The position numbers and the translations under genes are program-made. This document shows positions 1 to 64,000 of a DNA stretch of 64,000 nucleotides, in pieces; the stretch's first letter is position 1, and every line of letters begins with the position of its first letter. Origin of the DNA: Cyanobacteriota bacterium (GTDB lineage Bacteria > Cyanobacteriota > Cyanobacteriia > CACIAM-69d); NCBI GenBank assembly GCA_022402445.1, contig JAKRSF010000008.1:310001-374000 (forward strand). The letters run 5' to 3'. The notes under the pieces are model-generated. The model did not search any database. It was not told the origin of the DNA and worked only from the letters and a program-made list of their open reading frames with translations.

Positions 1-750
1 GATCTGAGTGTCCGCCGCGATCGCGGGATCCAAACTCTGGAAAAGGGTATGGATGAGCAGATGCGCCCCCCGGCTCGAATGGTGGGTATCGAGGGGCAAA
101 AAGAGGCGATCGGGGCTGGTGAGCTTACCGGCGCGGTACACGGACCACAAATCCAATACCCGTGGATCGGAGGCGGCGCGATCGCCCACGGCCCGGTAGA
201 GGCGATCGCGGGCTGCCCCAGTGCGGGCCAAATCCCGACGGGCCAACGGCGACAGATATTCGGGATAGATGGCGTGCTTACTGGGCACGATCGCCAGCCG
301 CACCGTCACCCCTGGATGATGTCGCCTTTGCCAAGTGAGAAAGCGATCCAGCCGCGCGATCGCCCGATCCACCCGCGCGATGGTGTAGCGATCGCTATCC
401 GCCGTTTCCACCAGCCCATAGCTCAGGCGGTAATACAGCCAGCGATCGCGCCCCACATCCACCTGCTCGAAGCGATCGCGCCCCAGCAGCTCCAACTGCG
501 CCTTCAACTGAATCGCCGCCCCGCGAAAGGGTAACCGATCACTTAAAGCCCGTTCCACCGTTTGATAGGTCGCGCGATCGAGCCAATTGCTACCCGTCAA
601 ACTCGGCCACGGCCCCGGCGATCGCCGCTCCACCCGCCGCAAATAATCCCCATCAAACCCAGCGCTCCAGGGCCGCAGCAACGGCCACCCCAGCCCCAGC
701 AGCAGCGCCCCCCCCGCAACCGTCCGGCTCCAGCGCGATCGTCCCCCCAT
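1..750 (-). CDS. AlgX/AlgJ-like SGNH-fold protein, 3' end cut by window edge
   Basis: No stop is reached before the left edge; about 250 codons are visible. Reading from ATG 750, the protein opens with Arg residues and one hydrophobic segment (residues 10-22), so it is probably membrane-anchored or exported. It then shows the AlgJ/AlgX layout: a DRLPFRG stretch followed by VGRDRWLYYR (compare the GKDGWLFY type motif), and at about residue 221 the motif DTHHS. In AlgX/AlgJ the Asp-His pair of this motif is part of the catalytic triad of polysaccharide O-acetyltransferases; the catalytic Ser would lie outside the window. Frame-consistent GTG/TTG codons lie slightly upstream, up to about 790. 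Likely role, by inference: O-acetylation of an exopolysaccharide or a related periplasmic step. The family is fairly clear; the substrate is unknown. Confidence 0.7.
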   Translation of the reverse strand, partial: MGGRSRWSRTVAGGALLLGLGWPLLRPWSAGFDGDYLRRVERRSPGPWPSLTGSNWLDRATYQTVERALSDRLPFRGAAIQLKAQLELLGRDRFEQVDVGRDRWLYYRLSYGLVETADSDRYTIARVDRAIARLDRFLTWQRRHHPGVTVRLAIVPSKHAIYPEYLSPLARRDLARTGAARDRLYRAVGDRAASDPRVLDLWSVYRAGKLTSPDRLFLPLDTHHSSRGAHLLIHTLFQSLDPAIAADTQI

Positions 751-1339
751 CGCCCGCCCGCCCCGCCACAACGCCCACCGCCGCCCCACCAAGCCCTAAC
801 CTCCAAAACCCCAAGCCCATCATCCCCCAAGGGGGTTCCGTCCCGGCCAAACCCCAGAAACCAAGGCATCTCTCAAAACGCAGAAGCCGTAGACATAGCC
901 TCCTCTCTTGATCCCCTCTCAGCCCCAATCCTTCAGGGGAACCCCCTCAAAATCCCCCCAATTTCAACCCCAGATCCCACCAAACCCCCTCCCATTTCCT
1001 CCCGCAGCCCAGGGATTGCCCCCCTCCGCAGCCCTCAATTTCCCTCCAAAAACCATAGGCACAACCACACAAAAACCCACGGCCCAACGGCGGCATTTCA
1101 TCCCAAATCGCTCCCCCAATCCCCCAAAAGCCCCCATGAAACCATTCCCAGGACCGGTGGCAATTAGCAGCAACCCAACTCAACCATCGCCACCCGCCGC
1201 TGAACTTTTGACCACGGGCAACAAAATATACAACAAAATATACCTATGTAACCAATCTTCTCATTAGGATATATCTTGAGATTTCCTTCGGCAATTTCCG
1301 CCGCGCCGCCGAAGCTGAAATGCTAGGACCACGATCGCC
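751..1339. other. C-rich intergenic region and kinase promoter region
   Basis: No credible gene is present. Up to about 1200 the plus strand is strongly C-rich with many C-runs, so the minus strand carries many G-runs; open frames here look like compositional artefacts. From about 1210 the composition changes abruptly to AT-rich, as expected for the promoter of the downstream kinase gene. That part contains a perfect 12-bp tandem duplication (1220-1243). Confidence 0.6.
1220..1243 (+). repeat. Perfect 12-bp tandem direct repeat upstream of kinase gene
   Basis: AACAAAATATAC occurs twice back to back (1220-1231 and 1232-1243), about 97 bp upstream of the kinase start. It lies in the only AT-rich stretch of the intergenic region. 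It could be a regulator-binding direct repeat or a chance slippage product; nothing in the sequence decides between these. Confidence 0.7.
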
Positions 1340-4300
1340 GTGCCTTTCCCCATGATCTCTCCAGCCCAATCCCCGTCCCTTGCTACCCCCCCCATCGCTG
1401 GATACGCGATCGTCGAGCAACTGTATCTAGGCTCACGAACCGCAGTCTATCGAGCCCTTAATCTCGCAAGCCAGCGGCCGGTTGTCATCAAAATTCTGCG
1501 GCGGGAGTGCCCTAGCTTTAGCGAATTGGTCCAATTTCGCAACCAATACACCATCACCAAGAACCTAACCCTCACCGGCGTCGTCAAACCCATCGGCCTA
1601 GAATCCGTCGGCAACGGCTACGCGTTGGTCATGGAAGATTGGGGCGGCATTTCCCTCGGGAAATATCATCAACAACAGCCCCTCTCCCTAACGGAAATTT
1701 TAGAAATTTCCCTACAACTGGCGGATATTCTCCACGAACTCAGCCAGCACCGAATTATTCATAAGGATCTCAAGCCCGCCAATATTCTAATTCATCCTGA
1801 GACCAAACAAGTTAAGCTCATCGACCTCAGTATCGCCTCCCTATTACCCAAGGAAACCCAAGAACTCCAAAACCCAAACATCCTAGAGGGAACCCTAGCC
1901 TATCTCGCCCCCGAACAAACCGGGCGGATGAATCGCGGCATTGACTATCGCACGGACTTTTATGCCCTTGGCGTGAGCCTCTATCAACTGTTGACGGGGC
2001 AATTGCCATTCCCCTCGGAGGATCCCCTCGAACTGATCCATGCCCACATGGCTAAGATGCCGCCCCCCGTCGATCAAATTAATCCTGAAATTCCCAGCAT
2101 GGTGTCAGCCATTGTCCATAAACTAATGGCCAAAAATGCTGAGGATCGCTATCACAGCGCCCTAGGACTCAGGCACGATTTGCAGCGGTGCCTCACGGCC
2201 TGGTCCCAGACGGCAACAATCGAAACCTTTGAACTGGGGCAGAGGGATTTGAGCGATCGCTTCCTCATCCCCGAGAAACTCTATGGCCGCGAAGCGGAAA
2301 TTGAAACCCTTCTCGCAGCCTTTGATCGCGTCGCCAGCGGTGCATCAGAATTAATGCTTGTGGCCGGATTCTCAGGCATCGGCAAAACCGCCGTTGTCAA
2401 CGAAGTCCACAAGCCCATCACCCGCCAGCGCGGCTACTTTATCAAGGGAAAATTCGACCAATTCAATCGCAATATTCCCCTATTTGCCTTCGTTCAGGCC
2501 CTGCGGGATCTGATGGGGCAGCTACTCTGCGAGTCTGATTTATGCCTTGCGCAATGGCGGGAAAAAATCCTTGGGGCCGTAGGCAAGAATGGCCAAATCC
2601 TCATCGAAGTAATCCCCGAGTTGGAAGCCATCATCGGCCAGCAGGATGACGCCGTTGAACTGTCGGACAATGCCGCCCAAAATCGCTTCAATCTCCTCTT
2701 TCAAAGATTCATCGCCGTCTTCGCCACCACCGAACATCCCCTAGTCCTATTCCTCGACGATTTGCAATGGGCCGATCTGGCTTCCCTTCAGCTCCTCAAG
2801 CTGCTCATGGGCAATTGCAATTGCCTGCTCGTCCTGGGGGCCTATCGTGATAATGAAGTTTCGTCCACCCATCCGCTCATCCTCACCGTCGAGGATCTCA
2901 AAAAGACAGACGCGATCGCCGTCAATACCATCACCCTAGCCCCCCTCGCCTTCACGGACGTCAATGCCCTGGTGGCCGACACCTTAAATTGTGGGACGGC
3001 ATTGGCCACCCCGCTAGCGGAATTAATCAACCGTAAAACCCAAGGCAATCCCTTCTTTACAACCCAATTTCTGAAAGCCCTATATGAAGAACAGCATATT
3101 CGCTTCAACCGCAGCCATCGCCATTGGGAATGCGACATTGCCCAGGTAAATGCCCTCGCCATCACCGATGATGTCGTTGAATTTATGGCGCTGCAATTGC
3201 GCAAACTTTCCGAAGAAACCCAGCAAGCCCTCAAACTGGCCGCCTGCGTCGGCAATCAATTTGATCTGGCCACCCTGGCCGTTATTTCTGAACAGCCCTC
3301 CGCCCCCATCGCGATCGCCCTGTGGCAGGCCCTACAGACTGGATTAATCCTGGCCACCAGTCAAGTCTATAAGTTTTTCCAAGGGCCACAGCCCCCCGAT
3401 TTAGAAAATTCCGTCAACCTCACCTACCGATTTCTACACGATCGCATTCAGCAGGCCGCCTACTCTCTCATTCCAGACGAGCAAAGGGCCGCCCTCCACT
3501 ACAAAATTGGCCAGTTATTACTCAATCATTTCTCCGGCCCCCACCGAGAGGAACGAATTTTTGACATTGTGGGACACCTCAACCTGGGGGTTTCCCTCAT
3601 TACCGATGCAGGGGAGCGTCTCGATTTAGCCCGGTGGAACCTAATGGCCGCCCAAAAAGCCACCGCATCGAGTGCCTATGATGCAACGCTTCAATACCTC
3701 GACCAGGCCCTGGAACTGCTGCCGGAAAATTCCTGGATCGAGCACTACGATCTCACGATTAAACTGCATCACCATCGCCTTGATGCGGCCTATCTAACGA
3801 CCCAGAATGAACATCTCAAAGCCTGGGGCGAAATCGTTCTGCAAAATGCCACAACCCTCCTCGATCGCATCAAGGTCTATGAGACCCGCATCATGGCCTT
3901 GCGGGCCGAGGGAAAACTCCTGGACGCGATCGCCCTGGGCCTAGAAGTTCTGAAGCTATTAGACCTGGAATTACCCATCCAGCCAACTCCTGAGGATATC
4001 CAGACGGCCCTCGATCAGTCCCTTCGGGCATGGCAGGATTGCGCCCCCATGGAACTGTTTGATCTGCCATCTATGCAGGATCCACGGCTCCTGGCCGCCA
4101 TGCAAATCCTAACGAAGATTGTGCCCTCGGCCTATATGGCGGCTCCGGCATTAATGCCCCTGCTGATCTGTAAACAGGTGGAGCTCTCCATCCAATATGG
4201 CAATTGCCCCATCTCCGTTTTTTCCTATGCGGATTATGGGGTGCTTCTGATTGGTGCTCTGGGGAAAATCGATGCAAGCTATGAATTTGCCCAGCTTGCC

Positions 4301-6784
4301 CTCAGGCTCCTGGAAAAATTCCAGGCCACCCCCTTCAAAAGCAGGGCTTACTTCGTGGTCAATGCCCTGATTCGCCATTGGAAGGAGCCCCTGCAAAACT
4401 GCATTCCCCTACTTTTGGAGGGCTATTGCAGTGGACTGGAGGTTGGCGATTGGGAATGTGTGGGACTGAATCTCTATGTCGCTAGCAGCTATCAATATTG
4501 GATGGGGCGAGAACTCCAGGGGCTGTCTGAAGAGATGCAGACCTATCGCCAGGTCATAGAAAAGGTGAACCAGACGGCCACCTTAGATGCCCATGAAATT
4601 CATCTTCAAATGGTTCTCAATTTGATGGGGCAAGGGAAAATTCCCTACCGTTTACAGGGCCATGTTTTTGATGCTGAGCAATCAATCCCGAGACTGAAGA
4701 CTAATGGCGACGGGGTTAGTCTCTGCCATTTTTATATGAATCAGGCGTTCCTCTGCTATCTCTTCGATCAAGATAAATTGGCGGTGCAGTCGCTCATCGA
4801 TGCGGAGGACTACATCAAGGGGGGAGCCAGTGCGTTCTTCATGGCGGTTGGCGTTTTCTACGATGTATTGATTCAGCTTAGGCGCTATCCAACCCTGCCG
4901 TCCGAGCAGCAGCCATCGGCCCTAGAACGCATTGCGGCCCAGCGGGAGATGCTGAAGGGTTGGGCCCAGTATGTGCCCGCTAACCATCGGCACCGTTGGC
5001 AATTGGTGGAGGCGGAGTACCATCGAATCCTGAATTGTCGGGCGGAGGCTATTGATTACTATGACCGCGCGATCGCGGATGCGAAGGCCCACGGTTTCAT
5101 TCAGGAGGAAGCCTTGGCCAATGAACTGGCGGCCCGATTCTATCTAGGGTGGGGCAAGGCCAAAATTGCGGCGGGCTATATGCAAGATGCCTACTATGGA
5201 TATTCCCACTGGGGAGCCAAGGCCAAGGTTCAGGATCTAGAGAAGCGCTATCCCCAACTGCTCACGTCAATTCTGCAACATCAAACCCTTTTCCTCTCAA
5301 TAACGGATACGGTATTTGTTGACTCGCCGTCGGTGGTTTCGTCGGGATCTAGCCCTGAGATGCCCACCTCGAGCGGCACCGTTATTTCCAATGCCTTGGA
5401 TTTGGCGACGGTGCTGAAGGGAACCCAAGTGCTGTCCCGGGAAATTCAACTGGATAAATTACTAGCAGCGCTGCTGCATACGGTGCTGGAAAATGCCGGG
5501 GCGGATACGGGAGTTCTGCTGATGCCCCACGGAGATCAGTGGTTTCTAGAGGCGATCGCAACCCTAGAGAAGCCCATCCAGGTGGAATCCATCGCCCTAT
5601 CGAAGGCTGCGCCAGTGCCGATGTTCCTCATCAATGCGGTGAAGCGCAATCGGGAGCCGGTGGTGGTGATCGATGCCCTGAAGCATCCCACCCTGGCCAT
5701 GGATGTCCATATTATGCGGCAACAGCCCAAGAGTGTTCTGTGTACGCCAATTCTGAACCAGGGCAAATTGGTGGCAATTTTATATCTAGAAAATCACGTC
5801 GCGGCAGGATCTTTTACGGGCGATCGCATTGAACTCCTCAATCTTCTCTGTGCCCAGGCGGCCATTTCCCTAGAGAATGCTCGACTGTATCAGCAGTCCC
5901 AAACCTATGCCCAACAGCTTGAGCGATCGCAACTGCAAATGGTGCAAAGTGAAAAGATGGCATCCCTAGGGAATTTGGTGGCGGGGGTCGCCCATGAAAT
6001 CAATAATCCCATCGGCTTTCTGAACGGCAGCCTGGATCACCTCAAGGGCTATGTGCAGGATTTGCTGAACCACCTTTCCCTCTATCAGCAACATTATCCC
6101 AATCCGGTCGAGGCCATTCAAGACAGCGCAGAGGCCATTGATCTGGACTATTTGACCGAGGATATGGATAAGCTGCTGGAGTCGATGGGGAATGCAACGG
6201 AGCGAATTCGCTCCATTAGCACGAGTCTGCGCACCTTTTCTAGGGCGGACAGCACGGACCACAAGGTGGAGGTGGATCTGCATGAGGGGATTGATAGTAC
6301 GCTGCTGATCCTCAAATATCGCCTGAAGGCCAATGAAGCGCGGCCCGCCATTGAGGTGGTTCGAGACTATGGAGATCTGCCGCCCGTTTCCTGTTTTCCG
6401 GGCCAGATTAATCAGGTGTTTATGAATATTTTGGCCAATGCCATCGATATTCTGGACGAGGTGGCCCAGAGACATACCTTCCAAGACTTATTGGATCGTC
6501 CCCAACGGATTGAGATTCGGACGGCGGTGGAGGGGGAATTCGTGCGGATTCGGATTCGTGATAATGGGGATGGGATGACGGAGGCGGTGAAGGGAAGGAT
6601 TTTTGATCATTTGTTTACGACGAAGGAGGTTGGTAAGGGGACGGGGTTGGGGTTGGCGATTTCTCGTCAGATTGTGGAGGAAAAGCACGGGGGCTGTCTG
6701 ACGGTTCAGTCGGAGGTGGGCTGGGGCAGTGAGTTTTGGGTGGATTTGCCGCTTGTGGCGGGGGAATCCGTGCCTAGGGTTTGA
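1340..6784 (+). CDS. Giant Ser/Thr kinase - AAA-type ATPase - GAF - histidine kinase
   Basis: An 1814-residue multidomain signalling protein. Residues about 20-290 form a protein-kinase domain: candidate ATP-anchoring K51, catalytic loop HKDLKPAN with D143, and LIDLSIAS at 160-167, where DLS replaces the usual metal-binding DFG; the Asp is kept (D162). Residues about 320-700 are a PknB-linked ATPase domain with Walker A GFSGIGKT (about 344) and Walker B LVLFLDDLQWAD (about 469). A long helical, TPR-like middle follows, then a GAF domain (about 1350-1515) and a histidine kinase with VAHEINNP (H1552), N-box NQVFMNILANAID and G-boxes DNGDGM and [11 protein letters not shown]. No membrane span is seen, so it is probably cytoplasmic. 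The start is GTG 1340 or ATG 1352. This architecture is known from cyanobacteria and other multicellular bacteria; the signal and target are unknown. No response regulator is adjacent. Confidence 0.9.
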   Translation: MPFPMISPAQSPSLATPPIAGYAIVEQLYLGSRTAVYRALNLASQRPVVIKILRRECPSFSELVQFRNQYTITKNLTLTGVVKPIGLESVGNGYALVMEDWGGISLGKYHQQQPLSLTEILEISLQLADILHELSQHRIIHKDLKPANILIHPETKQVKLIDLSIASLLPKETQELQNPNILEGTLAYLAPEQTGRMNRGIDYRTDFYALGVSLYQLLTGQLPFPSEDPLELIHAHMAKMPPPVDQINPEIPSMVSAIVHKLMAKNAEDRYHSALGLRHDLQRCLTAWSQTATIETFELGQRDLSDRFLIPEKLYGREAEIETLLAAFDRVASGASELMLVAGFSGIGKTAVVNEVHKPITRQRGYFIKGKFDQFNRNIPLFAFVQALRDLMGQLLCESDLCLAQWREKILGAVGKNGQILIEVIPELEAIIGQQDDAVELSDNAAQNRFNLLFQRFIAVFATTEHPLVLFLDDLQWADLASLQLLKLLMGNCNCLLVLGAYRDNEVSSTHPLILTVEDLKKTDAIAVNTITLAPLAFTDVNALVADTLNCGTALATPLAELINRKTQGNPFFTTQFLKALYEEQHIRFNRSHRHWECDIAQVNALAITDDVVEFMALQLRKLSEETQQALKLAACVGNQFDLATLAVISEQPSAPIAIALWQALQTGLILATSQVYKFFQGPQPPDLENSVNLTYRFLHDRIQQAAYSLIPDEQRAALHYKIGQLLLNHFSGPHREERIFDIVGHLNLGVSLITDAGERLDLARWNLMAAQKATASSAYDATLQYLDQALELLPENSWIEHYDLTIKLHHHRLDAAYLTTQNEHLKAWGEIVLQNATTLLDRIKVYETRIMALRAEGKLLDAIALGLEVLKLLDLELPIQPTPEDIQTALDQSLRAWQDCAPMELFDLPSMQDPRLLAAMQILTKIVPSAYMAAPALMPLLICKQVELSIQYGNCPISVFSYADYGVLLIGALGKIDASYEFAQLALRLLEKFQATPFKSRAYFVVNALIRHWKEPLQNCIPLLLEGYCSGLEVGDWECVGLNLYVASSYQYWMGRELQGLSEEMQTYRQVIEKVNQTATLDAHEIHLQMVLNLMGQGKIPYRLQGHVFDAEQSIPRLKTNGDGVSLCHFYMNQAFLCYLFDQDKLAVQSLIDAEDYIKGGASAFFMAVGVFYDVLIQLRRYPTLPSEQQPSALERIAAQREMLKGWAQYVPANHRHRWQLVEAEYHRILNCRAEAIDYYDRAIADAKAHGFIQEEALANELAARFYLGWGKAKIAAGYMQDAYYGYSHWGAKAKVQDLEKRYPQLLTSILQHQTLFLSITDTVFVDSPSVVSSGSSPEMPTSSGTVISNALDLATVLKGTQVLSREIQLDKLLAALLHTVLENAGADTGVLLMPHGDQWFLEAIATLEKPIQVESIALSKAAPVPMFLINAVKRNREPVVVIDALKHPTLAMDVHIMRQQPKSVLCTPILNQGKLVAILYLENHVAAGSFTGDRIELLNLLCAQAAISLENARLYQQSQTYAQQLERSQLQMVQSEKMASLGNLVAGVAHEINNPIGFLNGSLDHLKGYVQDLLNHLSLYQQHYPNPVEAIQDSAEAIDLDYLTEDMDKLLESMGNATERIRSISTSLRTFSRADSTDHKVEVDLHEGIDSTLLILKYRLKANEARPAIEVVRDYGDLPPVSCFPGQINQVFMNILANAIDILDEVAQRHTFQDLLDRPQRIEIRTAVEGEFVRIRIRDNGDGMTEAVKGRIFDHLFTTKEVGKGTGLGLAISRQIVEEKHGGCLTVQSEVGWGSEFWVDLPLVAGESVPRV

Positions 6785-6971
6785 GCCGGTTGAGTTTGAG
6801 CTTGAGCTTGATTTTGCTGAGGGGGGTGTCTTTGGTGTTGTTTAAGTGACGGCACTAGGGTGATGGGTTGGATGGATTGATCGCCGCTGGGGGGCCAATG
6901 GGGGGCGGCCCAGATGCAACAATGGCTACGGAGACCAGGACTATTCCCTAACCCCATCCCCTGAAAAACCC

Positions 6972-7526
6972 ATGCAACGAGGACTTTGGAAATCTGTCGC
7001 CGCGATCGCCTGCACGTTGGTGTTGGCCTTGACCCTTCAGGGTTGTGGCACCACGGGCAATGCCCTCACGCCCTATGTTGATGCCCTCGGTGGCTTTAAA
7101 TTCCTCTATCCGGTGGGGTGGGTGCAGGTGAAGGTGGCCAGCGGCCCGACGGTGGTGTTCCATGACCTGATCGAGGAGACGGAGAATGTCAGCGTGGTGG
7201 TCAATCCGGTGCCGGATGGCCAGACCCTCGAAAGTTTGGGCACGCCGTCGGAGGTGGGCTACAAGCTCTCGAAAACCGCGATCGCGCCCCCCGAGTCGGG
7301 CCGGGTGGCGGAGTTGGTGAACGCGGAAGCGCGCGAGGCCAATGGCAAAACCTATTACCTGCTCGAATATGAGGTGCAACTGCCCGGTCAGCGCCGCCAT
7401 AACCTCGCCAGTGTGGCCGTGAGCCGGGGCAAGTTGTTCACGTTCAATGTCTCGACGCCGGAGCGCCGCTGGGCCAAGGCGGGGGATCTGCTGAATCGCG
7501 TTGTGCGGTCCTTCTCGGTGGATTAA
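6972..7526 (+). CDS. PsbP-like lipoprotein (CyanoP)
   Basis: A 184-residue protein with a short basic N-terminus, a hydrophobic core and lipobox LQGC (C25), so it is predicted to be a thylakoid-lumenal lipoprotein. The mature part starts YVDALGGFKFLYPVGWVQVK and continues with DLIEETENVSVVVNP, the start of the PsbP fold shared by CyanoP and plant PsbP. CyanoP binds photosystem II and is thought to assist its assembly. Length agrees with the family. It stands alone: the upstream kinase ends 187 bp before it, and an MFS gene runs towards it from the other side. The ATG at 6972 is the natural start because the signal peptide begins there. Confidence 0.88.
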   Translation: MQRGLWKSVAAIACTLVLALTLQGCGTTGNALTPYVDALGGFKFLYPVGWVQVKVASGPTVVFHDLIEETENVSVVVNPVPDGQTLESLGTPSEVGYKLSKTAIAPPESGRVAELVNAEAREANGKTYYLLEYEVQLPGQRRHNLASVAVSRGKLFTFNVSTPERRWAKAGDLLNRVVRSFSVD

Positions 7527-7574
7527 CTCGATGGATTAACCAGTAACAAGCTCGATGAGTTCGGGGCGGTGGCC

Positions 7575-8810
7575 CTAGGGTTGATCGCCCATGCCCTCTT
7601 CGATGCGCTGGGCCAACTGTTCCGCCGCCCAGCGATCGCACCCCAGGGCCGCACCCCCCACCGCCACCGCCGCGATCGCCGCCACATAGAACACCGCCGT
7701 CCCCTGGTATTTCCAGATCGGCCCCAGCAGCAGCGGCGACAGAAAATGCCCCAGGGCCGCGCAGCCGTTGCCCAGGGCCAGGATGGTGGATCGCGTACTG
7801 ACCGGGGCCATCTGGGAGAGCCAATCGTACAAATTCGGCATGACGGCCCCAAAGCCCACCCCAAACAGCAGGGCATCGACCAAAATCAGCCGTTCGTCCA
7901 CAAACAGGGGAATCGTGCCCAGGGCCAGCCCCATGGCCCCCAACCCCAGCGCGATCGCCCGATTGGTCCCCAGCCACCGCGCCAGCCGACTCGCCCCAAA
8001 GGCCGACATCAGGGCCGCCCCCACCGCCCGCGCCGCCAGAATTTCCCCATTGAGCAGGGGCGTCGCGCCGATCGCGGCCTTGAAGTGCAGCGGCCCATAG
8101 ATAATCACCACCGCAAAAAAGGCCGACGCCAGCCCCAAACCGCCACAGGCCACCTGGATTGGCACCTGCCCCAGGGTGCGCCGCAGGGTAGACAGTTGGC
8201 CCAAATTGGCCCGATCGCCCCCCCGGTCATGGCGCAGCAGCCAGCTCGCGATCGCCGCCATCGGCAGGGCCAACCCATAGAGCCCAAAGGACCAGCGCCA
8301 ATCCTGGCCCCCCAGCGCCCCACTCAGGAGCGGAAAAAAGACACTCGCCGTCGCCAGGGCACTGGCCGTATAGCCCAGGGCGATCGTCCGCGCCTGACCG
8401 TCATAGAGGGCCGACACCCAGCCAATGCTCGCCGCCGCCAAACCACCGCTGGCGGTGCCCACCAGGGCGCGGCTGGCCACCAGGGCAGGGACCGAAGTCG
8501 CCAGACCCCCCGCCAGCCCAAACACCCCATAGGCCACCAAACACGTCAGCAAAATGGGCCGCTTCCCCAGGCGATCGGCCAGCAGCCCCATCACCGGCCC
8601 CGCCAAGGCCGTCATCAAAATGTGGATACTGGCCACCACCCCCACCCAGCGGGGATCAATGGCGAGGGATTCCACAATTTCCGGAAAGATGGGATCCACC
8701 ACACCGCCCGTGGTGCTCGACAGGGCTCCGGCCCCGAGCAGGACGATCAGAATGGGGCCGCGATCGCCAATGAGGGCACGGAAGGACGGGGGACGGGCCA
8801 CGGACGACAC
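7575..8810 (-). CDS. Major facilitator superfamily transporter
   Basis: A 411-residue, highly hydrophobic protein with about 12 predicted membrane spans. The signature loop between spans 2 and 3 reads GLLADRLGKRPILL, the MFS G-x3-D-R-x-G-[RK]-[RK] motif, and the early motif TTGGVVDPIFPEI is typical of drug/metabolite exporters. The substrate cannot be read from sequence. The gene is convergent with the PsbP-like gene (48 bp between stops) and follows the DciA-like gene on the same strand with a 42-bp gap, which permits but does not prove co-transcription. Confidence 0.85.
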   Translation of the reverse strand: MSSVARPPSFRALIGDRGPILIVLLGAGALSSTTGGVVDPIFPEIVESLAIDPRWVGVVASIHILMTALAGPVMGLLADRLGKRPILLTCLVAYGVFGLAGGLATSVPALVASRALVGTASGGLAAASIGWVSALYDGQARTIALGYTASALATASVFFPLLSGALGGQDWRWSFGLYGLALPMAAIASWLLRHDRGGDRANLGQLSTLRRTLGQVPIQVACGGLGLASAFFAVVIIYGPLHFKAAIGATPLLNGEILAARAVGAALMSAFGASRLARWLGTNRAIALGLGAMGLALGTIPLFVDERLILVDALLFGVGFGAVMPNLYDWLSQMAPVSTRSTILALGNGCAALGHFLSPLLLGPIWKYQGTAVFYVAAIAAVAVGGAALGCDRWAAEQLAQRIEEGMGDQP

Positions 8811-8852
8811 CTCAAAACCTGCTGCAAAGCTTGAAAAGCGTATGGCTTCGCA

Positions 8853-9527
8853 CTATAGCCCGAAAGTGCCGGTTCCTCCCGCGCGATCGACCGCCTCGCC
8901 AATCGGCCCCGTCGGGGTGCCCAGGGCGGATCCGGCGGCGGCCCATTCCTGGCGCATACAGGCCCCGCAAATGCCCCAACGGTCTAATTCGAGGGGTGGG
9001 GTGGGGCACCGGCAGCGGGGGCAGGGGGGGAATTGCTGCGATCGCGCCTGCCGTCGAGCGGCCCAGCGGGCAAAGGCTTCCCCGGCGGATGGGCGTGGCG
9101 TATTGGGGTCTTTTGGGCGGGTTGGTTGCGATCGCGGGGCCGCCGGATGTGATTCAAAGGGGCGCGGCGTTGGGGTTTCTGGCGGGGATGGGGTGGGCGG
9201 CGGGGCGATCGCCCCATCCGAGCCATGCCAGCGGGCCGTACTGAACTGAATCTCTTGCAGCCCCTGCACCAGCGGCGACGGCAGGGCCTCTTGAACTTTC
9301 TTTAAAATCCGCCGCCGTTCATAGGTCAAGGTTTGCGCCCAGGTGCCATGGGCCACCGCCACCTGCAAAATCCCCTGACGCACCCCCGTCGGCCGCGTCC
9401 GTTGGGCCACCGCCGCCCCCACCAGGGACGGCCAGCGGCGACACAGTTCCTCAAACTGCTGCTGCCGTTGCCATTCGGGCCGATTCATCACCCCGGCAAG
9501 GGGTCCCTTCAGGGGCTCAAGTTTCAT
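8853..9527 (-). CDS. DUF721/DciA-like protein with C-terminal zinc ribbon
   Basis: A 224-residue protein. Residues 1-100 match DUF721: WPSLVGAAVAQRTRP, GILQVAVAHGTWAQTL and a following basic helix. DUF721 defines DciA, the ancestral loader of the replicative helicase DnaB found in bacteria without DnaC/DnaI. A Pro-rich linker (105-150) leads to a cysteine cluster C169-x2-C172-x-C174 and C187-x2-C190, a likely zinc ribbon. The hydrophilic N-terminus and lack of membrane segments fit a cytoplasmic nucleic-acid protein. ATG 9527 gives the usual N-terminus. A replication role is inferred from the family; the zinc tail has no role I can assign. Confidence 0.75.
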   Translation of the reverse strand: MKLEPLKGPLAGVMNRPEWQRQQQFEELCRRWPSLVGAAVAQRTRPTGVRQGILQVAVAHGTWAQTLTYERRRILKKVQEALPSPLVQGLQEIQFSTARWHGSDGAIAPPPTPSPPETPTPRPFESHPAAPRSQPTRPKDPNTPRPSAGEAFARWAARRQARSQQFPPCPRCRCPTPPLELDRWGICGACMRQEWAAAGSALGTPTGPIGEAVDRAGGTGTFGL

Positions 9528-9647
9528 GGCAAGTGTCCTGGGTCGTTCCTCTCCAATGCCCCGCTAATACCCGCGCTAATACCCTAGACTGGCCCGCCGC
9601 GATCGCGATCGCCCCATCCCCCCCCTAGCGTCTCGCAAAGCCCCGTG

Positions 9648-9653
9648 TACAAT
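9648..9653 (+). promoter_or_regulatory. Candidate -10 element TACAAT
   Basis: TACAAT in an otherwise GC-rich region, 240 bp upstream of the SPOR-like gene. No clear -35 hexamer is visible, so this rests on the -10 match and position only. Confidence 0.35.
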
Positions 9654-9712
9654 CGACTGGTAAATCAGTTCAGTTGCGGATCAGGCGCAGATCAGGCGCG
9701 CGGTGAACTGGC

Positions 9713-9744
9713 TCCAGGCGGGTTATGTGGACCCGCGCCCTGGA
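9713..9744 (+). other. Strong hairpin in putative leader
   Basis: TCCAGG (9713-9718) pairs perfectly with CCTGGA (9739-9744), and CGGGT (9719-9723) with ACCCG (9731-9735), leaving a 7-nt loop and a 3-nt bulge. No T-run follows, so it is not an obvious intrinsic terminator on the plus strand. It could be a leader structure or part of a small RNA. Confidence 0.5.
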
Positions 9745-9892
9745 CCGCTTCCCCGGCCTAACCCCATTGTTGCGCCGCCGCCGCTCCCGGCCACCCCCCA
9801 ACCCTCCTAAGGGATTGAAACGGGATTGAAACTTACCCAACGCCCGCGCCTGCCATTTGCCCCCGTGCGGGCACGAGGAACCCTACATCGCC

Positions 9893-11320
9893 ATGCCCAC
9901 CCGTCCCCGCCGCAGTGCCGCCAGCCGAGCCAGTGTTGATCCCCAGGTGCTCCACCCCAAGCTCCAGGCAGCTTTGGATTGTTTGGAGGTGAACCTAGAG
10001 GCGGAGCTGGCCCGCTACCGGCGATCGCGGCCCCAGAAGGGGGGCATTGTGCGGCGGTTTTTGGTGCGGCTCTCGGGCACTGGCGAACCGGAGGCGGTGC
10101 CCCTGCCCTTGCAAGCGGGAAAACCCTCGGCGGCGGCCCTGCCAGCGGCCCAACCGGCGGGCTTGGATACGGCGATTTTAGGGCTGCGATCGCCGGAACT
10201 CGATCGCGCGGCGGATCAGGCCCTTGCGAGGCTATCCCCCCAGGGGGATCAGGAGGAGTTGCGCGCCGCCTTGACCCTGGTGCAGCCACCGGGACCGGGG
10301 CGACTCCCCCTGACCGGCCCCGAAACCCCCGACAGCCCCCCGCCTCCCCCCACTAGAGCAGGTGTCACCACGGCGGCGAATCTTTTGGCGGCGCGATCGC
10401 CCGAGGCACCCCTCCAGCGGGCCTTGCGGGAAGAGGAAGACACCCTCGATCCCCTGGCGGATGATCCCCTCGGGGATTCCGATCAAGCCTATTTCGCCGG
10501 GGCCTATGGGGCCGATGCCTACGATCGCTCCGGCGACCTGCGGGGAACGGCGCAACAGCGGCGGCGCAATCGGCGGCGATCGCGGCGGGGTGGCCCCTTC
10601 AGCACCATCGGCGTCGCCACCATCCTGCTGACCCTGTCCGGCACCGTCTGGACCTACTACAGCAACTACCCCGCCAGTGACGAACATTTGCGCCTCGCGG
10701 GCCTCTGGGAACGGCTCGGCAACACCCTCAACCTCGACGAAAGCGCGATCGCGGAAGGCCCCGCCCCCAGCCCCAGCGCCCCCGCCGAAGTGACCGGCCT
10801 GCCCACCAACCTGGCCCAGCGGGAATTTGTGGACCTCAACCTCCAGACCCTGAGCACCCTCGCGGAACCGGCCCCCCCCTCCCCCAGCCCCGAACCCCTC
10901 GCCAGCCCCGGCACCACCGCCCTAGGCCCCCAAACCCTGCCCCAGGTGCCCGAAATTCCCGTCGTGGGGGCCGCCACCGCCAGCCCAAGCCCAACCGCTT
11001 CCCCCACCGCCGGAGCCACCCCCAAGGCGAGCCCCAAACCCCAGACCAGCCCTAGCCCTAAACTTGCCCTCGGGGCGATCATCCCCATCCCCGCCGACGG
11101 CACCCGCTACTACTACGTCGTCGCCACCCCGAGCGATCGCATCACCCTCGACGCCGCCCGCAAATACGTCCCCGACGCCTACACCCGCCAATTCCCCGCC
11201 GGCAGCCGCATCCAGTTCGGAGCCCTCGACACCCGCGATCGCGCCGAACAGGTTGCCCGTCGGCTCCTCGACGCCGGTATCCCCGTCGAGATCTATCATC
11301 CCAAGGCCCAGACCCCATAA
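9893..11320 (+). CDS. Single-span membrane protein with C-terminal SPOR-like domain
   Basis: A 475-residue protein from ATG 9893; a TTG 36 bp upstream is in frame but less likely. Residues 1-230 are polar and Pro/Ala-rich, followed by a basic patch (RRRRNRRRSRRGG) and one membrane span (FSTIGVATILLTLSGTVWTY, about residues 236-255), giving an N-in, C-out topology. A long Pro/Ser/Ala linker ends in a compact C-terminal domain of about 75 residues: RYYYVVATPSD, then TRQFPAGSRIQFGALDTRD and AEQVARRLLDAGIPVEIY. This resembles SPOR domains, which bind peptidoglycan stripped of stem peptides. The gene lies 50 bp upstream of the pspA-like gene in the same direction. A cell-envelope role is inferred; no specific function is known to me. 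Confidence 0.6.
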   Translation: MPTRPRRSAASRASVDPQVLHPKLQAALDCLEVNLEAELARYRRSRPQKGGIVRRFLVRLSGTGEPEAVPLPLQAGKPSAAALPAAQPAGLDTAILGLRSPELDRAADQALARLSPQGDQEELRAALTLVQPPGPGRLPLTGPETPDSPPPPPTRAGVTTAANLLAARSPEAPLQRALREEEDTLDPLADDPLGDSDQAYFAGAYGADAYDRSGDLRGTAQQRRRNRRRSRRGGPFSTIGVATILLTLSGTVWTYYSNYPASDEHLRLAGLWERLGNTLNLDESAIAEGPAPSPSAPAEVTGLPTNLAQREFVDLNLQTLSTLAEPAPPSPSPEPLASPGTTALGPQTLPQVPEIPVVGAATASPSPTASPTAGATPKASPKPQTSPSPKLALGAIIPIPADGTRYYYVVATPSDRITLDAARKYVPDAYTRQFPAGSRIQFGALDTRDRAEQVARRLLDAGIPVEIYHPKAQTP

Positions 11321-11370
11321 GCCATCGGTTAGGATACGGTTTAGGGAAGGGAATTGAAGGGAGACAGACG

Positions 11371-12051
11371 GTGGGATTACTCGATCGCATCGGTCGCCTC
11401 GTTCGGGCGAATGTCAACAGCCTCATCACCCAGGCGGAAGACCCGGAAAAGGTTTTGGAGGCCACCCTCCAGAGTCTGCAACGGGAACTCACCCAGGTGC
11501 GTCAGGCCGTTGCCCAGGCGATCGCCATCCAGAAGCGCACCGAACGCCAGTATGCAGCGGCCCAACAAACCGCCGCCGACTGGTACCGGCAGGCCCAACT
11601 GGCCGTGGATCGCGGCGAAGACGGGGCCGCCCGCGACGCCCTCACCCGTCGGCAACCGTTCCACCAGAGCGCCCTCGCCCTGGGGGGCCAGCTCAATGGC
11701 CAAACCCAAACCGTCGAGCAGTTGCGCCAGACCCTGCGCGATCTGGAACAAAAGTTCCTCGAAGCTCGGGCTAAGCGGGATCTGTACGTGGCGCGGGCGC
11801 GATCGGCGGCGGCATCCCAACGGATGAATGAACTGCTCGATCGCACGGGGGGGTCTGCGGCGGGCCGTGCCTTTGAACGGCTAGAGGCCAAGGTGCTCGA
11901 TCTCGAGGCCCGTTCCAGTGTCGGGGCCTTGGGCAGCGATCCCATTGAGGGGCAATTTGCCGCCCTCGAAGGACTCACCAGCGTTGATGCGGAGCTGGCG
12001 AACCTGAAGGCGGCGCGCACCTCGAACCGACGTCCCCCCCTGGGGCCTTAG
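11371..12051 (+). CDS. pspA: PspA/IM30 family protein (PspA-like paralogue)
   Basis: A 226-residue, almost wholly helical coiled-coil protein starting GLLDRIGRLVRANVNSLI, the amphipathic helix 0 and helix 1 of PspA/Vipp1. The AEDPEKVLE motif follows. Family members form ESCRT-III-like rods or rings on the inner membrane and help maintain or repair it under stress. It lacks the extra C-terminal helix of Vipp1, ending shortly after LANLKAAR, so it is the PspA-type member. The start is GTG 11371, preceded by GAAGGGAG. It is followed 135 bp later by vipp1, so the two paralogues are in tandem. The name pspA is by family and length. Confidence 0.85.
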   Translation: MGLLDRIGRLVRANVNSLITQAEDPEKVLEATLQSLQRELTQVRQAVAQAIAIQKRTERQYAAAQQTAADWYRQAQLAVDRGEDGAARDALTRRQPFHQSALALGGQLNGQTQTVEQLRQTLRDLEQKFLEARAKRDLYVARARSAAASQRMNELLDRTGGSAAGRAFERLEAKVLDLEARSSVGALGSDPIEGQFAALEGLTSVDAELANLKAARTSNRRPPLGP

Positions 12052-12186
12052 GTCCCCTAGCCCGATCCCCCTCCTCCTGGCCGTAGCGGTCAGGGAATCG
12101 TTAGGATCCTCGAATCCCGAGCCCTTTGGTCGCATCGACATTCAATCAACCGCTCAATCGACTTCAGTAGTTAGGAGAATCCAGCC

Positions 12187-12966
12187 ATGGGACTGTTTGA
12201 TCGCGTGAGTCGGCTTGTGCGCGCCAACGTCAATGACATGGTGAGCAAGGCGGAAGACCCGGAAAAAATCCTCGAGCAGTCGATCATCGATATGCAGGAG
12301 GATCTGGTGCAAATGCGTCAGGCGGTGGCAAAGGCGATCGCGGCCCAGAACCGGATGCAGCAGCAATATAACCAGGCCCAGACGGAGGCGGATAAGTGGG
12401 TCCAGCGGGCGCAGCTTGCCCTGCAAAAGGGGGATGAGAATCTGGCCCGGGAAGCCCTCAGCCGCAAGAAGGTGCAGGCGGAAACGGCCACGAGCCTGAA
12501 GGGGCAACTGGATCAGCAGACGGCCATGGTCGATGGGCTCAAGCGCAATTTGATGGCCCTGGAAGGGAAGATTTCTGAGGCCAAGACCAAGAAGGATATG
12601 CTCAAGGCGCGCGCGTCGGCGGCGAAGGCCAATGAGCAGTTGCAGAGCACCATTAGCTCGATGAATACGGGCAGTGCCATGGCGGCCTTTGAGCGCATGG
12701 AGGAGAAGGTGCTGGAGATGGAGGCGCGATCGCAGGCGGCGGCGGAGCTGGGGGGGGTGAACCTCGAAAACCAGTTCGCGGCCCTCGAGTCCGGGAGCGA
12801 TGTGGATGATGAACTGGCGGCGATGAAGGCCAGTATGTTGGGCGGTGCGGCTCCGGCGGCGGGGGCGCTGCCTGCGGGGGAAGGGGCGGCGGCGACGACG
12901 CCCGCGAGTAAGGATGCGGCGGTGGATGCGGAATTGGATGCCCTGCGGCGGCAGTTGGGGGAATAG
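12187..12966 (+). CDS. vipp1: Vesicle-inducing protein in plastids (Vipp1/IM30)
   Basis: A 259-residue PspA-family protein. It starts GLFDRVSRLVRANVNDMVSK, with AEDPEKILEQ after it, and has long charged helices (residues 25-215). It also carries the Vipp1-specific C-terminal extension: a flexible Ala/Gly/Pro linker (about 218-243) and a terminal helix DAELDALRRQLGE. Vipp1 assembles into rings and rods on thylakoid and plasma membranes and is needed for thylakoid formation and membrane protection. The start ATG 12187 has a good ribosome site (TTAGGAGAA). It is the downstream partner of the pspA-like gene. The paralogues share the N-terminal motif but are clearly diverged, so this is an old duplication. 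Confidence 0.92.
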   Translation: MGLFDRVSRLVRANVNDMVSKAEDPEKILEQSIIDMQEDLVQMRQAVAKAIAAQNRMQQQYNQAQTEADKWVQRAQLALQKGDENLAREALSRKKVQAETATSLKGQLDQQTAMVDGLKRNLMALEGKISEAKTKKDMLKARASAAKANEQLQSTISSMNTGSAMAAFERMEEKVLEMEARSQAAAELGGVNLENQFAALESGSDVDDELAAMKASMLGGAAPAAGALPAGEGAAATTPASKDAAVDAELDALRRQLGE

Positions 12967-13112
12967 TCTGACAGTCTGGCCGGTGGGTCCGGATTGGGGC
13001 CGGGTGGTTCCACGGAGGGCGGTTGGGGCGATATCCTAGGCCATCTGGGGTCTTGGGATCCCGCGATCGCCCCCTGCCGGTCCATGAGTTGTTTAGTGGG
13101 AGTGTGAGGTTT

Positions 13113-13448
13113 ATGGGTCAGGTGTTGACGATCCGCGATGCGGATTTCGAGCGTGAGGTGTTGCAGGCGGAGGGGACGGTGCTGGCCTATTTTTGGGCCC
13201 AGTGGTGCGGTCCCTGTCGGCTGATGGGGCCGAGTATCGAGTGGGCGGCGTCGGCCTATGCTGAGGGGCTCAAGGTGGTGAAGCTGGAGGTGGACCCGAA
13301 CCCGGAGAGCGTGAAGCGCTGCCAGGTGGAGGGGGTTCCGGCCCTGCTGCTGCACCGCAATGGGGAGTTGATTGACCGCAGTGAGGGGGCGATCACCCGC
13401 GAGAAGTTGGCGGCGTTTTTGGCTCCCCATTTGGGTGCAGCGGTCTAG
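13113..13448 (+). CDS. Thioredoxin (cyanobacterial TrxB/x-type-like)
   Basis: A 111-residue thioredoxin. The active site W31-C32-G-P-C35 is intact, preceded by VLAYFWAQ. The cis-Pro motif is VEGVPALLL, and KLEVDPNPESVKRC matches the cyanobacterial thioredoxins of the Slr1139 type as I recall them. It is a cytoplasmic dithiol-disulfide reductant of target enzymes. ATG 13113 gives the normal family length; longer in-frame starts add an unrelated Gly/Arg segment. It lies 146 bp after vipp1 in the same direction and is immediately followed by a repeat element (13469-13676) that separates it from the aminotransferase gene. Confidence 0.87.
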   Translation: MGQVLTIRDADFEREVLQAEGTVLAYFWAQWCGPCRLMGPSIEWAASAYAEGLKVVKLEVDPNPESVKRCQVEGVPALLLHRNGELIDRSEGAITREKLAAFLAPHLGAAV

Positions 13449-13468
13449 AACCTGTCGTCAATTCCACC

Positions 13469-13676
13469 ACCGTAGGGGTTGGGTTTCCCAACCCTCGCCC
13501 AACCGATCACCACAAGGCTGTCGGATTTATGTCTCCCAACCCTCGCCCAAGGGATTACCACGGGGCTATGGGGTTAATGTTTTCTAACCCTCGCCCACGC
13601 GATCGCCGCAAACCTCTTCAATTTCGGGCATGGCAGGGATCGCGGGGGCTGGGCGGGGAAACCCCGCCCCTACGGT
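13469..13676 (+). mobile_element. MITE-like repeat, copy A (10-bp terminal inverted repeats)
   Basis: A 208-bp element bounded by ACCGTAGGGG (13469-13478) and its exact reverse complement CCCCTACGGT (13667-13676). Each end forms a short palindrome (GGGTTGGG..CCCAACCC on the left, GGGCGGGG..CCCCGCCC on the right). Inside are three 48-bp tandem units starting AACCCTCGCCC at 13490, 13538 and 13586. No transposase is encoded, so it would be non-autonomous. No target-site duplication is obvious. Related copies are at 27223-27404, about 39271-39340 and about 56030-56094. Confidence 0.65.
13490..13633 (+). repeat. Three 48-bp tandem units inside repeat copy A
   Basis: The motif AACCCTCGCCC recurs at exactly 48-bp spacing (13490, 13538, 13586). 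Degenerate sequence follows each time, with GAT..ACCAC or GATCGCCGC and GGCT or related text. The corresponding left part of copy B has one unit. Confidence 0.7.
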
Positions 13677-13732
13677 TAATCGATTAAATTTGTCTTTTTG
13701 TGAGTGGCTTCTGTGATCGGTGCCTGTGCCCT

Positions 13733-14917
13733 ATGAGATTTGCGGACCGGATTCGACCCCTTCAGTTCAATGTGTTTGCGGAGATGGATCGGGCGAAGGC
13801 GGCGGCGATCGCGGCGGGCCTAGAGATTATTGACCTGTCCTTGGGGTCGGTGGATTTGCCGACGCCGGAGCCGGTGCTTGAGGCGATCGCGGCGTCCCTG
13901 GGGGATTCGAGCACCCATGGCTATCAACTGTTCCGCAATACCCAGGCGTTCCGGCAGGCGGTGGCGGCGCGCTATATGGCGACCTTTGGGGTGCCGGTGG
14001 ATCCGGAAACGGAGGTGCTGGCCCTCATCGGTTCCCAGGAGGGTACGGCCCATCTGCCGTTGGCGATCCTGAATCCGGGGGATGTGGCCCTGTTGCAGGA
14101 TCCGGGCTACCCGTCCCACTACGGCGGCGTGTATCTGGCGGGGGGTGAGCCCTATCCCATGGCCCTGCGGGCGGAAAAGGGGTTTTTGCCGGATTTTGAT
14201 GAAATTCCGCCAGAAGTGGCGGCGCGATCGCGGCTGATGGTGCTGAACTATCCCCACAATCCCACGACGGCGACGGCGAATGTGGCGTTTTTTGAGCGGG
14301 CGCTGGCCTTTTGCGATCGCCACGATCTCGTTTTAGTCCACGATTTCGCCTATGACGGCATGGTGTTCGAGGGGGGCGAGCAGCCGTCCATTTTCCAGGT
14401 GGATCGCGATAAACGCCGCTCGATCGAATTTTTTACCCTCTCGAAGGCTTTTAATATGGGGGGCTTCCGCATTGGCTACGCGATCGGCAACCGGGAGCTG
14501 ATCCAGGTGCTGCGCCAAATTAAGGCGGTGGTGGATTTTAATCAATATGCGGGGGTGCTGCGGGGGGCGATCGCGGCCCTGACCGGTCCCCAGGACAGCC
14601 GCCATGAACGGCTCGCGATTTTTCAAGAACGCCGGGATGCTTTCATTCAAGCCATGGCCGCGATCGGCTGGGCCGTGCCGACCCCCAAGGCGACGATGTT
14701 TGTGTGGGCCAAGCTGCCGGAGCCCTGGACGACGCGATCGGTGGATTTTTGTACCCAACTGGTGGCCGCCACGGGGGTGGCCGTTGCTCCGGGCTTTGGC
14801 TTTGGTCCGTCCGGGGAGGGCTATGTGCGCTTTGCCCTGGTCCAGGATCCGACGGGGCTTCAGGTGGCGGTTGATCGCATCGCTCGGTTCTTGCAAACGT
14901 CGGGGCGATCGCAATGA
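13733..14917 (+). CDS. Class I/II PLP-dependent aminotransferase
   Basis: A 394-residue fold-type I aminotransferase. The cofactor lysine lies in FTLSKAFNMGGFRIG (K238). Other cofactor contacts include NYPHNPT (Asn/Pro, about 172-178) and DFAYDGM (about 204-210), with GYQLFRNTQAFRQAV in the substrate-facing N-terminal part. The overall pattern resembles the LL-diaminopimelate/aspartate aminotransferase group; the amino-acid substrate is not decided by sequence alone. ATG 13733 is preferred over GTG 13700 because the family N-terminus begins MRFADRIRPLQFNVF. It is convergent with the next gene, 9 bp between stops, and is separated from the thioredoxin gene by a repeat element. Confidence 0.85.
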   Translation: MRFADRIRPLQFNVFAEMDRAKAAAIAAGLEIIDLSLGSVDLPTPEPVLEAIAASLGDSSTHGYQLFRNTQAFRQAVAARYMATFGVPVDPETEVLALIGSQEGTAHLPLAILNPGDVALLQDPGYPSHYGGVYLAGGEPYPMALRAEKGFLPDFDEIPPEVAARSRLMVLNYPHNPTTATANVAFFERALAFCDRHDLVLVHDFAYDGMVFEGGEQPSIFQVDRDKRRSIEFFTLSKAFNMGGFRIGYAIGNRELIQVLRQIKAVVDFNQYAGVLRGAIAALTGPQDSRHERLAIFQERRDAFIQAMAAIGWAVPTPKATMFVWAKLPEPWTTRSVDFCTQLVAATGVAVAPGFGFGPSGEGYVRFALVQDPTGLQVAVDRIARFLQTSGRSQ

Positions 14918-14926
14918 TGGACTAAC

Positions 14927-15616
14927 TTAATCCACGCCGATGCTAGATAAGTCCGCCGCCGCGATCGCGTCCGCCGTCGCCAGCGGTTCCCCGAGATAGA
15001 TCGCCCGAATATCCGGCGGCAACGATTCTTGGATGGCCCGGTAGCCCTGCCGCAGCCGCGCCCGCACCCCCGCTGGCGAAATGGTTTCCCCCTCCGCTTG
15101 CAGATAGGCCGCAATGCGCGGTTCGCTCCAGTGCAGGGTTTGGGCCATGATCGTCATCAGCCGCGTCATCGGTTCCTGGCGATCGAGGGCATTTTCCAGA
15201 TAGCACCACAACGGCGGCGATGCGTTCGAGAGGGAATAGTGGATCGACTCGACCGACGGCAATTCCGCCTGGTTCACGCACACCGCCGTGATATTGATCA
15301 GCCAATTTTGCAGCGTGAATTCCTCTAGGTTGGCGCTGCCTCCGAGGTTTTCCTGGGCGAGGCGCAGATTCAGGATCGTCAGTTCCCGAAAAATGCGCTG
15401 CCAGGTTTTGGCGAAGAGGTAGTCCGTCTGGACCGGCGACAGGGTGGCGTGGCGCGCGAGGGTATAGACGATGGGGCTGTAGCGGCAAAAGAGCGCGACA
15501 AAATAGCGGCCCGAGTCGGGATATCGCTGGAACAGATCCAACAACTCCAGATCGCTGCGGGCGGCCAAGGAGGCGACGATCGGGTGCTGGGCTTCGGGGA
15601 AGTGGGGCGTGTCCAT
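14927..15616 (-). CDS. Sigma-70-like (ECF-like) protein
   Basis: A 229-residue soluble protein. Residues about 20-85 resemble sigma region 2: DLELLDLFQRYPDSGRYFVA, FCRYSPIVYTLARH and TDYLFAKTWQRIFREL, in which the family has a conserved aromatic helix that melts the -10 DNA. Residues about 165-215 (LHWSEPRIAAYLQAE, SPAGVRARLRQGYRAIQESL) look like a helix-turn-helix resembling region 4. Both are divergent, and the middle insert is longer than in standard ECF factors. It may be a true alternative sigma factor or a relative with another role. No anti-sigma gene is adjacent. The start ATG 15616 is the first in-frame start. Confidence 0.5.
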   Translation of the reverse strand: MDTPHFPEAQHPIVASLAARSDLELLDLFQRYPDSGRYFVALFCRYSPIVYTLARHATLSPVQTDYLFAKTWQRIFRELTILNLRLAQENLGGSANLEEFTLQNWLINITAVCVNQAELPSVESIHYSLSNASPPLWCYLENALDRQEPMTRLMTIMAQTLHWSEPRIAAYLQAEGETISPAGVRARLRQGYRAIQESLPPDIRAIYLGEPLATADAIAAADLSSIGVD

Positions 15617-15849
15617 GGGGCGATCGCGGGGTTGGCGGGTCGGCTCGGGGTCATCGTAGCCACCACTTTAGCAACAACCGGCTAGGGCAACTCAGCGACC
15701 ACCAGCCCATCACCGCCCCGAGGCCAGTCAATAGACAAAACCCTAGCCGATACACCAAACAGCGTCATTTGGCGACAACTGACAACGGATCCAAGCGATC
15801 ACCATGCCCGCAACGGTCCATTGGTCAGCCCCATAAAACAATTACCTTT

Positions 15850-16545
15850 TTAAGCACCTCGGCCTAACATCGCAGGTACATCAACCTCCTTAATACAGGT
15901 CAATCGAGACAGGGAAAGAATGCAGTCAATGATGGCCAGAAGATCCCTAAGAGGAATGGCTTCATCCCCCGTTAGATTGGCTGCTGCGAGATCTGCCAAA
16001 ACTTCTGGAGTGCCAACATTGCCAGCATTAATCACCGTGATCCCGATCTGCTGCGATCGCAACTCCTCCCGTAGGGCATGGACCACCCCCCGCAGTCCAA
16101 ACTTCGATGCACTGTTGGCAACCTCCCTTCCTGGGAAGTTATCTCGACCGGAAAGTGCCCCCATAAAAATAATTTTGGGATGATCCGATCGCCGCAGGGC
16201 AGGCAGTAGCGCCTTGACTAACCGAATGGGGGCCACCAGATTAACGGCAATGACGCGCATGATGTCCCCATCAGAGCAGGTTTCAAAGCGATACTGAGGG
16301 GTAAATGCGTGGGTTTCCCAGGTTCCACCCATATATAGCAACGCATCTAAAGTGTTATCCCCGATCGCATTGACCACCGTTTCTATGCCCGCCAGGTTAG
16401 CTAAATCTGCCTGCACCCATTCACCCACCGGAGCAGCGGTGCGAGAGACCGTCAACAGGCGATCGCATCGGCCTATCAAATGTTCTGCAACCGCAAGTCC
16501 AATGCCACGACTTGCCCCTGCAACCAGAATCGTTTTAAAGGACAT
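15850..16545 (-). CDS. Short-chain dehydrogenase/reductase-like protein, catalytic Tyr replaced
   Basis: A 231-residue Rossmann-fold protein of the SDR family. The cofactor motif is GASRGIG (10-16), DxxN-like sequence DLAN lies at 47-50, and INAGNVGTPEV resembles the usual PG-x-V-x-T segment. The canonical Y-x3-K is N144-SAS-K148: the lysine is kept but the catalytic tyrosine is Asn. The protein may therefore be inactive as a classical reductase, a binding protein, or use another acid. It is 15 bp downstream of the GNAT gene and probably co-transcribed with it. The pair is divergent from a TetR regulator, a typical layout for a substrate-induced module. The substrate is unknown. Confidence 0.75.
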   Translation of the reverse strand: MSFKTILVAGASRGIGLAVAEHLIGRCDRLLTVSRTAAPVGEWVQADLANLAGIETVVNAIGDNTLDALLYMGGTWETHAFTPQYRFETCSDGDIMRVIAVNLVAPIRLVKALLPALRRSDHPKIIFMGALSGRDNFPGREVANSASKFGLRGVVHALREELRSQQIGITVINAGNVGTPEVLADLAAANLTGDEAIPLRDLLAIIDCILSLSRLTCIKEVDVPAMLGRGA

Positions 16546-16560
16546 GGCTGGTCTCCCGTA

Positions 16561-17235
16561 CTAATTGAGGCGCAGGCCAAGCTTGGTCACCCCCGGAAAG
16601 TCGATATTGAATTGCTCCAAGAAATAGTCAGCATAAAACGTTTGATAGGGCTTAAATCCAACGGATTCATAGGCATGACGAGCAACATCATTGCCGTTGA
16701 TCACCGTAATGCCAGCAAATTCATGCCGCCGCGATCGCCCCTCCTCTAGCAGAGCCCGCAGCAGCACCTTGCCAAAGCCCCGCCCCCTCGCCCCTGGCAA
16801 TACCGCCACATTTTCGATGATCCAAGTTGCCTGGGGTGTGAGGAAAAAGGGTTGCAAATCTCCTCCCCACAACGTCATATAGCGATCGCGAAAAACGCCC
16901 ACGGTTTCGGCGGACCAACCTAACTCCTGGGCGATCGCCCCTAGGTGGGATAGGCGCAGCGGGCAGTAGTTTTCCGGATCGGGCACGTAGCCTGCGGCGG
17001 CGGCAACGGGCTTTCCTTCGGCCTCCAAGATCAGAAAATCCCCAACGCCGCCCCAATTGGAAGCATCTGACTTCAACTCCGCCTCGATGAATTGCAGGGC
17101 GGTCGTTCCAGTCCCCTCCAGCAAATCCTCCCAAAAGCAGTGGTTGGAGGGGGGTAAAGACGCCTCATACTCGATTTGGACGAGGAAAGGGATATCGGCG
17201 GCGATCGCCTTGCGGGTGCTCAGGGTAGCCAACAT
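16561..17235 (-). CDS. GNAT family N-acetyltransferase
   Basis: A 224-residue protein with a GNAT fold. The acetyl-CoA-binding motif is ENVAVLPGARGRGFGKVLL (V-x-P-x-x-R-x-x-G-x-G/A), followed by ALLEEGRSR, and motif B NGNDVARHAYESVGFKPYQ. The N-terminus (ATLSTRKAIAADIPFLVQIE) begins the first strand and helix. It probably acetylates a small amine or amino acid; the acceptor is not readable. It is the first gene of a two-gene run with the SDR-like gene, with the TetR gene divergent. Two operator-like sequences lie between GNAT and TetR (17259-17291 and 17316-17336), so TetR control is likely. Confidence 0.83.
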   Translation of the reverse strand: MLATLSTRKAIAADIPFLVQIEYEASLPPSNHCFWEDLLEGTGTTALQFIEAELKSDASNWGGVGDFLILEAEGKPVAAAAGYVPDPENYCPLRLSHLGAIAQELGWSAETVGVFRDRYMTLWGGDLQPFFLTPQATWIIENVAVLPGARGRGFGKVLLRALLEEGRSRRHEFAGITVINGNDVARHAYESVGFKPYQTFYADYFLEQFNIDFPGVTKLGLRLN

Positions 17236-17258
17236 AGAACTCCTTTGGGGGATTTTTC

Positions 17259-17291
17259 ACGATAAGATGCAGGCTGCATGTATCTTATCGT
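17259..17291. promoter_or_regulatory. Operator-like palindrome, 10-bp arms
   Basis: ACGATAAGAT (17259-17268) and ATCTTATCGT (17282-17291) are perfect inverted repeats with a 13-bp spacer that itself contains the near-palindrome GCAGGCTGC. It lies 23 bp upstream of the GNAT start and between two divergent genes, one of them a TetR regulator, so it is a good candidate operator. Confidence 0.7.
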
Positions 17292-17315
17292 AGCGGGCCG
17301 GTCCAGCCCCGTCAA

Positions 17316-17336
17316 GATACGTGCAGTATGAATGTT
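17316..17336. promoter_or_regulatory. Second operator-like site
   Basis: GATACGTGCAGTATGAATGTT matches the reverse-complement reading of the first palindrome (GATACATGCAGCCTGCATCTT) at 16 of 21 positions. It is 18 bp upstream of the TetR ATG, where binding would repress its own gene. Confidence 0.5.
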
Positions 17337-17354
17337 AAAATTGAGTGATTGATC

Positions 17355-17942
17355 ATGCCGATCAAATTGACGAAGGCGGAGCAGACCCGGCGCACTCGCC
17401 GTGCGATTCTGGATCGGGCGCGTTACCTATTTGCCACCAAGGGGTATGCCGCTACGGGCACTGAAGAAATCATCAGTGAGTTAGGGATTACTCGGGGGGC
17501 CTTGTACCATCAGTTCAACGATAAGCTTGGCGTTTTTAAGGCGGTTATCGTTGAAGCCTATGGCGAGATTACGGACTATATTCAAGCTAAGGTTGAGCCC
17601 TTAGATACGAATTGGCAGCGGTTGGTCGTTGGCTGTCAAGCGTTTCTGGAGGTTGCCCATCAAGATGAACTGCGGCGTTTGGTTTTTATTGAGGCTCCAG
17701 CCGTCCTGGCGGCAGATGATTTGACTGAAATAGATCAATATGGTTTTGCTTTGCTCCATGAGGCTATTCAGGTTGCCGTTGCCGAGGGAGATTTATGCAC
17801 AATCAATGCGGAGGGGTTTGCTCACCTGGTTAATGGGTCGCTGAATGATTTGGCGGCTTGGGTGGCGCAGTCGAATGATCCGAATCAATTGGAGACGGCG
17901 AAAGCTCTGGTGGCAATTTTGCTGGAGCGACACCGTAGCTAG
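17355..17942 (+). CDS. TetR family transcriptional regulator
   Basis: A 195-residue TetR-type repressor. The N-terminal helix-turn-helix is clear: RRAILDRARYLFATKGYAAT, then TEEIISELGITRGALYHQF (recognition helix, about 37-55) and NDKLGVFKAV. The ligand-binding half is all-helical and non-conserved, as usual. ATG 17355 is preferred; a TTG two codons upstream is also possible. It is divergent from the GNAT-SDR pair, with two related operator-like sequences in between, so it most likely represses that pair and itself. No HIP1 site occurs in this gene, unlike most of the window. Confidence 0.9.
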   Translation: MPIKLTKAEQTRRTRRAILDRARYLFATKGYAATGTEEIISELGITRGALYHQFNDKLGVFKAVIVEAYGEITDYIQAKVEPLDTNWQRLVVGCQAFLEVAHQDELRRLVFIEAPAVLAADDLTEIDQYGFALLHEAIQVAVAEGDLCTINAEGFAHLVNGSLNDLAAWVAQSNDPNQLETAKALVAILLERHRS

Positions 17943-18314
17943 GTCGATTGGCGCGGTGTGAAGTGTCAGAGGATGTCTGAAATGTCTAAGTTGATCGGTT
18001 TTTGCCGCTGACGATGGGGGAAGCGCAGGGGCTCAGATCTCCTATTTCTACGAGGCTGGTTGCTCGTCAGGTGATTTGGGTCGTTGTCAGCTATGTTCTT
18101 CGGTGATTGTTTTAGTGATGTTGATGGATCATTCCTGGGCTGCTGGACGCGATCGCGGCTGACCGACACCACCATTGAGGGTGAGTTAAGCTAATCCCTC
18201 ACAAGCTTTGGTATCGCACAGGGCGATCATTGCGCGATCGCCCCAACTCAAGCGTTACATTACCTCTGCCCTAGTTTAGCTTTACCCGTCAGCAACAATC
18301 CAGGGCGTAAAACC
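17943..18314. other. Intergenic region, no gene recognised
   Basis: No convincing coding sequence or RNA gene. The short open frames here are not supported by ribosome sites or family motifs. The last HIP1 octamer before the low-GC polysaccharide genes is at about 18236. Confidence 0.5.
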
Positions 18315-19154
18315 TCACAGCAAGCGCTGCAAATTGGCATCCTTTCGAGCAACAAACTTTAACCTAACAATTCGATAGGCGAACACCGCATGTTTTGTTA
18401 ATTTGTCAGTCACCTTTTTTCTGAAGGAGCGTTTTGGAAATTCAATTTTTTCGTGGGCTTCAAAAAATTCTTTTTTATCATCAAAGCTAGATTGATTATT
18501 CTTGATTTTAAATTTCTCAATATTGTCTTTAAAAACTGGAAATCGATCTTTTGAATCAAGTCGCATATTAAAGCCTGTCTTTGAGGATGCTAGTCCAATC
18601 GTGTTTCCTTCTCCACCGTAAAAACTTTGCATCTCGAAGAAATAGGAAATTGTTTGCCAAAGTTTTAGGAACTCTAGCTCAACACCCCCTTGCCTCGTAA
18701 CGGCAAACATGAATTCATGGAGCCAATAGGTCTTTTCAAGATCAATATCTAGTTTATTTGAAACATGCTCAAGCAGTGGAAGGATTCGCCGCTGATTTTT
18801 TCTTGAATTGTGCTTCAATATGTTGCACCCGGCCCTGGCGGTGATTCCTGGCTCCCATGACAACTGCTCTGGAACTTGACCAAGAATCCGAACATCCGAG
18901 TCTATGAAGAGACAGGTGTCAAAATGAAGCAACGCGGCTTGAATCACAAAACGCTTGTCATGGTAGCCCTTTACGCTTTGAAGTCGATGCTTGATTGCCT
19001 GAACAGCGGGATACCCTACAAAATCTTCGGGCTTATCGGTTAAGACGATGATGGGAATGTTAGGCGCATACAATTGGGCATCTTGCACCAGATTAATTGC
19101 ATGCTGACGATATCTTTTGCCAACGGCTAAAGTACCAAAACACCAGTTGCTCAC
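18315..19154 (-). CDS. Glycosyltransferase-like protein, probably acquired
   Basis: A 279-residue protein with a GT-A-like N-terminal half. It starts FGTLAVGKRYRQHA and continues with PIIVLTDKPEDF, and the acidic metal/nucleotide-sugar motif is FIDSDVRILG (D-x-D at about 84-86). The C-terminal 80 residues are Lys/Phe/Asn-rich and the DNA there is very AT-rich, unlike neighbouring genes. The likely role is sugar transfer to a surface glycan; donor and acceptor are unknown. It lies 98 bp downstream of a polysaccharide pyruvyl transferase gene on the same strand, and the pair probably works on the same polymer. HIP1 sites are absent throughout. Confidence 0.6.
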   Translation of the reverse strand: MSNWCFGTLAVGKRYRQHAINLVQDAQLYAPNIPIIVLTDKPEDFVGYPAVQAIKHRLQSVKGYHDKRFVIQAALLHFDTCLFIDSDVRILGQVPEQLSWEPGITARAGCNILKHNSRKNQRRILPLLEHVSNKLDIDLEKTYWLHEFMFAVTRQGGVELEFLKLWQTISYFFEMQSFYGGEGNTIGLASSKTGFNMRLDSKDRFPVFKDNIEKFKIKNNQSSFDDKKEFFEAHEKIEFPKRSFRKKVTDKLTKHAVFAYRIVRLKFVARKDANLQRLL

Positions 19155-19252
19155 TATGATTAACTCTCCATGTGTTCTGATGAGGTGGCTAGGTGCCTTT
19201 TTACAGCAAAAATTACGTTAACTGGCCGCTCAAATGTTCTTTTGTTTCAAAT

Positions 19253-20128
19253 CTAAACGAGGAACAAGCCACGCTCAACATCCAACTTAAAGCGCTGAAG
19301 TCTTTCCTCAAGCTGGATCGTCAAGGATTCTATGTGTGAATCGCTGCTTAGGGAAGGGGACTGATCTGTCGCAACCTTCTTCAAGGTCACGCTGGCCCTA
19401 TTCTGTCTAACCTTGTCACGAATGCGGCGCACTGGGGTTAGAACATCTGTTTTGCTCTTGGGATGATGCAATCGATCAATGTGGACTGGACGATATTCGA
19501 CGCCAATTGATGAACACCAATCCTGCCATTTGAAGGAAAGGATTGTGTTGTTTGTAACTATAGGAATCCAAGGAATCCGGAGTGCGTCGGCTACTATTGC
19601 CCCATGCATGGCTTCCGCTAGCAAAACCTCTGTCTGGCCCATTGCGTCTAATACGCGCTCAACGGTCCACCGAGGATCGATGTAGCCGAAACCAATTGCT
19701 TCACATGCGCGGATCCAACCTTCCCCTGCCAATTCATAGTGTGGCATGTAGGAGAATTGATATTTCTTCTGCTGGGGCGCTGTAGAAAATGCCCTGCGTA
19801 TAAGAGCTGCCCCATCGGTCACGGCCGCTTCATCTTCTAATCCCAAAGATTTGGCAGACAGCGGACCTCTTACGCAATAAATTTTGTAGGATTCATCAAG
19901 TTTTAGCTTTCCTTTCCCGTAGCCTACGCCTGTACCAAAAATCACTCTTTTTGTTGCATAACGAGTGCGATAGGCCAAGCCATCATTGAGGAGGCTGCCA
20001 ATTCCAACAAAGGCTACGCGATTGTCATCATCCAAAATTCCGGGCATGAGTTTTTCCCAAAGCCAGGGATTAAGGTCGTCTCCGAAGTTTCGTTCACCAT
20101 TGGGCAACTTATACCAACAGAGTTTCAT
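19253..20128 (-). CDS. Polysaccharide pyruvyl transferase family protein
   Basis: A 291-residue protein matching the polysaccharide pyruvyl transferase family. It starts WYKLPNGERNFGDDLNPW, continues with FGTGVGYGKGKL and CVRGPLSAKSLGL, and has the late motif LLAEAMHGAIVADALRIPW that ends the catalytic core. Members transfer pyruvate from phosphoenolpyruvate to sugars of exopolysaccharides. The C-terminal 60 residues are charged and helical. Upstream (20129-20799) no related gene is present, so this two-gene polysaccharide unit is isolated from the usual assembly genes (no polymerase or flippase nearby). Lower GC and lack of HIP1 sites suggest it was transferred in. Confidence 0.78.
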   Translation of the reverse strand: MKLCWYKLPNGERNFGDDLNPWLWEKLMPGILDDDNRVAFVGIGSLLNDGLAYRTRYATKRVIFGTGVGYGKGKLKLDESYKIYCVRGPLSAKSLGLEDEAAVTDGAALIRRAFSTAPQQKKYQFSYMPHYELAGEGWIRACEAIGFGYIDPRWTVERVLDAMGQTEVLLAEAMHGAIVADALRIPWIPIVTNNTILSFKWQDWCSSIGVEYRPVHIDRLHHPKSKTDVLTPVRRIRDKVRQNRASVTLKKVATDQSPSLSSDSHIESLTIQLEERLQRFKLDVERGLFLV

Positions 20129-20799
20129 GATGTCTGATGACCTGAATGTTGCGAATTCAAATTATGAAGTACGTGCCCTGGAGGGATATTCCCACGGCGG
20201 CTAACCCTAGCGCTGTGAAGGCTAGTTGCAAATGTGGAATAACATTCTTTTTTAGAAACTTGGTGCCGCAAGTGCCGTGTTTGAAGGAGCGCAGTCCCTA
20301 AGGCTTTTGGGGTACTAATACTTTTGGGGTGCTAATACTATAGATGTGCGACTTCTGATGCCCCCTCAACCCTACTACATCCGCTACTGAACCGGTAGGG
20401 GCAAAGGAGCCTATCCCTAATATTTTCGATACAGCACTTTTGCTGTCAACTCTAGGCGGCGGGGCTCTCCTCAAGGTGCTGTGGTTGACTTCCTGGATAC
20501 GATCGCGCCCAACCAACCCCAAGATCGAGGGCAAATCAGGAAGATCATGGGTGAGATGCTCGGTAGCCTTGCCCTAGTCGGCCTTCATACGGATCCGCCT
20601 TGGCACTGTACGGGGTCAGGATTCCGCGATCGCGCCCACCCCGGCGTTAAATTCTCGCTACATTGGGAACCATAGTCTTAACGAAAAAAGGGAATTGGGG
20701 GTCGATTGATCCGGTCGAACTGCACCGCCGGGAGGAAGCGCGTAGGGATGGCTGGATTGGGAATCGTAGGGATTAACCATTGGAAGGGAGAGTTGGCCC
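20129..20799. other. Long intergenic region, no gene recognised
   Basis: No motif-bearing reading frame is present. Around 20301-20340 there is a short direct repeat (TTTTGGGGTACTAATAC, then TTTTGGGGTGCTAATAC). HIP1 reappears near 20625. The promoter of the downstream protease gene should lie in the last 150 bp, but no clear hexamers stand out. Confidence 0.5.
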
Positions 20800-21708
20800 A
20801 TGGCTCGGGCGGACGTACCAACGAAGGATTTAGCGTTCTATATCGCCGTTTTGGTCCTCGGCGGTGCGGTGGGCCTGGGGGCGCGGCTGGTGCTGGAGGG
20901 GCGATCGCTGCCCATGGCGCTGCCGGTGGTGCATCAAACGGAGGTGCGGCCGGATCTGGAGGACGCGATCGCGGCCCCGCCGGAGACGCAACTGGATGAA
21001 GGGACCGTCCCCCAGGGGGAAAACTTTGTGGTGCGGGCGGCGGCGCAGGCCCTCCCGGCGATCGTCCGCATTGAAACCTTTGGCCGGGGGGTGGATCCGC
21101 GATCGGCCACGGCGGGGGAACGGCTGGGCACCGGCAGCGGCGTGGTGCTTGATCGCGAGGGGTTGATCTTGACCAATGCCCACGTCTTGACCGATGCGGC
21201 GACGGTGATGGTGACCCTGGCGGATGGGCGATCGCGATCGGCGCAAATCGTCGGGCGCAAGGGGGCGGCGGATGTGGCCGTCCTGCGGATCAAGCGCGAA
21301 GCTGAGGATCCACCGCTGCAACCGTTAGCCCTGGGCCGGTCCGATCGCCTGGTGGCGGGGCAATGGGCGATCGCCATCGGCCATCCCCTGGGGCTTGATC
21401 GCTCCGTGACCGTGGGCGTCGTCAGTGCGCCGCGCCGTCGGGCGGACTGGGTGGGCCTTGGGCATCGGGCGGTGGAATTTATTCAGACCGACGCGGCCAT
21501 CAATCCGGGCAACTCCGGCGGGCCACTCCTGAACGATCGCGGGCGCGCCATCGGCATCAGCACCGCCATCCGCGCCGATGTGCCCGGTGTGGGGTTTGCG
21601 ATTCCCATCGAAGATGCCCTACGGGCGGCGGACTTAATCCTGAAGGAACAGGCGGCGGCGGCGAATTCGGCCAAAACGTCGGCGGCCCCGGCCCCCGCGC
21701 CCCAATAA
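20800..21708 (+). CDS. HtrA/Deg-type trypsin-like serine protease without PDZ domain
   Basis: A 302-residue protein. A membrane anchor or signal segment (residues 11-31) is followed by a trypsin-like protease domain with full catalytic triad: H128 in LTNAHVL, D158 in AADVAVL, S239 in GNSGGPLL. The substrate loop VGVVSAPRR is also visible. HtrA/DegP proteins normally have one or two PDZ domains after the protease domain; this one stops about 30 residues after the last strand with an Ala/Pro tail, so PDZ is missing. It is probably an envelope protease of misfolded proteins, perhaps with altered oligomer control. The start ATG 20800 has GGAAGGGAGAG upstream. It is tail-to-tail with the metal permease gene (14 bp). 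Confidence 0.85.
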   Translation: MARADVPTKDLAFYIAVLVLGGAVGLGARLVLEGRSLPMALPVVHQTEVRPDLEDAIAAPPETQLDEGTVPQGENFVVRAAAQALPAIVRIETFGRGVDPRSATAGERLGTGSGVVLDREGLILTNAHVLTDAATVMVTLADGRSRSAQIVGRKGAADVAVLRIKREAEDPPLQPLALGRSDRLVAGQWAIAIGHPLGLDRSVTVGVVSAPRRRADWVGLGHRAVEFIQTDAAINPGNSGGPLLNDRGRAIGISTAIRADVPGVGFAIPIEDALRAADLILKEQAAAANSAKTSAAPAPAPQ

Positions 21709-21722
21709 TTCCCTAAAAAAAC

Positions 21723-22655
21723 TCAGCGGCGGAACAGCGATCGCAACTCCCGCCACAGGGGCGATGGGGGACGTGAACCGACGTGGCGCGGCTGGGTCAA
21801 CACCCCATGGCGCGGACTCAACAGCAGCGCCAGCCCAAAGAGCACCGACGCCACCAGAACGATCGCCGGACCCGACGGCAGATTGTAGCTATAGCTCAAA
21901 AACAACCCCGTCACGCTGGACACCAGCCCCAGGATCGACGCGATCGCCATCATGTGGTGCAGCCGAGTTGCCAAGAGATAGGCCGCCGCCGGGGGCGCAA
22001 TCAGCATCGACAGCACCAGCACCACCCCCACCGCCTTCATACTGGCGACGATGGTGAGGGCGATCGCCGCCGTCAGCCCCAGATCCAGCACATGGACCGG
22101 CAACCCCGACGCCTCCGCCCCCAGGCGATCAAACGTATAAAAATGCAGTTCCTTATAGAACAGGGCAACGGCCACCAAAACCACCGCCGCCGCGATCGCC
22201 GTATCGCGCACATCCTCGGGGGTGACCGCCAGCAAATTGCCGAATAAAAAATGATTCAGATCGATCTTGTTGGATTTTTGAATCGCCGTAATCAGGGCAA
22301 TGCCCAGGGCAAAAAAGCCCGATAGGACAATGCCCATGGCCGCATCTTCCTTAATGGGCGATCGCGTGCGGATCCAGTCAATCAAGCCCGCACTCAGCAG
22401 CCCCGCCACAAACGCCCCCACCGCCAAATTCCAGCCCAGGCCAAAGGCGATCGCCACCCCCGCCAGCACCGAATGGCTAATGGCATCCCCCAGCAGGGCC
22501 ATCCGCTGCACCAGCAGATAGCACCCCACCACGGCGCACAGCACCCCAACCATCACCGCCACCAGGAGCGATCGCCGCATGAACGCCAATTGCAGCGGTT
22601 CGATCAGGGCATCAAGCCCGCTCCCCCAATCCAGCGCCAACACCACCTCCGCCAT
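21723..22655 (-). CDS. mntB: Metal ABC transporter permease, MntB/ZnuB type
   Basis: A 310-residue integral membrane protein of the ABC-3 family with about eight or nine predicted spans. Typical pieces are GDAISHSVLAGVAIAF, GALITAI-like helices and the C-terminal signature KAVGVVLVLSMLIAPPAAAYLL. It would form the channel of a Mn/Zn importer with the ATPase encoded just upstream (2-bp gap) and the binding protein encoded divergently. Manganese is the more likely metal in cyanobacteria, but sequence alone does not separate Mn from Zn, so the name is provisional. The C-terminus has an Arg/Pro tail. Confidence 0.82.
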   Translation of the reverse strand: MAEVVLALDWGSGLDALIEPLQLAFMRRSLLVAVMVGVLCAVVGCYLLVQRMALLGDAISHSVLAGVAIAFGLGWNLAVGAFVAGLLSAGLIDWIRTRSPIKEDAAMGIVLSGFFALGIALITAIQKSNKIDLNHFLFGNLLAVTPEDVRDTAIAAAVVLVAVALFYKELHFYTFDRLGAEASGLPVHVLDLGLTAAIALTIVASMKAVGVVLVLSMLIAPPAAAYLLATRLHHMMAIASILGLVSSVTGLFLSYSYNLPSGPAIVLVASVLFGLALLLSPRHGVLTQPRHVGSRPPSPLWRELRSLFRR

Positions 22656-22657
22656 CC

Positions 22658-23398
22658 CTAGGCCGCCCCCTGGAAAAAGTCCACCCGACCGCCATAGGCC
22701 CGCGACAGCAGCTCATCATTGAGCACAAACCGCCGATGCCCCGCCGCGATCAGCTCCCGGTTCAGCAGCACCACCTCATCAAACCGGGCCATCACATCCC
22801 CCAAATCATGGTTGACCACCACCACCGTGTGGCCCGCCGCCGCCAACTCCTGAAACACATCTAAAACGATCGCCTCCGTCCGCCGATCCACCCCCACCAA
22901 GGGCTCATCAAAAAAGAACACCTCCGCCCCCTGGGCCAGCGATCGCGCCAAAAATGCCCGCTGCTGCTGGCCGCCGGACAGGGCACCGATGGGGCGATCG
23001 CGCAGATCCCAAAGCTCCACCCGCTCCAGGGCCGTCCGGACCCGCTGGCGACTGGTGGCCGAAAAGCCCCGAAACCAGCCCGTCTGCCGGGTGCGCCCCA
23101 TCAGCACCACCTCCGCCACCGTCGCCGGATAGGTCAAATCCACCTGCGATCGCTGGGGGACATAGGCCACGCGATCGCGACACTCGATCAACGGGCGATC
23201 GCCATAAATCACCGTGCCCGCCTCCGTGGGAATCAACCCCAGCATCGCCTTCATGAACGTGCTCTTGCCCGCGCCGTTGGGGCCAATGATCGCCGTGAGC
23301 CGCCCCGGTGACAGGGTGACGGAAATATCCCGCAGGGCCTCCACGGATCGATACCGCGCCCGCAACCCCCGCACCGCGATCGCGCTTCCCTGGACCAT
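22658..23398 (-). CDS. mntA: Metal ABC transporter ATP-binding protein, MntA/ZnuC type
   Basis: A 246-residue ABC ATPase. Walker A is GPNGAGKST, the Q-loop lies in YVPQRSQVD, the ABC signature is LSGGQQQR, Walker B is VFFFDEPLVGVD, and the switch His is VVNHDL. It energises the permease encoded immediately downstream. The ATG at 23398 is chosen because upstream in-frame TTG codons add a non-family stretch and GGAAGCGGCGGGGG lies ahead of this ATG. The gene is divergent from the substrate-binding protein gene, and the shared upstream region contains phased direct repeats. Confidence 0.88.
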   Translation of the reverse strand: MVQGSAIAVRGLRARYRSVEALRDISVTLSPGRLTAIIGPNGAGKSTFMKAMLGLIPTEAGTVIYGDRPLIECRDRVAYVPQRSQVDLTYPATVAEVVLMGRTRQTGWFRGFSATSRQRVRTALERVELWDLRDRPIGALSGGQQQRAFLARSLAQGAEVFFFDEPLVGVDRRTEAIVLDVFQELAAAGHTVVVVNHDLGDVMARFDEVVLLNRELIAAGHRRFVLNDELLSRAYGGRVDFFQGAA

Positions 23399-23436
23399 GG
23401 CCTTACCCCCGCCGCTTCCTAGCAACTTGACGAAAA

Positions 23437-23476
23437 TATGAAAGGATTATGAAATCAATTATGAATGAATTCTGAA
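23437..23476. promoter_or_regulatory. Phased TATGAA direct repeats upstream of mntC-like gene
   Basis: TATGAA occurs at 23437, 23448 and 23460, and TCTGAA at 23471: spacings of 11, 12 and 11 bp, on one face of the helix. They sit between the divergent mntA- and mntC-like genes in an AT-rich patch. OmpR-family regulators such as cyanobacterial ManR bind direct repeats with about this spacing, so this is a candidate box for metal-dependent control. Confidence 0.55.
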
Positions 23477-23494
23477 AAGACGAGGAATGGACCG

Positions 23495-24529
23495 ATGGCA
23501 CCGAAACATTTCTTAATGGCCGTGGACCTGATGAACTGGCGCTGGGGGTGGCGGTGCGTCCTCAGTGTGGGGCTGGGGGTTGGGCTGGGGCTGGGGTTGG
23601 GGGCCTGTGGGGGGGCGGAGGAGTCTGAATCTGGGGGGGCGAATGATGGGCGACCGGCGATCGTGGCCACCAGTACGATCCTGGCGGATTTGACGACGGA
23701 GTTGGTGGGGGATCAGGCGCGGGTGATTGGCCTGCTGAAGCCGGGGGATGACCCTCATATTTATGAGCCGGTACCCCAGGACAGCCGCGCCCTGGAGGAG
23801 GCGGATTTGATTGTTTATAACGGCTACAATCTCGAACCCCAGTTGATTCGCCTGATGCGCGCGGCGGGGGCGACGGTGCCCCAGGTGGCGATCGCGGAGG
23901 CGGCGGCTCCCCTCTCGACGGACTATAACGGGGCGACGGTGCCGGATCCCCATGTGTGGGGGGATGCCCGCAATGCGATCGCCATGGTGGAGCGGCTAGA
24001 GGGGGCGATCGCGGAGCAGTTTCCGGCCCTGGGCGATCGCGTGGACGCCCAGGGGGCGAATTTAATAAAAACCCTGGAGGCGCTCCACCGGTGGATTAGC
24101 GCCCAAATTGCCACCATTCCCGAGGGCCAGCGGCGGCTGGTGACCTCCCACGATGCTTTTCAGTACTATGCCAATGCCTACGGGATCCCCGTCGCCGGGA
24201 CGCTCATTGGCATCAGCACCGAGGAGCAGCCCAGCGCCCGCACGGTGGAGGCCCTGGCCTCGGCGATTCGGGCGGCCCGGATTCCCACGATTTTTGCGGA
24301 AACCACCGTCAATCCGGCGCTGCTGAAAACCGTGGCGGCGGAGGCGGGGGTGCAACTGGCGGATCAAGAGCTCTATGCGGATTCCGTGGGGGCTCCGGGC
24401 AGCGGCGCGGAAACCTATGTGACGATGATGGTGGCCAATACCCGCGCGATCGTGGAGGGGTTGGGGGGCCGCTATGAACCGTTTGTGGATCCGGCGGCTT
24501 CTACGGATGATGCGCGATCGCAACCATAA
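23495..24529 (+). CDS. mntC: Metal-binding lipoprotein of ABC importer, MntC/ZnuA type
   Basis: A 344-residue periplasmic metal-binding protein (cluster A-I). The N-terminal hydrophobic stretch ends with a lipobox (LGAC) before a Gly/Ser linker. The family fold follows: IVATSTILADLTTELVG, metal-ligand region PGDDPHIYEPVPQD (His), PHVWGD (His), and later FAETTVNP (Glu) and LYADSVGAPGSG (Asp). The start is uncertain: ATG 23465 lies in the direct-repeat array, so 23495 (after GAGG) is preferred; 23516 or 23531 also possible. It is divergent from the ATPase-permease pair, unlike the common single mntCAB operon. Confidence 0.88.
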   Translation: MAPKHFLMAVDLMNWRWGWRCVLSVGLGVGLGLGLGACGGAEESESGGANDGRPAIVATSTILADLTTELVGDQARVIGLLKPGDDPHIYEPVPQDSRALEEADLIVYNGYNLEPQLIRLMRAAGATVPQVAIAEAAAPLSTDYNGATVPDPHVWGDARNAIAMVERLEGAIAEQFPALGDRVDAQGANLIKTLEALHRWISAQIATIPEGQRRLVTSHDAFQYYANAYGIPVAGTLIGISTEEQPSARTVEALASAIRAARIPTIFAETTVNPALLKTVAAEAGVQLADQELYADSVGAPGSGAETYVTMMVANTRAIVEGLGGRYEPFVDPAASTDDARSQP

Positions 24530-25000
24530 AAAAATTCCTCAAAAGCTCCGTTCCGCCTCTGTCAAAATCAAAAATTAACGGTAGGGTGCGTTCGGTCCTA
24601 TTCAGCTTAATGCGATCGCCCTTCTATCCCGAACGCACCGCCCCAGTCCCAATCGACGCGATCGCCTATCCTAGCCTAGGATCCCGGTGATACAGGTTGA
24701 TTCTATTCATTGGCGAGGTTGATCAGTGATCTCCACAGGTGTCGGTGCGTTCGGAGAAAGGACGCGATCGCGTTGGGCTAAAAGTTACCGAACGCACCCT
24801 ACCGGTGATTTATTAATTATTGAATTTTGCATAAATATTCCTGGATTGCGAGGCGGTGGGGGCGCGATCGCGCGATTTCAACAACATCAGGTCAAAAATG
24901 CAATTTCTAAAGATGTAGAAGCGCAGGAATTCAACGGCACGGACATTTCGAGATACCTTGGACGAGTTGACCCGTTAACGAAACAATCGCCCTTAGACCC
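24530..25000. other. Intergenic region carrying a nested inverted-repeat element
   Basis: No gene. Most of it is occupied by the element at 24580-24803. The rest (24804-25000) contains AT-rich sequence with no recognised promoter hexamers. Confidence 0.55.
24580..24803. repeat. Nested inverted-repeat element with 17-bp perfect termini
   Basis: GGTAGGGTGCGTTCGGT (24580-24596) and ACCGAACGCACCCTACC (24787-24803) are perfect reverse complements. Two inner copies of the core lie between them: CCGAACGCACC at 24629-24639 and GGTGCGTTCGG at 24744-24754. The order is plus, minus, plus, minus, so the two halves can each fold into a hairpin and the whole can fold into a longer one. No coding content. 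The core resembles a dispersed motif common in cyanobacterial intergenic DNA. Confidence 0.75.
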
Positions 25001-25591
25001 ATGGTTTTAACCCCCTCTACGATGCTGCCCCTGGGGACGATCGCGCCGGACTTTGACCTGCCGGAGGTGGTGTCGGGCCAGCGGATTTCCCTGGATGTCC
25101 TGGTGCCCGCCGCGAGCCCCCGCCCGCTGTTGGTGATGTTTATTTGTGAGCATTGCCCCTATGTGAAGCATGTGCAGACGGCCCTGGCGGATCTCGGGCG
25201 GGACTGGGGCGATCGCGTGGCGATCGTGGCCATCAGCGCCAACGATGCGGCCACCCATCCCACGGACGGGCCGGAGGGGCTGCGGGCCATGGCCGTCGCC
25301 CAGGGATTTACGTTTCCCCTGTGCTATGACGAAACCCAGGCGATCGCGAAAGCCTACACCGCCGCCTGTACGCCGGACTTTTTCCTGTTTGATGGCGATC
25401 GCCGCCTGACCTATCGCGGCCAGTTGGACGATAGCCGACCGGGGAATGGCAAACCGGTGACGGGGCAGGATCTGCGGGCCGCGATCGCCGCGACGGTGGC
25501 GGGGGAACCGGTACCCGAGCCGCAAATCCCGAGCATCGGCTGCAATATCAAGTGGAAATCGGGCAATGCCCCCAGCTATTTTGGTGCGTAA
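25001..25591 (+). CDS. Thioredoxin-fold (peroxiredoxin/AhpC-TSA-like) protein
   Basis: A 196-residue protein with a redoxin fold. The N-terminus has PDFDLPEVVSG, then VMFICEHCPYVKHV with C49-x2-C52 at the usual thioredoxin/peroxiredoxin site. The family of CEHCPYVKH proteins is widespread in bacteria and is annotated as thioredoxin family; its substrate is not defined. FPLCYDETQAIAKAYTAACTPDFFLFD contains the conserved Cys-Thr-Pro (cis-Pro) segment. No signal peptide, so probably cytoplasmic. ATG 25001 is the first plausible start. The 3' end carries one copy of a 15-bp duplication. Confidence 0.8.
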   Translation: MVLTPSTMLPLGTIAPDFDLPEVVSGQRISLDVLVPAASPRPLLVMFICEHCPYVKHVQTALADLGRDWGDRVAIVAISANDAATHPTDGPEGLRAMAVAQGFTFPLCYDETQAIAKAYTAACTPDFFLFDGDRRLTYRGQLDDSRPGNGKPVTGQDLRAAIAATVAGEPVPEPQIPSIGCNIKWKSGNAPSYFGA

Positions 25592-25626
25592 TTTCCATTA
25601 CCCTTTGCGTCATTTTGGTGCGTAAT
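25578..25626 (+). repeat. 15-bp direct duplication at gene end
   Basis: ATTTTGGTGCGTAAT occurs at 25578-25592, where it includes the stop of the thioredoxin-fold gene, and again at 25612-25626, ending just before the GTG start of the DUF2927 gene. The 34-bp period suggests a recent local duplication. Confidence 0.7.
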
Positions 25627-26403
25627 GTGAGAAGACTCGGTGGCGCGATCGCCCTGGCGGCGGTCCTCTGGCAGTCCTGGGTGGCGGTGGGCAGCGGGCC
25701 GGGGGGTGGGGGGCGATCGCGCGATCGCTCAGATGCCTTGGGCCTGCCCCTCCCCTTCCAGAATCCGTCCCCGCAGGTCGCCCAGGGTACGCCTCCCCCA
25801 ACGGCCCCCTGGAGACCCGACGCCGCCACCCTGCAAGAGTTTGAGGCGATCGCCTTTGGGGGGGAATTTTCCCGCGATCGCAGCCTCCAGGTCATCCGCA
25901 AATGGGCCACGGATCTGCGCATCGCGATCGCCGGACGCCCCACCCAAGGGGATCTCGAAACCCTAGAGCGCACCATCGCCGACCTCAGTGGCCTCATCGC
26001 CCCCCGGCGGATCCGCCTAGAGCGCCAAAATTCCAATGTCGCGATCCATTTTGTCCCCACCGCCGAATTCCGCCGCATTGAACCCAACTATGTCGAAGGG
26101 AATCGGGGATTTTTCTACGTGTGGTGGAATAATCGCTCGGAAATCACGCGATCGCGCATCCTCATCGCCACGGACGGCATCACGCAAGCGGAGCGATCGC
26201 ACCTGATCCGCGAAGAACTCACCCAATCCCTCGGCCTGATGAACGACAGTTGGCGCGACCCCGCCAGCACCTTCTATCAAGGCTGGACCGCCACTCAAAC
26301 CTACACGGACCGCGATCGCGCCATCATCCGCCTGCTCTACGATCCGCGCATCCGACCGGGCATGAACCGCCGCGAGGTCCGCCGCGCGATCGCATCCCCA
26401 TAG
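25627..26403 (+). CDS. DUF2927 family secreted protein
   Basis: A 258-residue protein from GTG 25627. This start avoids overlap with the upstream gene and gives a signal peptide (RRLGGAIALAAVLWQSWVA). After a Pro-rich linker comes a domain matching DUF2927: DLSGLIAPRRIRLER, NVAIHFVPTAEF, then HLIREELTQSLGLMNDS and YTDRDRAIIRLLYDPRIRPGM near the C-terminus. The spacing of HLIREELTQSLG resembles zinc-peptidase relatives, but the HExxH core is not intact, so I do not call a protease. Probably periplasmic or exported. It follows the thioredoxin-fold gene by 35 bp. Confidence 0.72.
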   Translation: MRRLGGAIALAAVLWQSWVAVGSGPGGGGRSRDRSDALGLPLPFQNPSPQVAQGTPPPTAPWRPDAATLQEFEAIAFGGEFSRDRSLQVIRKWATDLRIAIAGRPTQGDLETLERTIADLSGLIAPRRIRLERQNSNVAIHFVPTAEFRRIEPNYVEGNRGFFYVWWNNRSEITRSRILIATDGITQAERSHLIREELTQSLGLMNDSWRDPASTFYQGWTATQTYTDRDRAIIRLLYDPRIRPGMNRREVRRAIASP

Positions 26404-26409
26404 ACCCCC

Positions 26410-26443
26410 AAAAAGCAAAACAAGGGACGAAAAAAGCCCCTTG
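26410..26443 (-). terminator. Intrinsic terminator of the ctaCDE strand
   Basis: On the minus strand CAAGGG and CCCTTG (26438-26443 and 26421-26426) form a stem with an 11-nt loop, followed by TTTTGCTTTTT. It lies 49 bp past the ctaE stop, so it ends the oxidase transcript. Confidence 0.65.
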
Positions 26444-26491
26444 CTCCAAACAACATAACCCTAGTGAATGGGCGACTCTGAAGGTGCGTTT

Positions 26492-27109
26492 CTAAAGCAA
26501 ATACAGCAGCACAAACAAAATAATCCAGATCACATCCACAAAGTGCCAATACAGTTCCGCCGCCTCAATGCCGAAGTGGGATTGGCTCGAATAATGCCCC
26601 TCCCGCCGCGATCGCCACAGCACCGCCAGCATCAGCATCAGCCCAAAGGCCACATGGAGCCCGTGGAACCCCGTTAGCACATAGAACGTACTGGCAAAAA
26701 GATTATCCGTCAGGCCAAATTCCAGGTGGAAATACTCATAGAGTTGCCCCACCAAAAACACCGCCCCCATGGCCGCCGTAATGGCAAACCAAAGGCGCAT
26801 TCCCTTCACGTCATCTTTTTTGATCGCCTCATCGGCCCGGTGGACCACAAAACTGCTGGAAATCAGGATCAGCGTATTGACTCCCGGCAGCAGCAATTCT
26901 AGTTTCGGCGTACCCACGGGGGGCCATTCCGGCGCAACCGCCCGGAACGTGAGATAGGCCGCAAACAGGCCCAGAAAAATCATTGCCTCCGCCACTAGGA
27001 AGACAAAAATGCCGAACAGCCGATGGTCCGGATGGGCACTGTGGCCACCGTGGCCGTGGCCCTGCTCGACACCGATCGCGGTGGTGCTATTGACCGTAGA
27101 ACCTTGCAT
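26492..27109 (-). CDS. ctaE: Cytochrome c oxidase subunit III
   Basis: A 205-residue membrane protein with five predicted spans, typical of the shorter bacterial CtaE. It starts with a His/Gly-rich N-terminus (about 16-30), then FGIFVFLVAEAMIFLGLFAAY, and ends HGLHVAFGLMLMLAVLW and EAAELYWHFVDVIWIILFVLLYL, the usual subunit III core. It stabilises subunit I of the aa3-type terminal oxidase in the thylakoid or plasma membrane. It is the last gene of ctaC-ctaD-ctaE and is followed by a terminator. A 326-bp gap filled by a repeat element separates it from ctaD, unusually long for this operon. Confidence 0.94.
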   Translation of the reverse strand: MQGSTVNSTTAIGVEQGHGHGGHSAHPDHRLFGIFVFLVAEAMIFLGLFAAYLTFRAVAPEWPPVGTPKLELLLPGVNTLILISSSFVVHRADEAIKKDDVKGMRLWFAITAAMGAVFLVGQLYEYFHLEFGLTDNLFASTFYVLTGFHGLHVAFGLMLMLAVLWRSRREGHYSSQSHFGIEAAELYWHFVDVIWIILFVLLYLL

Positions 27110-27222
27110 GGGAATGGTGAAATCCTAGATACATCGGGGACAGATTGCGACCCGTTCAAGACTTCTTCAGTTTGGGTCCGTTTCAGAAACAAAAGGCTTA
27201 GGAGATATCGTCATTTCCGTCG

Positions 27223-27404
27223 CCGTAGGGGTTAGGTCTCCCAACCCTCGCCCCACCGATCACCCCCAACCCATTCAACCCTGGGACTATCAGGAACTGT
27301 GGGGCTGGGCGGGGAGACGGGGCGGGGGGGTGCCCTGGGGACTGGGCGGGGAGACGGGGCGGGGGGTGTCCTGGGGGCTGGGCGGGGAGACCCCGCCCCT
27401 ACGG
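27223..27404 (+). mobile_element. MITE-like repeat, copy B
   Basis: A 182-bp relative of copy A. It begins CCGTAGGGG (27223-27231) and ends CCCCTACGG (27396-27404), perfect 9-bp terminal inverted repeats. The left half matches copy A once (AACCCTCGCCC followed by CCGATCACC). The right half has three units of 36-37 bp, each with CTGGGCGGGGAGAC, at 27305, 27342 and 27378, where copy A has one. Confidence 0.65.
27302..27395 (+). repeat. 36-37-bp tandem repeats with G-quadruplex potential
   Basis: CTGGGCGGGGAGAC recurs at 27305, 27342 and 27378. Each unit adds three or more runs of four G, enough for a quadruplex on the plus strand. They lie inside repeat copy B. Confidence 0.7.
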
Positions 27405-27435
27405 CAATCGGGGATGGGAGGCGCGAAACTCGAAT

Positions 27436-29118
27436 TTATGCGCCGCCAAGAATATCCGACGCCTTCAGGTCCGAGATCTTGCGCCGGCGATCGCCCTGCT
27501 TCACAAAGCCATAGTCATAGGGGCCAGTTTTCGGCACCGGCACCCCATCAAAATTGTGCTCCGGCGGCGGCGACGCCACGGTCCATTCCAGCGTCAGGGC
27601 ATTCCACGGGTTCGGCCCCGCGATCGGCCCCGATCGCCAGCTATAGATCGCATTCACTAGGAACGGAATCGTAGACACCGCCAGAATGTACGACCCAATG
27701 CTGCAAATGGCATTAATCGTCGCGAACTGCGGATCATATTCCGCCACCCGGCGCGGCATCCCCATCAGGCCCAGGTAGTGCATGGGCAAAAAGCACAGGT
27801 TGAAGCCCACAAACGTCAAGACAAAATGAATCTTGCCCCAGGTTTCATTGAGCATCCGCCCCGTCATTTTCGGGAACCAGTGGTAGATCGACGCATATAG
27901 CCCAAACACCGATCCCCCAAACAGCACATAGTGCAAATGGGCCACGATGAAATAGGTGTCATGGACATGGATATCAAAGGGCACCGACGCCACCATCACC
28001 CCGCTCAGGCCCCCCACCACAAACATGGAAATGAAACCTAGGGCAAAGAGCATCGGCGAATTGAGGCGAATCTTGCCCCCCCAAACCGTCGCCAACCAGC
28101 CAAAGATTTTGATCCCCGTCGGCACGGCGATCACCATCGTCGCCACCATGAAAAACATCCGCAGCCACGCCGGGGTGCCGCTGGTGAACATGTGGTGCGC
28201 CCAAACAATTAAGCCCAAAAAGCTAATCGCCATGCTGGAATAGGCGATCGCCTTGTAGCCAAAAATCGGCTTACGGGCATGGACCGGCAAAATTTCCGAG
28301 ATCGTGCCAAACACCGGCAGGATCATGATGTAAACCGCCGGGTGGGAATAGAACCAGAACATATGCTGGTACACCACCGGATCGCCCCCACCGGCGGGGT
28401 TGAAGAAATTGGTGCCCGCCATCAGGTCAAAGGACAGCAAAATCAACGCCCCCGCCAACACCGGCGTGGACAGCAAAATCAAAATGGACGCCGCCAGCAT
28501 CGCCCAGCAAAACAGGGGCATGGTGTTGATCTTGATGGACGGGGCGCGCATCTTCAGGATTGTTGTGAAGAAGTTCACGGCCCCCAGGATCGACGAGGTG
28601 CCCAAAATAAGAACACTCAGGATCCAGATAAATTCCCCCGCCTTGCCGTTGACCAAACTCAGGGGCGGGTAGGAGGTCCAGCCGGACGCGGCGGCCCCGG
28701 TGCCGGTGAAGAAGCTCATGATCAGCAGCAGGCCACCGGGGGGAATCATCCAAAAGGCCAGGGCATTGAGTTTCGGGAATGCCATGTCCTGCGCGCCGAT
28801 CAGCAGGGGGATCAAATAATTCCCCAACGCGCCGGTGCCTGCGGGGACGATCCACAGGAAGATCATGATCGTGGCGTGGATCGTGAACAGTTGGTTGTAG
28901 AGTTCACGGCTGACGAAATCCACCTCGGGGGTGGCCAGCTCCAGGCGCACGGCGGTGGCGAGGGCTCCGCCGATCATATAGAAGATGAAGCTGGTGACCA
29001 GGTATTGGATGCCAATGACCTTGTGGTCGGTGCTGAAGGTGAAATATTTCCACCAGGGGGTGGTTTCCGGTAGCCCGATGTCGGGGGCTGGGGCGGTGGA
29101 TAGTTCTGCTTGTGCCAT
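27436..29118 (-). CDS. ctaD: Cytochrome c oxidase subunit I
   Basis: A 560-residue, 12-span haem-copper oxidase subunit that binds haem a, haem a3 and Cu-B and reduces oxygen to water while pumping protons. Haem and copper ligands are visible: [12 protein letters not shown] (low-spin haem a His), [11 protein letters not shown] (Cu-B His), WAHHMFTSG (Cu-B His-His) and [17 protein letters not shown] (haem a3 and a His). Helix VI reads YSHPAVY, lacking the Glu of A1-type oxidases and carrying the YS signature of A2-type oxidases. Second gene of ctaC-ctaD-ctaE on the minus strand; gap to ctaC 102 bp. The start ATG 29118 gives the expected N-terminus. Confidence 0.96.
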
Positions 29119-29220
29119 GGATGGGGTTGGGAACCGTTCTTGACTAAACCTTTCTCTGGGGCGAGGTCGCTAAAAAGCGTTCTGCCGAGGGTGCGGATGA
29201 GGGGTGCGTTTGGGATGGCT

Positions 29221-30204
29221 CTAGGGCTGGAGTTGGGCGATCGCGCCGGGATCAATGCCCAGTTCTGCGCCGTAGGGGGCCAGGTAGTCCGCGTCGCTCA
29301 GTTGCTTAGTGGGGATGGCCGCCGCGATCGCGGACTGATCTAACCCCGCCGCCGCCACCATGCTAGTTTTCCAGGCGGCATAGTCCTCGGGGGAATCCAC
29401 CACCACCTCCGCCCGCATGGCCCCGTGGTAGGAGCCGCACAGTTCCGCACAGACGATCGGGTAATGCCCCGTCACCGTGGGCTTGAAGCGAAGCTGGGTC
29501 ATCTGGCCGGGGATCGCATCCTGCTTCAGGCGAAACTGCGGAATCCAGAAGGCGTGGAGCACATCCTGGGCCACGATATTCAACTGCACATCCTGGTCCA
29601 CGGGCACATGGAGATCGCCCGACATGATGCCGTCATTGGCGTAGTTGAAGAGCCACGCATATTGCAGGCCCGTCACATCGATCGTCACATCCGGCCCCTT
29701 GCCCATGCTGTCGGGATCCGCGCCGACGCCGTAGGCCACCTGACGGCCGTTGCCCATGTCCGGGGCCATGCCATCGAGGGGGGCCGCGATCGCCGCGCCG
29801 CCGTGGTGATGATGGTGCGCGATCGCCGTGCCGCCCGCCGCCATCGGATCCAGGCCGCCCATGGCGTTATAGACCTCATAGCTATAGATGGAAATCGCCA
29901 GGACGATCGCGGCGGGGATCGACGTCCACAGCACCTCCAGGGGGATATTGCCGCGAATGGGGGGACCATCCGTCTCATCGCCGGGACGCTGGCGAAACAC
30001 AATGACCGCATAGATCAGCAGCCCCTGCACCAGCAGGAACAGCCCCACCGAAACGGTCAACATCGTATTAAAGAGCCCATCAACTAGGGCAGCATCGGCG
30101 GTGGCGGGTACGGGCAACAGGTGGTTGTGCTGGCCGAACCAAAGGCTAAAGAGCGTCAGCCCGATGCCGCCGAGCATGGCCAGGATCGTGTTGGGAATTT
30201 TCAC
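29221..30204 (-). CDS. ctaC: Cytochrome c oxidase subunit II
   Basis: A 327-residue protein with two N-terminal spans (about 4-24 and 46-70) and a periplasmic Cu-A domain. Cu-A ligands are visible: H217 in VLHAFWIPQF and the loop CAELCGSYHGAM with C252, E254, C256, H260, M263. DVTGLQYAWLFNY is the aromatic region of electron entry. It takes electrons from cytochrome c6 or plastocyanin. An odd feature is a His-rich loop HHHHH (130-134) in a Gly/Ala insert between the spans and the Cu-A domain. It is the first gene of ctaC-ctaD-ctaE, divergent from ctaA with 675 bp between them. Confidence 0.95.
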   Translation of the reverse strand: MKIPNTILAMLGGIGLTLFSLWFGQHNHLLPVPATADAALVDGLFNTMLTVSVGLFLLVQGLLIYAVIVFRQRPGDETDGPPIRGNIPLEVLWTSIPAAIVLAISIYSYEVYNAMGGLDPMAAGGTAIAHHHHHGGAAIAAPLDGMAPDMGNGRQVAYGVGADPDSMGKGPDVTIDVTGLQYAWLFNYANDGIMSGDLHVPVDQDVQLNIVAQDVLHAFWIPQFRLKQDAIPGQMTQLRFKPTVTGHYPIVCAELCGSYHGAMRAEVVVDSPEDYAAWKTSMVAAAGLDQSAIAAAIPTKQLSDADYLAPYGAELGIDPGAIAQLQP

Positions 30205-30879
30205 GGCTCACTCGAACTCAAGGGTCGAAAAACTAGGGATCAAGGGAAATTGAGGGAAATGGACGGAATTAAGGGGCCATAAAACGCCATAACGGAACAG
30301 GTCCGGCGGCGGTAGCGCGGCGTGGGGGCCTTGGGGGGCGTCACGGCCAGGAGCGCCGCCTCGGGGCAGCCCTGTGATTGTGGCCCACGCCCCAGGGGAG
30401 GGGGTGTATCACGGGTGACCCCTGGGCCTGTTCCCCTACCAAGTTAAAACAGGGATCTGGGGGACCGACGGGCCGGGAGCAAAATCTTTATTAAGTTTTG
30501 ATCGGCGTTGATCGGGCCACCGGGGGGATTTTGGGCGGCGCGATCGCGGTTGGTGGCGATCGCCACGGTCCCATTCCAGCCCCTGGGGTACGGTGAGTAG
30601 GATTGCCTAGGGGTTCCCTAAAAATAGCCCAAAGCCTGAGGGTGCAACCATTTTTAGCCCTGCATCCCGATCCGGCGGAGAAATTTGATGAAGACCTGTG
30701 CCCCACCCATCACAGAACGTTACGGAATCGCGAGGGGGCGATCGCGTCCCCAAAAACAATACGTTATGGTGACGGCAAACGGCGACCCGTGATGGCCCCC
30801 GCTGGCCCCATCCCACGGCCCGACCGGCCCCCTTGCCCCGCCCCCCCCGACTCCATTCCCAACCCCTTGGCATTGGCAT
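30205..30879. other. Divergent promoter region between ctaC and ctaA
   Basis: No gene. An AT-rich patch near 30740-30775 contains ACAATACGTTATGGT, a plausible -10 area for ctaA, about 110 bp upstream of its start. Other short reading frames in this region have no ribosome sites or family support. Confidence 0.4.
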
Positions 30880-31854
30880 ATGGCAGAGACCACCTTCCAG
30901 CAGTTTCGCAATCCCTTGGCCCGTCTACGGCGCGCGGCGGCGACCCAGCCCGATCCGACGGCGGCGCGCGATCGCATCCGTTGGCTGGCCTTTCGGCTGG
31001 CCTTCGGGACGTGGCTGCTCATGGCCGTCGGCAGTGCGACGCGGGTGGCGAATGCGGGCCTCGCTTGCCCGGACTGGCCCCTGTGCTACGGGCAGGCGCT
31101 CCCCTGGACCCAGATGAACCTTCAGGTGTTTCTGGAGTGGTTCCATCGGCTCGATGCGGGCCTGTTGGGCCTGGGCACGCTGGGGATGGTGGTGATGGCG
31201 TTGGGGGCGCGGCGATCGCTCCCCCGGTGGGTGCCGCCGGTGACGGTGCTGGCGTTGGTGCTGATTGTGGCCCAGGCGGCGTTGGGGGCGCTGACGGTGA
31301 CGGAGCTGCTGCGGTTTGACATTGTGACGGCCCATTTGGGGATGGCGCTGCTGTTTTTCTGCACGCTCTTGACCCTGGGGACGGCGCTGCTGCCCCACCG
31401 GGGGATGGGGTCGGCGGGGGCGTTGCGGTGGCTGGGGGGGGCGTCCGCGATCGCGATCTACGGCCAGAGCATTGCGGGGGGGCTGGTCGGTTCCCGCTGG
31501 GCGTTGCACCAATGTCTGGATCTGGCGCAACTGTGTGGGACGGTCCATGGCCACCTGCTGGGGATTGTGCCCGCCGTGGTGCTGCCGGCGACGCTGCTGG
31601 GCCGCGCGTGGCGGACTCCGGCCCTCCATCCCTGGCTGCGGCGGCTGCGCTGGGCGATCGCGGGGCTCCTGGGGCTGCAACTGCTGGTGGGCTACGGCAC
31701 GTTCCGTCTGCACCTGCAAATTGAACCCCTCACGGTTCTCCACCAGGCGGTGGGGGCGGCCCTCCTCGGATCCCTGGTGGTGTTTACGGTTCTGGCCTGC
31801 CGCGACGGTCAAACGGGCAATCAGCACGCCGCGATCGCGGATCCAACCCCCTAA
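30880..31854 (+). CDS. ctaA: Haem A synthase
   Basis: A 324-residue, eight-span membrane protein of the CtaA/Cox15 family, which oxidises haem O to haem A for the aa3-type oxidase. Motifs include GSATRVANAGLACPDWPLCYG (N-terminal extracellular loop with cysteine pair), FLEWFHRLDAG, DIVTAHLGMALLFF, and in the second half HQCLDLAQLCGTVHGHL and EPLTVLHQAVGAALLGS. The haem-ligand His residues recur in both halves, the expected internal repeat. Next gene on the same strand is ctaB (273-bp gap), which makes its substrate haem O, and ctaC is divergent. Confidence 0.94.
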   Translation: MAETTFQQFRNPLARLRRAAATQPDPTAARDRIRWLAFRLAFGTWLLMAVGSATRVANAGLACPDWPLCYGQALPWTQMNLQVFLEWFHRLDAGLLGLGTLGMVVMALGARRSLPRWVPPVTVLALVLIVAQAALGALTVTELLRFDIVTAHLGMALLFFCTLLTLGTALLPHRGMGSAGALRWLGGASAIAIYGQSIAGGLVGSRWALHQCLDLAQLCGTVHGHLLGIVPAVVLPATLLGRAWRTPALHPWLRRLRWAIAGLLGLQLLVGYGTFRLHLQIEPLTVLHQAVGAALLGSLVVFTVLACRDGQTGNQHAAIADPTP

Positions 31855-32127
31855 ATCCAGACCGATTCCCTGAAGAATGTTCCCCCATCCACAATCCAAC
31901 TTTTTCTGGTAATTTCTTTGGATTTTGAGGATATTTGGGATTTTGTGGCGATGGTCACCCCCTAACTTCAGCCGCCTCCATTAACCTAGGTCAAGCTCGC
32001 CAATCCTGTGCCAAACGACGCCAAACCTTAAATCTACTGCCCCAAAACGGCCCCGCGCCCCTCGGATACGAAACCGTTAGGTGAAACGGTCCCCCCAAGA
32101 CTTGAACGATGGAGAGTTTGAGAACCC

Positions 32128-33129
32128 ATGCAGAACCTTGCACGCGCCAATGGCTGGAGCGGCGATCGCCGTCACCATGACAACCTCTGGCAGGTTTGCC
32201 GGAGCTACTACCAGTTGGCGAAACCGCGCATCATCATCCTGCTGCTGATCACGACGGCGGCGGCCATGTGGGTGGCGGGCCATGGCCGGGTACACCTGGG
32301 GCTGTTCCTCGGGACGCTGGCGGGGGGTGCCCTGTCGGCGGCGTCGGCGAATGCCATTAATTGCCTCTACGATCGCGACATTGACCTGATCATGGAGCGC
32401 ACCCGCACGCGGCCCATTCCGTCGGGGCGGATCCGGCCTCGGGATGGGTTGATCTATGCGGTGACGTTGGCGGCGATCGCCTTTGGCCTGTTGGCGACGG
32501 TGGCGAACCTGCTGGCGGCGCTGCTGGCGATGGCGGGGATCGTGGTGTATGTGCTGGTGTATACCCACTGGCTCAAGCGCCACAGTGTGCAAAATATCGT
32601 CATTGGCGGCGCGGCGGGGGCGATTCCGCCGTTGGTGGGCTGGGCGGCGGTGACGGGCGGTTTGAGCGCTGAGGCGTGGCTGCTGTTTTGGATTATTGCC
32701 ATCTGGACGCCGCCCCATTTCTGGGCGCTGGCCCTGCTGATTCGGGATGACTACGAGAATGTGGGGGTGCCGATGCTGCCGGTGATTAAGGGCAGTGAGG
32801 AGACGGCGCGGCAGATTTGGTGGTATTCGGTGGCGCTGATTCCCCTGACCCTGATGCTGACCTATCCCCTGGCGGCGTCGGGGGTGCTGTATCTGGTGGC
32901 GGCCCTGTATTTGGGGGGGCTGTTTTTGGTGAAGGCGTGGCTGCTCCTCAAGGCTCCCGACGATCGCGATCGCGCCCGGTCGCTATTCAAATATTCGATT
33001 TTTTACCTGATGCTGCTGTGTGCGGCGATGACGGTGGATAGTTTGCCGATGGTGCAGGAGATTAATGGGGCGATCGCGGCGGACTGGCGGGGCATTTTGA
33101 GCGCGGTGCCGATGCTGAATGTGAGCTAA
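32128..33129 (+). CDS. ctaB: Protohaem IX farnesyltransferase (haem O synthase)
   Basis: A 333-residue, UbiA-type polytopic prenyltransferase. The two Asp-rich motifs are present: first [22 protein letters not shown] (N-x3-D-x2-I-D), and second [17 protein letters not shown] with later [11 protein letters not shown]. It adds a farnesyl group to haem B to give haem O, which CtaA then converts to haem A. The N-terminal 30 residues are hydrophilic. The start ATG 32128 is preceded by GGAGAG. With ctaA upstream and ctaCDE divergent, the oxidase and haem A synthesis genes form one locus. Confidence 0.94.
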
Positions 33130-33149
33130 TGGGAGGGTAGGGTTAAGTC

Positions 33150-34223
33150 ATGCCCCCAGAAACCTCCCCAGAAACCGACCAAACGCCGCTAGTTTCCGTC
33201 ATTATTCCGGCCTATAACGGGGCGGCCACCATTGGCGAGACGATCGCGTCGGTGCGATCGCAAACCCTGCTGGACTGGGAGCTAATTGTCATTGACGATG
33301 GCTCGACGGATGGGACGGCGGCGGCGGTGCGGGCGATCGCGGAGTCCACGGGGGATGGGCGGATCACGGTGATCTCCATCGCCAATGGGGGGGTGTCGGC
33401 GGCGCGGAATTTCGGGGCGGCGCGATCGCGGGGGACTTACCTCAGCTTCATTGATGCGGATGACCTGTGGACGGCGGATAAGCTCGAAGCCCAGGTGCGG
33501 ATTTTGCGATCGCGGCCCGGTGCGGCGGTGGCCTATAGCTGGGTCGATTGCGTGGACGGGGACGGGCTCATGCGGGTGCGGCGCGGGGGCTACAGCCTCG
33601 GGGTGGGGGCGCTCCAGCGGAAGCTGACGTTGATTGACACCATCGAAAGCGGCTCGAATGTGCTGGTGACGCGATCGGCGTTTGAGGCGGTGGGGGGGTT
33701 TGATGAAACCCTGACCCACGGGGAGGATTGGGATTTGTGGCTGCGGCTGTCGGCGCGGTTTGCCTACGCAGTGGTGCCTGCGCCCCAGGTGCTCTACCGT
33801 CAGCGGCCCGGTTCGGCGTCGGCGAATGTCTGGAAAATGGAGCGCCAGAGTATGGGGATCATTGACCGGGCGATCGCGCGGCTCGGGGATGGTTCCACGC
33901 TGGCGGGGCCGATGCCTGAGGGCGATCGCGAGGTTCTAAAGCGGCGGAGTGTGACCAATCGCTACCGCATTCTGGCCTTTGAGGCGCTGGATGGCCCGCG
34001 ATCGCGGCGGCGAACCCTCACGGCCCTGCGATATTTTCACCAAGTTTTACGGCGGGATCGGAATTTGTGGCGGCGGCCCTGGCGATCGCGTACCATCGCC
34101 CTGCTGACCAAACTCGCCCTGTTGATCCTGGTGCCCCATCGGTTGAGCGGCGGCTGGCTGGGCCGCGATCGCCTCAAAAATGCCGAGGATCTCCTGCTCT
34201 GGACCATTGAAACCCAGCCCTAG
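33150..34223 (+). CDS. Family 2 glycosyltransferase
   Basis: A 357-residue GT2 enzyme. SVIIPAYNGAATIGETI starts the nucleotide-sugar fold, IDDGSTDGT binds the nucleotide, and SFIDADDLW carries the D-x-D metal motif. Further on, GGFDETLTHGEDWDLWLR holds the ED catalytic region typical of GT-A inverting enzymes. No membrane span is evident, so the protein is likely cytoplasmic or peripheral, transferring a sugar to a lipid or glycan. It follows ctaB by 20 bp and precedes a paralogous GT2 by 56 bp. The acceptor is unknown. Confidence 0.88.
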   Translation: MPPETSPETDQTPLVSVIIPAYNGAATIGETIASVRSQTLLDWELIVIDDGSTDGTAAAVRAIAESTGDGRITVISIANGGVSAARNFGAARSRGTYLSFIDADDLWTADKLEAQVRILRSRPGAAVAYSWVDCVDGDGLMRVRRGGYSLGVGALQRKLTLIDTIESGSNVLVTRSAFEAVGGFDETLTHGEDWDLWLRLSARFAYAVVPAPQVLYRQRPGSASANVWKMERQSMGIIDRAIARLGDGSTLAGPMPEGDREVLKRRSVTNRYRILAFEALDGPRSRRRTLTALRYFHQVLRRDRNLWRRPWRSRTIALLTKLALLILVPHRLSGGWLGRDRLKNAEDLLLWTIETQP

Positions 34224-34279
34224 ATTTCCGCTAATGTCTGCTAATCCCCGTTGATCTCTGCGGAAATTCCTTGATCCCC

Positions 34280-35293
34280 ATGCCCCGCGTCTCCGTCATC
34301 ATCCCCGCCTACAACGCCACCGCCACGATCGCGGCCACCCTCGACAGCCTCGCGGCCCAAACCTTCCAAGATTTCGAGGCGATCATTATTGATGACGGCT
34401 CCACCGACGGCACCGGCCCCGCGATCGCGGCGTGGATTGCGGAACGGCACGAAACCCGCCTGCGGGTGCATCGACAGGACAACGGCGGCCAGGCCCGCGC
34501 CCGCAATCGCGGCATCGAGCTTGCCCAGGGGGAGTATGTTGCGTTCCTGGATGCGGACGACTGCTGGAGCCCCGACAAATTAGAAGCCCAGGTGTACGCC
34601 CTCGATGCCCTGCCCACGGCGGGATTGGCCTATAGCTGGAGCGATTGCGTCGATGCCCACGGCCGCTGGGTCCGCCCCGGTAGCTGCGTCAGCATCAACG
34701 GCGACGCCCGCCCCGCCCTGCTCCTACAAAATTTTTTAGACAATGGCTCCACCCCCCTGATCCGGCGATCGGTCCTGGCGGAGGTGGGCGGTTTTGACCC
34801 GGCCCTGCGCCCCTCGGAGGATTGGGATCTGTGGCTGCGCATTAGCGATCGCCACCCCTTCGTTGCGATCCCCGTCCCCCAGGTGCAGTATCGCCTCGCG
34901 GCCTACAGCGCCTCGGTGAATATCGCCGCCCTGGAGCGGGGATCGCGCGCCACCCTGGAACGGGCCTTTGAGCGCGCCCCCGCCGAGTTACAAAACCTCA
35001 AACGCCGCAGCCTCGCCAATCTATATGAATACCTATTTTTCCAAACCTTCAGCGGGGCCATCCGTCGGCGGGCCATTCCCCCGGCCTTCCGCTACCTGTT
35101 CCAGGCCCTGCGCTACGACCCGGCCCTGCGCCGCCGCCCCGATCGCTGGCTGCCCGCCCTCTGGAAGGCGATCGCCACGGCCCTGCTGCCCAACCGCCTC
35201 GCCCAGCGAGCCCTAAACCGTTTCGGCAAGGCGAACCACGCCCACACCCCCATCCTGGCGAGTATCCAAACCGCGATCGCGACGGACGATTGA
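34280..35293 (+). CDS. Family 2 glycosyltransferase (paralogue of upstream gene)
   Basis: A 337-residue GT2 enzyme clearly related to the preceding protein: VSVIIPAYNATATIA, IDDGSTDGT, FLDADDCWSPDKLEAQV and GGFDPALRPSEDWDLWLR align along the whole length, including AYSW.DCVD in the middle. The two genes probably arose by tandem duplication and may transfer successive sugars of one glycan. ATG 34280 is preferred over a TTG three codons upstream. The intergenic region has an 8-bp inverted repeat, ATTTCCGC (34224-34231) and GCGGAAAT (34260-34267). Confidence 0.88.
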   Translation: MPRVSVIIPAYNATATIAATLDSLAAQTFQDFEAIIIDDGSTDGTGPAIAAWIAERHETRLRVHRQDNGGQARARNRGIELAQGEYVAFLDADDCWSPDKLEAQVYALDALPTAGLAYSWSDCVDAHGRWVRPGSCVSINGDARPALLLQNFLDNGSTPLIRRSVLAEVGGFDPALRPSEDWDLWLRISDRHPFVAIPVPQVQYRLAAYSASVNIAALERGSRATLERAFERAPAELQNLKRRSLANLYEYLFFQTFSGAIRRRAIPPAFRYLFQALRYDPALRRRPDRWLPALWKAIATALLPNRLAQRALNRFGKANHAHTPILASIQTAIATDD

Positions 35294-35312
35294 CGGGTGC
35301 TCCAGGATTTCC

Positions 35313-35924
35313 CTAGACCCGCGTCAGGACAAATACACTGCCCCCATTGCCGCGCCCGATCCGCAGATTTTCATCCAGATAGGTCACATCCAGCCAGCCC
35401 TGCTGCCCCTCGGGATTGAGCTTGGCATCGATCGCGGGGAACCGGCGGGGATCTTCGAGGCGATCAAGCCAGCGATCGAGCCCCTCCGGCCCGTCCCCAT
35501 AGCCCACCCAGGTTTGCAGGCCAATCACCAGCCGCTGGAACCGCACCTGCACCCGCCGGGGCGACACCACCTCAAAATTCGCCGCCACACTCACCAGGCC
35601 CCCCAGCGCCTTACCCACCAGGGGCGTGCGATCATTCACCAGCGCCACGTTATAGACCCGGCCCGCCCCCACCCGCAGACATTGATAAATCTCCCCCAGG
35701 CGGATCAACGGCGGGCGATCGAGCCCCAGCAACTCGCCGCTGGTGGTGTAGCGCAGTCGCCAATTGCCATTGAGTAGCTCCGCCGCCTCCGTGGGCCGGG
35801 GAGTGGGGTTGCGATCTTCGAGCTTCGCGATCGCGGTGAGGATTTCCGCCTTTTCCGAAGCCGTGGCGCGGTTACCCAGCCTCGTCGGCGCGATCATTGT
35901 CAGCAGATCCGATTGACTGAGCAT
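35313..35924 (-). CDS. PAP/fibrillin (plastid lipid-associated) family protein
   Basis: A 203-residue lipocalin-like protein of the PAP/fibrillin family, which in plastids and cyanobacteria associates with thylakoid membranes, binds lipophilic molecules and protects photosystems under light stress. Diagnostic stretches are LEDRNPTPRPTEAAELLNGNW, RLRYTTSGELLGLDR (typical WRLRYTTS entry strand) and C-terminal GWLDVTYLDENLRIGRGNGG, where LDE-LRIGRGN-G-F is the family signature. It lacks a signal peptide and is likely peripheral. It is convergent with the GT2 gene, 19 bp between stops. Confidence 0.88.
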   Translation of the reverse strand: MLSQSDLLTMIAPTRLGNRATASEKAEILTAIAKLEDRNPTPRPTEAAELLNGNWRLRYTTSGELLGLDRPPLIRLGEIYQCLRVGAGRVYNVALVNDRTPLVGKALGGLVSVAANFEVVSPRRVQVRFQRLVIGLQTWVGYGDGPEGLDRWLDRLEDPRRFPAIDAKLNPEGQQGWLDVTYLDENLRIGRGNGGSVFVLTRV

Positions 35925-36054
35925 AGGACTGATTTAGAACCGGGGGGATGGGTAGGGAATTGGCTTTGATCTTGACAGGGCCGCTCCCCTATCGCAAGAC
36001 TAAGGTTTGGCCCAAAATTGCGGCCAGCCCGTCCGATCGCCCCACGCAGGCCCT

Positions 36055-36279
36055 ATGAAACATAACCCCGCCCTTCAAGAATCCCCCCGCCGCAGCCGCG
36101 CCCCCCTGATCCCTAGCCATGAAAATGCGTCGATTTTGGCGTGGCTAGAGTCCACCGGTCGCCTGCGCGATCGCGATGATAAGGAACTGGATTTCCTGGA
36201 GCGGGACGAGGAAATCGCCGACATGCTGGTGGGCGAAGATACCACCTATGAAGAGGAAGAAGAGGAACTGGACGACTAA
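36055..36279 (+). CDS. DUF3134 family small acidic protein
   Basis: A 74-residue, very acidic protein that belongs to a small family conserved in cyanobacteria (DUF3134). It begins MKHNPALQESPRRSRAP, has the core SILAWLESTGRL and ends in a Glu/Asp-rich tail. The ATG at 36055 gives the family length; the frame is open further upstream but without family similarity. No function is known. Confidence 0.75.
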   Translation: MKHNPALQESPRRSRAPLIPSHENASILAWLESTGRLRDRDDKELDFLERDEEIADMLVGEDTTYEEEEEELDD

Positions 36280-36660
36280 GGCCCTAGGGGAGTCTCCCCC
36301 CACCCCGCCCAGGCTAGGGCCACCTGCAAAACTGCCCTAGGTTACGGTGCGATCGCCAATTCCCGCGCGATCGCATCGTCATATTGGGCGAAGCATGTTT
36401 TAATTGCCGGTGAAGAGGTGCCGCGATCGCCGCGTTCCGCCCCCAAAGGGATCGCCCTAGGTTTTCGACTCCGGTTCTTTGAAGATTTAACAAGCTTCAG
36501 GGTTTAGGGGACGCGATCGCGGATGTAACGATCATCACGGGCTTTAGGATTTACCGAGCCGCCCTGAAACTACCCCAAACAGTTGTTTTAGGCTCCGGTC
36601 GGTCCGCCCCTGGCCCCGTGGATCGAGTGTGTGTGGAGTGAACTGAGCGAGCGTTGAGTT
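36280..36660. other. Intergenic region upstream of mraY
   Basis: No gene. A moderately AT-rich patch near 36475-36500 and several partial repeats of a TTTAGG motif are visible, but no promoter hexamers or terminator that I would defend. Confidence 0.4.
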
Positions 36661-37791
36661 GTGGATGCAAAGTTTTCAACAAACCCCTCTTTTCCATTGA
36701 CGGGTCGCCAACTGTTTTGGTTGCTGACGACCGGAGCGACGGCGGCGGCGGTGGCCCTGGATCAGACGGCGGGCCGCGCGCCCTATGGATTGACGTCCCT
36801 GACGGTGCCCCTGGTGCTGACGATGGCGGCGACGGCGGCGGTGGGTGCCTGGGCGGTGCCCCTGCTGCGGCGACTGAAGACGGGTCAATTTATCCGGGAA
36901 GATGGCCCCCAATCCCATCTCAGTAAGGCGGGAACGCCGACGATGGGGGGGGTCTTTTTTATACCGACGGCGGTGGCGATCGCCCTGGCGGTGAGCTGTG
37001 CCTGTGGGTTTTCGAGCCAGAGCTGGCTGGATCTGGGGGCCGTGTCGCTGTTGACCTTGGGCTATGGGGCGATCGGCTGGGTGGATGACTGGCAGGTGCT
37101 GCGCCGCCGCTCGAATAAGGGCATTTCACCGCGCATGAAGCTGCTGTTGCAGGTGGCGTTGGGGTCGGCGTTTTGCGTGTGGCTGGCCCTGAGCCGGGGT
37201 GCGATCGCGACGACGATCGCCCTGCCGCTGGGTCTGTCGCTGCCCTTGGGGGTTGCCTTCTGGCCCTTTGCGGGGTTTGCGATCGTGGGGGGCAGCAATG
37301 CCACGAATTTGACCGATGGCCTCGATGGTCTGGCCGGGGGTACCGCCGCGATCGCCTTTCTGGGCATGGGGGTGATTGTGGCCCCGAATTCGCCGGAGTT
37401 GGGCATGTTCTGCGCCGCGATCGCGGGGGGCTGCCTGGGCTTTTTGGCCTATAACCGCAATCCTGCGCGGGTGTTCATGGGGGATACGGGTTCCCTGGCG
37501 TTGGGGGCAGCCCTGGCGGCGGTGGGGCTCATGTCCGGCTCCGTGTGGAGCTTGATTTTAATTGGCGGCCTGTTCACGGCGGAAACCCTGTCGGTGGTTT
37601 TGCAGGTGAGCTACTACAAGGCCACGAAAGGCCCGGATGGCAAGGGCAAGCGCCTGTTCCGCATGGCTCCGCTGCACCACCATTTTGAGCTGTCGGGCTG
37701 GTCGGAGCTGCGGGTGGTGGCGTCGTTCTATCTGGTGGCGGTGGCCCTGGTGCTGCTGGCCCTGGCCTTCCCGGCGGGTTCGCCCGTTTAG
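36661..37791 (+). CDS. mraY: Phospho-N-acetylmuramoyl-pentapeptide-transferase
   Basis: A 376-residue, ten-span membrane enzyme that transfers phospho-MurNAc-pentapeptide to undecaprenyl phosphate, the first membrane step of peptidoglycan synthesis. Motifs are GTPTMGGVFFI, WVDDWQVLRRRSNKGISPRMK (catalytic Asp pair), NATNLTDGLDGLAGG, NPARVFMGDTGSL and late APLHHHFELSGWSE, the three-His family signature. The start is GTG 36661 with a weak ribosome site; it gives the expected N-terminus. It stands outside a dcw cluster, as is usual in cyanobacteria, and is followed after 2 bp by an EamA-type exporter gene. Confidence 0.95.
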   Translation: MDAKFSTNPSFPLTGRQLFWLLTTGATAAAVALDQTAGRAPYGLTSLTVPLVLTMAATAAVGAWAVPLLRRLKTGQFIREDGPQSHLSKAGTPTMGGVFFIPTAVAIALAVSCACGFSSQSWLDLGAVSLLTLGYGAIGWVDDWQVLRRRSNKGISPRMKLLLQVALGSAFCVWLALSRGAIATTIALPLGLSLPLGVAFWPFAGFAIVGGSNATNLTDGLDGLAGGTAAIAFLGMGVIVAPNSPELGMFCAAIAGGCLGFLAYNRNPARVFMGDTGSLALGAALAAVGLMSGSVWSLILIGGLFTAETLSVVLQVSYYKATKGPDGKGKRLFRMAPLHHHFELSGWSELRVVASFYLVAVALVLLALAFPAGSPV

Positions 37792-37793
37792 CT

Positions 37794-38720
37794 TTGGCGC
37801 GATTAACCTCTGGAGGTCGCCCCCCGGCGATCGCCCTGCTGTTGACGGTGGCGGTGGGGGTGTTGGCGGTTTCGACCGCTGGCGTCCTCACCCGCTTTGC
37901 TATGGGGGCGGCGGATCGGTTTGATGGGCCGTTTGCGGTGGCCCTGGCGGCGGGGCGGCTCCTGTTTGCGGCGCTGCTGTTGGGGCCAGCGTGGGTAGAG
38001 TTGGGGCGATCGCGCGGACGGACCCACCCCCTGGCCTACGGCTTCGCGATCGCGGCGGGGCTACTGCTGGCCCTGCACTTTGGCTGCTGGATGACCTCCT
38101 TGGCCTACACCACCGTTGCCGCTTCGACGGTGCTGGTGACCACCAATCCCATTTGGATTGCCCTGATCCAGTGGCTCCTCGGCCAGGGGCGACCGTCAGT
38201 AAAAACCGGCCTAGGAATTGCCGTGGCCCTGGCAGGAAGCGCGATCTTGGCCCTCGGTTCCGGCGATGCAACGGAAAGCGCGATCGCGTCCCAACCGCTT
38301 CTGGGTAACAGTCTGGCCCTGGTGGGGGCGATCGCCGCCAGCGGGTATCTCATCCTCGGCCAACGGGCGCAGGGGGCGGGGTTATCGATTCAGGGCTACG
38401 CCGCGATCGCCTATGGAACCGCCGCGATCGCCCTGATCCCCCTGCCGATCCTGGGGGGAGTCCCCCTGACCGGCCAGCCCCCCGCCGTCTATGGCTGGCT
38501 TGTGGCCATGGCCGTGGTGCCCCAGGTAATCGGCCACACCAGCTTGAACTGGTCCATGCGCTGGCTGGCCCCGGATTTGGTGGCCCTGGCGATCCTCTTT
38601 GAACCGGTGGGGGCGAGTCTTCTGGCGTGGCTATGGCTCAAGGAAGTGCCCAGCGCCGCCACGGGCATCGGTGCGATCGCCATTGGCACCGGCGTACTCC
38701 TGGCAACCCGCGATCGCTAA
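37794..38720 (+). CDS. DMT/EamA family transporter
   Basis: A 308-residue membrane protein with ten predicted spans and two EamA repeats. AALHFGCWMTSLAYTTVAASTVLVTTNPIW is the end of the first repeat and WSMRWLAPDLVALAILFEPVGASLLAWLWLKE the second. Members export small metabolites or amino acids; the substrate is not readable. The start is TTG 37794, two base pairs after the mraY stop, so the genes probably share a transcript, although this may be spacing rather than function. Confidence 0.82.
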   Translation: MARLTSGGRPPAIALLLTVAVGVLAVSTAGVLTRFAMGAADRFDGPFAVALAAGRLLFAALLLGPAWVELGRSRGRTHPLAYGFAIAAGLLLALHFGCWMTSLAYTTVAASTVLVTTNPIWIALIQWLLGQGRPSVKTGLGIAVALAGSAILALGSGDATESAIASQPLLGNSLALVGAIAASGYLILGQRAQGAGLSIQGYAAIAYGTAAIALIPLPILGGVPLTGQPPAVYGWLVAMAVVPQVIGHTSLNWSMRWLAPDLVALAILFEPVGASLLAWLWLKEVPSAATGIGAIAIGTGVLLATRDR

Positions 38721-38751
38721 ACCGCCCCGAATTGGTCTGGATTGATAGGAT

Positions 38752-39249
38752 GTGGACTGCCCTGACCCCCCAACTCCCCCCGTGCTGCCCGATCGCGATC
38801 GCGAACTGACCTTTGCCCCCTGCCGCGCCTGCCACGTCTGGGTACCCGGCCCCGCATGGCGCTGCCCCGAATGCGGCGCGGCCCGGTTAGAAGCCCTCCC
38901 CGCCGCCGTCGCCGACTGGTCCAGCGTCATCACCGACCAGGACTGGCTGACCATCGATGACGAAGCGCTCCTAAAACCCCTCTTCGCCCACTTTCGCCGC
39001 CAAGCCTACGATCGCGGCCTCGGACCCATCGTGGCCGATCGCGCCTTTTTCCGCCAAACGGGTCGCGTGCCCGATCGCCGCTGGTACCTGGGGTCCACCT
39101 TTGGCGATCGCCCCACCGCCGCCGATCAGCGCGCCTACCAAACCTATCTCCTCGCCGCCGCCCACCGGGCCGCCAAACCCCTCACCTGGGCGATCGAACA
39201 ATTTCAGCAGGAATTTGGCCCCCACTGTCCTTGGCCCAAGCCCCCCTGA
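38752..39249 (+). CDS. Zinc-ribbon protein of unknown function
   Basis: A 165-residue protein if GTG 38752 is used (155 from GTG 38782; the start is uncertain). The N-terminal part has two CxxC pairs (PCRACHVW and WRCPECGAARL), a probable zinc ribbon. The rest is helical, with FRRQAYDRGLGPIVADRAFF and RWYLGSTFGD. I do not recognise the family. The gene is 31 bp after the EamA-type gene on the same strand. Downstream lies a partial copy of the repeat family. Confidence 0.55.
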   Translation: MDCPDPPTPPVLPDRDRELTFAPCRACHVWVPGPAWRCPECGAARLEALPAAVADWSSVITDQDWLTIDDEALLKPLFAHFRRQAYDRGLGPIVADRAFFRQTGRVPDRRWYLGSTFGDRPTAADQRAYQTYLLAAAHRAAKPLTWAIEQFQQEFGPHCPWPKPP

Positions 39250-39270
39250 TTTCCCTACCCCATCCGACCA

Positions 39271-39340
39271 ACCGTAGGGGCGGGGTTTTCCCGCCCGTTC
39301 CCGCCTGACCCTGCCCGTTCCCGTGATCCCTGAAATCCCC
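39271..39340 (-). repeat. Partial repeat-family copy C (inverted)
   Basis: ACCGTAGGGGCGGGG followed by TTTTCCCGCCC is the reverse complement of the right end of copies A and B. Read on the minus strand the sequence runs TTTCAGGGATCACGGGA to CCCCGCCCCTACGGT. The left end is missing. It lies between the zinc-ribbon and msrP-like genes. Confidence 0.55.
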
Positions 39341-39351
39341 AAGGGCAGCGC

Positions 39352-40368
39352 CTAGACTCCGTATAGGCCCGCCACATAGTCGCCGTAGCCGTTGTAGGGC
39401 AGCGTCGGCACCCGTTGCCAAGCGATCGCCGGACCCGGCCCCATGAGCCGCTCCGTCGCCTGGGACCAGCGGGGGTGGGGCACCTCCGGTTCCACATTCG
39501 CCTCGAAGCCGTATTCATTGGCCGCCAGCGTATTCCAGAATGTTGCCGGTTGGTTGTCCAAAAATTCCACCTTCACGATGGATTTTGCCCCCTTAAAGCC
39601 ATATTTCCAGGGCAACACCGCGCGGATCGGTGCCCCATGCTGCTTCGGCAGGGGTTCCCCATAGACCCCCAGGGCAAAGAAGGCCAGTTCATTGGCCATT
39701 TCATCAAGCCGTAGCCCCTCGGTATAGGGCCAGGGGAGCCGTCCGAGGGACCATCCCGGCCCCATGGTCACGTCCTTGTCGTAATAGGACGTAAATCGCA
39801 CGAATTTGGCTGAAGGGAGCGGATCGGCGGCGGCGATGAGCTTGTGCATGGGGAAACCGAGCCAGGGCACCACCATGGCCCAGGCTTCCACGCAGCGGAA
39901 CCGGTAGATGCGCTCTTCGATCGGAAAGGTTTTGTAGAGATCGTCGCGATCGTAGGTGCGGGGATTTTTGACGAGGCCGCCCACTTCGACGGTCCAGGGA
40001 TCCGTGGGGAGGCGCTGGGCCCGCTGGGCGATGTCCTTCGTGCCGCCGAATTCGTAGAAGTTGTTGTAGCTGTTGGCGATGCGTTTTTCCGTGAGCGATC
40101 GCCCCGGATCCGCAAAGGCCCTATTGCGTTCGACCCCTAGAAAGGGCGCTTGGAGGTTCGTCGGCGGGGGCGGTGCGGCGGGGGATGACGGCGCGATCGC
40201 GATCGCCCCATCTTGCCGCTGGCAGCTTTGGAGCAGGGGGCTGACGGCCGCCCCGATGCCTGCCCCCACCAGGGTTTTCAGCAGGCGACGGCGATTCCAG
40301 AAGAGGGATTCGTCCGTGGCGCGGGACTCGGGCAGTTGCCAGTCGGGGGGTAGGTGGCTGAAAACCAT
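39352..40368 (-). CDS. msrP: Molybdopterin-dependent sulfoxide reductase catalytic subunit, MsrP/YedY-like
   Basis: A 338-residue protein of the YedY/MsrP family, periplasmic molybdoenzymes that repair methionine sulfoxide. A twin-Arg signal NRRRLLKTLVGAG (25-37) leads to a possible lipobox LQSC. The core begins NNFYEFGGTK, has the Mo-ligand Cys in YRFRCVEAWAMVVPW (C159), and contains GMDKDV-like TSYYDKDVTMGPG, HGAPIRAVLPWKYGFKGAK and FLDNQPATFWN. These match MsrP closely. The membrane haem partner MsrQ is not encoded nearby. Gap to pdhA 54 bp, but that gene has its own context. Confidence 0.92.
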   Translation of the reverse strand: MVFSHLPPDWQLPESRATDESLFWNRRRLLKTLVGAGIGAAVSPLLQSCQRQDGAIAIAPSSPAAPPPPTNLQAPFLGVERNRAFADPGRSLTEKRIANSYNNFYEFGGTKDIAQRAQRLPTDPWTVEVGGLVKNPRTYDRDDLYKTFPIEERIYRFRCVEAWAMVVPWLGFPMHKLIAAADPLPSAKFVRFTSYYDKDVTMGPGWSLGRLPWPYTEGLRLDEMANELAFFALGVYGEPLPKQHGAPIRAVLPWKYGFKGAKSIVKVEFLDNQPATFWNTLAANEYGFEANVEPEVPHPRWSQATERLMGPGPAIAWQRVPTLPYNGYGDYVAGLYGV

Positions 40369-40422
40369 GGTGTTTTGTGGGGGGCGAGGTCAGGCTCGGG
40401 GAGGGGGGCGATCGCGGCGAAC

Positions 40423-41457
40423 CTATTCGTCCTCAGCGAAGATGTATTTCGTCAGTTCGCTGGCGTCCGGTTCCGGGCTTTCTAGGGCGAAGGTCACCGC
40501 TTCATTGACCTCCTCCTGGATGCGCTTTTGGATGTCCTTGAGTTCCTCGGCGGTGGCGAGGCTGTTCTCGATTAGGTGATCCCCCAGCTTGGTGATGGGG
40601 TCGCGCACCTGCCACACGCTCTTCTCGTCGGGCGATCGCAGCTCGTCAGGATCCGCGAGGGAGTGGCCCCGGAACCGGTAGGTCAGCGCTTCGATCACCG
40701 TCGGCCCTTCACCGGCCCGCGCCCGGGCGATCGCCTCCTGGGCAACCCCCCGCACCGCCAGCACGTCCATGCCGTCCACCTCGACACCGGGCATCCCGAA
40801 GGCGGGGCCTTTCTTATAAATCTCGGGGACGGAGGTGGCGCGCTCGTGGGCCATGCCGATCGCCCACTTGTTGTTTTCGATCACAAACAGGATCGGCAGT
40901 TTCCAGAGGGCGGCCATGTTCAGGCATTCAAAGAACTGGCCGTTATTGGCGGCCCCATCGCCGAAGAAGCAGGCGGTCACCTGATCGGCGTTCGGATCGT
41001 TCATGGCCTCCCGGCGGTACTTGGTCTGGAAGGCGACGCCCGTGGCGACGGGGATCCCTTCCGCCACGAAGGCATAGCCCCCGAGGAGATTGTGGGGCGC
41101 AGAGAAGAGGTGCATGGAGCCGCCGCGCCCTTTGCTGCAACCGGTGGCCTTGCCGAACAGTTCCGCCATCACTTCCTTGGCGGGCACCCCGGCGCTGAGG
41201 GCGTGGACGTGGTCGCGGTAGGTGCTGGAAACAAAGTCTTCGTCCCGGCGCATGGCGCGGATGATGCCGGTGGAAACCGCCTCTTGGCCGTTGTAGAGGT
41301 GGACGAAGCCAAACATTTTGCCCCGATAGTACATTTCGGCGCACTTGTCTTCAAATAGACGCCCGAGGGTCATGTCCTCGTAGAGCATCAGCCCCTCTTC
41401 GCGCGTGACGGTGGCGCGCGTGGTGGGGACGGCGGGAAGTACGCGTTCTTGTACCAT
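40423..41457 (-). CDS. pdhA: Pyruvate dehydrogenase E1 component, alpha subunit
   Basis: A 344-residue thiamine-diphosphate enzyme subunit. TPP/Mg motif: [21 protein letters not shown] ending in VIENN (about 165-195). Phosphorylation-site-like loop: [16 protein letters not shown]-terminal [26 protein letters not shown] is typical of plastid/cyanobacterial PdhA. With the beta subunit (not in this window) and E2/E3 it converts pyruvate to acetyl-CoA. ATG 41457 (MVQER) is the usual cyanobacterial start; an upstream in-frame ATG at 41481 adds eight residues. The gene is divergent from the decarboxylase-like gene. Confidence 0.95.
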
Positions 41458-41628
41458 GCTCGTTCTGTGTCCTTGCTGCATTCCTAGCTACGGCGGTTTG
41501 GGGCGGCTGGGTTGGGCTGGCCTTGGCCCCTAAACCTACCTACAATAACCCGGAATTTCGCTGGATTTGCGCTGGAGTTTTGGGGCGATGGGTGGGGGCG
41601 CTGCCCCGATCGCGGGGGAGCAAAATCC

Positions 41629-43107
41629 ATGGGGGGTGATGGGATGGATGGGCTATCAATGGGGCCGTTGGTGGGGGCGATCGCGGGGTGGGTGAAGCGA
41701 CCTCGGGGAAGATTTTGCGTGCCGGGGCACCAGGGGGTGGGGCCGGAGGGGCTGCGGCGGCTGTGGGGCGATCGCGTGTTCCAGGCGGATCTGACGGAGC
41801 TGGCGGGGCTAGATAATTTGGCGGCTCCGGCGGGCTGCATTGCCGAGGCGCAGGAGCGGGCGGCGGCGTACTTTGGGGCGGCGCGGACCTGGTTTTCGGT
41901 GGCGGGGGCGACGGGGGGGGTGATGGGGGCGATCGCGGCGATCGCGCGGGATGGGGAAAAGATTGCCATTGCCCGAAATGCCCACCGCAGTGCGATCGCA
42001 GGGTTGATCTGGTCGGGGGCGCGGCCCGTGTGGCTCGAACCGACGATCGCGCCCGGTTGGGGGTTTGGGGCGGGGATTGCTCCGGCGACGGTGGCGAAGG
42101 CGATCGCGGCCCATCCGGATCTCAAGGGGGTTTTAGTGGTATCACCCACCTACTACGGCACGGTGGCACCCATCGCGGAAATTGCGGATCTGACGCGATC
42201 GCGGGGCATTCCCCTGATTGTGGATGAGGCCCATGGGAGCCACTGGATCGCCCATCCGGACCTGCCCACGCCCGCCCTGGCCGCCGGGGCCGATGTGGTG
42301 ATCCATTCGCTCCACAAAACCGCCGGTGCCCTGACCCAATCGGCCCTGCTGCATTTGGGCAAAGCGGCAAACAATCCGGCCCTGGGCGATCGCCTCCATC
42401 AAGCGTTGGGATTGCTCCAGTCCAGCAGCCCGAGCTATCTGCTGATGGGGTCGCTGGACGGGGCGCGGGCGGATCTGGAACAGCACGGGCGCGATCGCTG
42501 GGCCGATGCCCTGGGGTTGGGCGTAGAAATCCGCGATCGCCTCCGGGCCAAAATTCCGACTGTGATGTTGCTGGATCGGGCGATCGCCCCCAGTTGGAAC
42601 GGCGTCATGGATACGGACCCGACCCGGCTGACCTTGGCCACCGGCCCCTGGGGCTGGAGCGGCTATGACGTGGACGATTGGCTTAATGGGCAGGCCGCGA
42701 TCGCCATCGAACTCTCGGATCCCTACGCCATTTCCCTCGTGATCACCCCCTGGAGCGATCGCGCCGCCGCCGATCGCCTCATCGACACCCTCACGGACTT
42801 GGCCGTCGAGCGATCGCGCCAACCCCTCCCGCCGCCAGAAATTCCCCCCTTTCAAACGCCTGACGCCCCCCTCACCCCCCGCGCCGCCACCTTCGGCCCC
42901 ACCGAAACCGTCCCCGCCAACCGGGCCATCGGACGCATCGCCGCCGAAACCCTCTGCCCCTATCCCCCCGGCATCCCCGCGATCGTCCCCGGCGAACGGA
43001 TCGACGCCCCCGCGATCGCCCACCTGCGCCACATCCTCAGCCAGGGCGGCGAAATCGTCGGAGCCCAGGATCCCACCCTAGAAACCTTAAAAGTTGTGAT
43101 TCCCTAA
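41629..43107 (+). CDS. Orn/Lys/Arg decarboxylase family protein
   Basis: A 492-residue fold-type I PLP enzyme. Typical motifs: VPGHQGVGPEG near the N-terminus, ARTWFSVAGATGGVMGAI, NAHRSAIAGLIWSGA, SPTYYGTVAPI, VDEAHGSHW and HSLHKTAGALTQSALL with the cofactor lysine. The large and wing domains of enterobacterial decarboxylases are partly missing, as in the cyanobacterial group (close to 490 residues). It may decarboxylate arginine, lysine or ornithine for polyamines, or act on another amino acid. ATG 41629 follows GGGGGAG; later in-frame ATGs at 41644 and 41659 are also possible. Confidence 0.85.
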   Translation: MGGDGMDGLSMGPLVGAIAGWVKRPRGRFCVPGHQGVGPEGLRRLWGDRVFQADLTELAGLDNLAAPAGCIAEAQERAAAYFGAARTWFSVAGATGGVMGAIAAIARDGEKIAIARNAHRSAIAGLIWSGARPVWLEPTIAPGWGFGAGIAPATVAKAIAAHPDLKGVLVVSPTYYGTVAPIAEIADLTRSRGIPLIVDEAHGSHWIAHPDLPTPALAAGADVVIHSLHKTAGALTQSALLHLGKAANNPALGDRLHQALGLLQSSSPSYLLMGSLDGARADLEQHGRDRWADALGLGVEIRDRLRAKIPTVMLLDRAIAPSWNGVMDTDPTRLTLATGPWGWSGYDVDDWLNGQAAIAIELSDPYAISLVITPWSDRAAADRLIDTLTDLAVERSRQPLPPPEIPPFQTPDAPLTPRAATFGPTETVPANRAIGRIAAETLCPYPPGIPAIVPGERIDAPAIAHLRHILSQGGEIVGAQDPTLETLKVVIP

Positions 43108-43185
43108 GCACCGCCCCCCGCGATCGCGCTACAACCAAAACTACAGCCCACCACAACTCCACCCACCCCTCGCCCCACGCATCCC

Positions 43186-43809
43186 GTGCCCACCGCCGCC
43201 GCCCACACCACCCCCCACCCCTGGCCCTACGTCACCCCCGGCATCACCGACAGCCTCTTCGAGCGGCTCCCCGGCATCCCCATGACCCAGCGCGAAACTA
43301 GGCTGGCGATCCTCTCGCAACTGCGCCTCGAAAGCACCTCCGTCCTCTGGGACATCGGCGCAGGCACCGGCACCATCCCCGTCGAAACCGGCCTGATCTG
43401 CCCCCATGGCCGCATCATCGCCGTCGAGCGCGATCCCGATGTGGTGGCCCTGATCCAGGCCAACTGCGATCGCTTCCGGGTCAAGAACGTAGAAATCCAC
43501 GAAGGCAGCGCCCCCGAATGCCTTGATCGCCTGCCCGCCCCCCCCGATCGCATCTGCATCGAAGGGGGCAAAGACCTGGCCGCCACCATCGACCGCGCCT
43601 GGGAACTCCTCGACGGCGGCGGACGCATCGTCATCATCGCCAACACCCTCGACGCCCTCTACGTCAGTTCCGAACGGCTCGCCACCCACCATGCCCGCCA
43701 CATCGAAGTGGTCCAGTCCACCGGCAACCGCCTAGAAAAGCGCGGCAGCCACCAAATTTTTGCCCCCGTCGCCCCCGCCTTCATCCTCAGCGGCGAAAAA
43801 TCCCCCTAG
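43186..43809 (+). CDS. cbiT: Precorrin-6Y C15-methyltransferase/decarboxylase, CbiT
   Basis: A 207-residue SAM-dependent methyltransferase. The SAM motif is VLWDIGAGTGTIPVE, followed by AVERDPDVVALIQANCDRF and a substrate-pocket region ICIEGGKDLAATI. It methylates C15 and decarboxylates the acetate side chain of cobalt-precorrin in cobalamin synthesis. N-terminal LPGIPMTQRETRLAILSQL is the CbiT family start. The start is GTG 43186. No other cob/cbi gene is in the window, and I found no cobalamin riboswitch upstream. Confidence 0.93.
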   Translation: MPTAAAHTTPHPWPYVTPGITDSLFERLPGIPMTQRETRLAILSQLRLESTSVLWDIGAGTGTIPVETGLICPHGRIIAVERDPDVVALIQANCDRFRVKNVEIHEGSAPECLDRLPAPPDRICIEGGKDLAATIDRAWELLDGGGRIVIIANTLDALYVSSERLATHHARHIEVVQSTGNRLEKRGSHQIFAPVAPAFILSGEKSP

Positions 43810-44016
43810 GATCCCCCGTCACCCCCACCACTCCAGCGCCCTAAACCCGTGGAGGGAACCGGTCCGCTGCCCTATGATGCTCTCTAGAGCCCTTAAGGGA
43901 AGCGCAACCCCCCTTTAACCCCCAATTAATAGCTGTACCCATGGCGACCCCGGTGGCCAAGGGCTGCGCCGCTTCCCCCGCTCCCCCATCCACCGAGTCG
44001 AGCCGAGTCCCCTACG

Positions 44017-44976
44017 ATGGCTAAAACCCCGACCGCCCCCACGCCCTTTTCCTGGTCCACCTGGTTTGCGGAATTGCCCTGGGCCCGCATTGTCAGCAGT
44101 TTGGTGGGCATTCCCCTGGCCCTCGGGGCGATCGTCCTGGGGGGCTGGTATTTCACGGCGGCTTTTGTTGCCCTGGTGATCCTGGCGTTGGGGGAATATT
44201 TCCAGATGACGCGGGCCAAGGGCATGAAACCGGCGGTGAAGACCGTGACGATCGCCAGTGCGGCATTGGTGGTGACGGCGGCCCTGGATCCGAAGGTGGC
44301 GGATGCGATCGTCCCCCTGGCGGGCACGCTGGTGTGTTTCTATCTCCTGTTCCAACGGAAATTGGCCTCGATCGCGGATCTGTCCGCCTCGGTGATGGGC
44401 CTGTTCTACTGCGGCTATCTGCCCAGCTATTGGGTGCGGCTGCGGGTGGGGGCGGGGCTGGCGGCGGAGGACTGGACGGCGGCCAGCTTGCCCCTCAATG
44501 GCTACTGGCCCAGCGGCTGGGATCCGCGCGCTTGGCCCGAGGGGCTCACGGCGACGATTTTGTGTTTTGCCTGCATTTGGGCGGCGGACATTGGGGCCTA
44601 TGTGATGGGCAAATGGATCGGCCGCACGAAGCTATCGGGCATTAGTCCTAAGAAAACCGTGGAGGGATCAGTCTTTGGCATTACCGGCAGTGTGCTGACG
44701 GCCACCTTTGGGGCCTGGGCGCTGCAATGGCCCCTGTGGCCGGTGGTGGGCCTGGTGCTGGGGGTGACCATTGGGGTGGCGAGTTTGCTGGGGGATTTGA
44801 TCGAGTCCCTGATGAAGCGGGATGCGGGAATGAAGGATTCGGGGCAGTTGATTCCGGGCCATGGGGGTATGCTAGATCGGGCGGATAGCTATATCTTCAC
44901 GGCTCCGCTGGTCTACTACTTCATTACGCTGCTGCTGCCTGCTTTGGCGCGTCAGTACCCAGTGTTGCCGTTCTAG
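44017..44976 (+). CDS. cdsA: Phosphatidate cytidylyltransferase
   Basis: A 319-residue, eight-span membrane enzyme that makes CDP-diacylglycerol from phosphatidate and CTP. The family signature is complete near the C-terminus: SLLGDLIESLMKRDAGMKDSG followed by LIPGHGGMLDRADS. Earlier, WAADIGAYVMGKWIGRTKLS is the second conserved block. The start ATG 44017 gives the family length. It is followed 49 bp later by a hybrid histidine kinase gene in the same direction; the functional link is not obvious. Confidence 0.94.
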   Translation: MAKTPTAPTPFSWSTWFAELPWARIVSSLVGIPLALGAIVLGGWYFTAAFVALVILALGEYFQMTRAKGMKPAVKTVTIASAALVVTAALDPKVADAIVPLAGTLVCFYLLFQRKLASIADLSASVMGLFYCGYLPSYWVRLRVGAGLAAEDWTAASLPLNGYWPSGWDPRAWPEGLTATILCFACIWAADIGAYVMGKWIGRTKLSGISPKKTVEGSVFGITGSVLTATFGAWALQWPLWPVVGLVLGVTIGVASLLGDLIESLMKRDAGMKDSGQLIPGHGGMLDRADSYIFTAPLVYYFITLLLPALARQYPVLPF

Positions 44977-45025
44977 GGGGCATCCTTCGGCGTCGCTAGG
45001 AATTTTCTGAATTTCTGTGGGTTTT

Positions 45026-47893
45026 ATGGCGTTGTTTCGTCCGTTGCGCGCGTTGCGCGGGTTGCCGCGTCCGGTGGTGGTGGTGGCGATCGCGCTGCTG
45101 TACCTGGTCATTGCTCGGCTGAGTCAATATCTGGCGATTCCGCCGGGGTTTGTGTCGCCGGTGTATCCGCCGTCGGGTATTGCCTTGAGTTTGGTGCTGC
45201 TGGGGGGGCCGTGGACGGCGATCGGGGTCTTTCTGGGGCAGGTGGTGGCGGCGAGTTGGCCGTTTTTGGACAATGGGGGGGCCGTGGGGCCGTCCTTGGG
45301 GACGGGGGCGGGCATTGCCCTCGGGTCGGCGCTCCAGGCGTTGGCGGCGGGCTATGGGGTGCTGCGGTGGGCGCGATCGCCCCATCCCTTTGGGCGGTCG
45401 GTGGATGTGCTGCGGTTTGTGGCGGTGGTGGTGGTGGCCTGTGCGATCGCCCCAACGTTTGGCACGGCGGCCATGGCCCTGTTTGGCTTTTTGGCGGTGG
45501 GGGATGCCTTGACCAATTGGCTCACCTTCTGGCTCGGGGATGTGATGGGCATGTTGGTGGTGGCCCCGCTGATTTTGACCTGGAATCAGCCGTTTGTGGT
45601 GGGGAGCCGCAGTGGCTGTAGCGGTCAGGGGTTTTGGCGATCGCGCATTGAGGTGGGCCTGTGGGGGCTGACCCTGGCGATCGTGGATTATGTGGCCTTT
45701 GGGGCGGCCTATCCCATCGAATATTTGCTGGTGCCCCTGCTGATGTGGTCCGCATTCCGGTTCGGGCCTCGGGGGGTGTCCCGCGCCATTTTTGTGGTGA
45801 CGGCCCTGGCAACCCTGGGGGCCATTCGCGGCACCAGTTCCTTCAACCGGGGCAGCCTCAATGAGTCGCTGCTGCTGCTGCAAACGTTTATCGGCGCGAT
45901 CGCGGTGACCACCCTGGTGCTGTCGTCCGTGATCATCGAGCGGCAGGCGGCCCAGGGGCAACTGCTCAGGGCCAACGAAGAGCTCGAACAAAAAATCGAA
46001 GCCCGCACCGCCGACCTTGCCCAGCGGGATCAGCGGTTCCGCAGCATCGCCCGCCACATGCCCGGTGCCATGTTCCAATTTTCCCAGCGCGGCGATCGCT
46101 GGCAGGTGGACTACATGAGCGACGGCATCTTTGCCCTGACCGGCGTCACGGGGGAAGCGATCATGGCGGACTTCAACCGCTTCATCGAGCGCCTCCACCC
46201 CGACGACCTCGACGCCTATGTGGCCTCCGTCGAAGGCGTCCTCGCCAACCTGGACGACTGGACCTACGAGGGGCGCATCATCCACCTCAACGGCCAGGTG
46301 CGCTGGTGGCAAGGGGCCTCCACCCCCTGCCGCACCGACAGCGGCGACACGGTGTTCTACGGCATCCTCAGCGACATCACCGAACGCAAGGCGAGCGAAC
46401 TGGCCCTGGCGGAGGCGGCAGAGGCGGCGGCGGCGGCCAACCGGGCCAAGAGTGAATTTTTGGCCAACATGAGCCACGAACTGCGCACCCCCCTCAATGG
46501 GGTCATTGGCTATGCCCAGATTTTGCAGCGATCGCCCGGTCTGGACACGGAATACCGCAGCAAGGTGGACGTGATCTACCAGTGCGGCAACCACCTGTTG
46601 ACCCTGATCAACGACGTGCTGGACCTGTCGAAGATCGAAGCGCAGAAAATGGAACTCTATCCGACGGAGTTTCACCTGCGGGCCTTTTTGCAGAGCGTCA
46701 CGGAAATCTGCCGCATCCGCGCCGACCTCAAGGGCATCGCCTTCAATGTGCGCATCAGCGACGATCTGCCCGAGGGGGCGCAGGCGGACGAAAAGCGCCT
46801 GCGGCAGGTGCTCCTGAACCTGTTGGGCAATGCCATTAAATTCACCGATCGCGGCGGCGTCACCTTCAGCGTGGTGGGGGTGTCGGGGGATCTGGTGCGG
46901 TTCGAGGTGCGCGACACGGGCATCGGCATTGAACAGGAGGCGCTGGATCTGGTCTTTCGACCCTTTGAACAGACCGGCCCCACCCGCCGCCAAACGGAGG
47001 GAACTGGCCTGGGCCTCGCCATCAGCCAGCGGATTGTGGAACTGATGGGCAGCGAAATCCGCGTCGAGAGCGAACTGGGCACCGGCAGCACCTTTTGGTT
47101 TGAAATTCCCCTGCCGGAGGCTTTGGAATGGCGATCGGCGGGGCGGGTCACCACCCAGGGGCGCATCGTGGGCATCCGGGGGCCGCAGCGGACCCTGCTG
47201 GTGATTGATGACAAGTGGGAAAACCGCGCCGTGGTCAAGGAGTTGCTGACGCCCCTGGGTTTCCGGGTGATCGAGGCGGCGGATGGGAGCGAGGGGGTCC
47301 AGCGGGCGCAGGAAACCCAGCTTGATCTGGTGATTACGGATCTGCTGATGCCGGTGATGGATGGGTTTGAGGCCATTCGCCAGTTGCGATCGCTCCCTTG
47401 TTTCGGCGATCGCCCGATCATTGCCTCCTCCGCCAGCGTCTTCGACCAGGATCGTGACCAAAGTGAGCAGGCGGGCAGCGATGATTTCTTGCCCAAGCCG
47501 GTCCAGGCGGATGAACTGATTGACAAGCTGGAAACCTATCTCAAGCTGGAGTGGATCTACGAAGGGGATGGCAATGGCGATGGAAAACCGAGCCCCGCGA
47601 TCGCGGACGCCGCCCCCGCCGAAGCCTTGATTATTCCCCCCCGCGACACCCTCCATGACCTAGAAGACCTGGTCCATCGGGGCAACTTCAAGGCGATCGC
47701 CCGCTGGGCCACAACCCTCGCCAGCCAAGATCCCCAATACATGCCCTTTTGCGATACCGTCAGCCACCTGGCCCAGGAATTTCGCGATGCGGAACTCCTC
47801 AGCTTGATCCATGGCGCACCGTCCGACGGCGAATCGTCTCAGGGTTCCCCGGCCGACGCCCTAGCCCTGGAAGCGCCCCCCACGGTTGGTTAG
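45026..47893 (+). CDS. MASE1-PAS hybrid histidine kinase with receiver domain
   Basis: A 955-residue protein. An N-terminal MASE1-type sensor of several membrane spans (about 20-300; [18 protein letters not shown] and [21 protein letters not shown]) is followed by a coiled coil ([15 protein letters not shown]), a PAS domain (about 335-455), a HisKA/HATPase kinase ([15 protein letters not shown] with H484; N-box [10 protein letters not shown]2 [10 protein letters not shown]) and a receiver with D772 ([12 protein letters not shown]). The C-terminal tail beyond the receiver has no recognised domain. It would transfer phosphate internally and probably on to the next hybrid kinase. GTG 45017 is an alternative start. 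The stimulus is unknown. Confidence 0.9.
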
Positions 47894-48017
47894 ATCCTGA
47901 GATCGATCAAGATCCCGAGGCCCTTCGGCGCGATCGCCCCCGCAAGTTCGATCACCTATGGGATGCGATGGCTCGACCCTTGGGAAAATGGGGAACATTA
48001 TGGGGTAGGGCATCGCG

Positions 48018-49517
48018 ATGGCAGCCCCCTTCAAACCCGTGAGATTTGACCCCGCGCCTTCGCCCCCAGCGGCAACCGTGCAGTTTTCCAGAATGACCTC
48101 CCCTATGGCTAACGTTCCGCAGTTCAACCCCACCCCCGCGATCGCCAGCCCCGACCCCAGCGACGGGGCAGCGGTCCTGGTGGTGGACGACAACCCAACC
48201 AACCTGGGTGTTCTCTCCGACCTTTTGGACACGGCGGGCTACGAAGTGCGGGTGGCCCGCTCCGGTCGCATCGCCCTCGATCGCGTCGCCTTTGCGGAAC
48301 CGGCCTTGATCCTGCTCGATGTGATGATGCCGGAGCTCGACGGCTTTGAAACCTGCCGCCAACTCAAGGCCAACCCCGCCACCCGCGCCATCCCCGTAAT
48401 TTTCATGACCGCCCTGGCGGACACGGCGGACAAGGTGCGGGGCTTTGAACTGGGGGCGGTGGACTACATTACCAAACCATTCCAACAGGAGGAGGTGCTG
48501 GCGCGGGTGCGGACCCAACTGCGCATTAGCACCCTCACCCGTGCCCTCGATCAGGCCAACCAGCGCCTCGAAGCCAAGGTGGTGGAACGGACGGCGGAGC
48601 TCGAGCGCGCTATGGAGGTGCTCAAACAGGCGCAGGTGCGGGCGATCCAGTCCGAGAAGCTGTCGAGCCTGGGGCTGCTGGCGGCGGGGGCGATCCACAC
48701 CATGAATAATTCCGTGAATTTCATCGCGGGTAACCTGCGGCCGGCGCGGGAATATCTGGAGGATTTGCTAGATATTGCGAAACTGAGCCGCGATCGCGTG
48801 GCCCCAGTTCCAGAGGTGGACCCCGAGCTAGCCGATCGCCTCGCGGACTTTGACTTTGACTTCGCTGAGACGGATTTGCCCAAACTGTTTGACTCCCTCC
48901 AGGCCGGGGCCGAGCGCATCCAGCAGGTGGCGGAAACCCTCCAGGAATTCGCCCGACCGGGGGAATCGGACTTCAAGGCGGTAGATCTCAACGCCAAGCT
49001 CGATGCCACGGTGATTTTGATCCAGCACCGCCTCAAGGGGCGCGGCGATCGCCCGCAAATCACCATCCATCGCGACTACGGCCCCCTGCCTCGGGTCCAG
49101 TGCTACCCCAGCGCCCTCAACCAGGTCTTTGCGAATCTGCTGACCAACGCGATCGACGCCATCAATGCCCTCTTCGATGAATATGCCGGGGTGATTCCGG
49201 CGGTGGTGCCGGGGCCGATGATCCGCATCCACACGGCGGCCCTGGATGATGCCCTGGTGGAAATCACCATCACCGATACGGGCATCGGCATGGATGCGGC
49301 CACCCGCGATCGCGCCTTCGAGCCCTTCTTCACCACCAAAAAACCGGGCAAGGGCACCGGCATGGGGTTGGCCCTGTGCCACAGCACCGTCGTGGAGCGC
49401 CACCGGGGCCGCATCGAGTGCGAATCGGAGCCCGGAAAAGGCACCGCCATGCGCCTAATCCTGCCCGTCAATGCCCTGTCCATCGGGGCCGGTGCGCCTG
49501 CCAATATGGCCCAGTAG
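48018..49517 (+). CDS. Receiver - histidine kinase hybrid
   Basis: A 499-residue cytoplasmic protein. Residues about 52-170 form a receiver with D101 (LILLDVMMPELDG) and the conserved Lys in DYITKPF. A coiled coil and a histidine kinase of the HEINN type follow, here written GAIHTMNNSVNFI: the phosphoaccepting H227 is present but the neighbouring Glu is Thr. N-box NQVFANLLTNAID and G-boxes DTGIGM and GKGTGMGLAL are intact. It lies 124 bp after the MASE1 hybrid kinase and may receive its phosphate. Upstream ATGs are used; in-frame ATGs at 48093 and 48105 would also leave the receiver intact. Confidence 0.85.
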   Translation: MAAPFKPVRFDPAPSPPAATVQFSRMTSPMANVPQFNPTPAIASPDPSDGAAVLVVDDNPTNLGVLSDLLDTAGYEVRVARSGRIALDRVAFAEPALILLDVMMPELDGFETCRQLKANPATRAIPVIFMTALADTADKVRGFELGAVDYITKPFQQEEVLARVRTQLRISTLTRALDQANQRLEAKVVERTAELERAMEVLKQAQVRAIQSEKLSSLGLLAAGAIHTMNNSVNFIAGNLRPAREYLEDLLDIAKLSRDRVAPVPEVDPELADRLADFDFDFAETDLPKLFDSLQAGAERIQQVAETLQEFARPGESDFKAVDLNAKLDATVILIQHRLKGRGDRPQITIHRDYGPLPRVQCYPSALNQVFANLLTNAIDAINALFDEYAGVIPAVVPGPMIRIHTAALDDALVEITITDTGIGMDAATRDRAFEPFFTTKKPGKGTGMGLALCHSTVVERHRGRIECESEPGKGTAMRLILPVNALSIGAGAPANMAQ

Positions 49518-49685
49518 AGGACGGCGAAAGTCGGCAAGCTTTAGCCCGCTTCAGGCCGCCCTAGGGAGTGTTGTTAAATTTCCCCAGAGCCCGCAAGAGA
49601 AGGGGATTCAGCCCCTTGCCTCACCGGCTTCAGAAAAAACGACAAACATCTCCCTCTCACCCCCATTCCGTCCAGTGGAGTCCCC

Positions 49686-50279
49686 ATGGCTAGTGATGTT
49701 TCGACGGTTCGGCAAATTCAAAGCATTCTAGGAAAATATGGCTCCCTAGGAATGCTGGCCCTGGGGCTGTGGCTGGGGGGGCTGGCGGTGCCGATGGCGG
49801 CCCTGGCGGGGGATGCCCCCACGACCGAGGAGGTGATGGCGGCCCAACGGCGCTGGGGGGATGCGATCGCGGCGATCGGTGCGGCCTACGGCAGCGGGGG
49901 GGACTATCGCGCCCTGGCGGCCCAGACGGTGGATGACCTCTATGGCTATGACGAGGGGCCGGTGCTGTTCAAACCCACCCGGGCGGCGGCGCTGCCCTTC
50001 CGTGGGACGGAGGCGGAGGCTGTTTCCTACTTCGTGGGGGGCTCGGTGCCCGAAGATCACGGCTTTGCCCTTCAACCCTGGAGCCGGGTGCGTTTTGAAA
50101 ATGCGGGGATTGTGACGGATGGGGATTCCGCGATCGCCATGGGCCGCTACTACTTCACCGATGCCCAAACCCAAGAGGAGGTGGCGGTGGACTATACCTT
50201 TGGCTATTTCAAGGGCGATCGCGGGCAGGTGTTGATTAATCTGCACCACTCTTCGCTGCCCTACCAGCCGACGCACTAG
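49686..50279 (+). CDS. Candidate iota-class carbonic anhydrase (COG4337 family)
   Basis: A 197-residue protein with a Sec-type signal peptide (hydrophobic 20-38, likely cleavage after ALA near 41). The mature part has a cystatin/SnoaL-like layout: DYRALAAQTVDDLYGYDEGPVLFKPT, then RYYFTD and VDYTFGYFKGD, ending LHHSSLPYQP with H187-H188-S189-S190. The HHSS-LP motif and the YTFGYF block are hallmarks of iota-type carbonic anhydrases, which hydrate CO2 and in cyanobacterial members were reported to work without metal. Location would be periplasmic or lumenal. ATG 49686 gives the signal peptide. Activity itself is inference from family motifs. Confidence 0.72.
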   Translation: MASDVSTVRQIQSILGKYGSLGMLALGLWLGGLAVPMAALAGDAPTTEEVMAAQRRWGDAIAAIGAAYGSGGDYRALAAQTVDDLYGYDEGPVLFKPTRAAALPFRGTEAEAVSYFVGGSVPEDHGFALQPWSRVRFENAGIVTDGDSAIAMGRYYFTDAQTQEEVAVDYTFGYFKGDRGQVLINLHHSSLPYQPTH

Positions 50280-50295
50280 AGGGGATTTTAGGGGG

Positions 50296-50706
50296 TTAGG
50301 ATCCGCGATCGCCCAGGCCCGACGACAGTTGATTCGTTCCACCGGGCGACACCTCCACCACCGCCACATCCACCGTGCCCGGAGGCGTACGCCGCTGGAA
50401 CTGGCGATCGCGCACCGCCAGGGGTTCTCCACACTGGAGACAGTTGCAGTCCATGCCCTCAAAGCCCGTCATGCCAAAGCCGCACACGGGACAGGGGGCT
50501 TCAACGAGTTTGCGCTTGGCCCACCAGATCAGCCCCAGCACCGCCACCACCGGCCCGAGCACCACCAGCAGCAGCAGCGCCGCAATCCAGTTCAGCAGCC
50601 AGCCGAGCCCCAGGGAACCGGCGGCGGCCACCACCAACAGCAGCCCTAGCCACAGGCCAATGCCCGATAGGTTGAGTTCGATGAGTCGGTTGCTATAGCG
50701 GTTCAT
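50296..50706 (-). CDS. Membrane protein with C-terminal zinc ribbon
   Basis: A 136-residue protein starting at ATG 50706 (RYSNRLIELN), with GGAGAACCCG ahead of it. Two adjacent membrane segments occupy about residues 16-62. A cytoplasmic ribbon with PCPVCGFGMTG and CNCLQCGEPL (two CxxC pairs) follows, then a basic linker. Longer in-frame starts would add a Pro/Arg stretch with no support. I do not recognise the family; the layout resembles small cyanobacterial membrane proteins of unknown role. It faces the carbonic-anhydrase candidate tail-to-tail (16 bp). Confidence 0.6.
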   Translation of the reverse strand: MNRYSNRLIELNLSGIGLWLGLLLVVAAAGSLGLGWLLNWIAALLLLVVLGPVVAVLGLIWWAKRKLVEAPCPVCGFGMTGFEGMDCNCLQCGEPLAVRDRQFQRRTPPGTVDVAVVEVSPGGTNQLSSGLGDRGS

Positions 50707-51081
50707 CGGGTTCTCCTGGGGTTTTCCCCTGCGATCGCGCCCGCCCTGGGGTTGGGGGGGGTGGCCGGTTGTGTATCCCCGGCGATCGCCCACACGGACG
50801 GGATCACGGGGCCAACGGCAAGCCAACGGTGGTCCAACGGCCATCTGGGGGCCTTAGCTCCATCATGCCTGGTTCGCTGCCGTTCGGGAAAACTTCGGGG
50901 GGATTTTTACAATGGTCGAGCTGGCTGGCTTGATCGGTGGGGGAGGAGACGCGGTGGGCGGCGATCGCATCTCCCCCTGGGGATTTCCTGCGGGGTCGGT
51001 TTTGGGGATTAATGAATTTATGATTAATTGGCGATTAAGTAATTTTGAATTAAATCGTGGCATGGGAGGCATGGGGTAGCG
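50707..51081. other. Intergenic region with AT-rich promoter patch
   Basis: No gene. Positions about 51005-51058 are strongly AT-rich in a GC-rich background, with ATTAAT repeated (ATTAATGAATTTATGATTAAT), 25-75 bp upstream of the oxidoreductase start. This is the probable promoter or operator zone of that gene. Confidence 0.5.
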
Positions 51082-52794
51082 ATGGGCAAGGGTGACGATC
51101 GCTCCGGGGCGATTCCTCGGACGGTCTATGTGGTGGGGGGCGGCGTGGCGGGGGTGCTGGCGGCGGCGGCGATCGCGCGGCGGTCCCGCGATCAGGTGGT
51201 GATCCTGGAGCGGGCGGAGACGTTGGCGGCGGGGCTCACCCAGGGCAATGGCCGAAGCCTGACGGTGACGGAGGGGACGATCGCGGCGGGCCTGTCGGCG
51301 GAGCAGGTGGCGGCGGCGTTGGGGCGATCGGTGGCGGCGGGGGGCTATGGCTACCCCGGCTTTCGGGCGACGGCGGCGGAACGGGGGCAGATGGCGGATT
51401 TTGCGGCGCGATCGCGGCAGCGGTTGACGGATCCGGCGGCGGTGGCGGCCCGCGATCGCGCCCTGCTGCGGTTTGGGGTAACGAGTTTGCACCTGTGGCG
51501 GCGGTTTGCGGCGGCGCGGCCCCTGTTGGCGGCCCGGACGGGGTTGCAACTCCATCCCAAGCTGCGGCTCTATGGGGGCGATCGCGGCCTAGAACGCGCT
51601 GAAGGGGAAGCCCAGGCGGTGGCGGCGGCCCTCGATGCGGTGGCCCCGCTAGACAATTCCTGTCCCGGCGGCGCGATGGGGGGATCAACGGTCCCGGCGG
51701 CGATCGCGGCCCGGATGGAACCGAGTTTGGCGGCCCATTTGGGGACATTTGCCGGGGGCATTTCCGTGCAGCCGGGAGGCGCGATCCACGGGGCGCGGCT
51801 GGTGGAGGAGTTGGCGGCGGCCCTGGTGGCGGAGGGGGCCGTGACGGTGCAAACGGGGGCAACGGTGCGATCGCTCCGGTGGCGGGGGGACGCGATCGCG
51901 GCGATCGAGGGGGACTGGCGATCGCGGGGGCAGGTGTGGGGCGGCCCGTCCGATGCCTACGTGTTCGCCACGGGCATTGATCCGCTGCTGTCGGCCTGTG
52001 GCGCGCTGGCGGAACCCCTGTTTCCCCTGGCGGGCACCTCCATTACCCTGCCGGTGTCGGGGGCGATCGCGCGGTTGGGCATCCCCTTCTGTCGGCGCTC
52101 CTGGAAGGATGACGGCCTCGGCCCGTTGGTGATCAGCAGCGTCTTTTTGCCCGACGATGCCTATTTCGACTTCCTGGATTCCTATGATTTCCGCCGTTTC
52201 CGCCCGGACGATCCGGCCCTCCAGCGCACGGAACTGATCGACCGGACCTGGGGCGATCGCCTCGATCTGGCCCGGTTTGATCCCGCCTGCCTCGATCCGC
52301 GCTGTGTGGAACGGTTTGATCCGCGCGCCGTTGGCCCCGCCGCAGGACGCTGGGAAATTCGCATCGGTGGCCTGAAATTCTACCCCGGCGATCGCGACCC
52401 CGCCGACCTGAACCATCCCGGCAGCCGCTGGGCGATCGCCACCCAGATCCAATTTGCCCGCGCCGTCTTCCCCGACCTGATGGCCCAGTTGATTGATCCG
52501 GCCATTGATCCGGCGATCGCGCCCCCGGACGCCCTCGCCCCCCTGCAACCCTGGGGCGGTTCGCGGCCCGTCTACGCCAGCGGCATGGCGGCCCTTGGAC
52601 CGTTCTGTGGCAACGGTTACGCGATCGTCGGCACCGGCTCCTGGGGCCTCACCAGCGGCCTCGCCAACGCCGAAGCGATCGCCCAGTGGATCGACGGCAC
52701 CCCCACCGACGCCATCACCCTGCCCGGTCTAGCGCGATCGCACTGGCGGGACTATCGCGATCGCGTGCGGCCCCCCGTCGCCATCCCCCGCTAG
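51082..52794 (+). CDS. FAD-dependent oxidoreductase (DadA/DAO-like)
   Basis: A 570-residue flavoprotein. The dinucleotide-binding motif VYVVGGGVAGVLAAAAIARR starts near residue 14 with ERAETLAAGLTQGN. Late family motifs are IGGLKFYPGDRD, YASGMAALGPF and GNGYAIVGTGSWGLTSGLANAEAIAQWI, the C-terminal FAD-binding end found in D-amino-acid dehydrogenase-like enzymes. Several insertions lengthen it beyond DadA (about 430 residues), so the substrate is likely different. No signal peptide; it is probably cytoplasmic or peripheral. The AT-rich patch upstream suggests its own promoter, and an unknown membrane-protein gene follows 41 bp later. Confidence 0.78.
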   Translation: MGKGDDRSGAIPRTVYVVGGGVAGVLAAAAIARRSRDQVVILERAETLAAGLTQGNGRSLTVTEGTIAAGLSAEQVAAALGRSVAAGGYGYPGFRATAAERGQMADFAARSRQRLTDPAAVAARDRALLRFGVTSLHLWRRFAAARPLLAARTGLQLHPKLRLYGGDRGLERAEGEAQAVAAALDAVAPLDNSCPGGAMGGSTVPAAIAARMEPSLAAHLGTFAGGISVQPGGAIHGARLVEELAAALVAEGAVTVQTGATVRSLRWRGDAIAAIEGDWRSRGQVWGGPSDAYVFATGIDPLLSACGALAEPLFPLAGTSITLPVSGAIARLGIPFCRRSWKDDGLGPLVISSVFLPDDAYFDFLDSYDFRRFRPDDPALQRTELIDRTWGDRLDLARFDPACLDPRCVERFDPRAVGPAAGRWEIRIGGLKFYPGDRDPADLNHPGSRWAIATQIQFARAVFPDLMAQLIDPAIDPAIAPPDALAPLQPWGGSRPVYASGMAALGPFCGNGYAIVGTGSWGLTSGLANAEAIAQWIDGTPTDAITLPGLARSHWRDYRDRVRPPVAIPR

Positions 52795-52801
52795 GGCAAA
52801 A

Positions 52802-52834
52802 GTTAACGTTGTAAAACCGGAGTTCGGCGTTAAC
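52802..52834. promoter_or_regulatory. Inverted repeat abutting a start codon
   Basis: GTTAACG (52802-52808) and CGTTAAC (52828-52834) are perfect inverted repeats with a 19-bp spacer, one base before the ATG of the next gene, in place of a clear ribosome site. It may be a regulator site or an RNA hairpin that controls translation. Confidence 0.4.
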
Positions 52835-52835
52835 A

Positions 52836-53798
52836 ATGGCGATGGCAGCGCATGATCTGGAGACAAGGACCGTGGGGCGTGGCATTCTTGGCGTGGGGTT
52901 TGTGGGGCTCACCATTATCCTGGCGGGGGTGGGGGCGATCATTCCCACCTGGCAACAGCGGCAGGACTATGAACAGGGGGTGGCGGCCCTGGAGGCGGGT
53001 AACTGCGATCGCGCGATCGCGGCCTTTGATCGGGTCATTGAGCGGAACCTGCCCATTGATCTCAACGGCACCGCCTCGGGAGCCCGCACCCGCCGCGCCC
53101 TCTGCGAAACCCTGCTGACCGCGCGGCAGTATCGCACCTCGAAGCAATGGAACTGGACCCTGGCGGAATATCTGCGCCTCAATAGCACCCTCAATGACAC
53201 GGGCCTCGGGCAGACGGTGACGGCCTTTAATCGGGAGATTGAAACCGCCGTCCGCAGCGCCTTTGGCAACGCCTCCGCCGGGAGTTTAGTGAATCCCATC
53301 ACCTGTTTGCAGCTCGATCGCGCGATCGGTCAGCAGTTGGTGCGGGCCTCGGAGCCGGATCTGCCGCCGCTGCTGTTCACCTGCGGGCGCATGTATGCCA
53401 ATCGCCAGGAATTTGGTAAGGCGATCGCGGCCTTCACGACCCTGGTGACCCGCTACCCGAACCACAGTTTGGCCCCCCAGGGTCACGTCAGCCTGAAATA
53501 TTCCCGCGCGCGCCTGCGGGCCAGTGAGCAGGGCATCGTCACCGCGAGCCGCCCCCCCGGTGCGATCGTGTTCACCACCGGACGGCGGGAGATTGATCCC
53601 CTGCGCTGGGTGCGGATCCTGGCCACCAGCTTTGTGACCTTGGCCCTGATCGCGATCGCGACGTTGGTGTGGCAAGCCTTGCGGGCGGCCTGGGGACGGC
53701 GCACGGAACTGCCTTCAGATCCCTTCGAGCCGATTCCGCCGTCGGTCACGTCCCTCCAGCGGCCCCCGGAGGCCCTCCCCAGCGACACCAACGCCTAG
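52836..53798 (+). CDS. Membrane protein with TPR-like middle, unknown function
   Basis: A 320-residue protein with a membrane span near the N-terminus (about 14-36) and a second near residue 263-283. The intervening loop of about 220 residues looks TPR-like (YEQGVAALEAGNCDRAIAAFDRVIE and FGKAIAAFTTLVTRYPNHSLAP), so this domain is probably outside the cytoplasm and mediates protein contacts. I do not recognise a named family. The start ATG 52836 immediately follows an inverted repeat. It lies 41 bp after the flavoprotein gene on the same strand, suggesting a shared transcript. Confidence 0.6.
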   Translation: MAMAAHDLETRTVGRGILGVGFVGLTIILAGVGAIIPTWQQRQDYEQGVAALEAGNCDRAIAAFDRVIERNLPIDLNGTASGARTRRALCETLLTARQYRTSKQWNWTLAEYLRLNSTLNDTGLGQTVTAFNREIETAVRSAFGNASAGSLVNPITCLQLDRAIGQQLVRASEPDLPPLLFTCGRMYANRQEFGKAIAAFTTLVTRYPNHSLAPQGHVSLKYSRARLRASEQGIVTASRPPGAIVFTTGRREIDPLRWVRILATSFVTLALIAIATLVWQALRAAWGRRTELPSDPFEPIPPSVTSLQRPPEALPSDTNA

Positions 53799-53904
53799 GC
53801 CGCAAATCCCCAAAAAACCAATCCCAAAACCCAACCCTGCCCCCCGCGATCGCCCCAACCCCTGCCCCCGCGATCGCGCCGGACAGACCCATCACATCAG
53901 CGGC

Positions 53905-54705
53905 CTAGCTGCAATCCCAGTTGTAGAGCACATTGCTGAAATCGAGCCGCTGGAGGGCCTCCGGGTCAATGAAGAAATTGCACACGCCCACATCGCCCCA
54001 GAGGATGCCCGCGTCCTCGTCCGAATCCATCTGAAAGAGCAGTTCCAGCACATCGGCGCGATTTTCGGGATCCACCGCGCGCGGATCCGTCTGGGTGAAG
54101 AAGGGATAGCCCCCCAGCCGATGGCCCGTGGCCCCGAGCACGTCGCCGTAGAGATCGCAGAGGTCATCGGATTCCCAGATTTCGGGGAGGCGATCGGCAA
54201 AGCGGTAATCGTCGTTGGCGATCGGCTGGCGATCGGGGATGAATTCCAGCGCGCGGGCGCTTTCAAAGGGGAGGTCAAAACTAGGGCGGCCCAGGAAGGA
54301 AAAGTCCGTCAGGGAGGGGTGGCGCTGCACGTCGGTTTCGTGGTGGTAGACCACCCGGAAGCCGTCCTGGTTGAAGGGGTGGTCCATATCCATGCCCCAG
54401 AGGTCGTTGTCGGCGATGAAAAATTGCAGGAGGCCGCGATCGGGGAAGTGCTGGAGGGGCGGCACCTCGGCGAAGTCGATCTGGGCCAGCAGCCACAGCC
54501 AGTTGCCCTGGGGGTGTTGGGGATAGGGCCGGTGGGCGGGCCAGTAGGGGGTGCCGCCGAAGCGGCTGCGGGTGGGGTCGGCGGTGGCGGGTAGGGGGTC
54601 GGTGGCGGTGATGTTGATGCAGGGGGTGACGGTGGCCTCGATGCGTGCTCGGAAGGGTTCGAGGTCGGCGGGTAGGTAGAGGTGGGGCGGCTTCATGGGG
54701 TGCAT
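53905..54705 (-). CDS. DUF1963 (YwqG-like) family protein
   Basis: A 266-residue protein of the DUF1963/YwqG family. Typical stretches: SRFGGTPYWPAHRPYPQ near residue 50, LLAQIDFAEVPPL, GLLQFFIADND, and late DVLELLFQMDSDEDAGILWGDVGVCNFFIDPEAL, with DVGVCNFFI near the end as usual. Function is not established. It has no signal peptide. The start is ATG 54705 or ATG 54696. It shares the minus strand with the sensor kinase gene, but a 129-bp gap lies between them. Confidence 0.8.
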   Translation of the reverse strand: MHPMKPPHLYLPADLEPFRARIEATVTPCINITATDPLPATADPTRSRFGGTPYWPAHRPYPQHPQGNWLWLLAQIDFAEVPPLQHFPDRGLLQFFIADNDLWGMDMDHPFNQDGFRVVYHHETDVQRHPSLTDFSFLGRPSFDLPFESARALEFIPDRQPIANDDYRFADRLPEIWESDDLCDLYGDVLGATGHRLGGYPFFTQTDPRAVDPENRADVLELLFQMDSDEDAGILWGDVGVCNFFIDPEALQRLDFSNVLYNWDCS

Positions 54706-54834
54706 GGCGGAACGCGATCGCGCTGGGGTGGGGGCCGATGCGGCGGTGCTTCAACGGGGATAGTACCGATTAATGGGGGCACCGCGATCGCGGGGGGTCG
54801 ATTTTTGCCCCGTCCCCAGGCCCCGCCGGATCGA

Positions 54835-55980
54835 TCAGGCCAGGGGCAGACTGAAGCGAAAGGTGCTGCCCTTGCCGATGGTGCTGGTGGCGAAGATTTT
54901 GCCCCCCTGCAATTCCACCAGCCGCCGGGAGATGGCGAGGCCAATGCCCGCCCCGAGGGATTTTTGGCCGGGGGACTGGTGCCGCGCGCGATCGCCGCGC
55001 CAGAACCGCTCAAACACATGGGGCAAATCCTCCGGGGCGATGCCTTCCCCCGTGTCCCGCACGGCAATCCACAGCCAGCCGCGCCCGCGATCGCCCTCGG
55101 GGGTGGCGGACAGGACAATTTCACCGCTGGGGGTGTGGCGCAGGGCATTGCCCATCAAGTTCACCAGGATCTGCTCGACGCGATCGATATCCGCCCGCAC
55201 CAGCGGCAATATGGCCGGACAATCCAGTTTCAGGACCGGCGTCTCATCAAAAATCTGATCGGCGAACCGCTCAATGGTGCGCTCTAGCAAGGGCCGCAGA
55301 TCCAGCGTCTGGAAATGGATTGGCAGGTAGCCCGCCTCCGCCTTCGAGAGTTCCTGGGTGTCGTTGACCAGCCGTTCGAGCCGCCGCGCTTCGCGGATCA
55401 TGCGCCCATAGAGTTCGGGGGTTGGTTCGATGCGCTCCTCGGCCAGTTCCTCCAGGTAGCCCCGCACGACGGTCAGGGGAGATCGCAGCTCGTGGGTCAG
55501 ATCCGTCACCAGTTCCCGCCGCCGCTGCTCGACCCCTTCGAGGTGGACGGCCATGCGGTTGAAACTACAGCCCAATTGATTAAATTCCGGCACATCGCTG
55601 GCGGCCATGCGTGCCCCCAGATCGCCGCTGGCAAAGGCCGTGGTGACCCGTTCCATGCGCTTGAGGGGACGCACCAGGCGGCGCGAGGCCCAGTAGCTGG
55701 CGGCTCCGGCGGCGGTGGTACCGGCCACGACGGACCAGAAGGTGCTCCGTTTCCACACCAGATCGAAGGCGCGGATCAGTTGGGTGCGGGCGTAGCGCAG
55801 GCGAAAACCGTTGCCTTCCAATTCCTCAAGTTTGACGACGAACATGCGGGGCGAGTTGATGAAGCCCAGGGCGACGGTGGCTCCGATGCCCACAAAGAGG
55901 GTGATGAGGTGGGAGATGAAAAGGTAGGTGTGGAGGTCGAGCTTGCGCAGGTGGCTGTGGAGGCGGTTTTTGGGCTTCAT
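54835..55980 (-). CDS. Sensor histidine kinase (BaeS/HAMP type)
   Basis: A 381-residue membrane kinase. Two spans (about 18-40 and 81-97) flank a short periplasmic loop of about 40 residues; HAMP domain about 98-150; HisKA with DLTHELRSPLTVVRGYL (H163); HATPase with N-box NLMGNALRHTPSG, G1 DTGEGIAPEDLPHVFERFWRGD and G2 SLGAGIGLAISRRLVE. The short loop suggests sensing within the membrane or by few residues. It is encoded downstream of an OmpR-type regulator on the same strand (gap 135 bp), with a repeat-family copy between them. The stimulus is unknown. Confidence 0.9.
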   Translation of the reverse strand: MKPKNRLHSHLRKLDLHTYLFISHLITLFVGIGATVALGFINSPRMFVVKLEELEGNGFRLRYARTQLIRAFDLVWKRSTFWSVVAGTTAAGAASYWASRRLVRPLKRMERVTTAFASGDLGARMAASDVPEFNQLGCSFNRMAVHLEGVEQRRRELVTDLTHELRSPLTVVRGYLEELAEERIEPTPELYGRMIREARRLERLVNDTQELSKAEAGYLPIHFQTLDLRPLLERTIERFADQIFDETPVLKLDCPAILPLVRADIDRVEQILVNLMGNALRHTPSGEIVLSATPEGDRGRGWLWIAVRDTGEGIAPEDLPHVFERFWRGDRARHQSPGQKSLGAGIGLAISRRLVELQGGKIFATSTIGKGSTFRFSLPLA

Positions 55981-56029
55981 GGGCCGGGGCCGATCGCGGG
56001 TTGGGTTTCGACTCTAGCGCGATCGCCCC

Positions 56030-56094
56030 AGACCCGTTCAAGCTTGGGGATGTCAGGGATCGCGGGGACTGGGCGGGGAAACCCCACCCCTACG
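56030..56094 (+). repeat. Partial repeat-family copy D
   Basis: Between the response-regulator and kinase genes lies a stretch close to the right end of copy A: TTCAAGCTTGGGG, then TGTCAGGGATCGCGGGG, CTGGGCGGGGAAACCCC, ending ACCCCTACGA. Two or three bases differ from copies A and B, including the final CGG to CGA change. No left end is present. Confidence 0.55.
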
Positions 56095-56115
56095 ATGGCT
56101 GATTACGGGACAGAA

Positions 56116-56856
56116 TCAAGCATCAAGGCGATCGTCCTCAAATTTGTAGCCCACGCCGATCGCGGTCTTAATGAATCGGGGCTGTCCCGGCTGGGGTTCC
56201 ACCTTTTTGCGCAGGCGCGCCACGTGGGTATCCACCACCCGCTCATCGCCAAAGAAATCATCCCCCCAGAGCTTATCGATCAGTTGGGCGCGGCTCCAGA
56301 CCCGGCCCGGATAGCTCAAAAAGGTGGCCAATAAATTAAATTCCAACGCCGTCAAATCCAGATCCTCCGGCGGGCGATCGCCCAGGTGGCGACGGGCAAT
56401 GCGGCGGTCAAGATCGAGGCTGAAATGGGCCGTGGCATAGGTCGGCGGTGGCCCGTCGCGATCGCCCCCCTCCGCCGTGCCCCCGTGGCGCAAACTGCGG
56501 CGCAGCAAAGCCCGGATCCGCGCCACCAACTCCTTCGGGCTAAAGGGTTTGACGAGATAATCATCCGCCCCCGTCGAAAGGCCGATCACGCGATCGATCT
56601 CCTCCCCCCGGGCCGTCAGCATCAAAATGTAGGGATCCTTCTCCCCCGGATTGCGGCGGATGCGGGCACACACCTCCAGCCCATCGAGTCCCGGCAGCAT
56701 CCAATCCAAAATGATCACATCCGGCGGCTGGGCCTCAAATTGCGCGATCGCCTCGTGCCCATCGCCACACACCCGACAGCTAAACCCCTCCGGCTCCAGA
56801 CAATCCAGCAGCATCTTGGCAATGCCGTCATTGTCCTCAACGATCAAAATGTCCAT
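56116..56856 (-). CDS. OmpR/PhoB-family response regulator
   Basis: A 246-residue regulator. The receiver has the phosphoacceptor D51 in VIILDWMLPGLDG, acidic pocket near residues 8-9 and K103 in DYLVKPFSPKEL. The C-terminal winged helix is of OmpR type: LDLTALEFNLLATFLSYPGRVWSRAQLIDKLW and VDTHVARLRKKVEPQPGQPRFIKT. It should be phosphorylated by the kinase encoded just downstream on the same strand and regulate promoters directly. Which genes are controlled is unknown; the nearest upstream promoter is that of psaD on the opposite strand. Confidence 0.93.
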   Translation of the reverse strand: MDILIVEDNDGIAKMLLDCLEPEGFSCRVCGDGHEAIAQFEAQPPDVIILDWMLPGLDGLEVCARIRRNPGEKDPYILMLTARGEEIDRVIGLSTGADDYLVKPFSPKELVARIRALLRRSLRHGGTAEGGDRDGPPPTYATAHFSLDLDRRIARRHLGDRPPEDLDLTALEFNLLATFLSYPGRVWSRAQLIDKLWGDDFFGDERVVDTHVARLRKKVEPQPGQPRFIKTAIGVGYKFEDDRLDA

Positions 56857-56991
56857 GGCCCCAGACTACTGAAGACGATTGCATATACACCCTAGATCCA
56901 CCGATCCACCCCCATCATCCTCGAGAATGGACCCGCGCGATCGCGTCCCTAGCATAGGCAGTCCAATCGGTCAAATTTCCCCACTCCCTAG

Positions 56992-57009
56992 CAAATAAAG
57001 AACTGTAAC
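56992..57009 (-). promoter_or_regulatory. HLR1-like site upstream of psaD
   Basis: On the minus strand GTTACAGT, two bases, TTTATTTG matches the two 8-bp halves of the RpaB-binding HLR1 consensus at 12 of 16 positions (7/8 and 5/8). It centres about 62 bp upstream of the start expected from TACGAT (57051-57056), the range where RpaB activates photosystem I genes. This is a pattern match, not proof. Confidence 0.4.
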
Positions 57010-57050
57010 AGTTCGATCGCCAATCCTACAGACCACCGGCGGGGCGGTGC

Positions 57051-57056
57051 TACGAT
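57051..57056 (+). promoter_or_regulatory. Candidate psaD -10 element
   Basis: TACGAT, 52 bp upstream of the psaD ATG, with AT-rich leader sequence after it. No good -35 hexamer is seen, consistent with an activator-dependent promoter. Confidence 0.4.
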
Positions 57057-57108
57057 TCCCAATAAATTCGTAAGAATGACTTTTTAGAGACTATCGAGAG
57101 AAGATCCG

Positions 57109-57603
57109 ATGTCAGAAAACCCGACCCCTGAAGTGGCAGAAGCAACGGAAGCGGCTGCACCGGCGATCGCCACCAGCGTCAGCGAACTGACGGGGGCAAC
57201 CCCCAAGTTCGGTGGCAGCACCGGCGGTCTGCTGAGCAAGGCAGACGTGGAAGAAAAGTACGCCATCACCTGGACCAGCAAGAAAGAGCAAGTTTTTGAA
57301 ATGCCGACCGGTGGCGCGGCGGTCATGAATGCGGGTGCGAACCTGCTGTTCTTGGCCCGCAAGGAGCAGTGCATTGCCCTGGGCAAGCAGCTTCGCAGCA
57401 AGTTCAAGCCCCGGATTGAAGATTACAAGGTTTATCGGGTGCTGCCCGATGGTTCGGCGGACTACATCCACCCGGCGGATGGCACGTTCCCTGAAAAGGT
57501 GAACGCGGGCCGCGAGGCGGTGGGCTCGAAGGATCGTCGCATTGGCGAAAATCCGCAGCCCGCTACGGTGAAGTTCAGCGGCAAGGAGACCTTCGAGGTC
57601 TAG
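57109..57603 (+). CDS. psaD: Photosystem I reaction centre subunit II (PsaD)
   Basis: A 164-residue soluble subunit on the stromal/cytoplasmic face of photosystem I that docks ferredoxin. Typical sequences: [79 protein letters not shown] and [14 protein letters not shown]. The N-terminal extension (Ala/Glu/Thr-rich, about 25 residues) is longer than in Synechocystis. ATG 57109 has AGAGAAGATCCG upstream. The gene has its own promoter region and is followed by a strong terminator at 57705-57737. Confidence 0.97.
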
Positions 57604-57704
57604 GACTTCGAGGTCTTGAGGTCTCGATCGCCCGCGATCGGTTCGGATCTTGCCCATCGTTCCAGCGGAGATGTCTGGCTCTCTGCAACGTCGATATTGA
57701 GGTT

Positions 57705-57737
57705 CGATCGCTCCTTCGGGGACGGTCGATTTTTTTT
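57705..57737 (+). terminator. Intrinsic terminator with UUCG loop after psaD
   Basis: TCGATCG (57705-57711) pairs with CGGTCGA (57723-57729), allowing one G-U pair; TCC (57713-57715) pairs with GGA (57720-57722) around a TTCG tetraloop, with one bulged C at 57712. A run of eight T (57730-57737) follows. A textbook rho-independent terminator, about 100 bp past the psaD stop. Confidence 0.85.
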
Positions 57738-57775
57738 GTTTAGGGTTGGGCTGTAGGGTTGGGCGAGGGGGTTCG

Positions 57776-58636
57776 ATGGCGATCGCGGCGGGGCTGATGG
57801 GGGGGCTAATGGGGGGGCTGACGGATCCGTTGGCCTATGATTTTTTTCGCCATGCCCTGGCGGTGGGGGCGATCATCGGCATTTTGTGCCCGGTGGTGGG
57901 CTGCTTTCCGCTGGTGCTGAGGATTTCGCTGATCGGCGACGCGATCGCCCATGCGGTCATTCCGGGGCTGGCGATCGCCCATGTGCTGGGCATTGACCTG
58001 TCCGTGGGGGCGTTCGTGTCCGGGGTGGGCAGCACCGCCGCGATTGCCTGGATCCAAGAGCAGGGACGCATCCGGGCCGACTCCGCCATGACCCTGATGT
58101 TCGCCACCTTCTTTGCCCTGGGCATGACCTTAATTTCCCTGTGGCGGGTGCCCATTGACCTGGAGGGGTTTTTATTTGGCGATTTGCTCAGCGTGCAGCC
58201 AAGCGACATTGGCCACGCGGCGATCGCGGCGGCGGTGCTCCTCGGGGCGATCGCCCTACACTACAAAGAACTTTTGTTCTATACCTTTGACCCCATCGGC
58301 GCAGAGGCGGCGGGGCTGCCCGTGCGAATGCTGCACTATGGCCTCATGGCGGGCCTAACGGTGGCGATTATCCTGGCCCTGAAGCTCGTCGGCGTGGTCC
58401 TGGCGGTGGCCCTCACCATCGGCCCCGCCCTGACGGCATCCTTGCTCGTGCGGGAACTCCATTGGATGATGGTTCTGGGGGGGCTTTTTGGCCTGCTGGC
58501 GGCAATTTTGGGGCTCTATGGCAGTTTTTATCTGGATCTGCCCTCCGGTGCGGCGATCGCCCTGGCCTCCTTTGGCCTCTTCATGGGCACCCTGGCCGTG
58601 GAAACGATGGCGCGATCGCGGTTTAGGCAATCCTAG
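57776..58636 (+). CDS. Orphan metal ABC permease (MntB/ZnuB type)
   Basis: A 286-residue ABC-3 family permease with about eight spans and motifs VGCFPLVLRISLIGDAIAHAV, GAFVSGVGSTAAIAWI, and LKLVGVVLAVALTIGPALTASLLV. It is a clear paralogue of the permease at 21723-22655. No ATPase or binding-protein gene is adjacent. It could share the MntA-like ATPase and binding protein of the main locus or work with unlinked partners. ATG 57776 lies shortly after the psaD terminator, so its own promoter is probably in the short gap. The metal specificity is undetermined. Confidence 0.85.
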   Translation: MAIAAGLMGGLMGGLTDPLAYDFFRHALAVGAIIGILCPVVGCFPLVLRISLIGDAIAHAVIPGLAIAHVLGIDLSVGAFVSGVGSTAAIAWIQEQGRIRADSAMTLMFATFFALGMTLISLWRVPIDLEGFLFGDLLSVQPSDIGHAAIAAAVLLGAIALHYKELLFYTFDPIGAEAAGLPVRMLHYGLMAGLTVAIILALKLVGVVLAVALTIGPALTASLLVRELHWMMVLGGLFGLLAAILGLYGSFYLDLPSGAAIALASFGLFMGTLAVETMARSRFRQS

Positions 58637-58694
58637 GGCATCCCCAGGGCATCCATTGATCCGCTGATCCGCAACCGAGCGGCGACGCCAACCC

Positions 58695-58901
58695 CTAGCG
58701 ACGGCCCGCGCTGACGGTGTGATCAGGCCCCCCGCGATCGCCCTGGGGACCTGCCACCACCGCCTGGACCGAGGCGATCGTCCCCGCCCGCTCCAAGGCC
58801 AGGGCACTGCGGCTGGAGTCCGTCCCCGCCAGGGCCGTCAGGGCAGCGGTTTGGCAGCCAATCAGCAGGGCAGTGACAGCGGTCGTAGTGGTAACGTTCA
58901 T
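58695..58901 (-). CDS. Small secreted or membrane protein, hypothetical
   Basis: A 68-residue frame starting NVTTTTAVTALLIGCQTAALTAL, a signal-like hydrophobic N-terminus, followed by a polar tail. The ATG at 58901 has GGAAGG eight bases upstream, better than most in this region. No family similarity is known to me, and the C-terminal half looks non-conserved, so the gene could be spurious. Confidence 0.35.
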   Translation of the reverse strand: MNVTTTTAVTALLIGCQTAALTALAGTDSSRSALALERAGTIASVQAVVAGPQGDRGGPDHTVSAGRR

Positions 58902-59132
58902 GGCGATGACCCTTCCAAACAAATTGGTCGGCACCCGGCGGGCGCTCCTGATGGGTCTGGTTGTATCGGGAATCCATCGGTGGTGTCCCTCGCCCCCGGT
59001 GAACCCCGTTGATTGGCACGATCGCCCCCTGCCAATTCCCTTGAATTTCCGTGCGATCGCCCCCTGAGCCCCCGTACCACTTGGGGAATTGCCCCCACCC
59101 CCCTGTCTCCTCCCCTTTCCCCTAGGACCGCC

Positions 59133-60443
59133 ATGGACTGGACCAGTCCCCTTGAATTTCAGCAGCAGGATTTTTTACGCCGTTGGCAGGCCAGCCCCCA
59201 GCACCTCAGCGGCGGCGGCGTGCCCCATTGCCACTGCGAACGGCTGCGGGCGCCCATGTCCAGCGGCGGCGATGCGCTCCAGGAAACCCTGCGGGCCATT
59301 CTGCCGCCGTCGGTGCGGATCGATCGCCTCTGGCCCTGCCCGGTGGAGCGGCGGGCGGATTGTCCGGTGGGGGAGTTGGCCTGGTCGATGGATGCGGCCC
59401 TGGCGGCGGGGGCGTCCGTGGCCGTGTGCTTGGCGCGGGATGAGGCTTTGCCGACGGAGTGGATTGTGGCGGGGTTTGTGCCGCTGGTGCTGGGGTTGGG
59501 CGATCGCGCGGGGGGCAGCGGCATCGATGGCAACACCGTGCGGGCCGATCGCCTGCTGTACGGCGGCGGCTTGGCGGCCTATCTCCAGAGCCTAGAGACC
59601 GTGGGGACCGTGGGGACCGTGGGGGGGCTCCAGCGGCTCGTCGCCAGCGCCCAGCATGTGGAGCCCTTGACCTATAGCGCCGATGGGCGGCTGATGGCCT
59701 GTAGCTGCAATGATGGGCGGCTGCGGGTGTGGCGGGTGGAGGTGCGGCGGCTGCGGGAATTTTCTCCGTCGCCCTTTGGGGGGGTGGGGATGCCGTCGGC
59801 GCAGCCTTTGGTGCGGGGGACGGGGCGGCTGTGGCGATCGCTGCCCTGTCCGGCGGGGTCGGTGCGGGTGTTGGCCTTCAGTGCGGCGAGCGATCGCGTG
59901 CCCGTGGGCTATCTGGCCAGTGGGACCTATGGGGGGCTGGTGACGGTCTGGGATCTGGAGGGGGGCCGCGCGATCGCCACCTTGCAGGATCCAAGCAAGG
60001 GGGTCGATGCGATCGCCGTCAGCGCCGACGGCACCTATCTAGCCACTGCCGCCCTCGATGGCAAAGTGCGCCTGTGGGATTTGGCGGCCCGGACGGTGCG
60101 CTATGCCGCCGCCACCGGCCCCCACGGGGTCAGCGCCCTGGCCTTTAGTCCCCATCAACCCTGGCTGGCGGTGGGGGATCAGACCGGGGCGATCGCCGTG
60201 TGGGAGCGCGATTCCGGCTACCCCATCAGCCAATTTGCGGGCCATGCCACCCGCATTGATGCCCTCACCTTTGGCGATGAGGAGGCCACGCTCCATAGCG
60301 AAAGTGTGGAACCGGTCACCAAAACCTGGAAATTGCCCAGGGGCACCCTCCTCAATACCCGCGCGGAACGGCCCCAAGGCTCCCTCACCCTGGAGGTGCA
60401 GCCGGAGGATGAGGGGATTGATTTTGAAATTTTTGCGCCCTAG
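59133..60443 (+). CDS. WD40-repeat protein with unknown N-terminal domain
   Basis: A 436-residue protein. Residues about 170-410 contain WD40 repeats: MACSCNDGRLRVWRVE, ASGTYGGLVTVWDLEGGRAIATL, LATAALDGKVRLWDLAARTV and AVGDQTGAIAVWERD, forming a partial or degenerate propeller that would bind proteins. The N-terminal 150 residues have several Cys/His residues (HCHCERL) and hydrophobic stretches but no recognised domain. Between them lies ETVGTVGTVGG, encoded by three 9-bp tandem repeats. ATG 59133 is the first start after a stop-free but unrelated stretch. It begins a run of five co-directional genes to 63839. Confidence 0.7.
   Translation: MDWTSPLEFQQQDFLRRWQASPQHLSGGGVPHCHCERLRAPMSSGGDALQETLRAILPPSVRIDRLWPCPVERRADCPVGELAWSMDAALAAGASVAVCLARDEALPTEWIVAGFVPLVLGLGDRAGGSGIDGNTVRADRLLYGGGLAAYLQSLETVGTVGTVGGLQRLVASAQHVEPLTYSADGRLMACSCNDGRLRVWRVEVRRLREFSPSPFGGVGMPSAQPLVRGTGRLWRSLPCPAGSVRVLAFSAASDRVPVGYLASGTYGGLVTVWDLEGGRAIATLQDPSKGVDAIAVSADGTYLATAALDGKVRLWDLAARTVRYAAATGPHGVSALAFSPHQPWLAVGDQTGAIAVWERDSGYPISQFAGHATRIDALTFGDEEATLHSESVEPVTKTWKLPRGTLLNTRAERPQGSLTLEVQPEDEGIDFEIFAP
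59597..59623 (+). repeat. 9-bp tandem repeat in coding sequence
   Basis: GACCGTGGG is repeated three times in a row (59597-59605, 59606-59614, 59615-59623), coding for T-V-G units. Such a microsatellite can change copy number without shifting the reading frame. Confidence 0.75.
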
Positions 60444-60471
60444 GGTGTTTTGAATATTGCGAGCAAGATCC

Positions 60472-60690
60472 ATGGCCCAATTTGGTCCCCCCCTTCTCAA
60501 AATTTTGCTGGCCTCGGCGGCCATTTCCCTGGCGATCGCGGCCCTTGGCCAATGGATCGACACCCCCGCCCCCTCCACGGCGATCGCCCTTGCCCTCGTC
60601 CTTGGCCCCCCCGCGATCGTGGCAATGGTGTTGATCCAGCGCGATCGCGCCCACCGAGCCCCCGGCCAGCCCCCCACCCGTCAGCCCTAA
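60472..60690 (+). CDS. Small two-span membrane protein, unknown
   Basis: A 72-residue protein (ATG 60472) with two hydrophobic segments (about 8-26 and 36-56) joined by a short Pro-rich loop and a basic, Pro/Gln-rich tail. It lies 28 bp after the WD40 gene and 84 bp before the AI-2E family gene. I do not recognise the family. Confidence 0.5.
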   Translation: MAQFGPPLLKILLASAAISLAIAALGQWIDTPAPSTAIALALVLGPPAIVAMVLIQRDRAHRAPGQPPTRQP

Positions 60691-60774
60691 GCCCCCTGGG
60701 AGCGGTCCCCCCCCTCGACCTGCTATAACGGACGGTGCCCCACCGACCATTCCCCATCGGGAAAGGAGCACCCC

Positions 60775-62010
60775 ATGACCCTTGGCCGTTGGCTCGGACT
60801 CGCGGTACTGATGGCAGCGTTGGCCATCCTCTGGTCAATCCGTAATCTGGTGCTTCTGGTGCTGGCGGCGGTCGTCCTTGCCAATGCCATCAACTCCCTG
60901 GCGATCGCCCTGCAAACTCGCCTCAACCTCAAACGCGGCGGTGCGATCGCCCTGGCCCTGTTGATCCTTGCCGCCACGGGCATCCTCTTCTTCTCCATCG
61001 TCATTCCCCCCTTCATCGACCAGTTCAGCACCCTGATCGAACGGGTCCCCACGGGCATTGATCGCCTCAACCTCTGGGTGGATCGCCTCGCCGCCCAGCC
61101 CCTCGGGGAACAGTTGCGCCAGTTGCCGGAACTCGACGCCGCCTCCATCACCCAACAGATCCAGCCCGCGATCGAACGGCTCTTCCGCAGCAGCTTCGCC
61201 TTCTTCACCAGCACCCTCAGCGGCCTGCTGAACATGGTCCTGATCGTGATCATCACCCTGATGGTGTTGGTGGATCCCCAGCCCTACGAAGATGCCTTTG
61301 TCACGGTTTTTCCCGCGTTCTATCGGCGGCGGGTGCGGGTCATCCTCAAGCGCTGCTCCGAATCCCTCAATGGCTGGCTGTTGGGGATGCTGCTGAATAT
61401 GGTGATCATCGCCTTCTGTAGCTGGCTGGGGCTGACGATTCTTCAGGTGGATTTGGCCCTGGCCCACGCGATGGTGGCGGGCCTCCTCAATTTCATTCCC
61501 AATCTGGGGCCAATTTTGAGCCTGCTGCCCCCCCTGCTGGTGGCGTTGATTGATGCGCCGTGGAAATGTGGGGCGGTGCTGCTGCTCTATTTCATCATTC
61601 AGCAGCTCGAAAGTGCGCTGCTGACGCCGTGGGTGATGGCGCGGCAGGTGTCCCTGCTGCCGGCCCTGACGCTGATTGCCCAGGTGTTTTTTGCGACGAT
61701 TTTTGGGTTTGCGGGGCTGTTCCTGGCGCTGCCGTTGACGGTGATGGCCCAGGTCTGGATCCAGGCGGTGCTGGTGGAGGATATTTTGGATCGCTGGACC
61801 GTGGGGCCGCGTTTGCGGTTTCGGGGGGGGGCGGTGGCGGCCCACCATGCGGCGGTGGTGCCGTTGGTGGCGGATTCGTCGGCGCTGCCGCCGGTGCCCC
61901 ATGGGGAGGCTGCTGGGGGCTTGTCTGGGGGGGTGGCGGAGGATTCGGGCTGCCCTGCGCCGGATGGGGCGGATGGACCGCCGGGGGGGGCACCGGACGG
62001 GTCACAATAG
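60775..62010 (+). CDS. AI-2E family transporter (PerM-like)
   Basis: A 411-residue, multi-span protein of the AI-2E/PerM family. N-terminal WSIRNLVLLVLAAVVLANAI and the large periplasmic helix region (LIERVPTGIDRLNLWVDRLA) are typical, and the C-terminal signature LLNFIPNLGPILSLLPPLLVAL is present. Family members export small molecules; the true substrate in cyanobacteria is not known, and the AI-2 link is historical. The final 65 residues are a Gly/Ala/Pro tail without family similarity. The gene is 70 bp upstream of the 2TM gene. Confidence 0.85.
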   Translation: MTLGRWLGLAVLMAALAILWSIRNLVLLVLAAVVLANAINSLAIALQTRLNLKRGGAIALALLILAATGILFFSIVIPPFIDQFSTLIERVPTGIDRLNLWVDRLAAQPLGEQLRQLPELDAASITQQIQPAIERLFRSSFAFFTSTLSGLLNMVLIVIITLMVLVDPQPYEDAFVTVFPAFYRRRVRVILKRCSESLNGWLLGMLLNMVIIAFCSWLGLTILQVDLALAHAMVAGLLNFIPNLGPILSLLPPLLVALIDAPWKCGAVLLLYFIIQQLESALLTPWVMARQVSLLPALTLIAQVFFATIFGFAGLFLALPLTVMAQVWIQAVLVEDILDRWTVGPRLRFRGGAVAAHHAAVVPLVADSSALPPVPHGEAAGGLSGGVAEDSGCPAPDGADGPPGGAPDGSQ

Positions 62011-62080
62011 GGGTACGGGGCCGGTGGTTCTGGGGTTGGGTGGTTTGGTGTGGGTTTGAGGGCGATCGCGGGGGGATGGG

Positions 62081-62581
62081 ATGGCTGAGGAGCGGGATGG
62101 GAACCAATCGGCGCTGATGGCGGGGGGGGGTGATGGGGCAGCGCGCACCTATCGCCAGGAGGATGTGCAGGAGATTTTGCAACTGGCCCTGGCGAAACGG
62201 GGCGATGGGTTGGATGACTATTCGCGATCGCAACTGCTGGAGATGGCCCTAGAGCTGGGCATTACGGCGGAGGATTTGGCGGCGGCGGAACAGGTTTGGC
62301 AAATGCGCCAGGGCGATCGCGGCGATCTCGCCCTATTCATGGCCGCCGAAACGCAACGGATTAGGCTGCGGCTGGGTAAAGGGGCGATCGTCAGCGGCTT
62401 TTTGATCCTGATGGATTGGGTTGCCTCCGATCGGCCAAGCTGGTCCCTGATCGTCCTGCTCGGGTGGGGGTTGCTCATCAGCCTCGACGCCTGGAAATCT
62501 CTGCAACCGGGTACGGAGGATTTCCAGCGCCGGTTCGCCGCCTGGCAGGCCCTGCGGCAGGCCGAGGATGACTGGACCTAA
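62081..62581 (+). CDS. 2TM-domain protein with SHOCT-like N-terminus
   Basis: A 166-residue protein. The N-terminal helix-turn region YRQEDVQEILQLALAK, DYSRSQLLEMALELGITAEDLAAAEQVW is typical of the cyanobacterial 2TM-domain family, followed by two spans (about 100-118 and 122-138) and a short C-terminal tail. Function is unknown; such proteins are sometimes fused to or neighbours of transporters. ATG 62081 precedes the family N-terminus; the first 20 residues are variable. Confidence 0.7.
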   Translation: MAEERDGNQSALMAGGGDGAARTYRQEDVQEILQLALAKRGDGLDDYSRSQLLEMALELGITAEDLAAAEQVWQMRQGDRGDLALFMAAETQRIRLRLGKGAIVSGFLILMDWVASDRPSWSLIVLLGWGLLISLDAWKSLQPGTEDFQRRFAAWQALRQAEDDWT

Positions 62582-62642
62582 TCGGCCCTGGGACCGCAGT
62601 CCCCCCACGGCCCAGGGAAATACTTGAGGGAGCAACGCGATC

Positions 62643-63839
62643 GTGCGCTCAATTGCAGAAATCAACGACAAACTCCAGCGCGGCCAGGGCACCGTCCTCA
62701 CCCTGCGGGAGGTCAAGGCCCGCATCCGCGAAGTCGGCATCCCCCAAACGGCCCAGGAGGTGGACGCGATCGCCACGGGCACCTTTGAGCCGATGGAATC
62801 CTCCGGAGCCACCCTCAACCTGGGCCATACGGATCCGCCGATCAAACTGCGGCGCTGCTGGCTCGATGGCGTCCCCGCCTATGCCGGAGGCGGAGCCGTA
62901 GACCTCTACCTCGGCGCAGGGCAAATGGCCGAACGGGACGACACGGACAGCCCCGCCGAAGACACCCAGGAGCGCGGCGGCGGCCACGTCATCGAAGACC
63001 TCATCGCCGGTCGCCCCGTCCACCTGCGGGCCACGGGCCAGGGCACCGACTGCTACCCCCGCACCACCTTTGAAACCACCATCACCAAGGAATCCATCAA
63101 CCAGTTTTATCTGTTCAATCCCCGCAACCTCTACCAAAACTTCATCGTGGGGATCAATGGCGGCGATCGCCCCCTCTACACCTACCTCGGCCCCCTCCAG
63201 CCCAACTTCGGCAACGCCGTCTACGCCAGCGGTGGTGCCCTCTCCCCCCTGCTCAATGATCCCCACCTGCGCCTGATTGGCATCGGCAGCCGCATCCTCC
63301 TCGGCGGCAGCGTGGGCTATGTGGCCTGGGAAGGCACCCAGCATTTCCCCCTCCAGCGCCGCCTGCCCAATGGCACCCCCGTTGGCCCCGCCGCCACCGT
63401 GGCCCTCATCGGCGATGCCAAACAAATGGATCCCCGCTGGGTGCGCGGCTGCTACTTCCGCAACTATGGCCCGTCGCTGATGCTGGGGGTGGGGGTGCCG
63501 TTGCCGGTGCTGGATGAGGCGGTGATCGAAGCCTGCGCCGTGGCGGATGAGGACATCGTTGCGCCGGTGATGGATTTCTCGATTCCGAGGCGGGTGCGCC
63601 CGGTGTTTTGCCTGGTGACCTATGCCCAGCTCAAGTCGGGCCGCATCGAGGTGGATGGCCGCCCGGTGCGCACGGCCCCCCTGACGAGCCTGTATCTTTC
63701 GGAACAGGTGGCCCTGGATCTCAAACAGCGGCTGCTCGCGGGTCAGTTTGCCCTCTCGGAACCGGTGGCTCCCCTGCCGAGCGATCGCGCCTTCATTCCC
63801 CAGGATAGCTGGAGTGGGCAGGTAAGCCTTGATACCTAG
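62643..63839 (+). CDS. DUF39 homocysteine-biosynthesis family protein
   Basis: A 398-residue protein of the DUF39/HcyBio family. N-terminus RSIAEINDKLQRGQGTVLTLREVK and central GSRILLGGSVGYVAWEGTQHFP, then FRNYGPSLMLGVGVPLPVLD, are its blocks. In methanogens related proteins are linked genetically to synthesis of homocysteine from aspartate semialdehyde and sulfide. In this gene the CBS or ferredoxin domains of some archaeal relatives are absent. A Cys in TDCYPRTTFET is a candidate for sulfur handling. The start is GTG 62643. It is the last gene of the run that starts with the WD40 gene. Confidence 0.78.
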   Translation: MRSIAEINDKLQRGQGTVLTLREVKARIREVGIPQTAQEVDAIATGTFEPMESSGATLNLGHTDPPIKLRRCWLDGVPAYAGGGAVDLYLGAGQMAERDDTDSPAEDTQERGGGHVIEDLIAGRPVHLRATGQGTDCYPRTTFETTITKESINQFYLFNPRNLYQNFIVGINGGDRPLYTYLGPLQPNFGNAVYASGGALSPLLNDPHLRLIGIGSRILLGGSVGYVAWEGTQHFPLQRRLPNGTPVGPAATVALIGDAKQMDPRWVRGCYFRNYGPSLMLGVGVPLPVLDEAVIEACAVADEDIVAPVMDFSIPRRVRPVFCLVTYAQLKSGRIEVDGRPVRTAPLTSLYLSEQVALDLKQRLLAGQFALSEPVAPLPSDRAFIPQDSWSGQVSLDT

Positions 63840-64000
63840 CTTGAGGTCAACTTACGGAGATGCCACGGTCGCCGCGATCGCCCTAGCCCTTGCCCCCTAT
63901 CCCCTCCCACCGCAGGGGATTTACGGAGCTGGAAGTAGAAAAAAACACAAAAAGCTGTGCCGCTGATTGCAGATACGGGGGGCCAATCGCGCTACCATGG
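63840..64000. other. Right-end intergenic sequence
   Basis: No gene or RNA recognised up to the window edge. Confidence 0.5.

Follow-up and report, generated by a model that had tools for sequence, protein, structure and literature searches.

Two repeats in a 64,000-nucleotide stretch of DNA (hereafter, the window; positions C11:310001-374000 of a 4.08-Mb genome assembled in 13 contigs) raise the question of what kind of element they represent and what has spread it. The initial annotation placed copies A (13469-13676) and B (27223-27404) between perfect 10-bp and 9-bp inverted ends, which are found exactly there, and described a MITE-like family. The kind of element, non-coding and mobile, was correctly recognized, but the boundaries were not: the supposed termini are internal GTAG-tagged REP hairpins, and the outer left ends lie farther upstream (Table 1). 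In our assessment, these repeats are probably variously decayed copies of one ~189-bp non-autonomous MITE that inserts at TA and encloses an asymmetric pair of RAYT-type REPs (REPIN/BIME). There are well over a hundred copies, and each layer is of a known kind; it is the nesting of the layers and the repeated stretching of older copies that look unusual, and among open-licence papers, we found no account of a REPIN inside a TA-MITE.

The genome under study (G000) was compared with five relatives (G001-G005), of which G004 is the source of the compact copies from a sister genus; these comparisons were run with query stretches of at most 20 kb. The study genome is presumably cyanobacterial, as judged from its sequence, which is rich in GCGATCGC. 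The census of elements in it covered about 413 kb around the copies and contig ends, plus the window. It yielded 125 distinct elements, of which 50 contain both REP ends, with nhmmer matches of the near-palindromic copies on both strands counted once.

What the initial annotation saw as one element, CCGTAGGGG...CCCCTACGG, consists of two GTAG-tagged REP hairpins that differ in type and face each other as an inverted pair. The left-type REP has the form GTAG-GGGTTGGG-TYT-CCCAACCC and the right-type REP the form GTAG-GGGCGGGG-TTT-CCCCGCCC; stem pairs 4 and 5 co-vary between them (C-G/G-C in the right type versus T-A/T-A in the left type), and two copies carry paired stem changes on both sides (GGGCAGGG/CCCTGCCC). 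With up to two mismatches allowed, the whole genome contains 75 left-type and 96 right-type REPs, compared with 0 matches to a reversed control pattern, and the window contains 3 strict GTAG hairpins, compared with 0.15 per Markov-simulated window. All 31 clear dimers consist of one left and one right REP with the tags facing outward (three further called dimers involve atypical stems). As in REPINs and BIMEs, the two inverted GTAG-tagged hairpins are able to fold into one: for three compact copies, single-stranded DNA folding gave -36.5, -29.7 and -30.2 kcal/mol, with z-scores against shuffled sequences of -4.65, -4.04 and -3.10. The pair thus shares with the head-to-head dimers of GTAG REPs (Di Nocera et al. 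2013, PMC3733652) and with REPINs (Bertels and Rainey 2011, PMC3116915) the GTAG tag, the 8-bp stem, the 3-nt loop, the outward-tagged inverted arrangement, the single-stranded hairpin, the presence of a RAYT in the genome and the location mostly downstream of genes. In contrast to those systems, the stem types of the two REPs in a pair here always differ, and the pair is enclosed by a longer element that is flanked by TA and has inverted ends of its own.

Table 1. Coordinates of copies A-D and their parts in the window
Feature	Position	Strand	Evidence
MITE copy A, outer frame	13446..13733	+	Profile built from 18 sister-genus elements aligns with 13446-13686, starting at model position 1
Copy A, left outer end TAGAACCTGTCGTCA	13446-13460	+	Same profile match
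Copy A, probable right outer end GCCCTA	13728-13733	+	Right arm length as expected
Copy A, left-type REP GTAG-GGGTTGGG-TTT-CCCAACCC	13472..13494	+	
Copy A, tandem units (inner arm of left REP + spacer)	13486..13611	+	Tandem Repeats Finder: period 48, 2.6 copies, 75% match
Copy A, right-type REP GTAG-GGGCGGGG-TTT-CCCCGCCC, stem identical to RAYT-gene REP	13651..13673	-	
MITE copy B; left end TAGGAGATATCGTCA (27199); right outer arm not intact past 27406 (degraded or lost)	27199..27406	+	Profile match; site empty in G002, G005
Copy B, left-type REP GTAG-GGGTTAGG-TCT-CCCAACCC	27225..27247	+	
Copy B, tandem units (inner arm of right REP + spacer)	27300..27391	+	Tandem Repeats Finder: period 36, 2.5 copies, 91% match
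Copy B, right-type REP	27380..27402	-	
Copy C, remnant; right-type REP at 39274-39296, outer right arm partly kept	39247..39345	-	Model 80-160
Copy D, degraded; right-type REP 56071-56093 (minus strand), one G-T stem pair	55998..56103	+	Model 31-144 of 193

The right arm of copy A has the expected length of 59 bases but only 24/59 identities, a match that was as good in 8 of 2000 shuffles, so that its right end, placed by sequence at GCCCTA, is probable rather than certain. Copies C and D had been thought to keep the right end only; C is a lone right-type REP with a remnant, and D retains more than the right end (Table 1). Elsewhere in the window, positions 9811-9832 read GGGATTGAAACGGGATTGAAAC, two copies of a motif similar to the 3'-terminal part of CRISPR repeats in cyanobacteria; no array was seen.

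The outer layer is best seen in the sister genus. A search of G002 with a 20-kb stretch of G004 revealed that the conserved unit extends beyond the REPs, and in the sister genus, this unit is a uniform 189-bp MITE between TA dinucleotides, TA-GGGCCTGTCGTCA...(108-bp REP pair)...TGACGACAGGCCC-TA. Flanking sequence is shared by most of 40 sister-genus copies, with TAGGGCCTGTCGTCATTTCCATCGC preceding the pair and ...TGACGACAGGCCCTA following it; the outer ends are located about 24-25 bp beyond the left REP and about 57 bp beyond the right REP. Most of the complete copies measure 187-190 bp between the TA dinucleotides and have 13-bp inverted ends; the aligned consensus, with both TA included, is 193 bp long, with 15-bp inverted ends that include the TA. 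TA flanks are not universal in G004 and G002: of the 28 end pairings listed, 13 have a TA at both ends and nearly all others have it at one. The 23 compact G004 copies, in which the REP pair spans 100-109 bp, show a mean identity of 85%, compared with 77% among the copies of the study genome.

In the study genome, this outer frame is eroded. The terminal inverted repeats GGGCCTGTCGTCA/TGACGACAGGCCC are present in the sister-genus copies and the left one is retained in A and B; the target-site duplication is found as well, within the study genome in the best-kept copies only. The outer left end persists in 48 of the 75 left-containing copies, but both outer ends in only 5, and most local copies therefore resemble solitary REPs or REP pairs devoid of outer arms. 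Furthermore, 14 right-only copies do not extend beyond the REP, which suggests that some right-type REPs spread without the MITE. Going by their description as cited in PMC10969869, QMITE2 of Coxiella and Nezha of cyanobacteria are likewise non-coding, intergenic elements of about 190 bp with inverted ends and with truncated copies that resemble REPs; by the same description, the GTAG-REP pair and the cognate RAYT in the genome set the present element apart. In G002, we also observed two elements of 145-146 bp that have the same outer inverted ends and the CAAGGGGCT palindrome inside but no REPs (L429:16200-16344 and L452:15145-15290); these are possibly REP-free members of the MITE family.

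The initial annotation proposed to look for co-occurrence of the two ends elsewhere, for empty sites and for target duplications, and all three were found: the ends co-occur genome-wide, and the insertions are polymorphic. At site A, the element is absent from G002, G004 and G005, where the same two genes are a few dozen bases apart as opposed to about 285, and site B is empty in G002 and G005, with unrelated sequence in its place in G004; because the relatives are only 71-80% identical, these empty sites cannot be fixed to the base. For two G004 copies, the flanks meet or nearly meet in G002, whereas no synteny with the relatives was found for sites C and D. The duplication is most apparent where the MITE sits, as it often does, in the central TA of a repeated palindrome, CAAGGGGCT-TA-AGCCCCTTG: among 21 exact left ends, 11 are preceded by CAAGGGGCT-TA, and among 16 right ends, 7 are followed by TA-AGCCCCTTG. 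The uninterrupted palindrome, CAAGGGGCTTAAGCCCCTTG, is perfect and abundant, with 38 matches at up to three mismatches in 1.06 Mb of G002 (for example, L423:9874, L426:5853 and L430:10201). The intact palindrome thus serves as a built-in empty site: compared with it, the interrupted form, with TA...TA, reveals the TA duplication.

The initial annotation also proposed to look for a transposase gene with the same terminal repeat; a search of 1.06 Mb of G002 and of the other fetched loci revealed no autonomous partner bearing the outer ends, and a plasmid search with a complete MITE as the query gave zero matches. Given that no autonomous transposon was found, we infer a DDE-type mover from the TA and the inverted ends alone. 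TA duplication suggests IS630/Tc1-mariner-like or some IS5-like enzymes.

Contig ends were considered as candidate copies of the autonomous partner and rejected because they contain an unrelated IS, with relatives in the IS4 family, inserted into REPs. This IS, with the ends CACTGGCTTCAAC/CACGGGCTTCAAC, occupies a fixed site in the right-type REP and is accompanied by a 9-bp duplication, GGGGAAACC, at the contig ends C3-C13 of G000 and, among the relatives, at L226 (G004) and L233 (G005); in the G005 relative, a transposase gene of the IS4 family is present (NF033592, E = 2.1e-59). The IS-end query consisted of 60 bases, five of them added filler. Among the 16 IS-bearing contig ends, 14 abut an intact or degenerate REP, and the two others have ATTGAGGGT in common. 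IS insertions in REPs appear to explain most of the assembly breaks.

The tandem units of the initial annotation, 48 bp in A and 36-37 bp in B, were recovered by Tandem Repeats Finder (Table 1), and the observation that opposite halves are amplified in different copies extends to the rest of the genome, where the left half is expanded in A, C5:33086 and C13:79162, and the right half in B, C13:359479 and C5:165962, with periods of 12-49 bp. Of the 50 full-length copies, 24 are no longer than 122 bp and 26 are longer, up to 248 bp; among the full-length pairs of G004, there is one clear expansion (126 bp), and the others span 100-109 bp. Because expansion is common in the study genome and rare in the sister genus, where the copies are young and uniform, it probably follows insertion in most cases. 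The earlier proposal of modular tandem slippage after insertion is accordingly supported as regards timing; that replication slippage at the hairpin arms drives the expansion is what we infer. As far as it is described in PMC4596501, the BrickBuilt MITE of Porphyromonas gingivalis similarly contains tandem repeats inside a MITE; here, in contrast, the repeated unit is one REP arm with a spacer, and either half may expand.

The element is indeed non-coding, as the initial annotation held when it reported no encoded transposase, but this left out a RAYT (REP-associated Y1/HUH transposase, subclass-2.4 type) that is encoded elsewhere in the genome by one gene (C9:211263-211847, minus strand; 194 aa) with the same right-type REP. 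The protein matches NCBIfam NF047646 with E = 1.4e-16 and a score of 60.7, under the cut-off of 80, and a Pfam search yielded a single sub-threshold match to Y1_Tnp (13.3 bits); its identity as a RAYT is backed by NCBIfam and tblastn. The HuH motif (NHVH), WQRNY and the Y motif (YIITNP) are all present. One right-type REP lies upstream of the gene and another forms part of the reading frame, in the interval from the HuH motif to the tyrosine, and no left-type REP was found at the gene. The orthologues in G002 (85%) and G004 (82%) have an identical layout, with right-type REPs upstream and in frame, and the number of in-frame units of REP arm and spacer differs across the three genes, where it is seen as insertions in the protein alignment. 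The presence of REPs within the transposase gene has been published for TnpA-REP subclass 2.4 (PMC6006769), with which this RAYT shares the length, the HuH signature (NH[IFV]H), the WQ motif, long canonical REPs whose stem base is formed by three G-C pairs and the in-frame insertion of a REP between HuH and Y; it differs from the YIxNNP form of the Y motif by one residue.

The same arrangement is widespread. Among 80 RAYT loci (L237-L316), 62 of the 76 analysable genes, from many phyla, contain a GTAG hairpin in the reading frame between HuH and WQRNY/Y, with only two hairpins outside the HuH-Y interval; by simulation, 0.02 such genes are expected. These in-frame hairpins are usually whole inverted pairs, across many phyla. 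A second RAYT, about 41% identical and without an internal REP, is encoded in G002:C11 and G005:C100 (L149 and L140); it is flanked by another GTAG REP type, GTAGGGGCGTACCGCCGTACGCCC, and thus a separate REP family coexists in G002 and G005.

Under the preferred reading, an unseen DDE-type transposase would have spread the whole unit in trans, acting on the outer ends; the MITE would insert at TA and duplicate it, often at the central TA of another repeated palindrome. The RAYT would recognize the inner REPs and might give rise to single REPs or rearrange them, and, after insertion, replication would slip between short repeats at the inner arms of both hairpins, stretching either half. An extension of this scheme, not exclusive of it, is that the element can be moved by both enzymes, the DDE transposase via the outer ends and the HUH-type RAYT via the inner REPs. 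Both sets of recognition features are intact in the sister-genus copies and bare right-type REPs coexist with MITE copies, but bare REPs may be remnants of the MITE and no event by either route was observed; we regard this dual mobility as rather unlikely.

A rival proposal treats the two REPs as a normal REPIN that the RAYT mobilizes, with the conserved outer arms being flanks copied along. In its favour, the GTAG tags, the inverted pairing, the folding into a long hairpin and the presence of a RAYT with matching REPs are as in the Pseudomonas REPINs (PMC3116915). The REP counts across G000-G005 also track the close RAYT, with both present in G000, G002 and G004, few REPs and no close RAYT in G005, and neither in G001 and G003. 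This proposal does not predict, however, that the outer arms, too, form inverted repeats and directly adjoin a TA that is duplicated and a palindrome that is interrupted, nor does it fit the REPs of the RAYT gene, which are both right-type, as opposed to the left-right combination in all genomic pairs. The pure REPIN reading was demoted because conservation in the sister genus does not stop at the REPs but continues for about 25 bp on one side and 57 bp on the other, and we consider this reading improbable.

By a simple ORF caller, a heuristic, 62 of 120 copies lie between convergent genes, 42 between unidirectional and only 4 between divergent genes, with 12 inside an ORF, a context that resembles that of other REPs, which lie downstream of genes. 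It is nevertheless highly improbable that the repeats are immobile transcription terminators or mRNA-stabilising hairpins maintained by selection, given the empty sites in relatives, the dispersed homologous copies with TA-flanked ends and the zero matches in an Rfam search of window positions 13000-28000, although such a role may exist as a secondary effect.

REP families are usually credited to RAYTs alone. If, as the evidence for a TA-inserting MITE suggests, a different element most likely brought the REP pair to its many sites, the number of REPs need not be a measure of how active the RAYT is. The two genera, one with uniform copies and the study genus with decayed, expanded ones, provide a natural before-and-after series of the ageing of a hairpin element, including the stretching of either half. 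Should both enzymes prove to act on it, two unrelated transposition chemistries would each spread the recognition sequences of the other, and this system offers a clear test of whether one element answers to two transposases.
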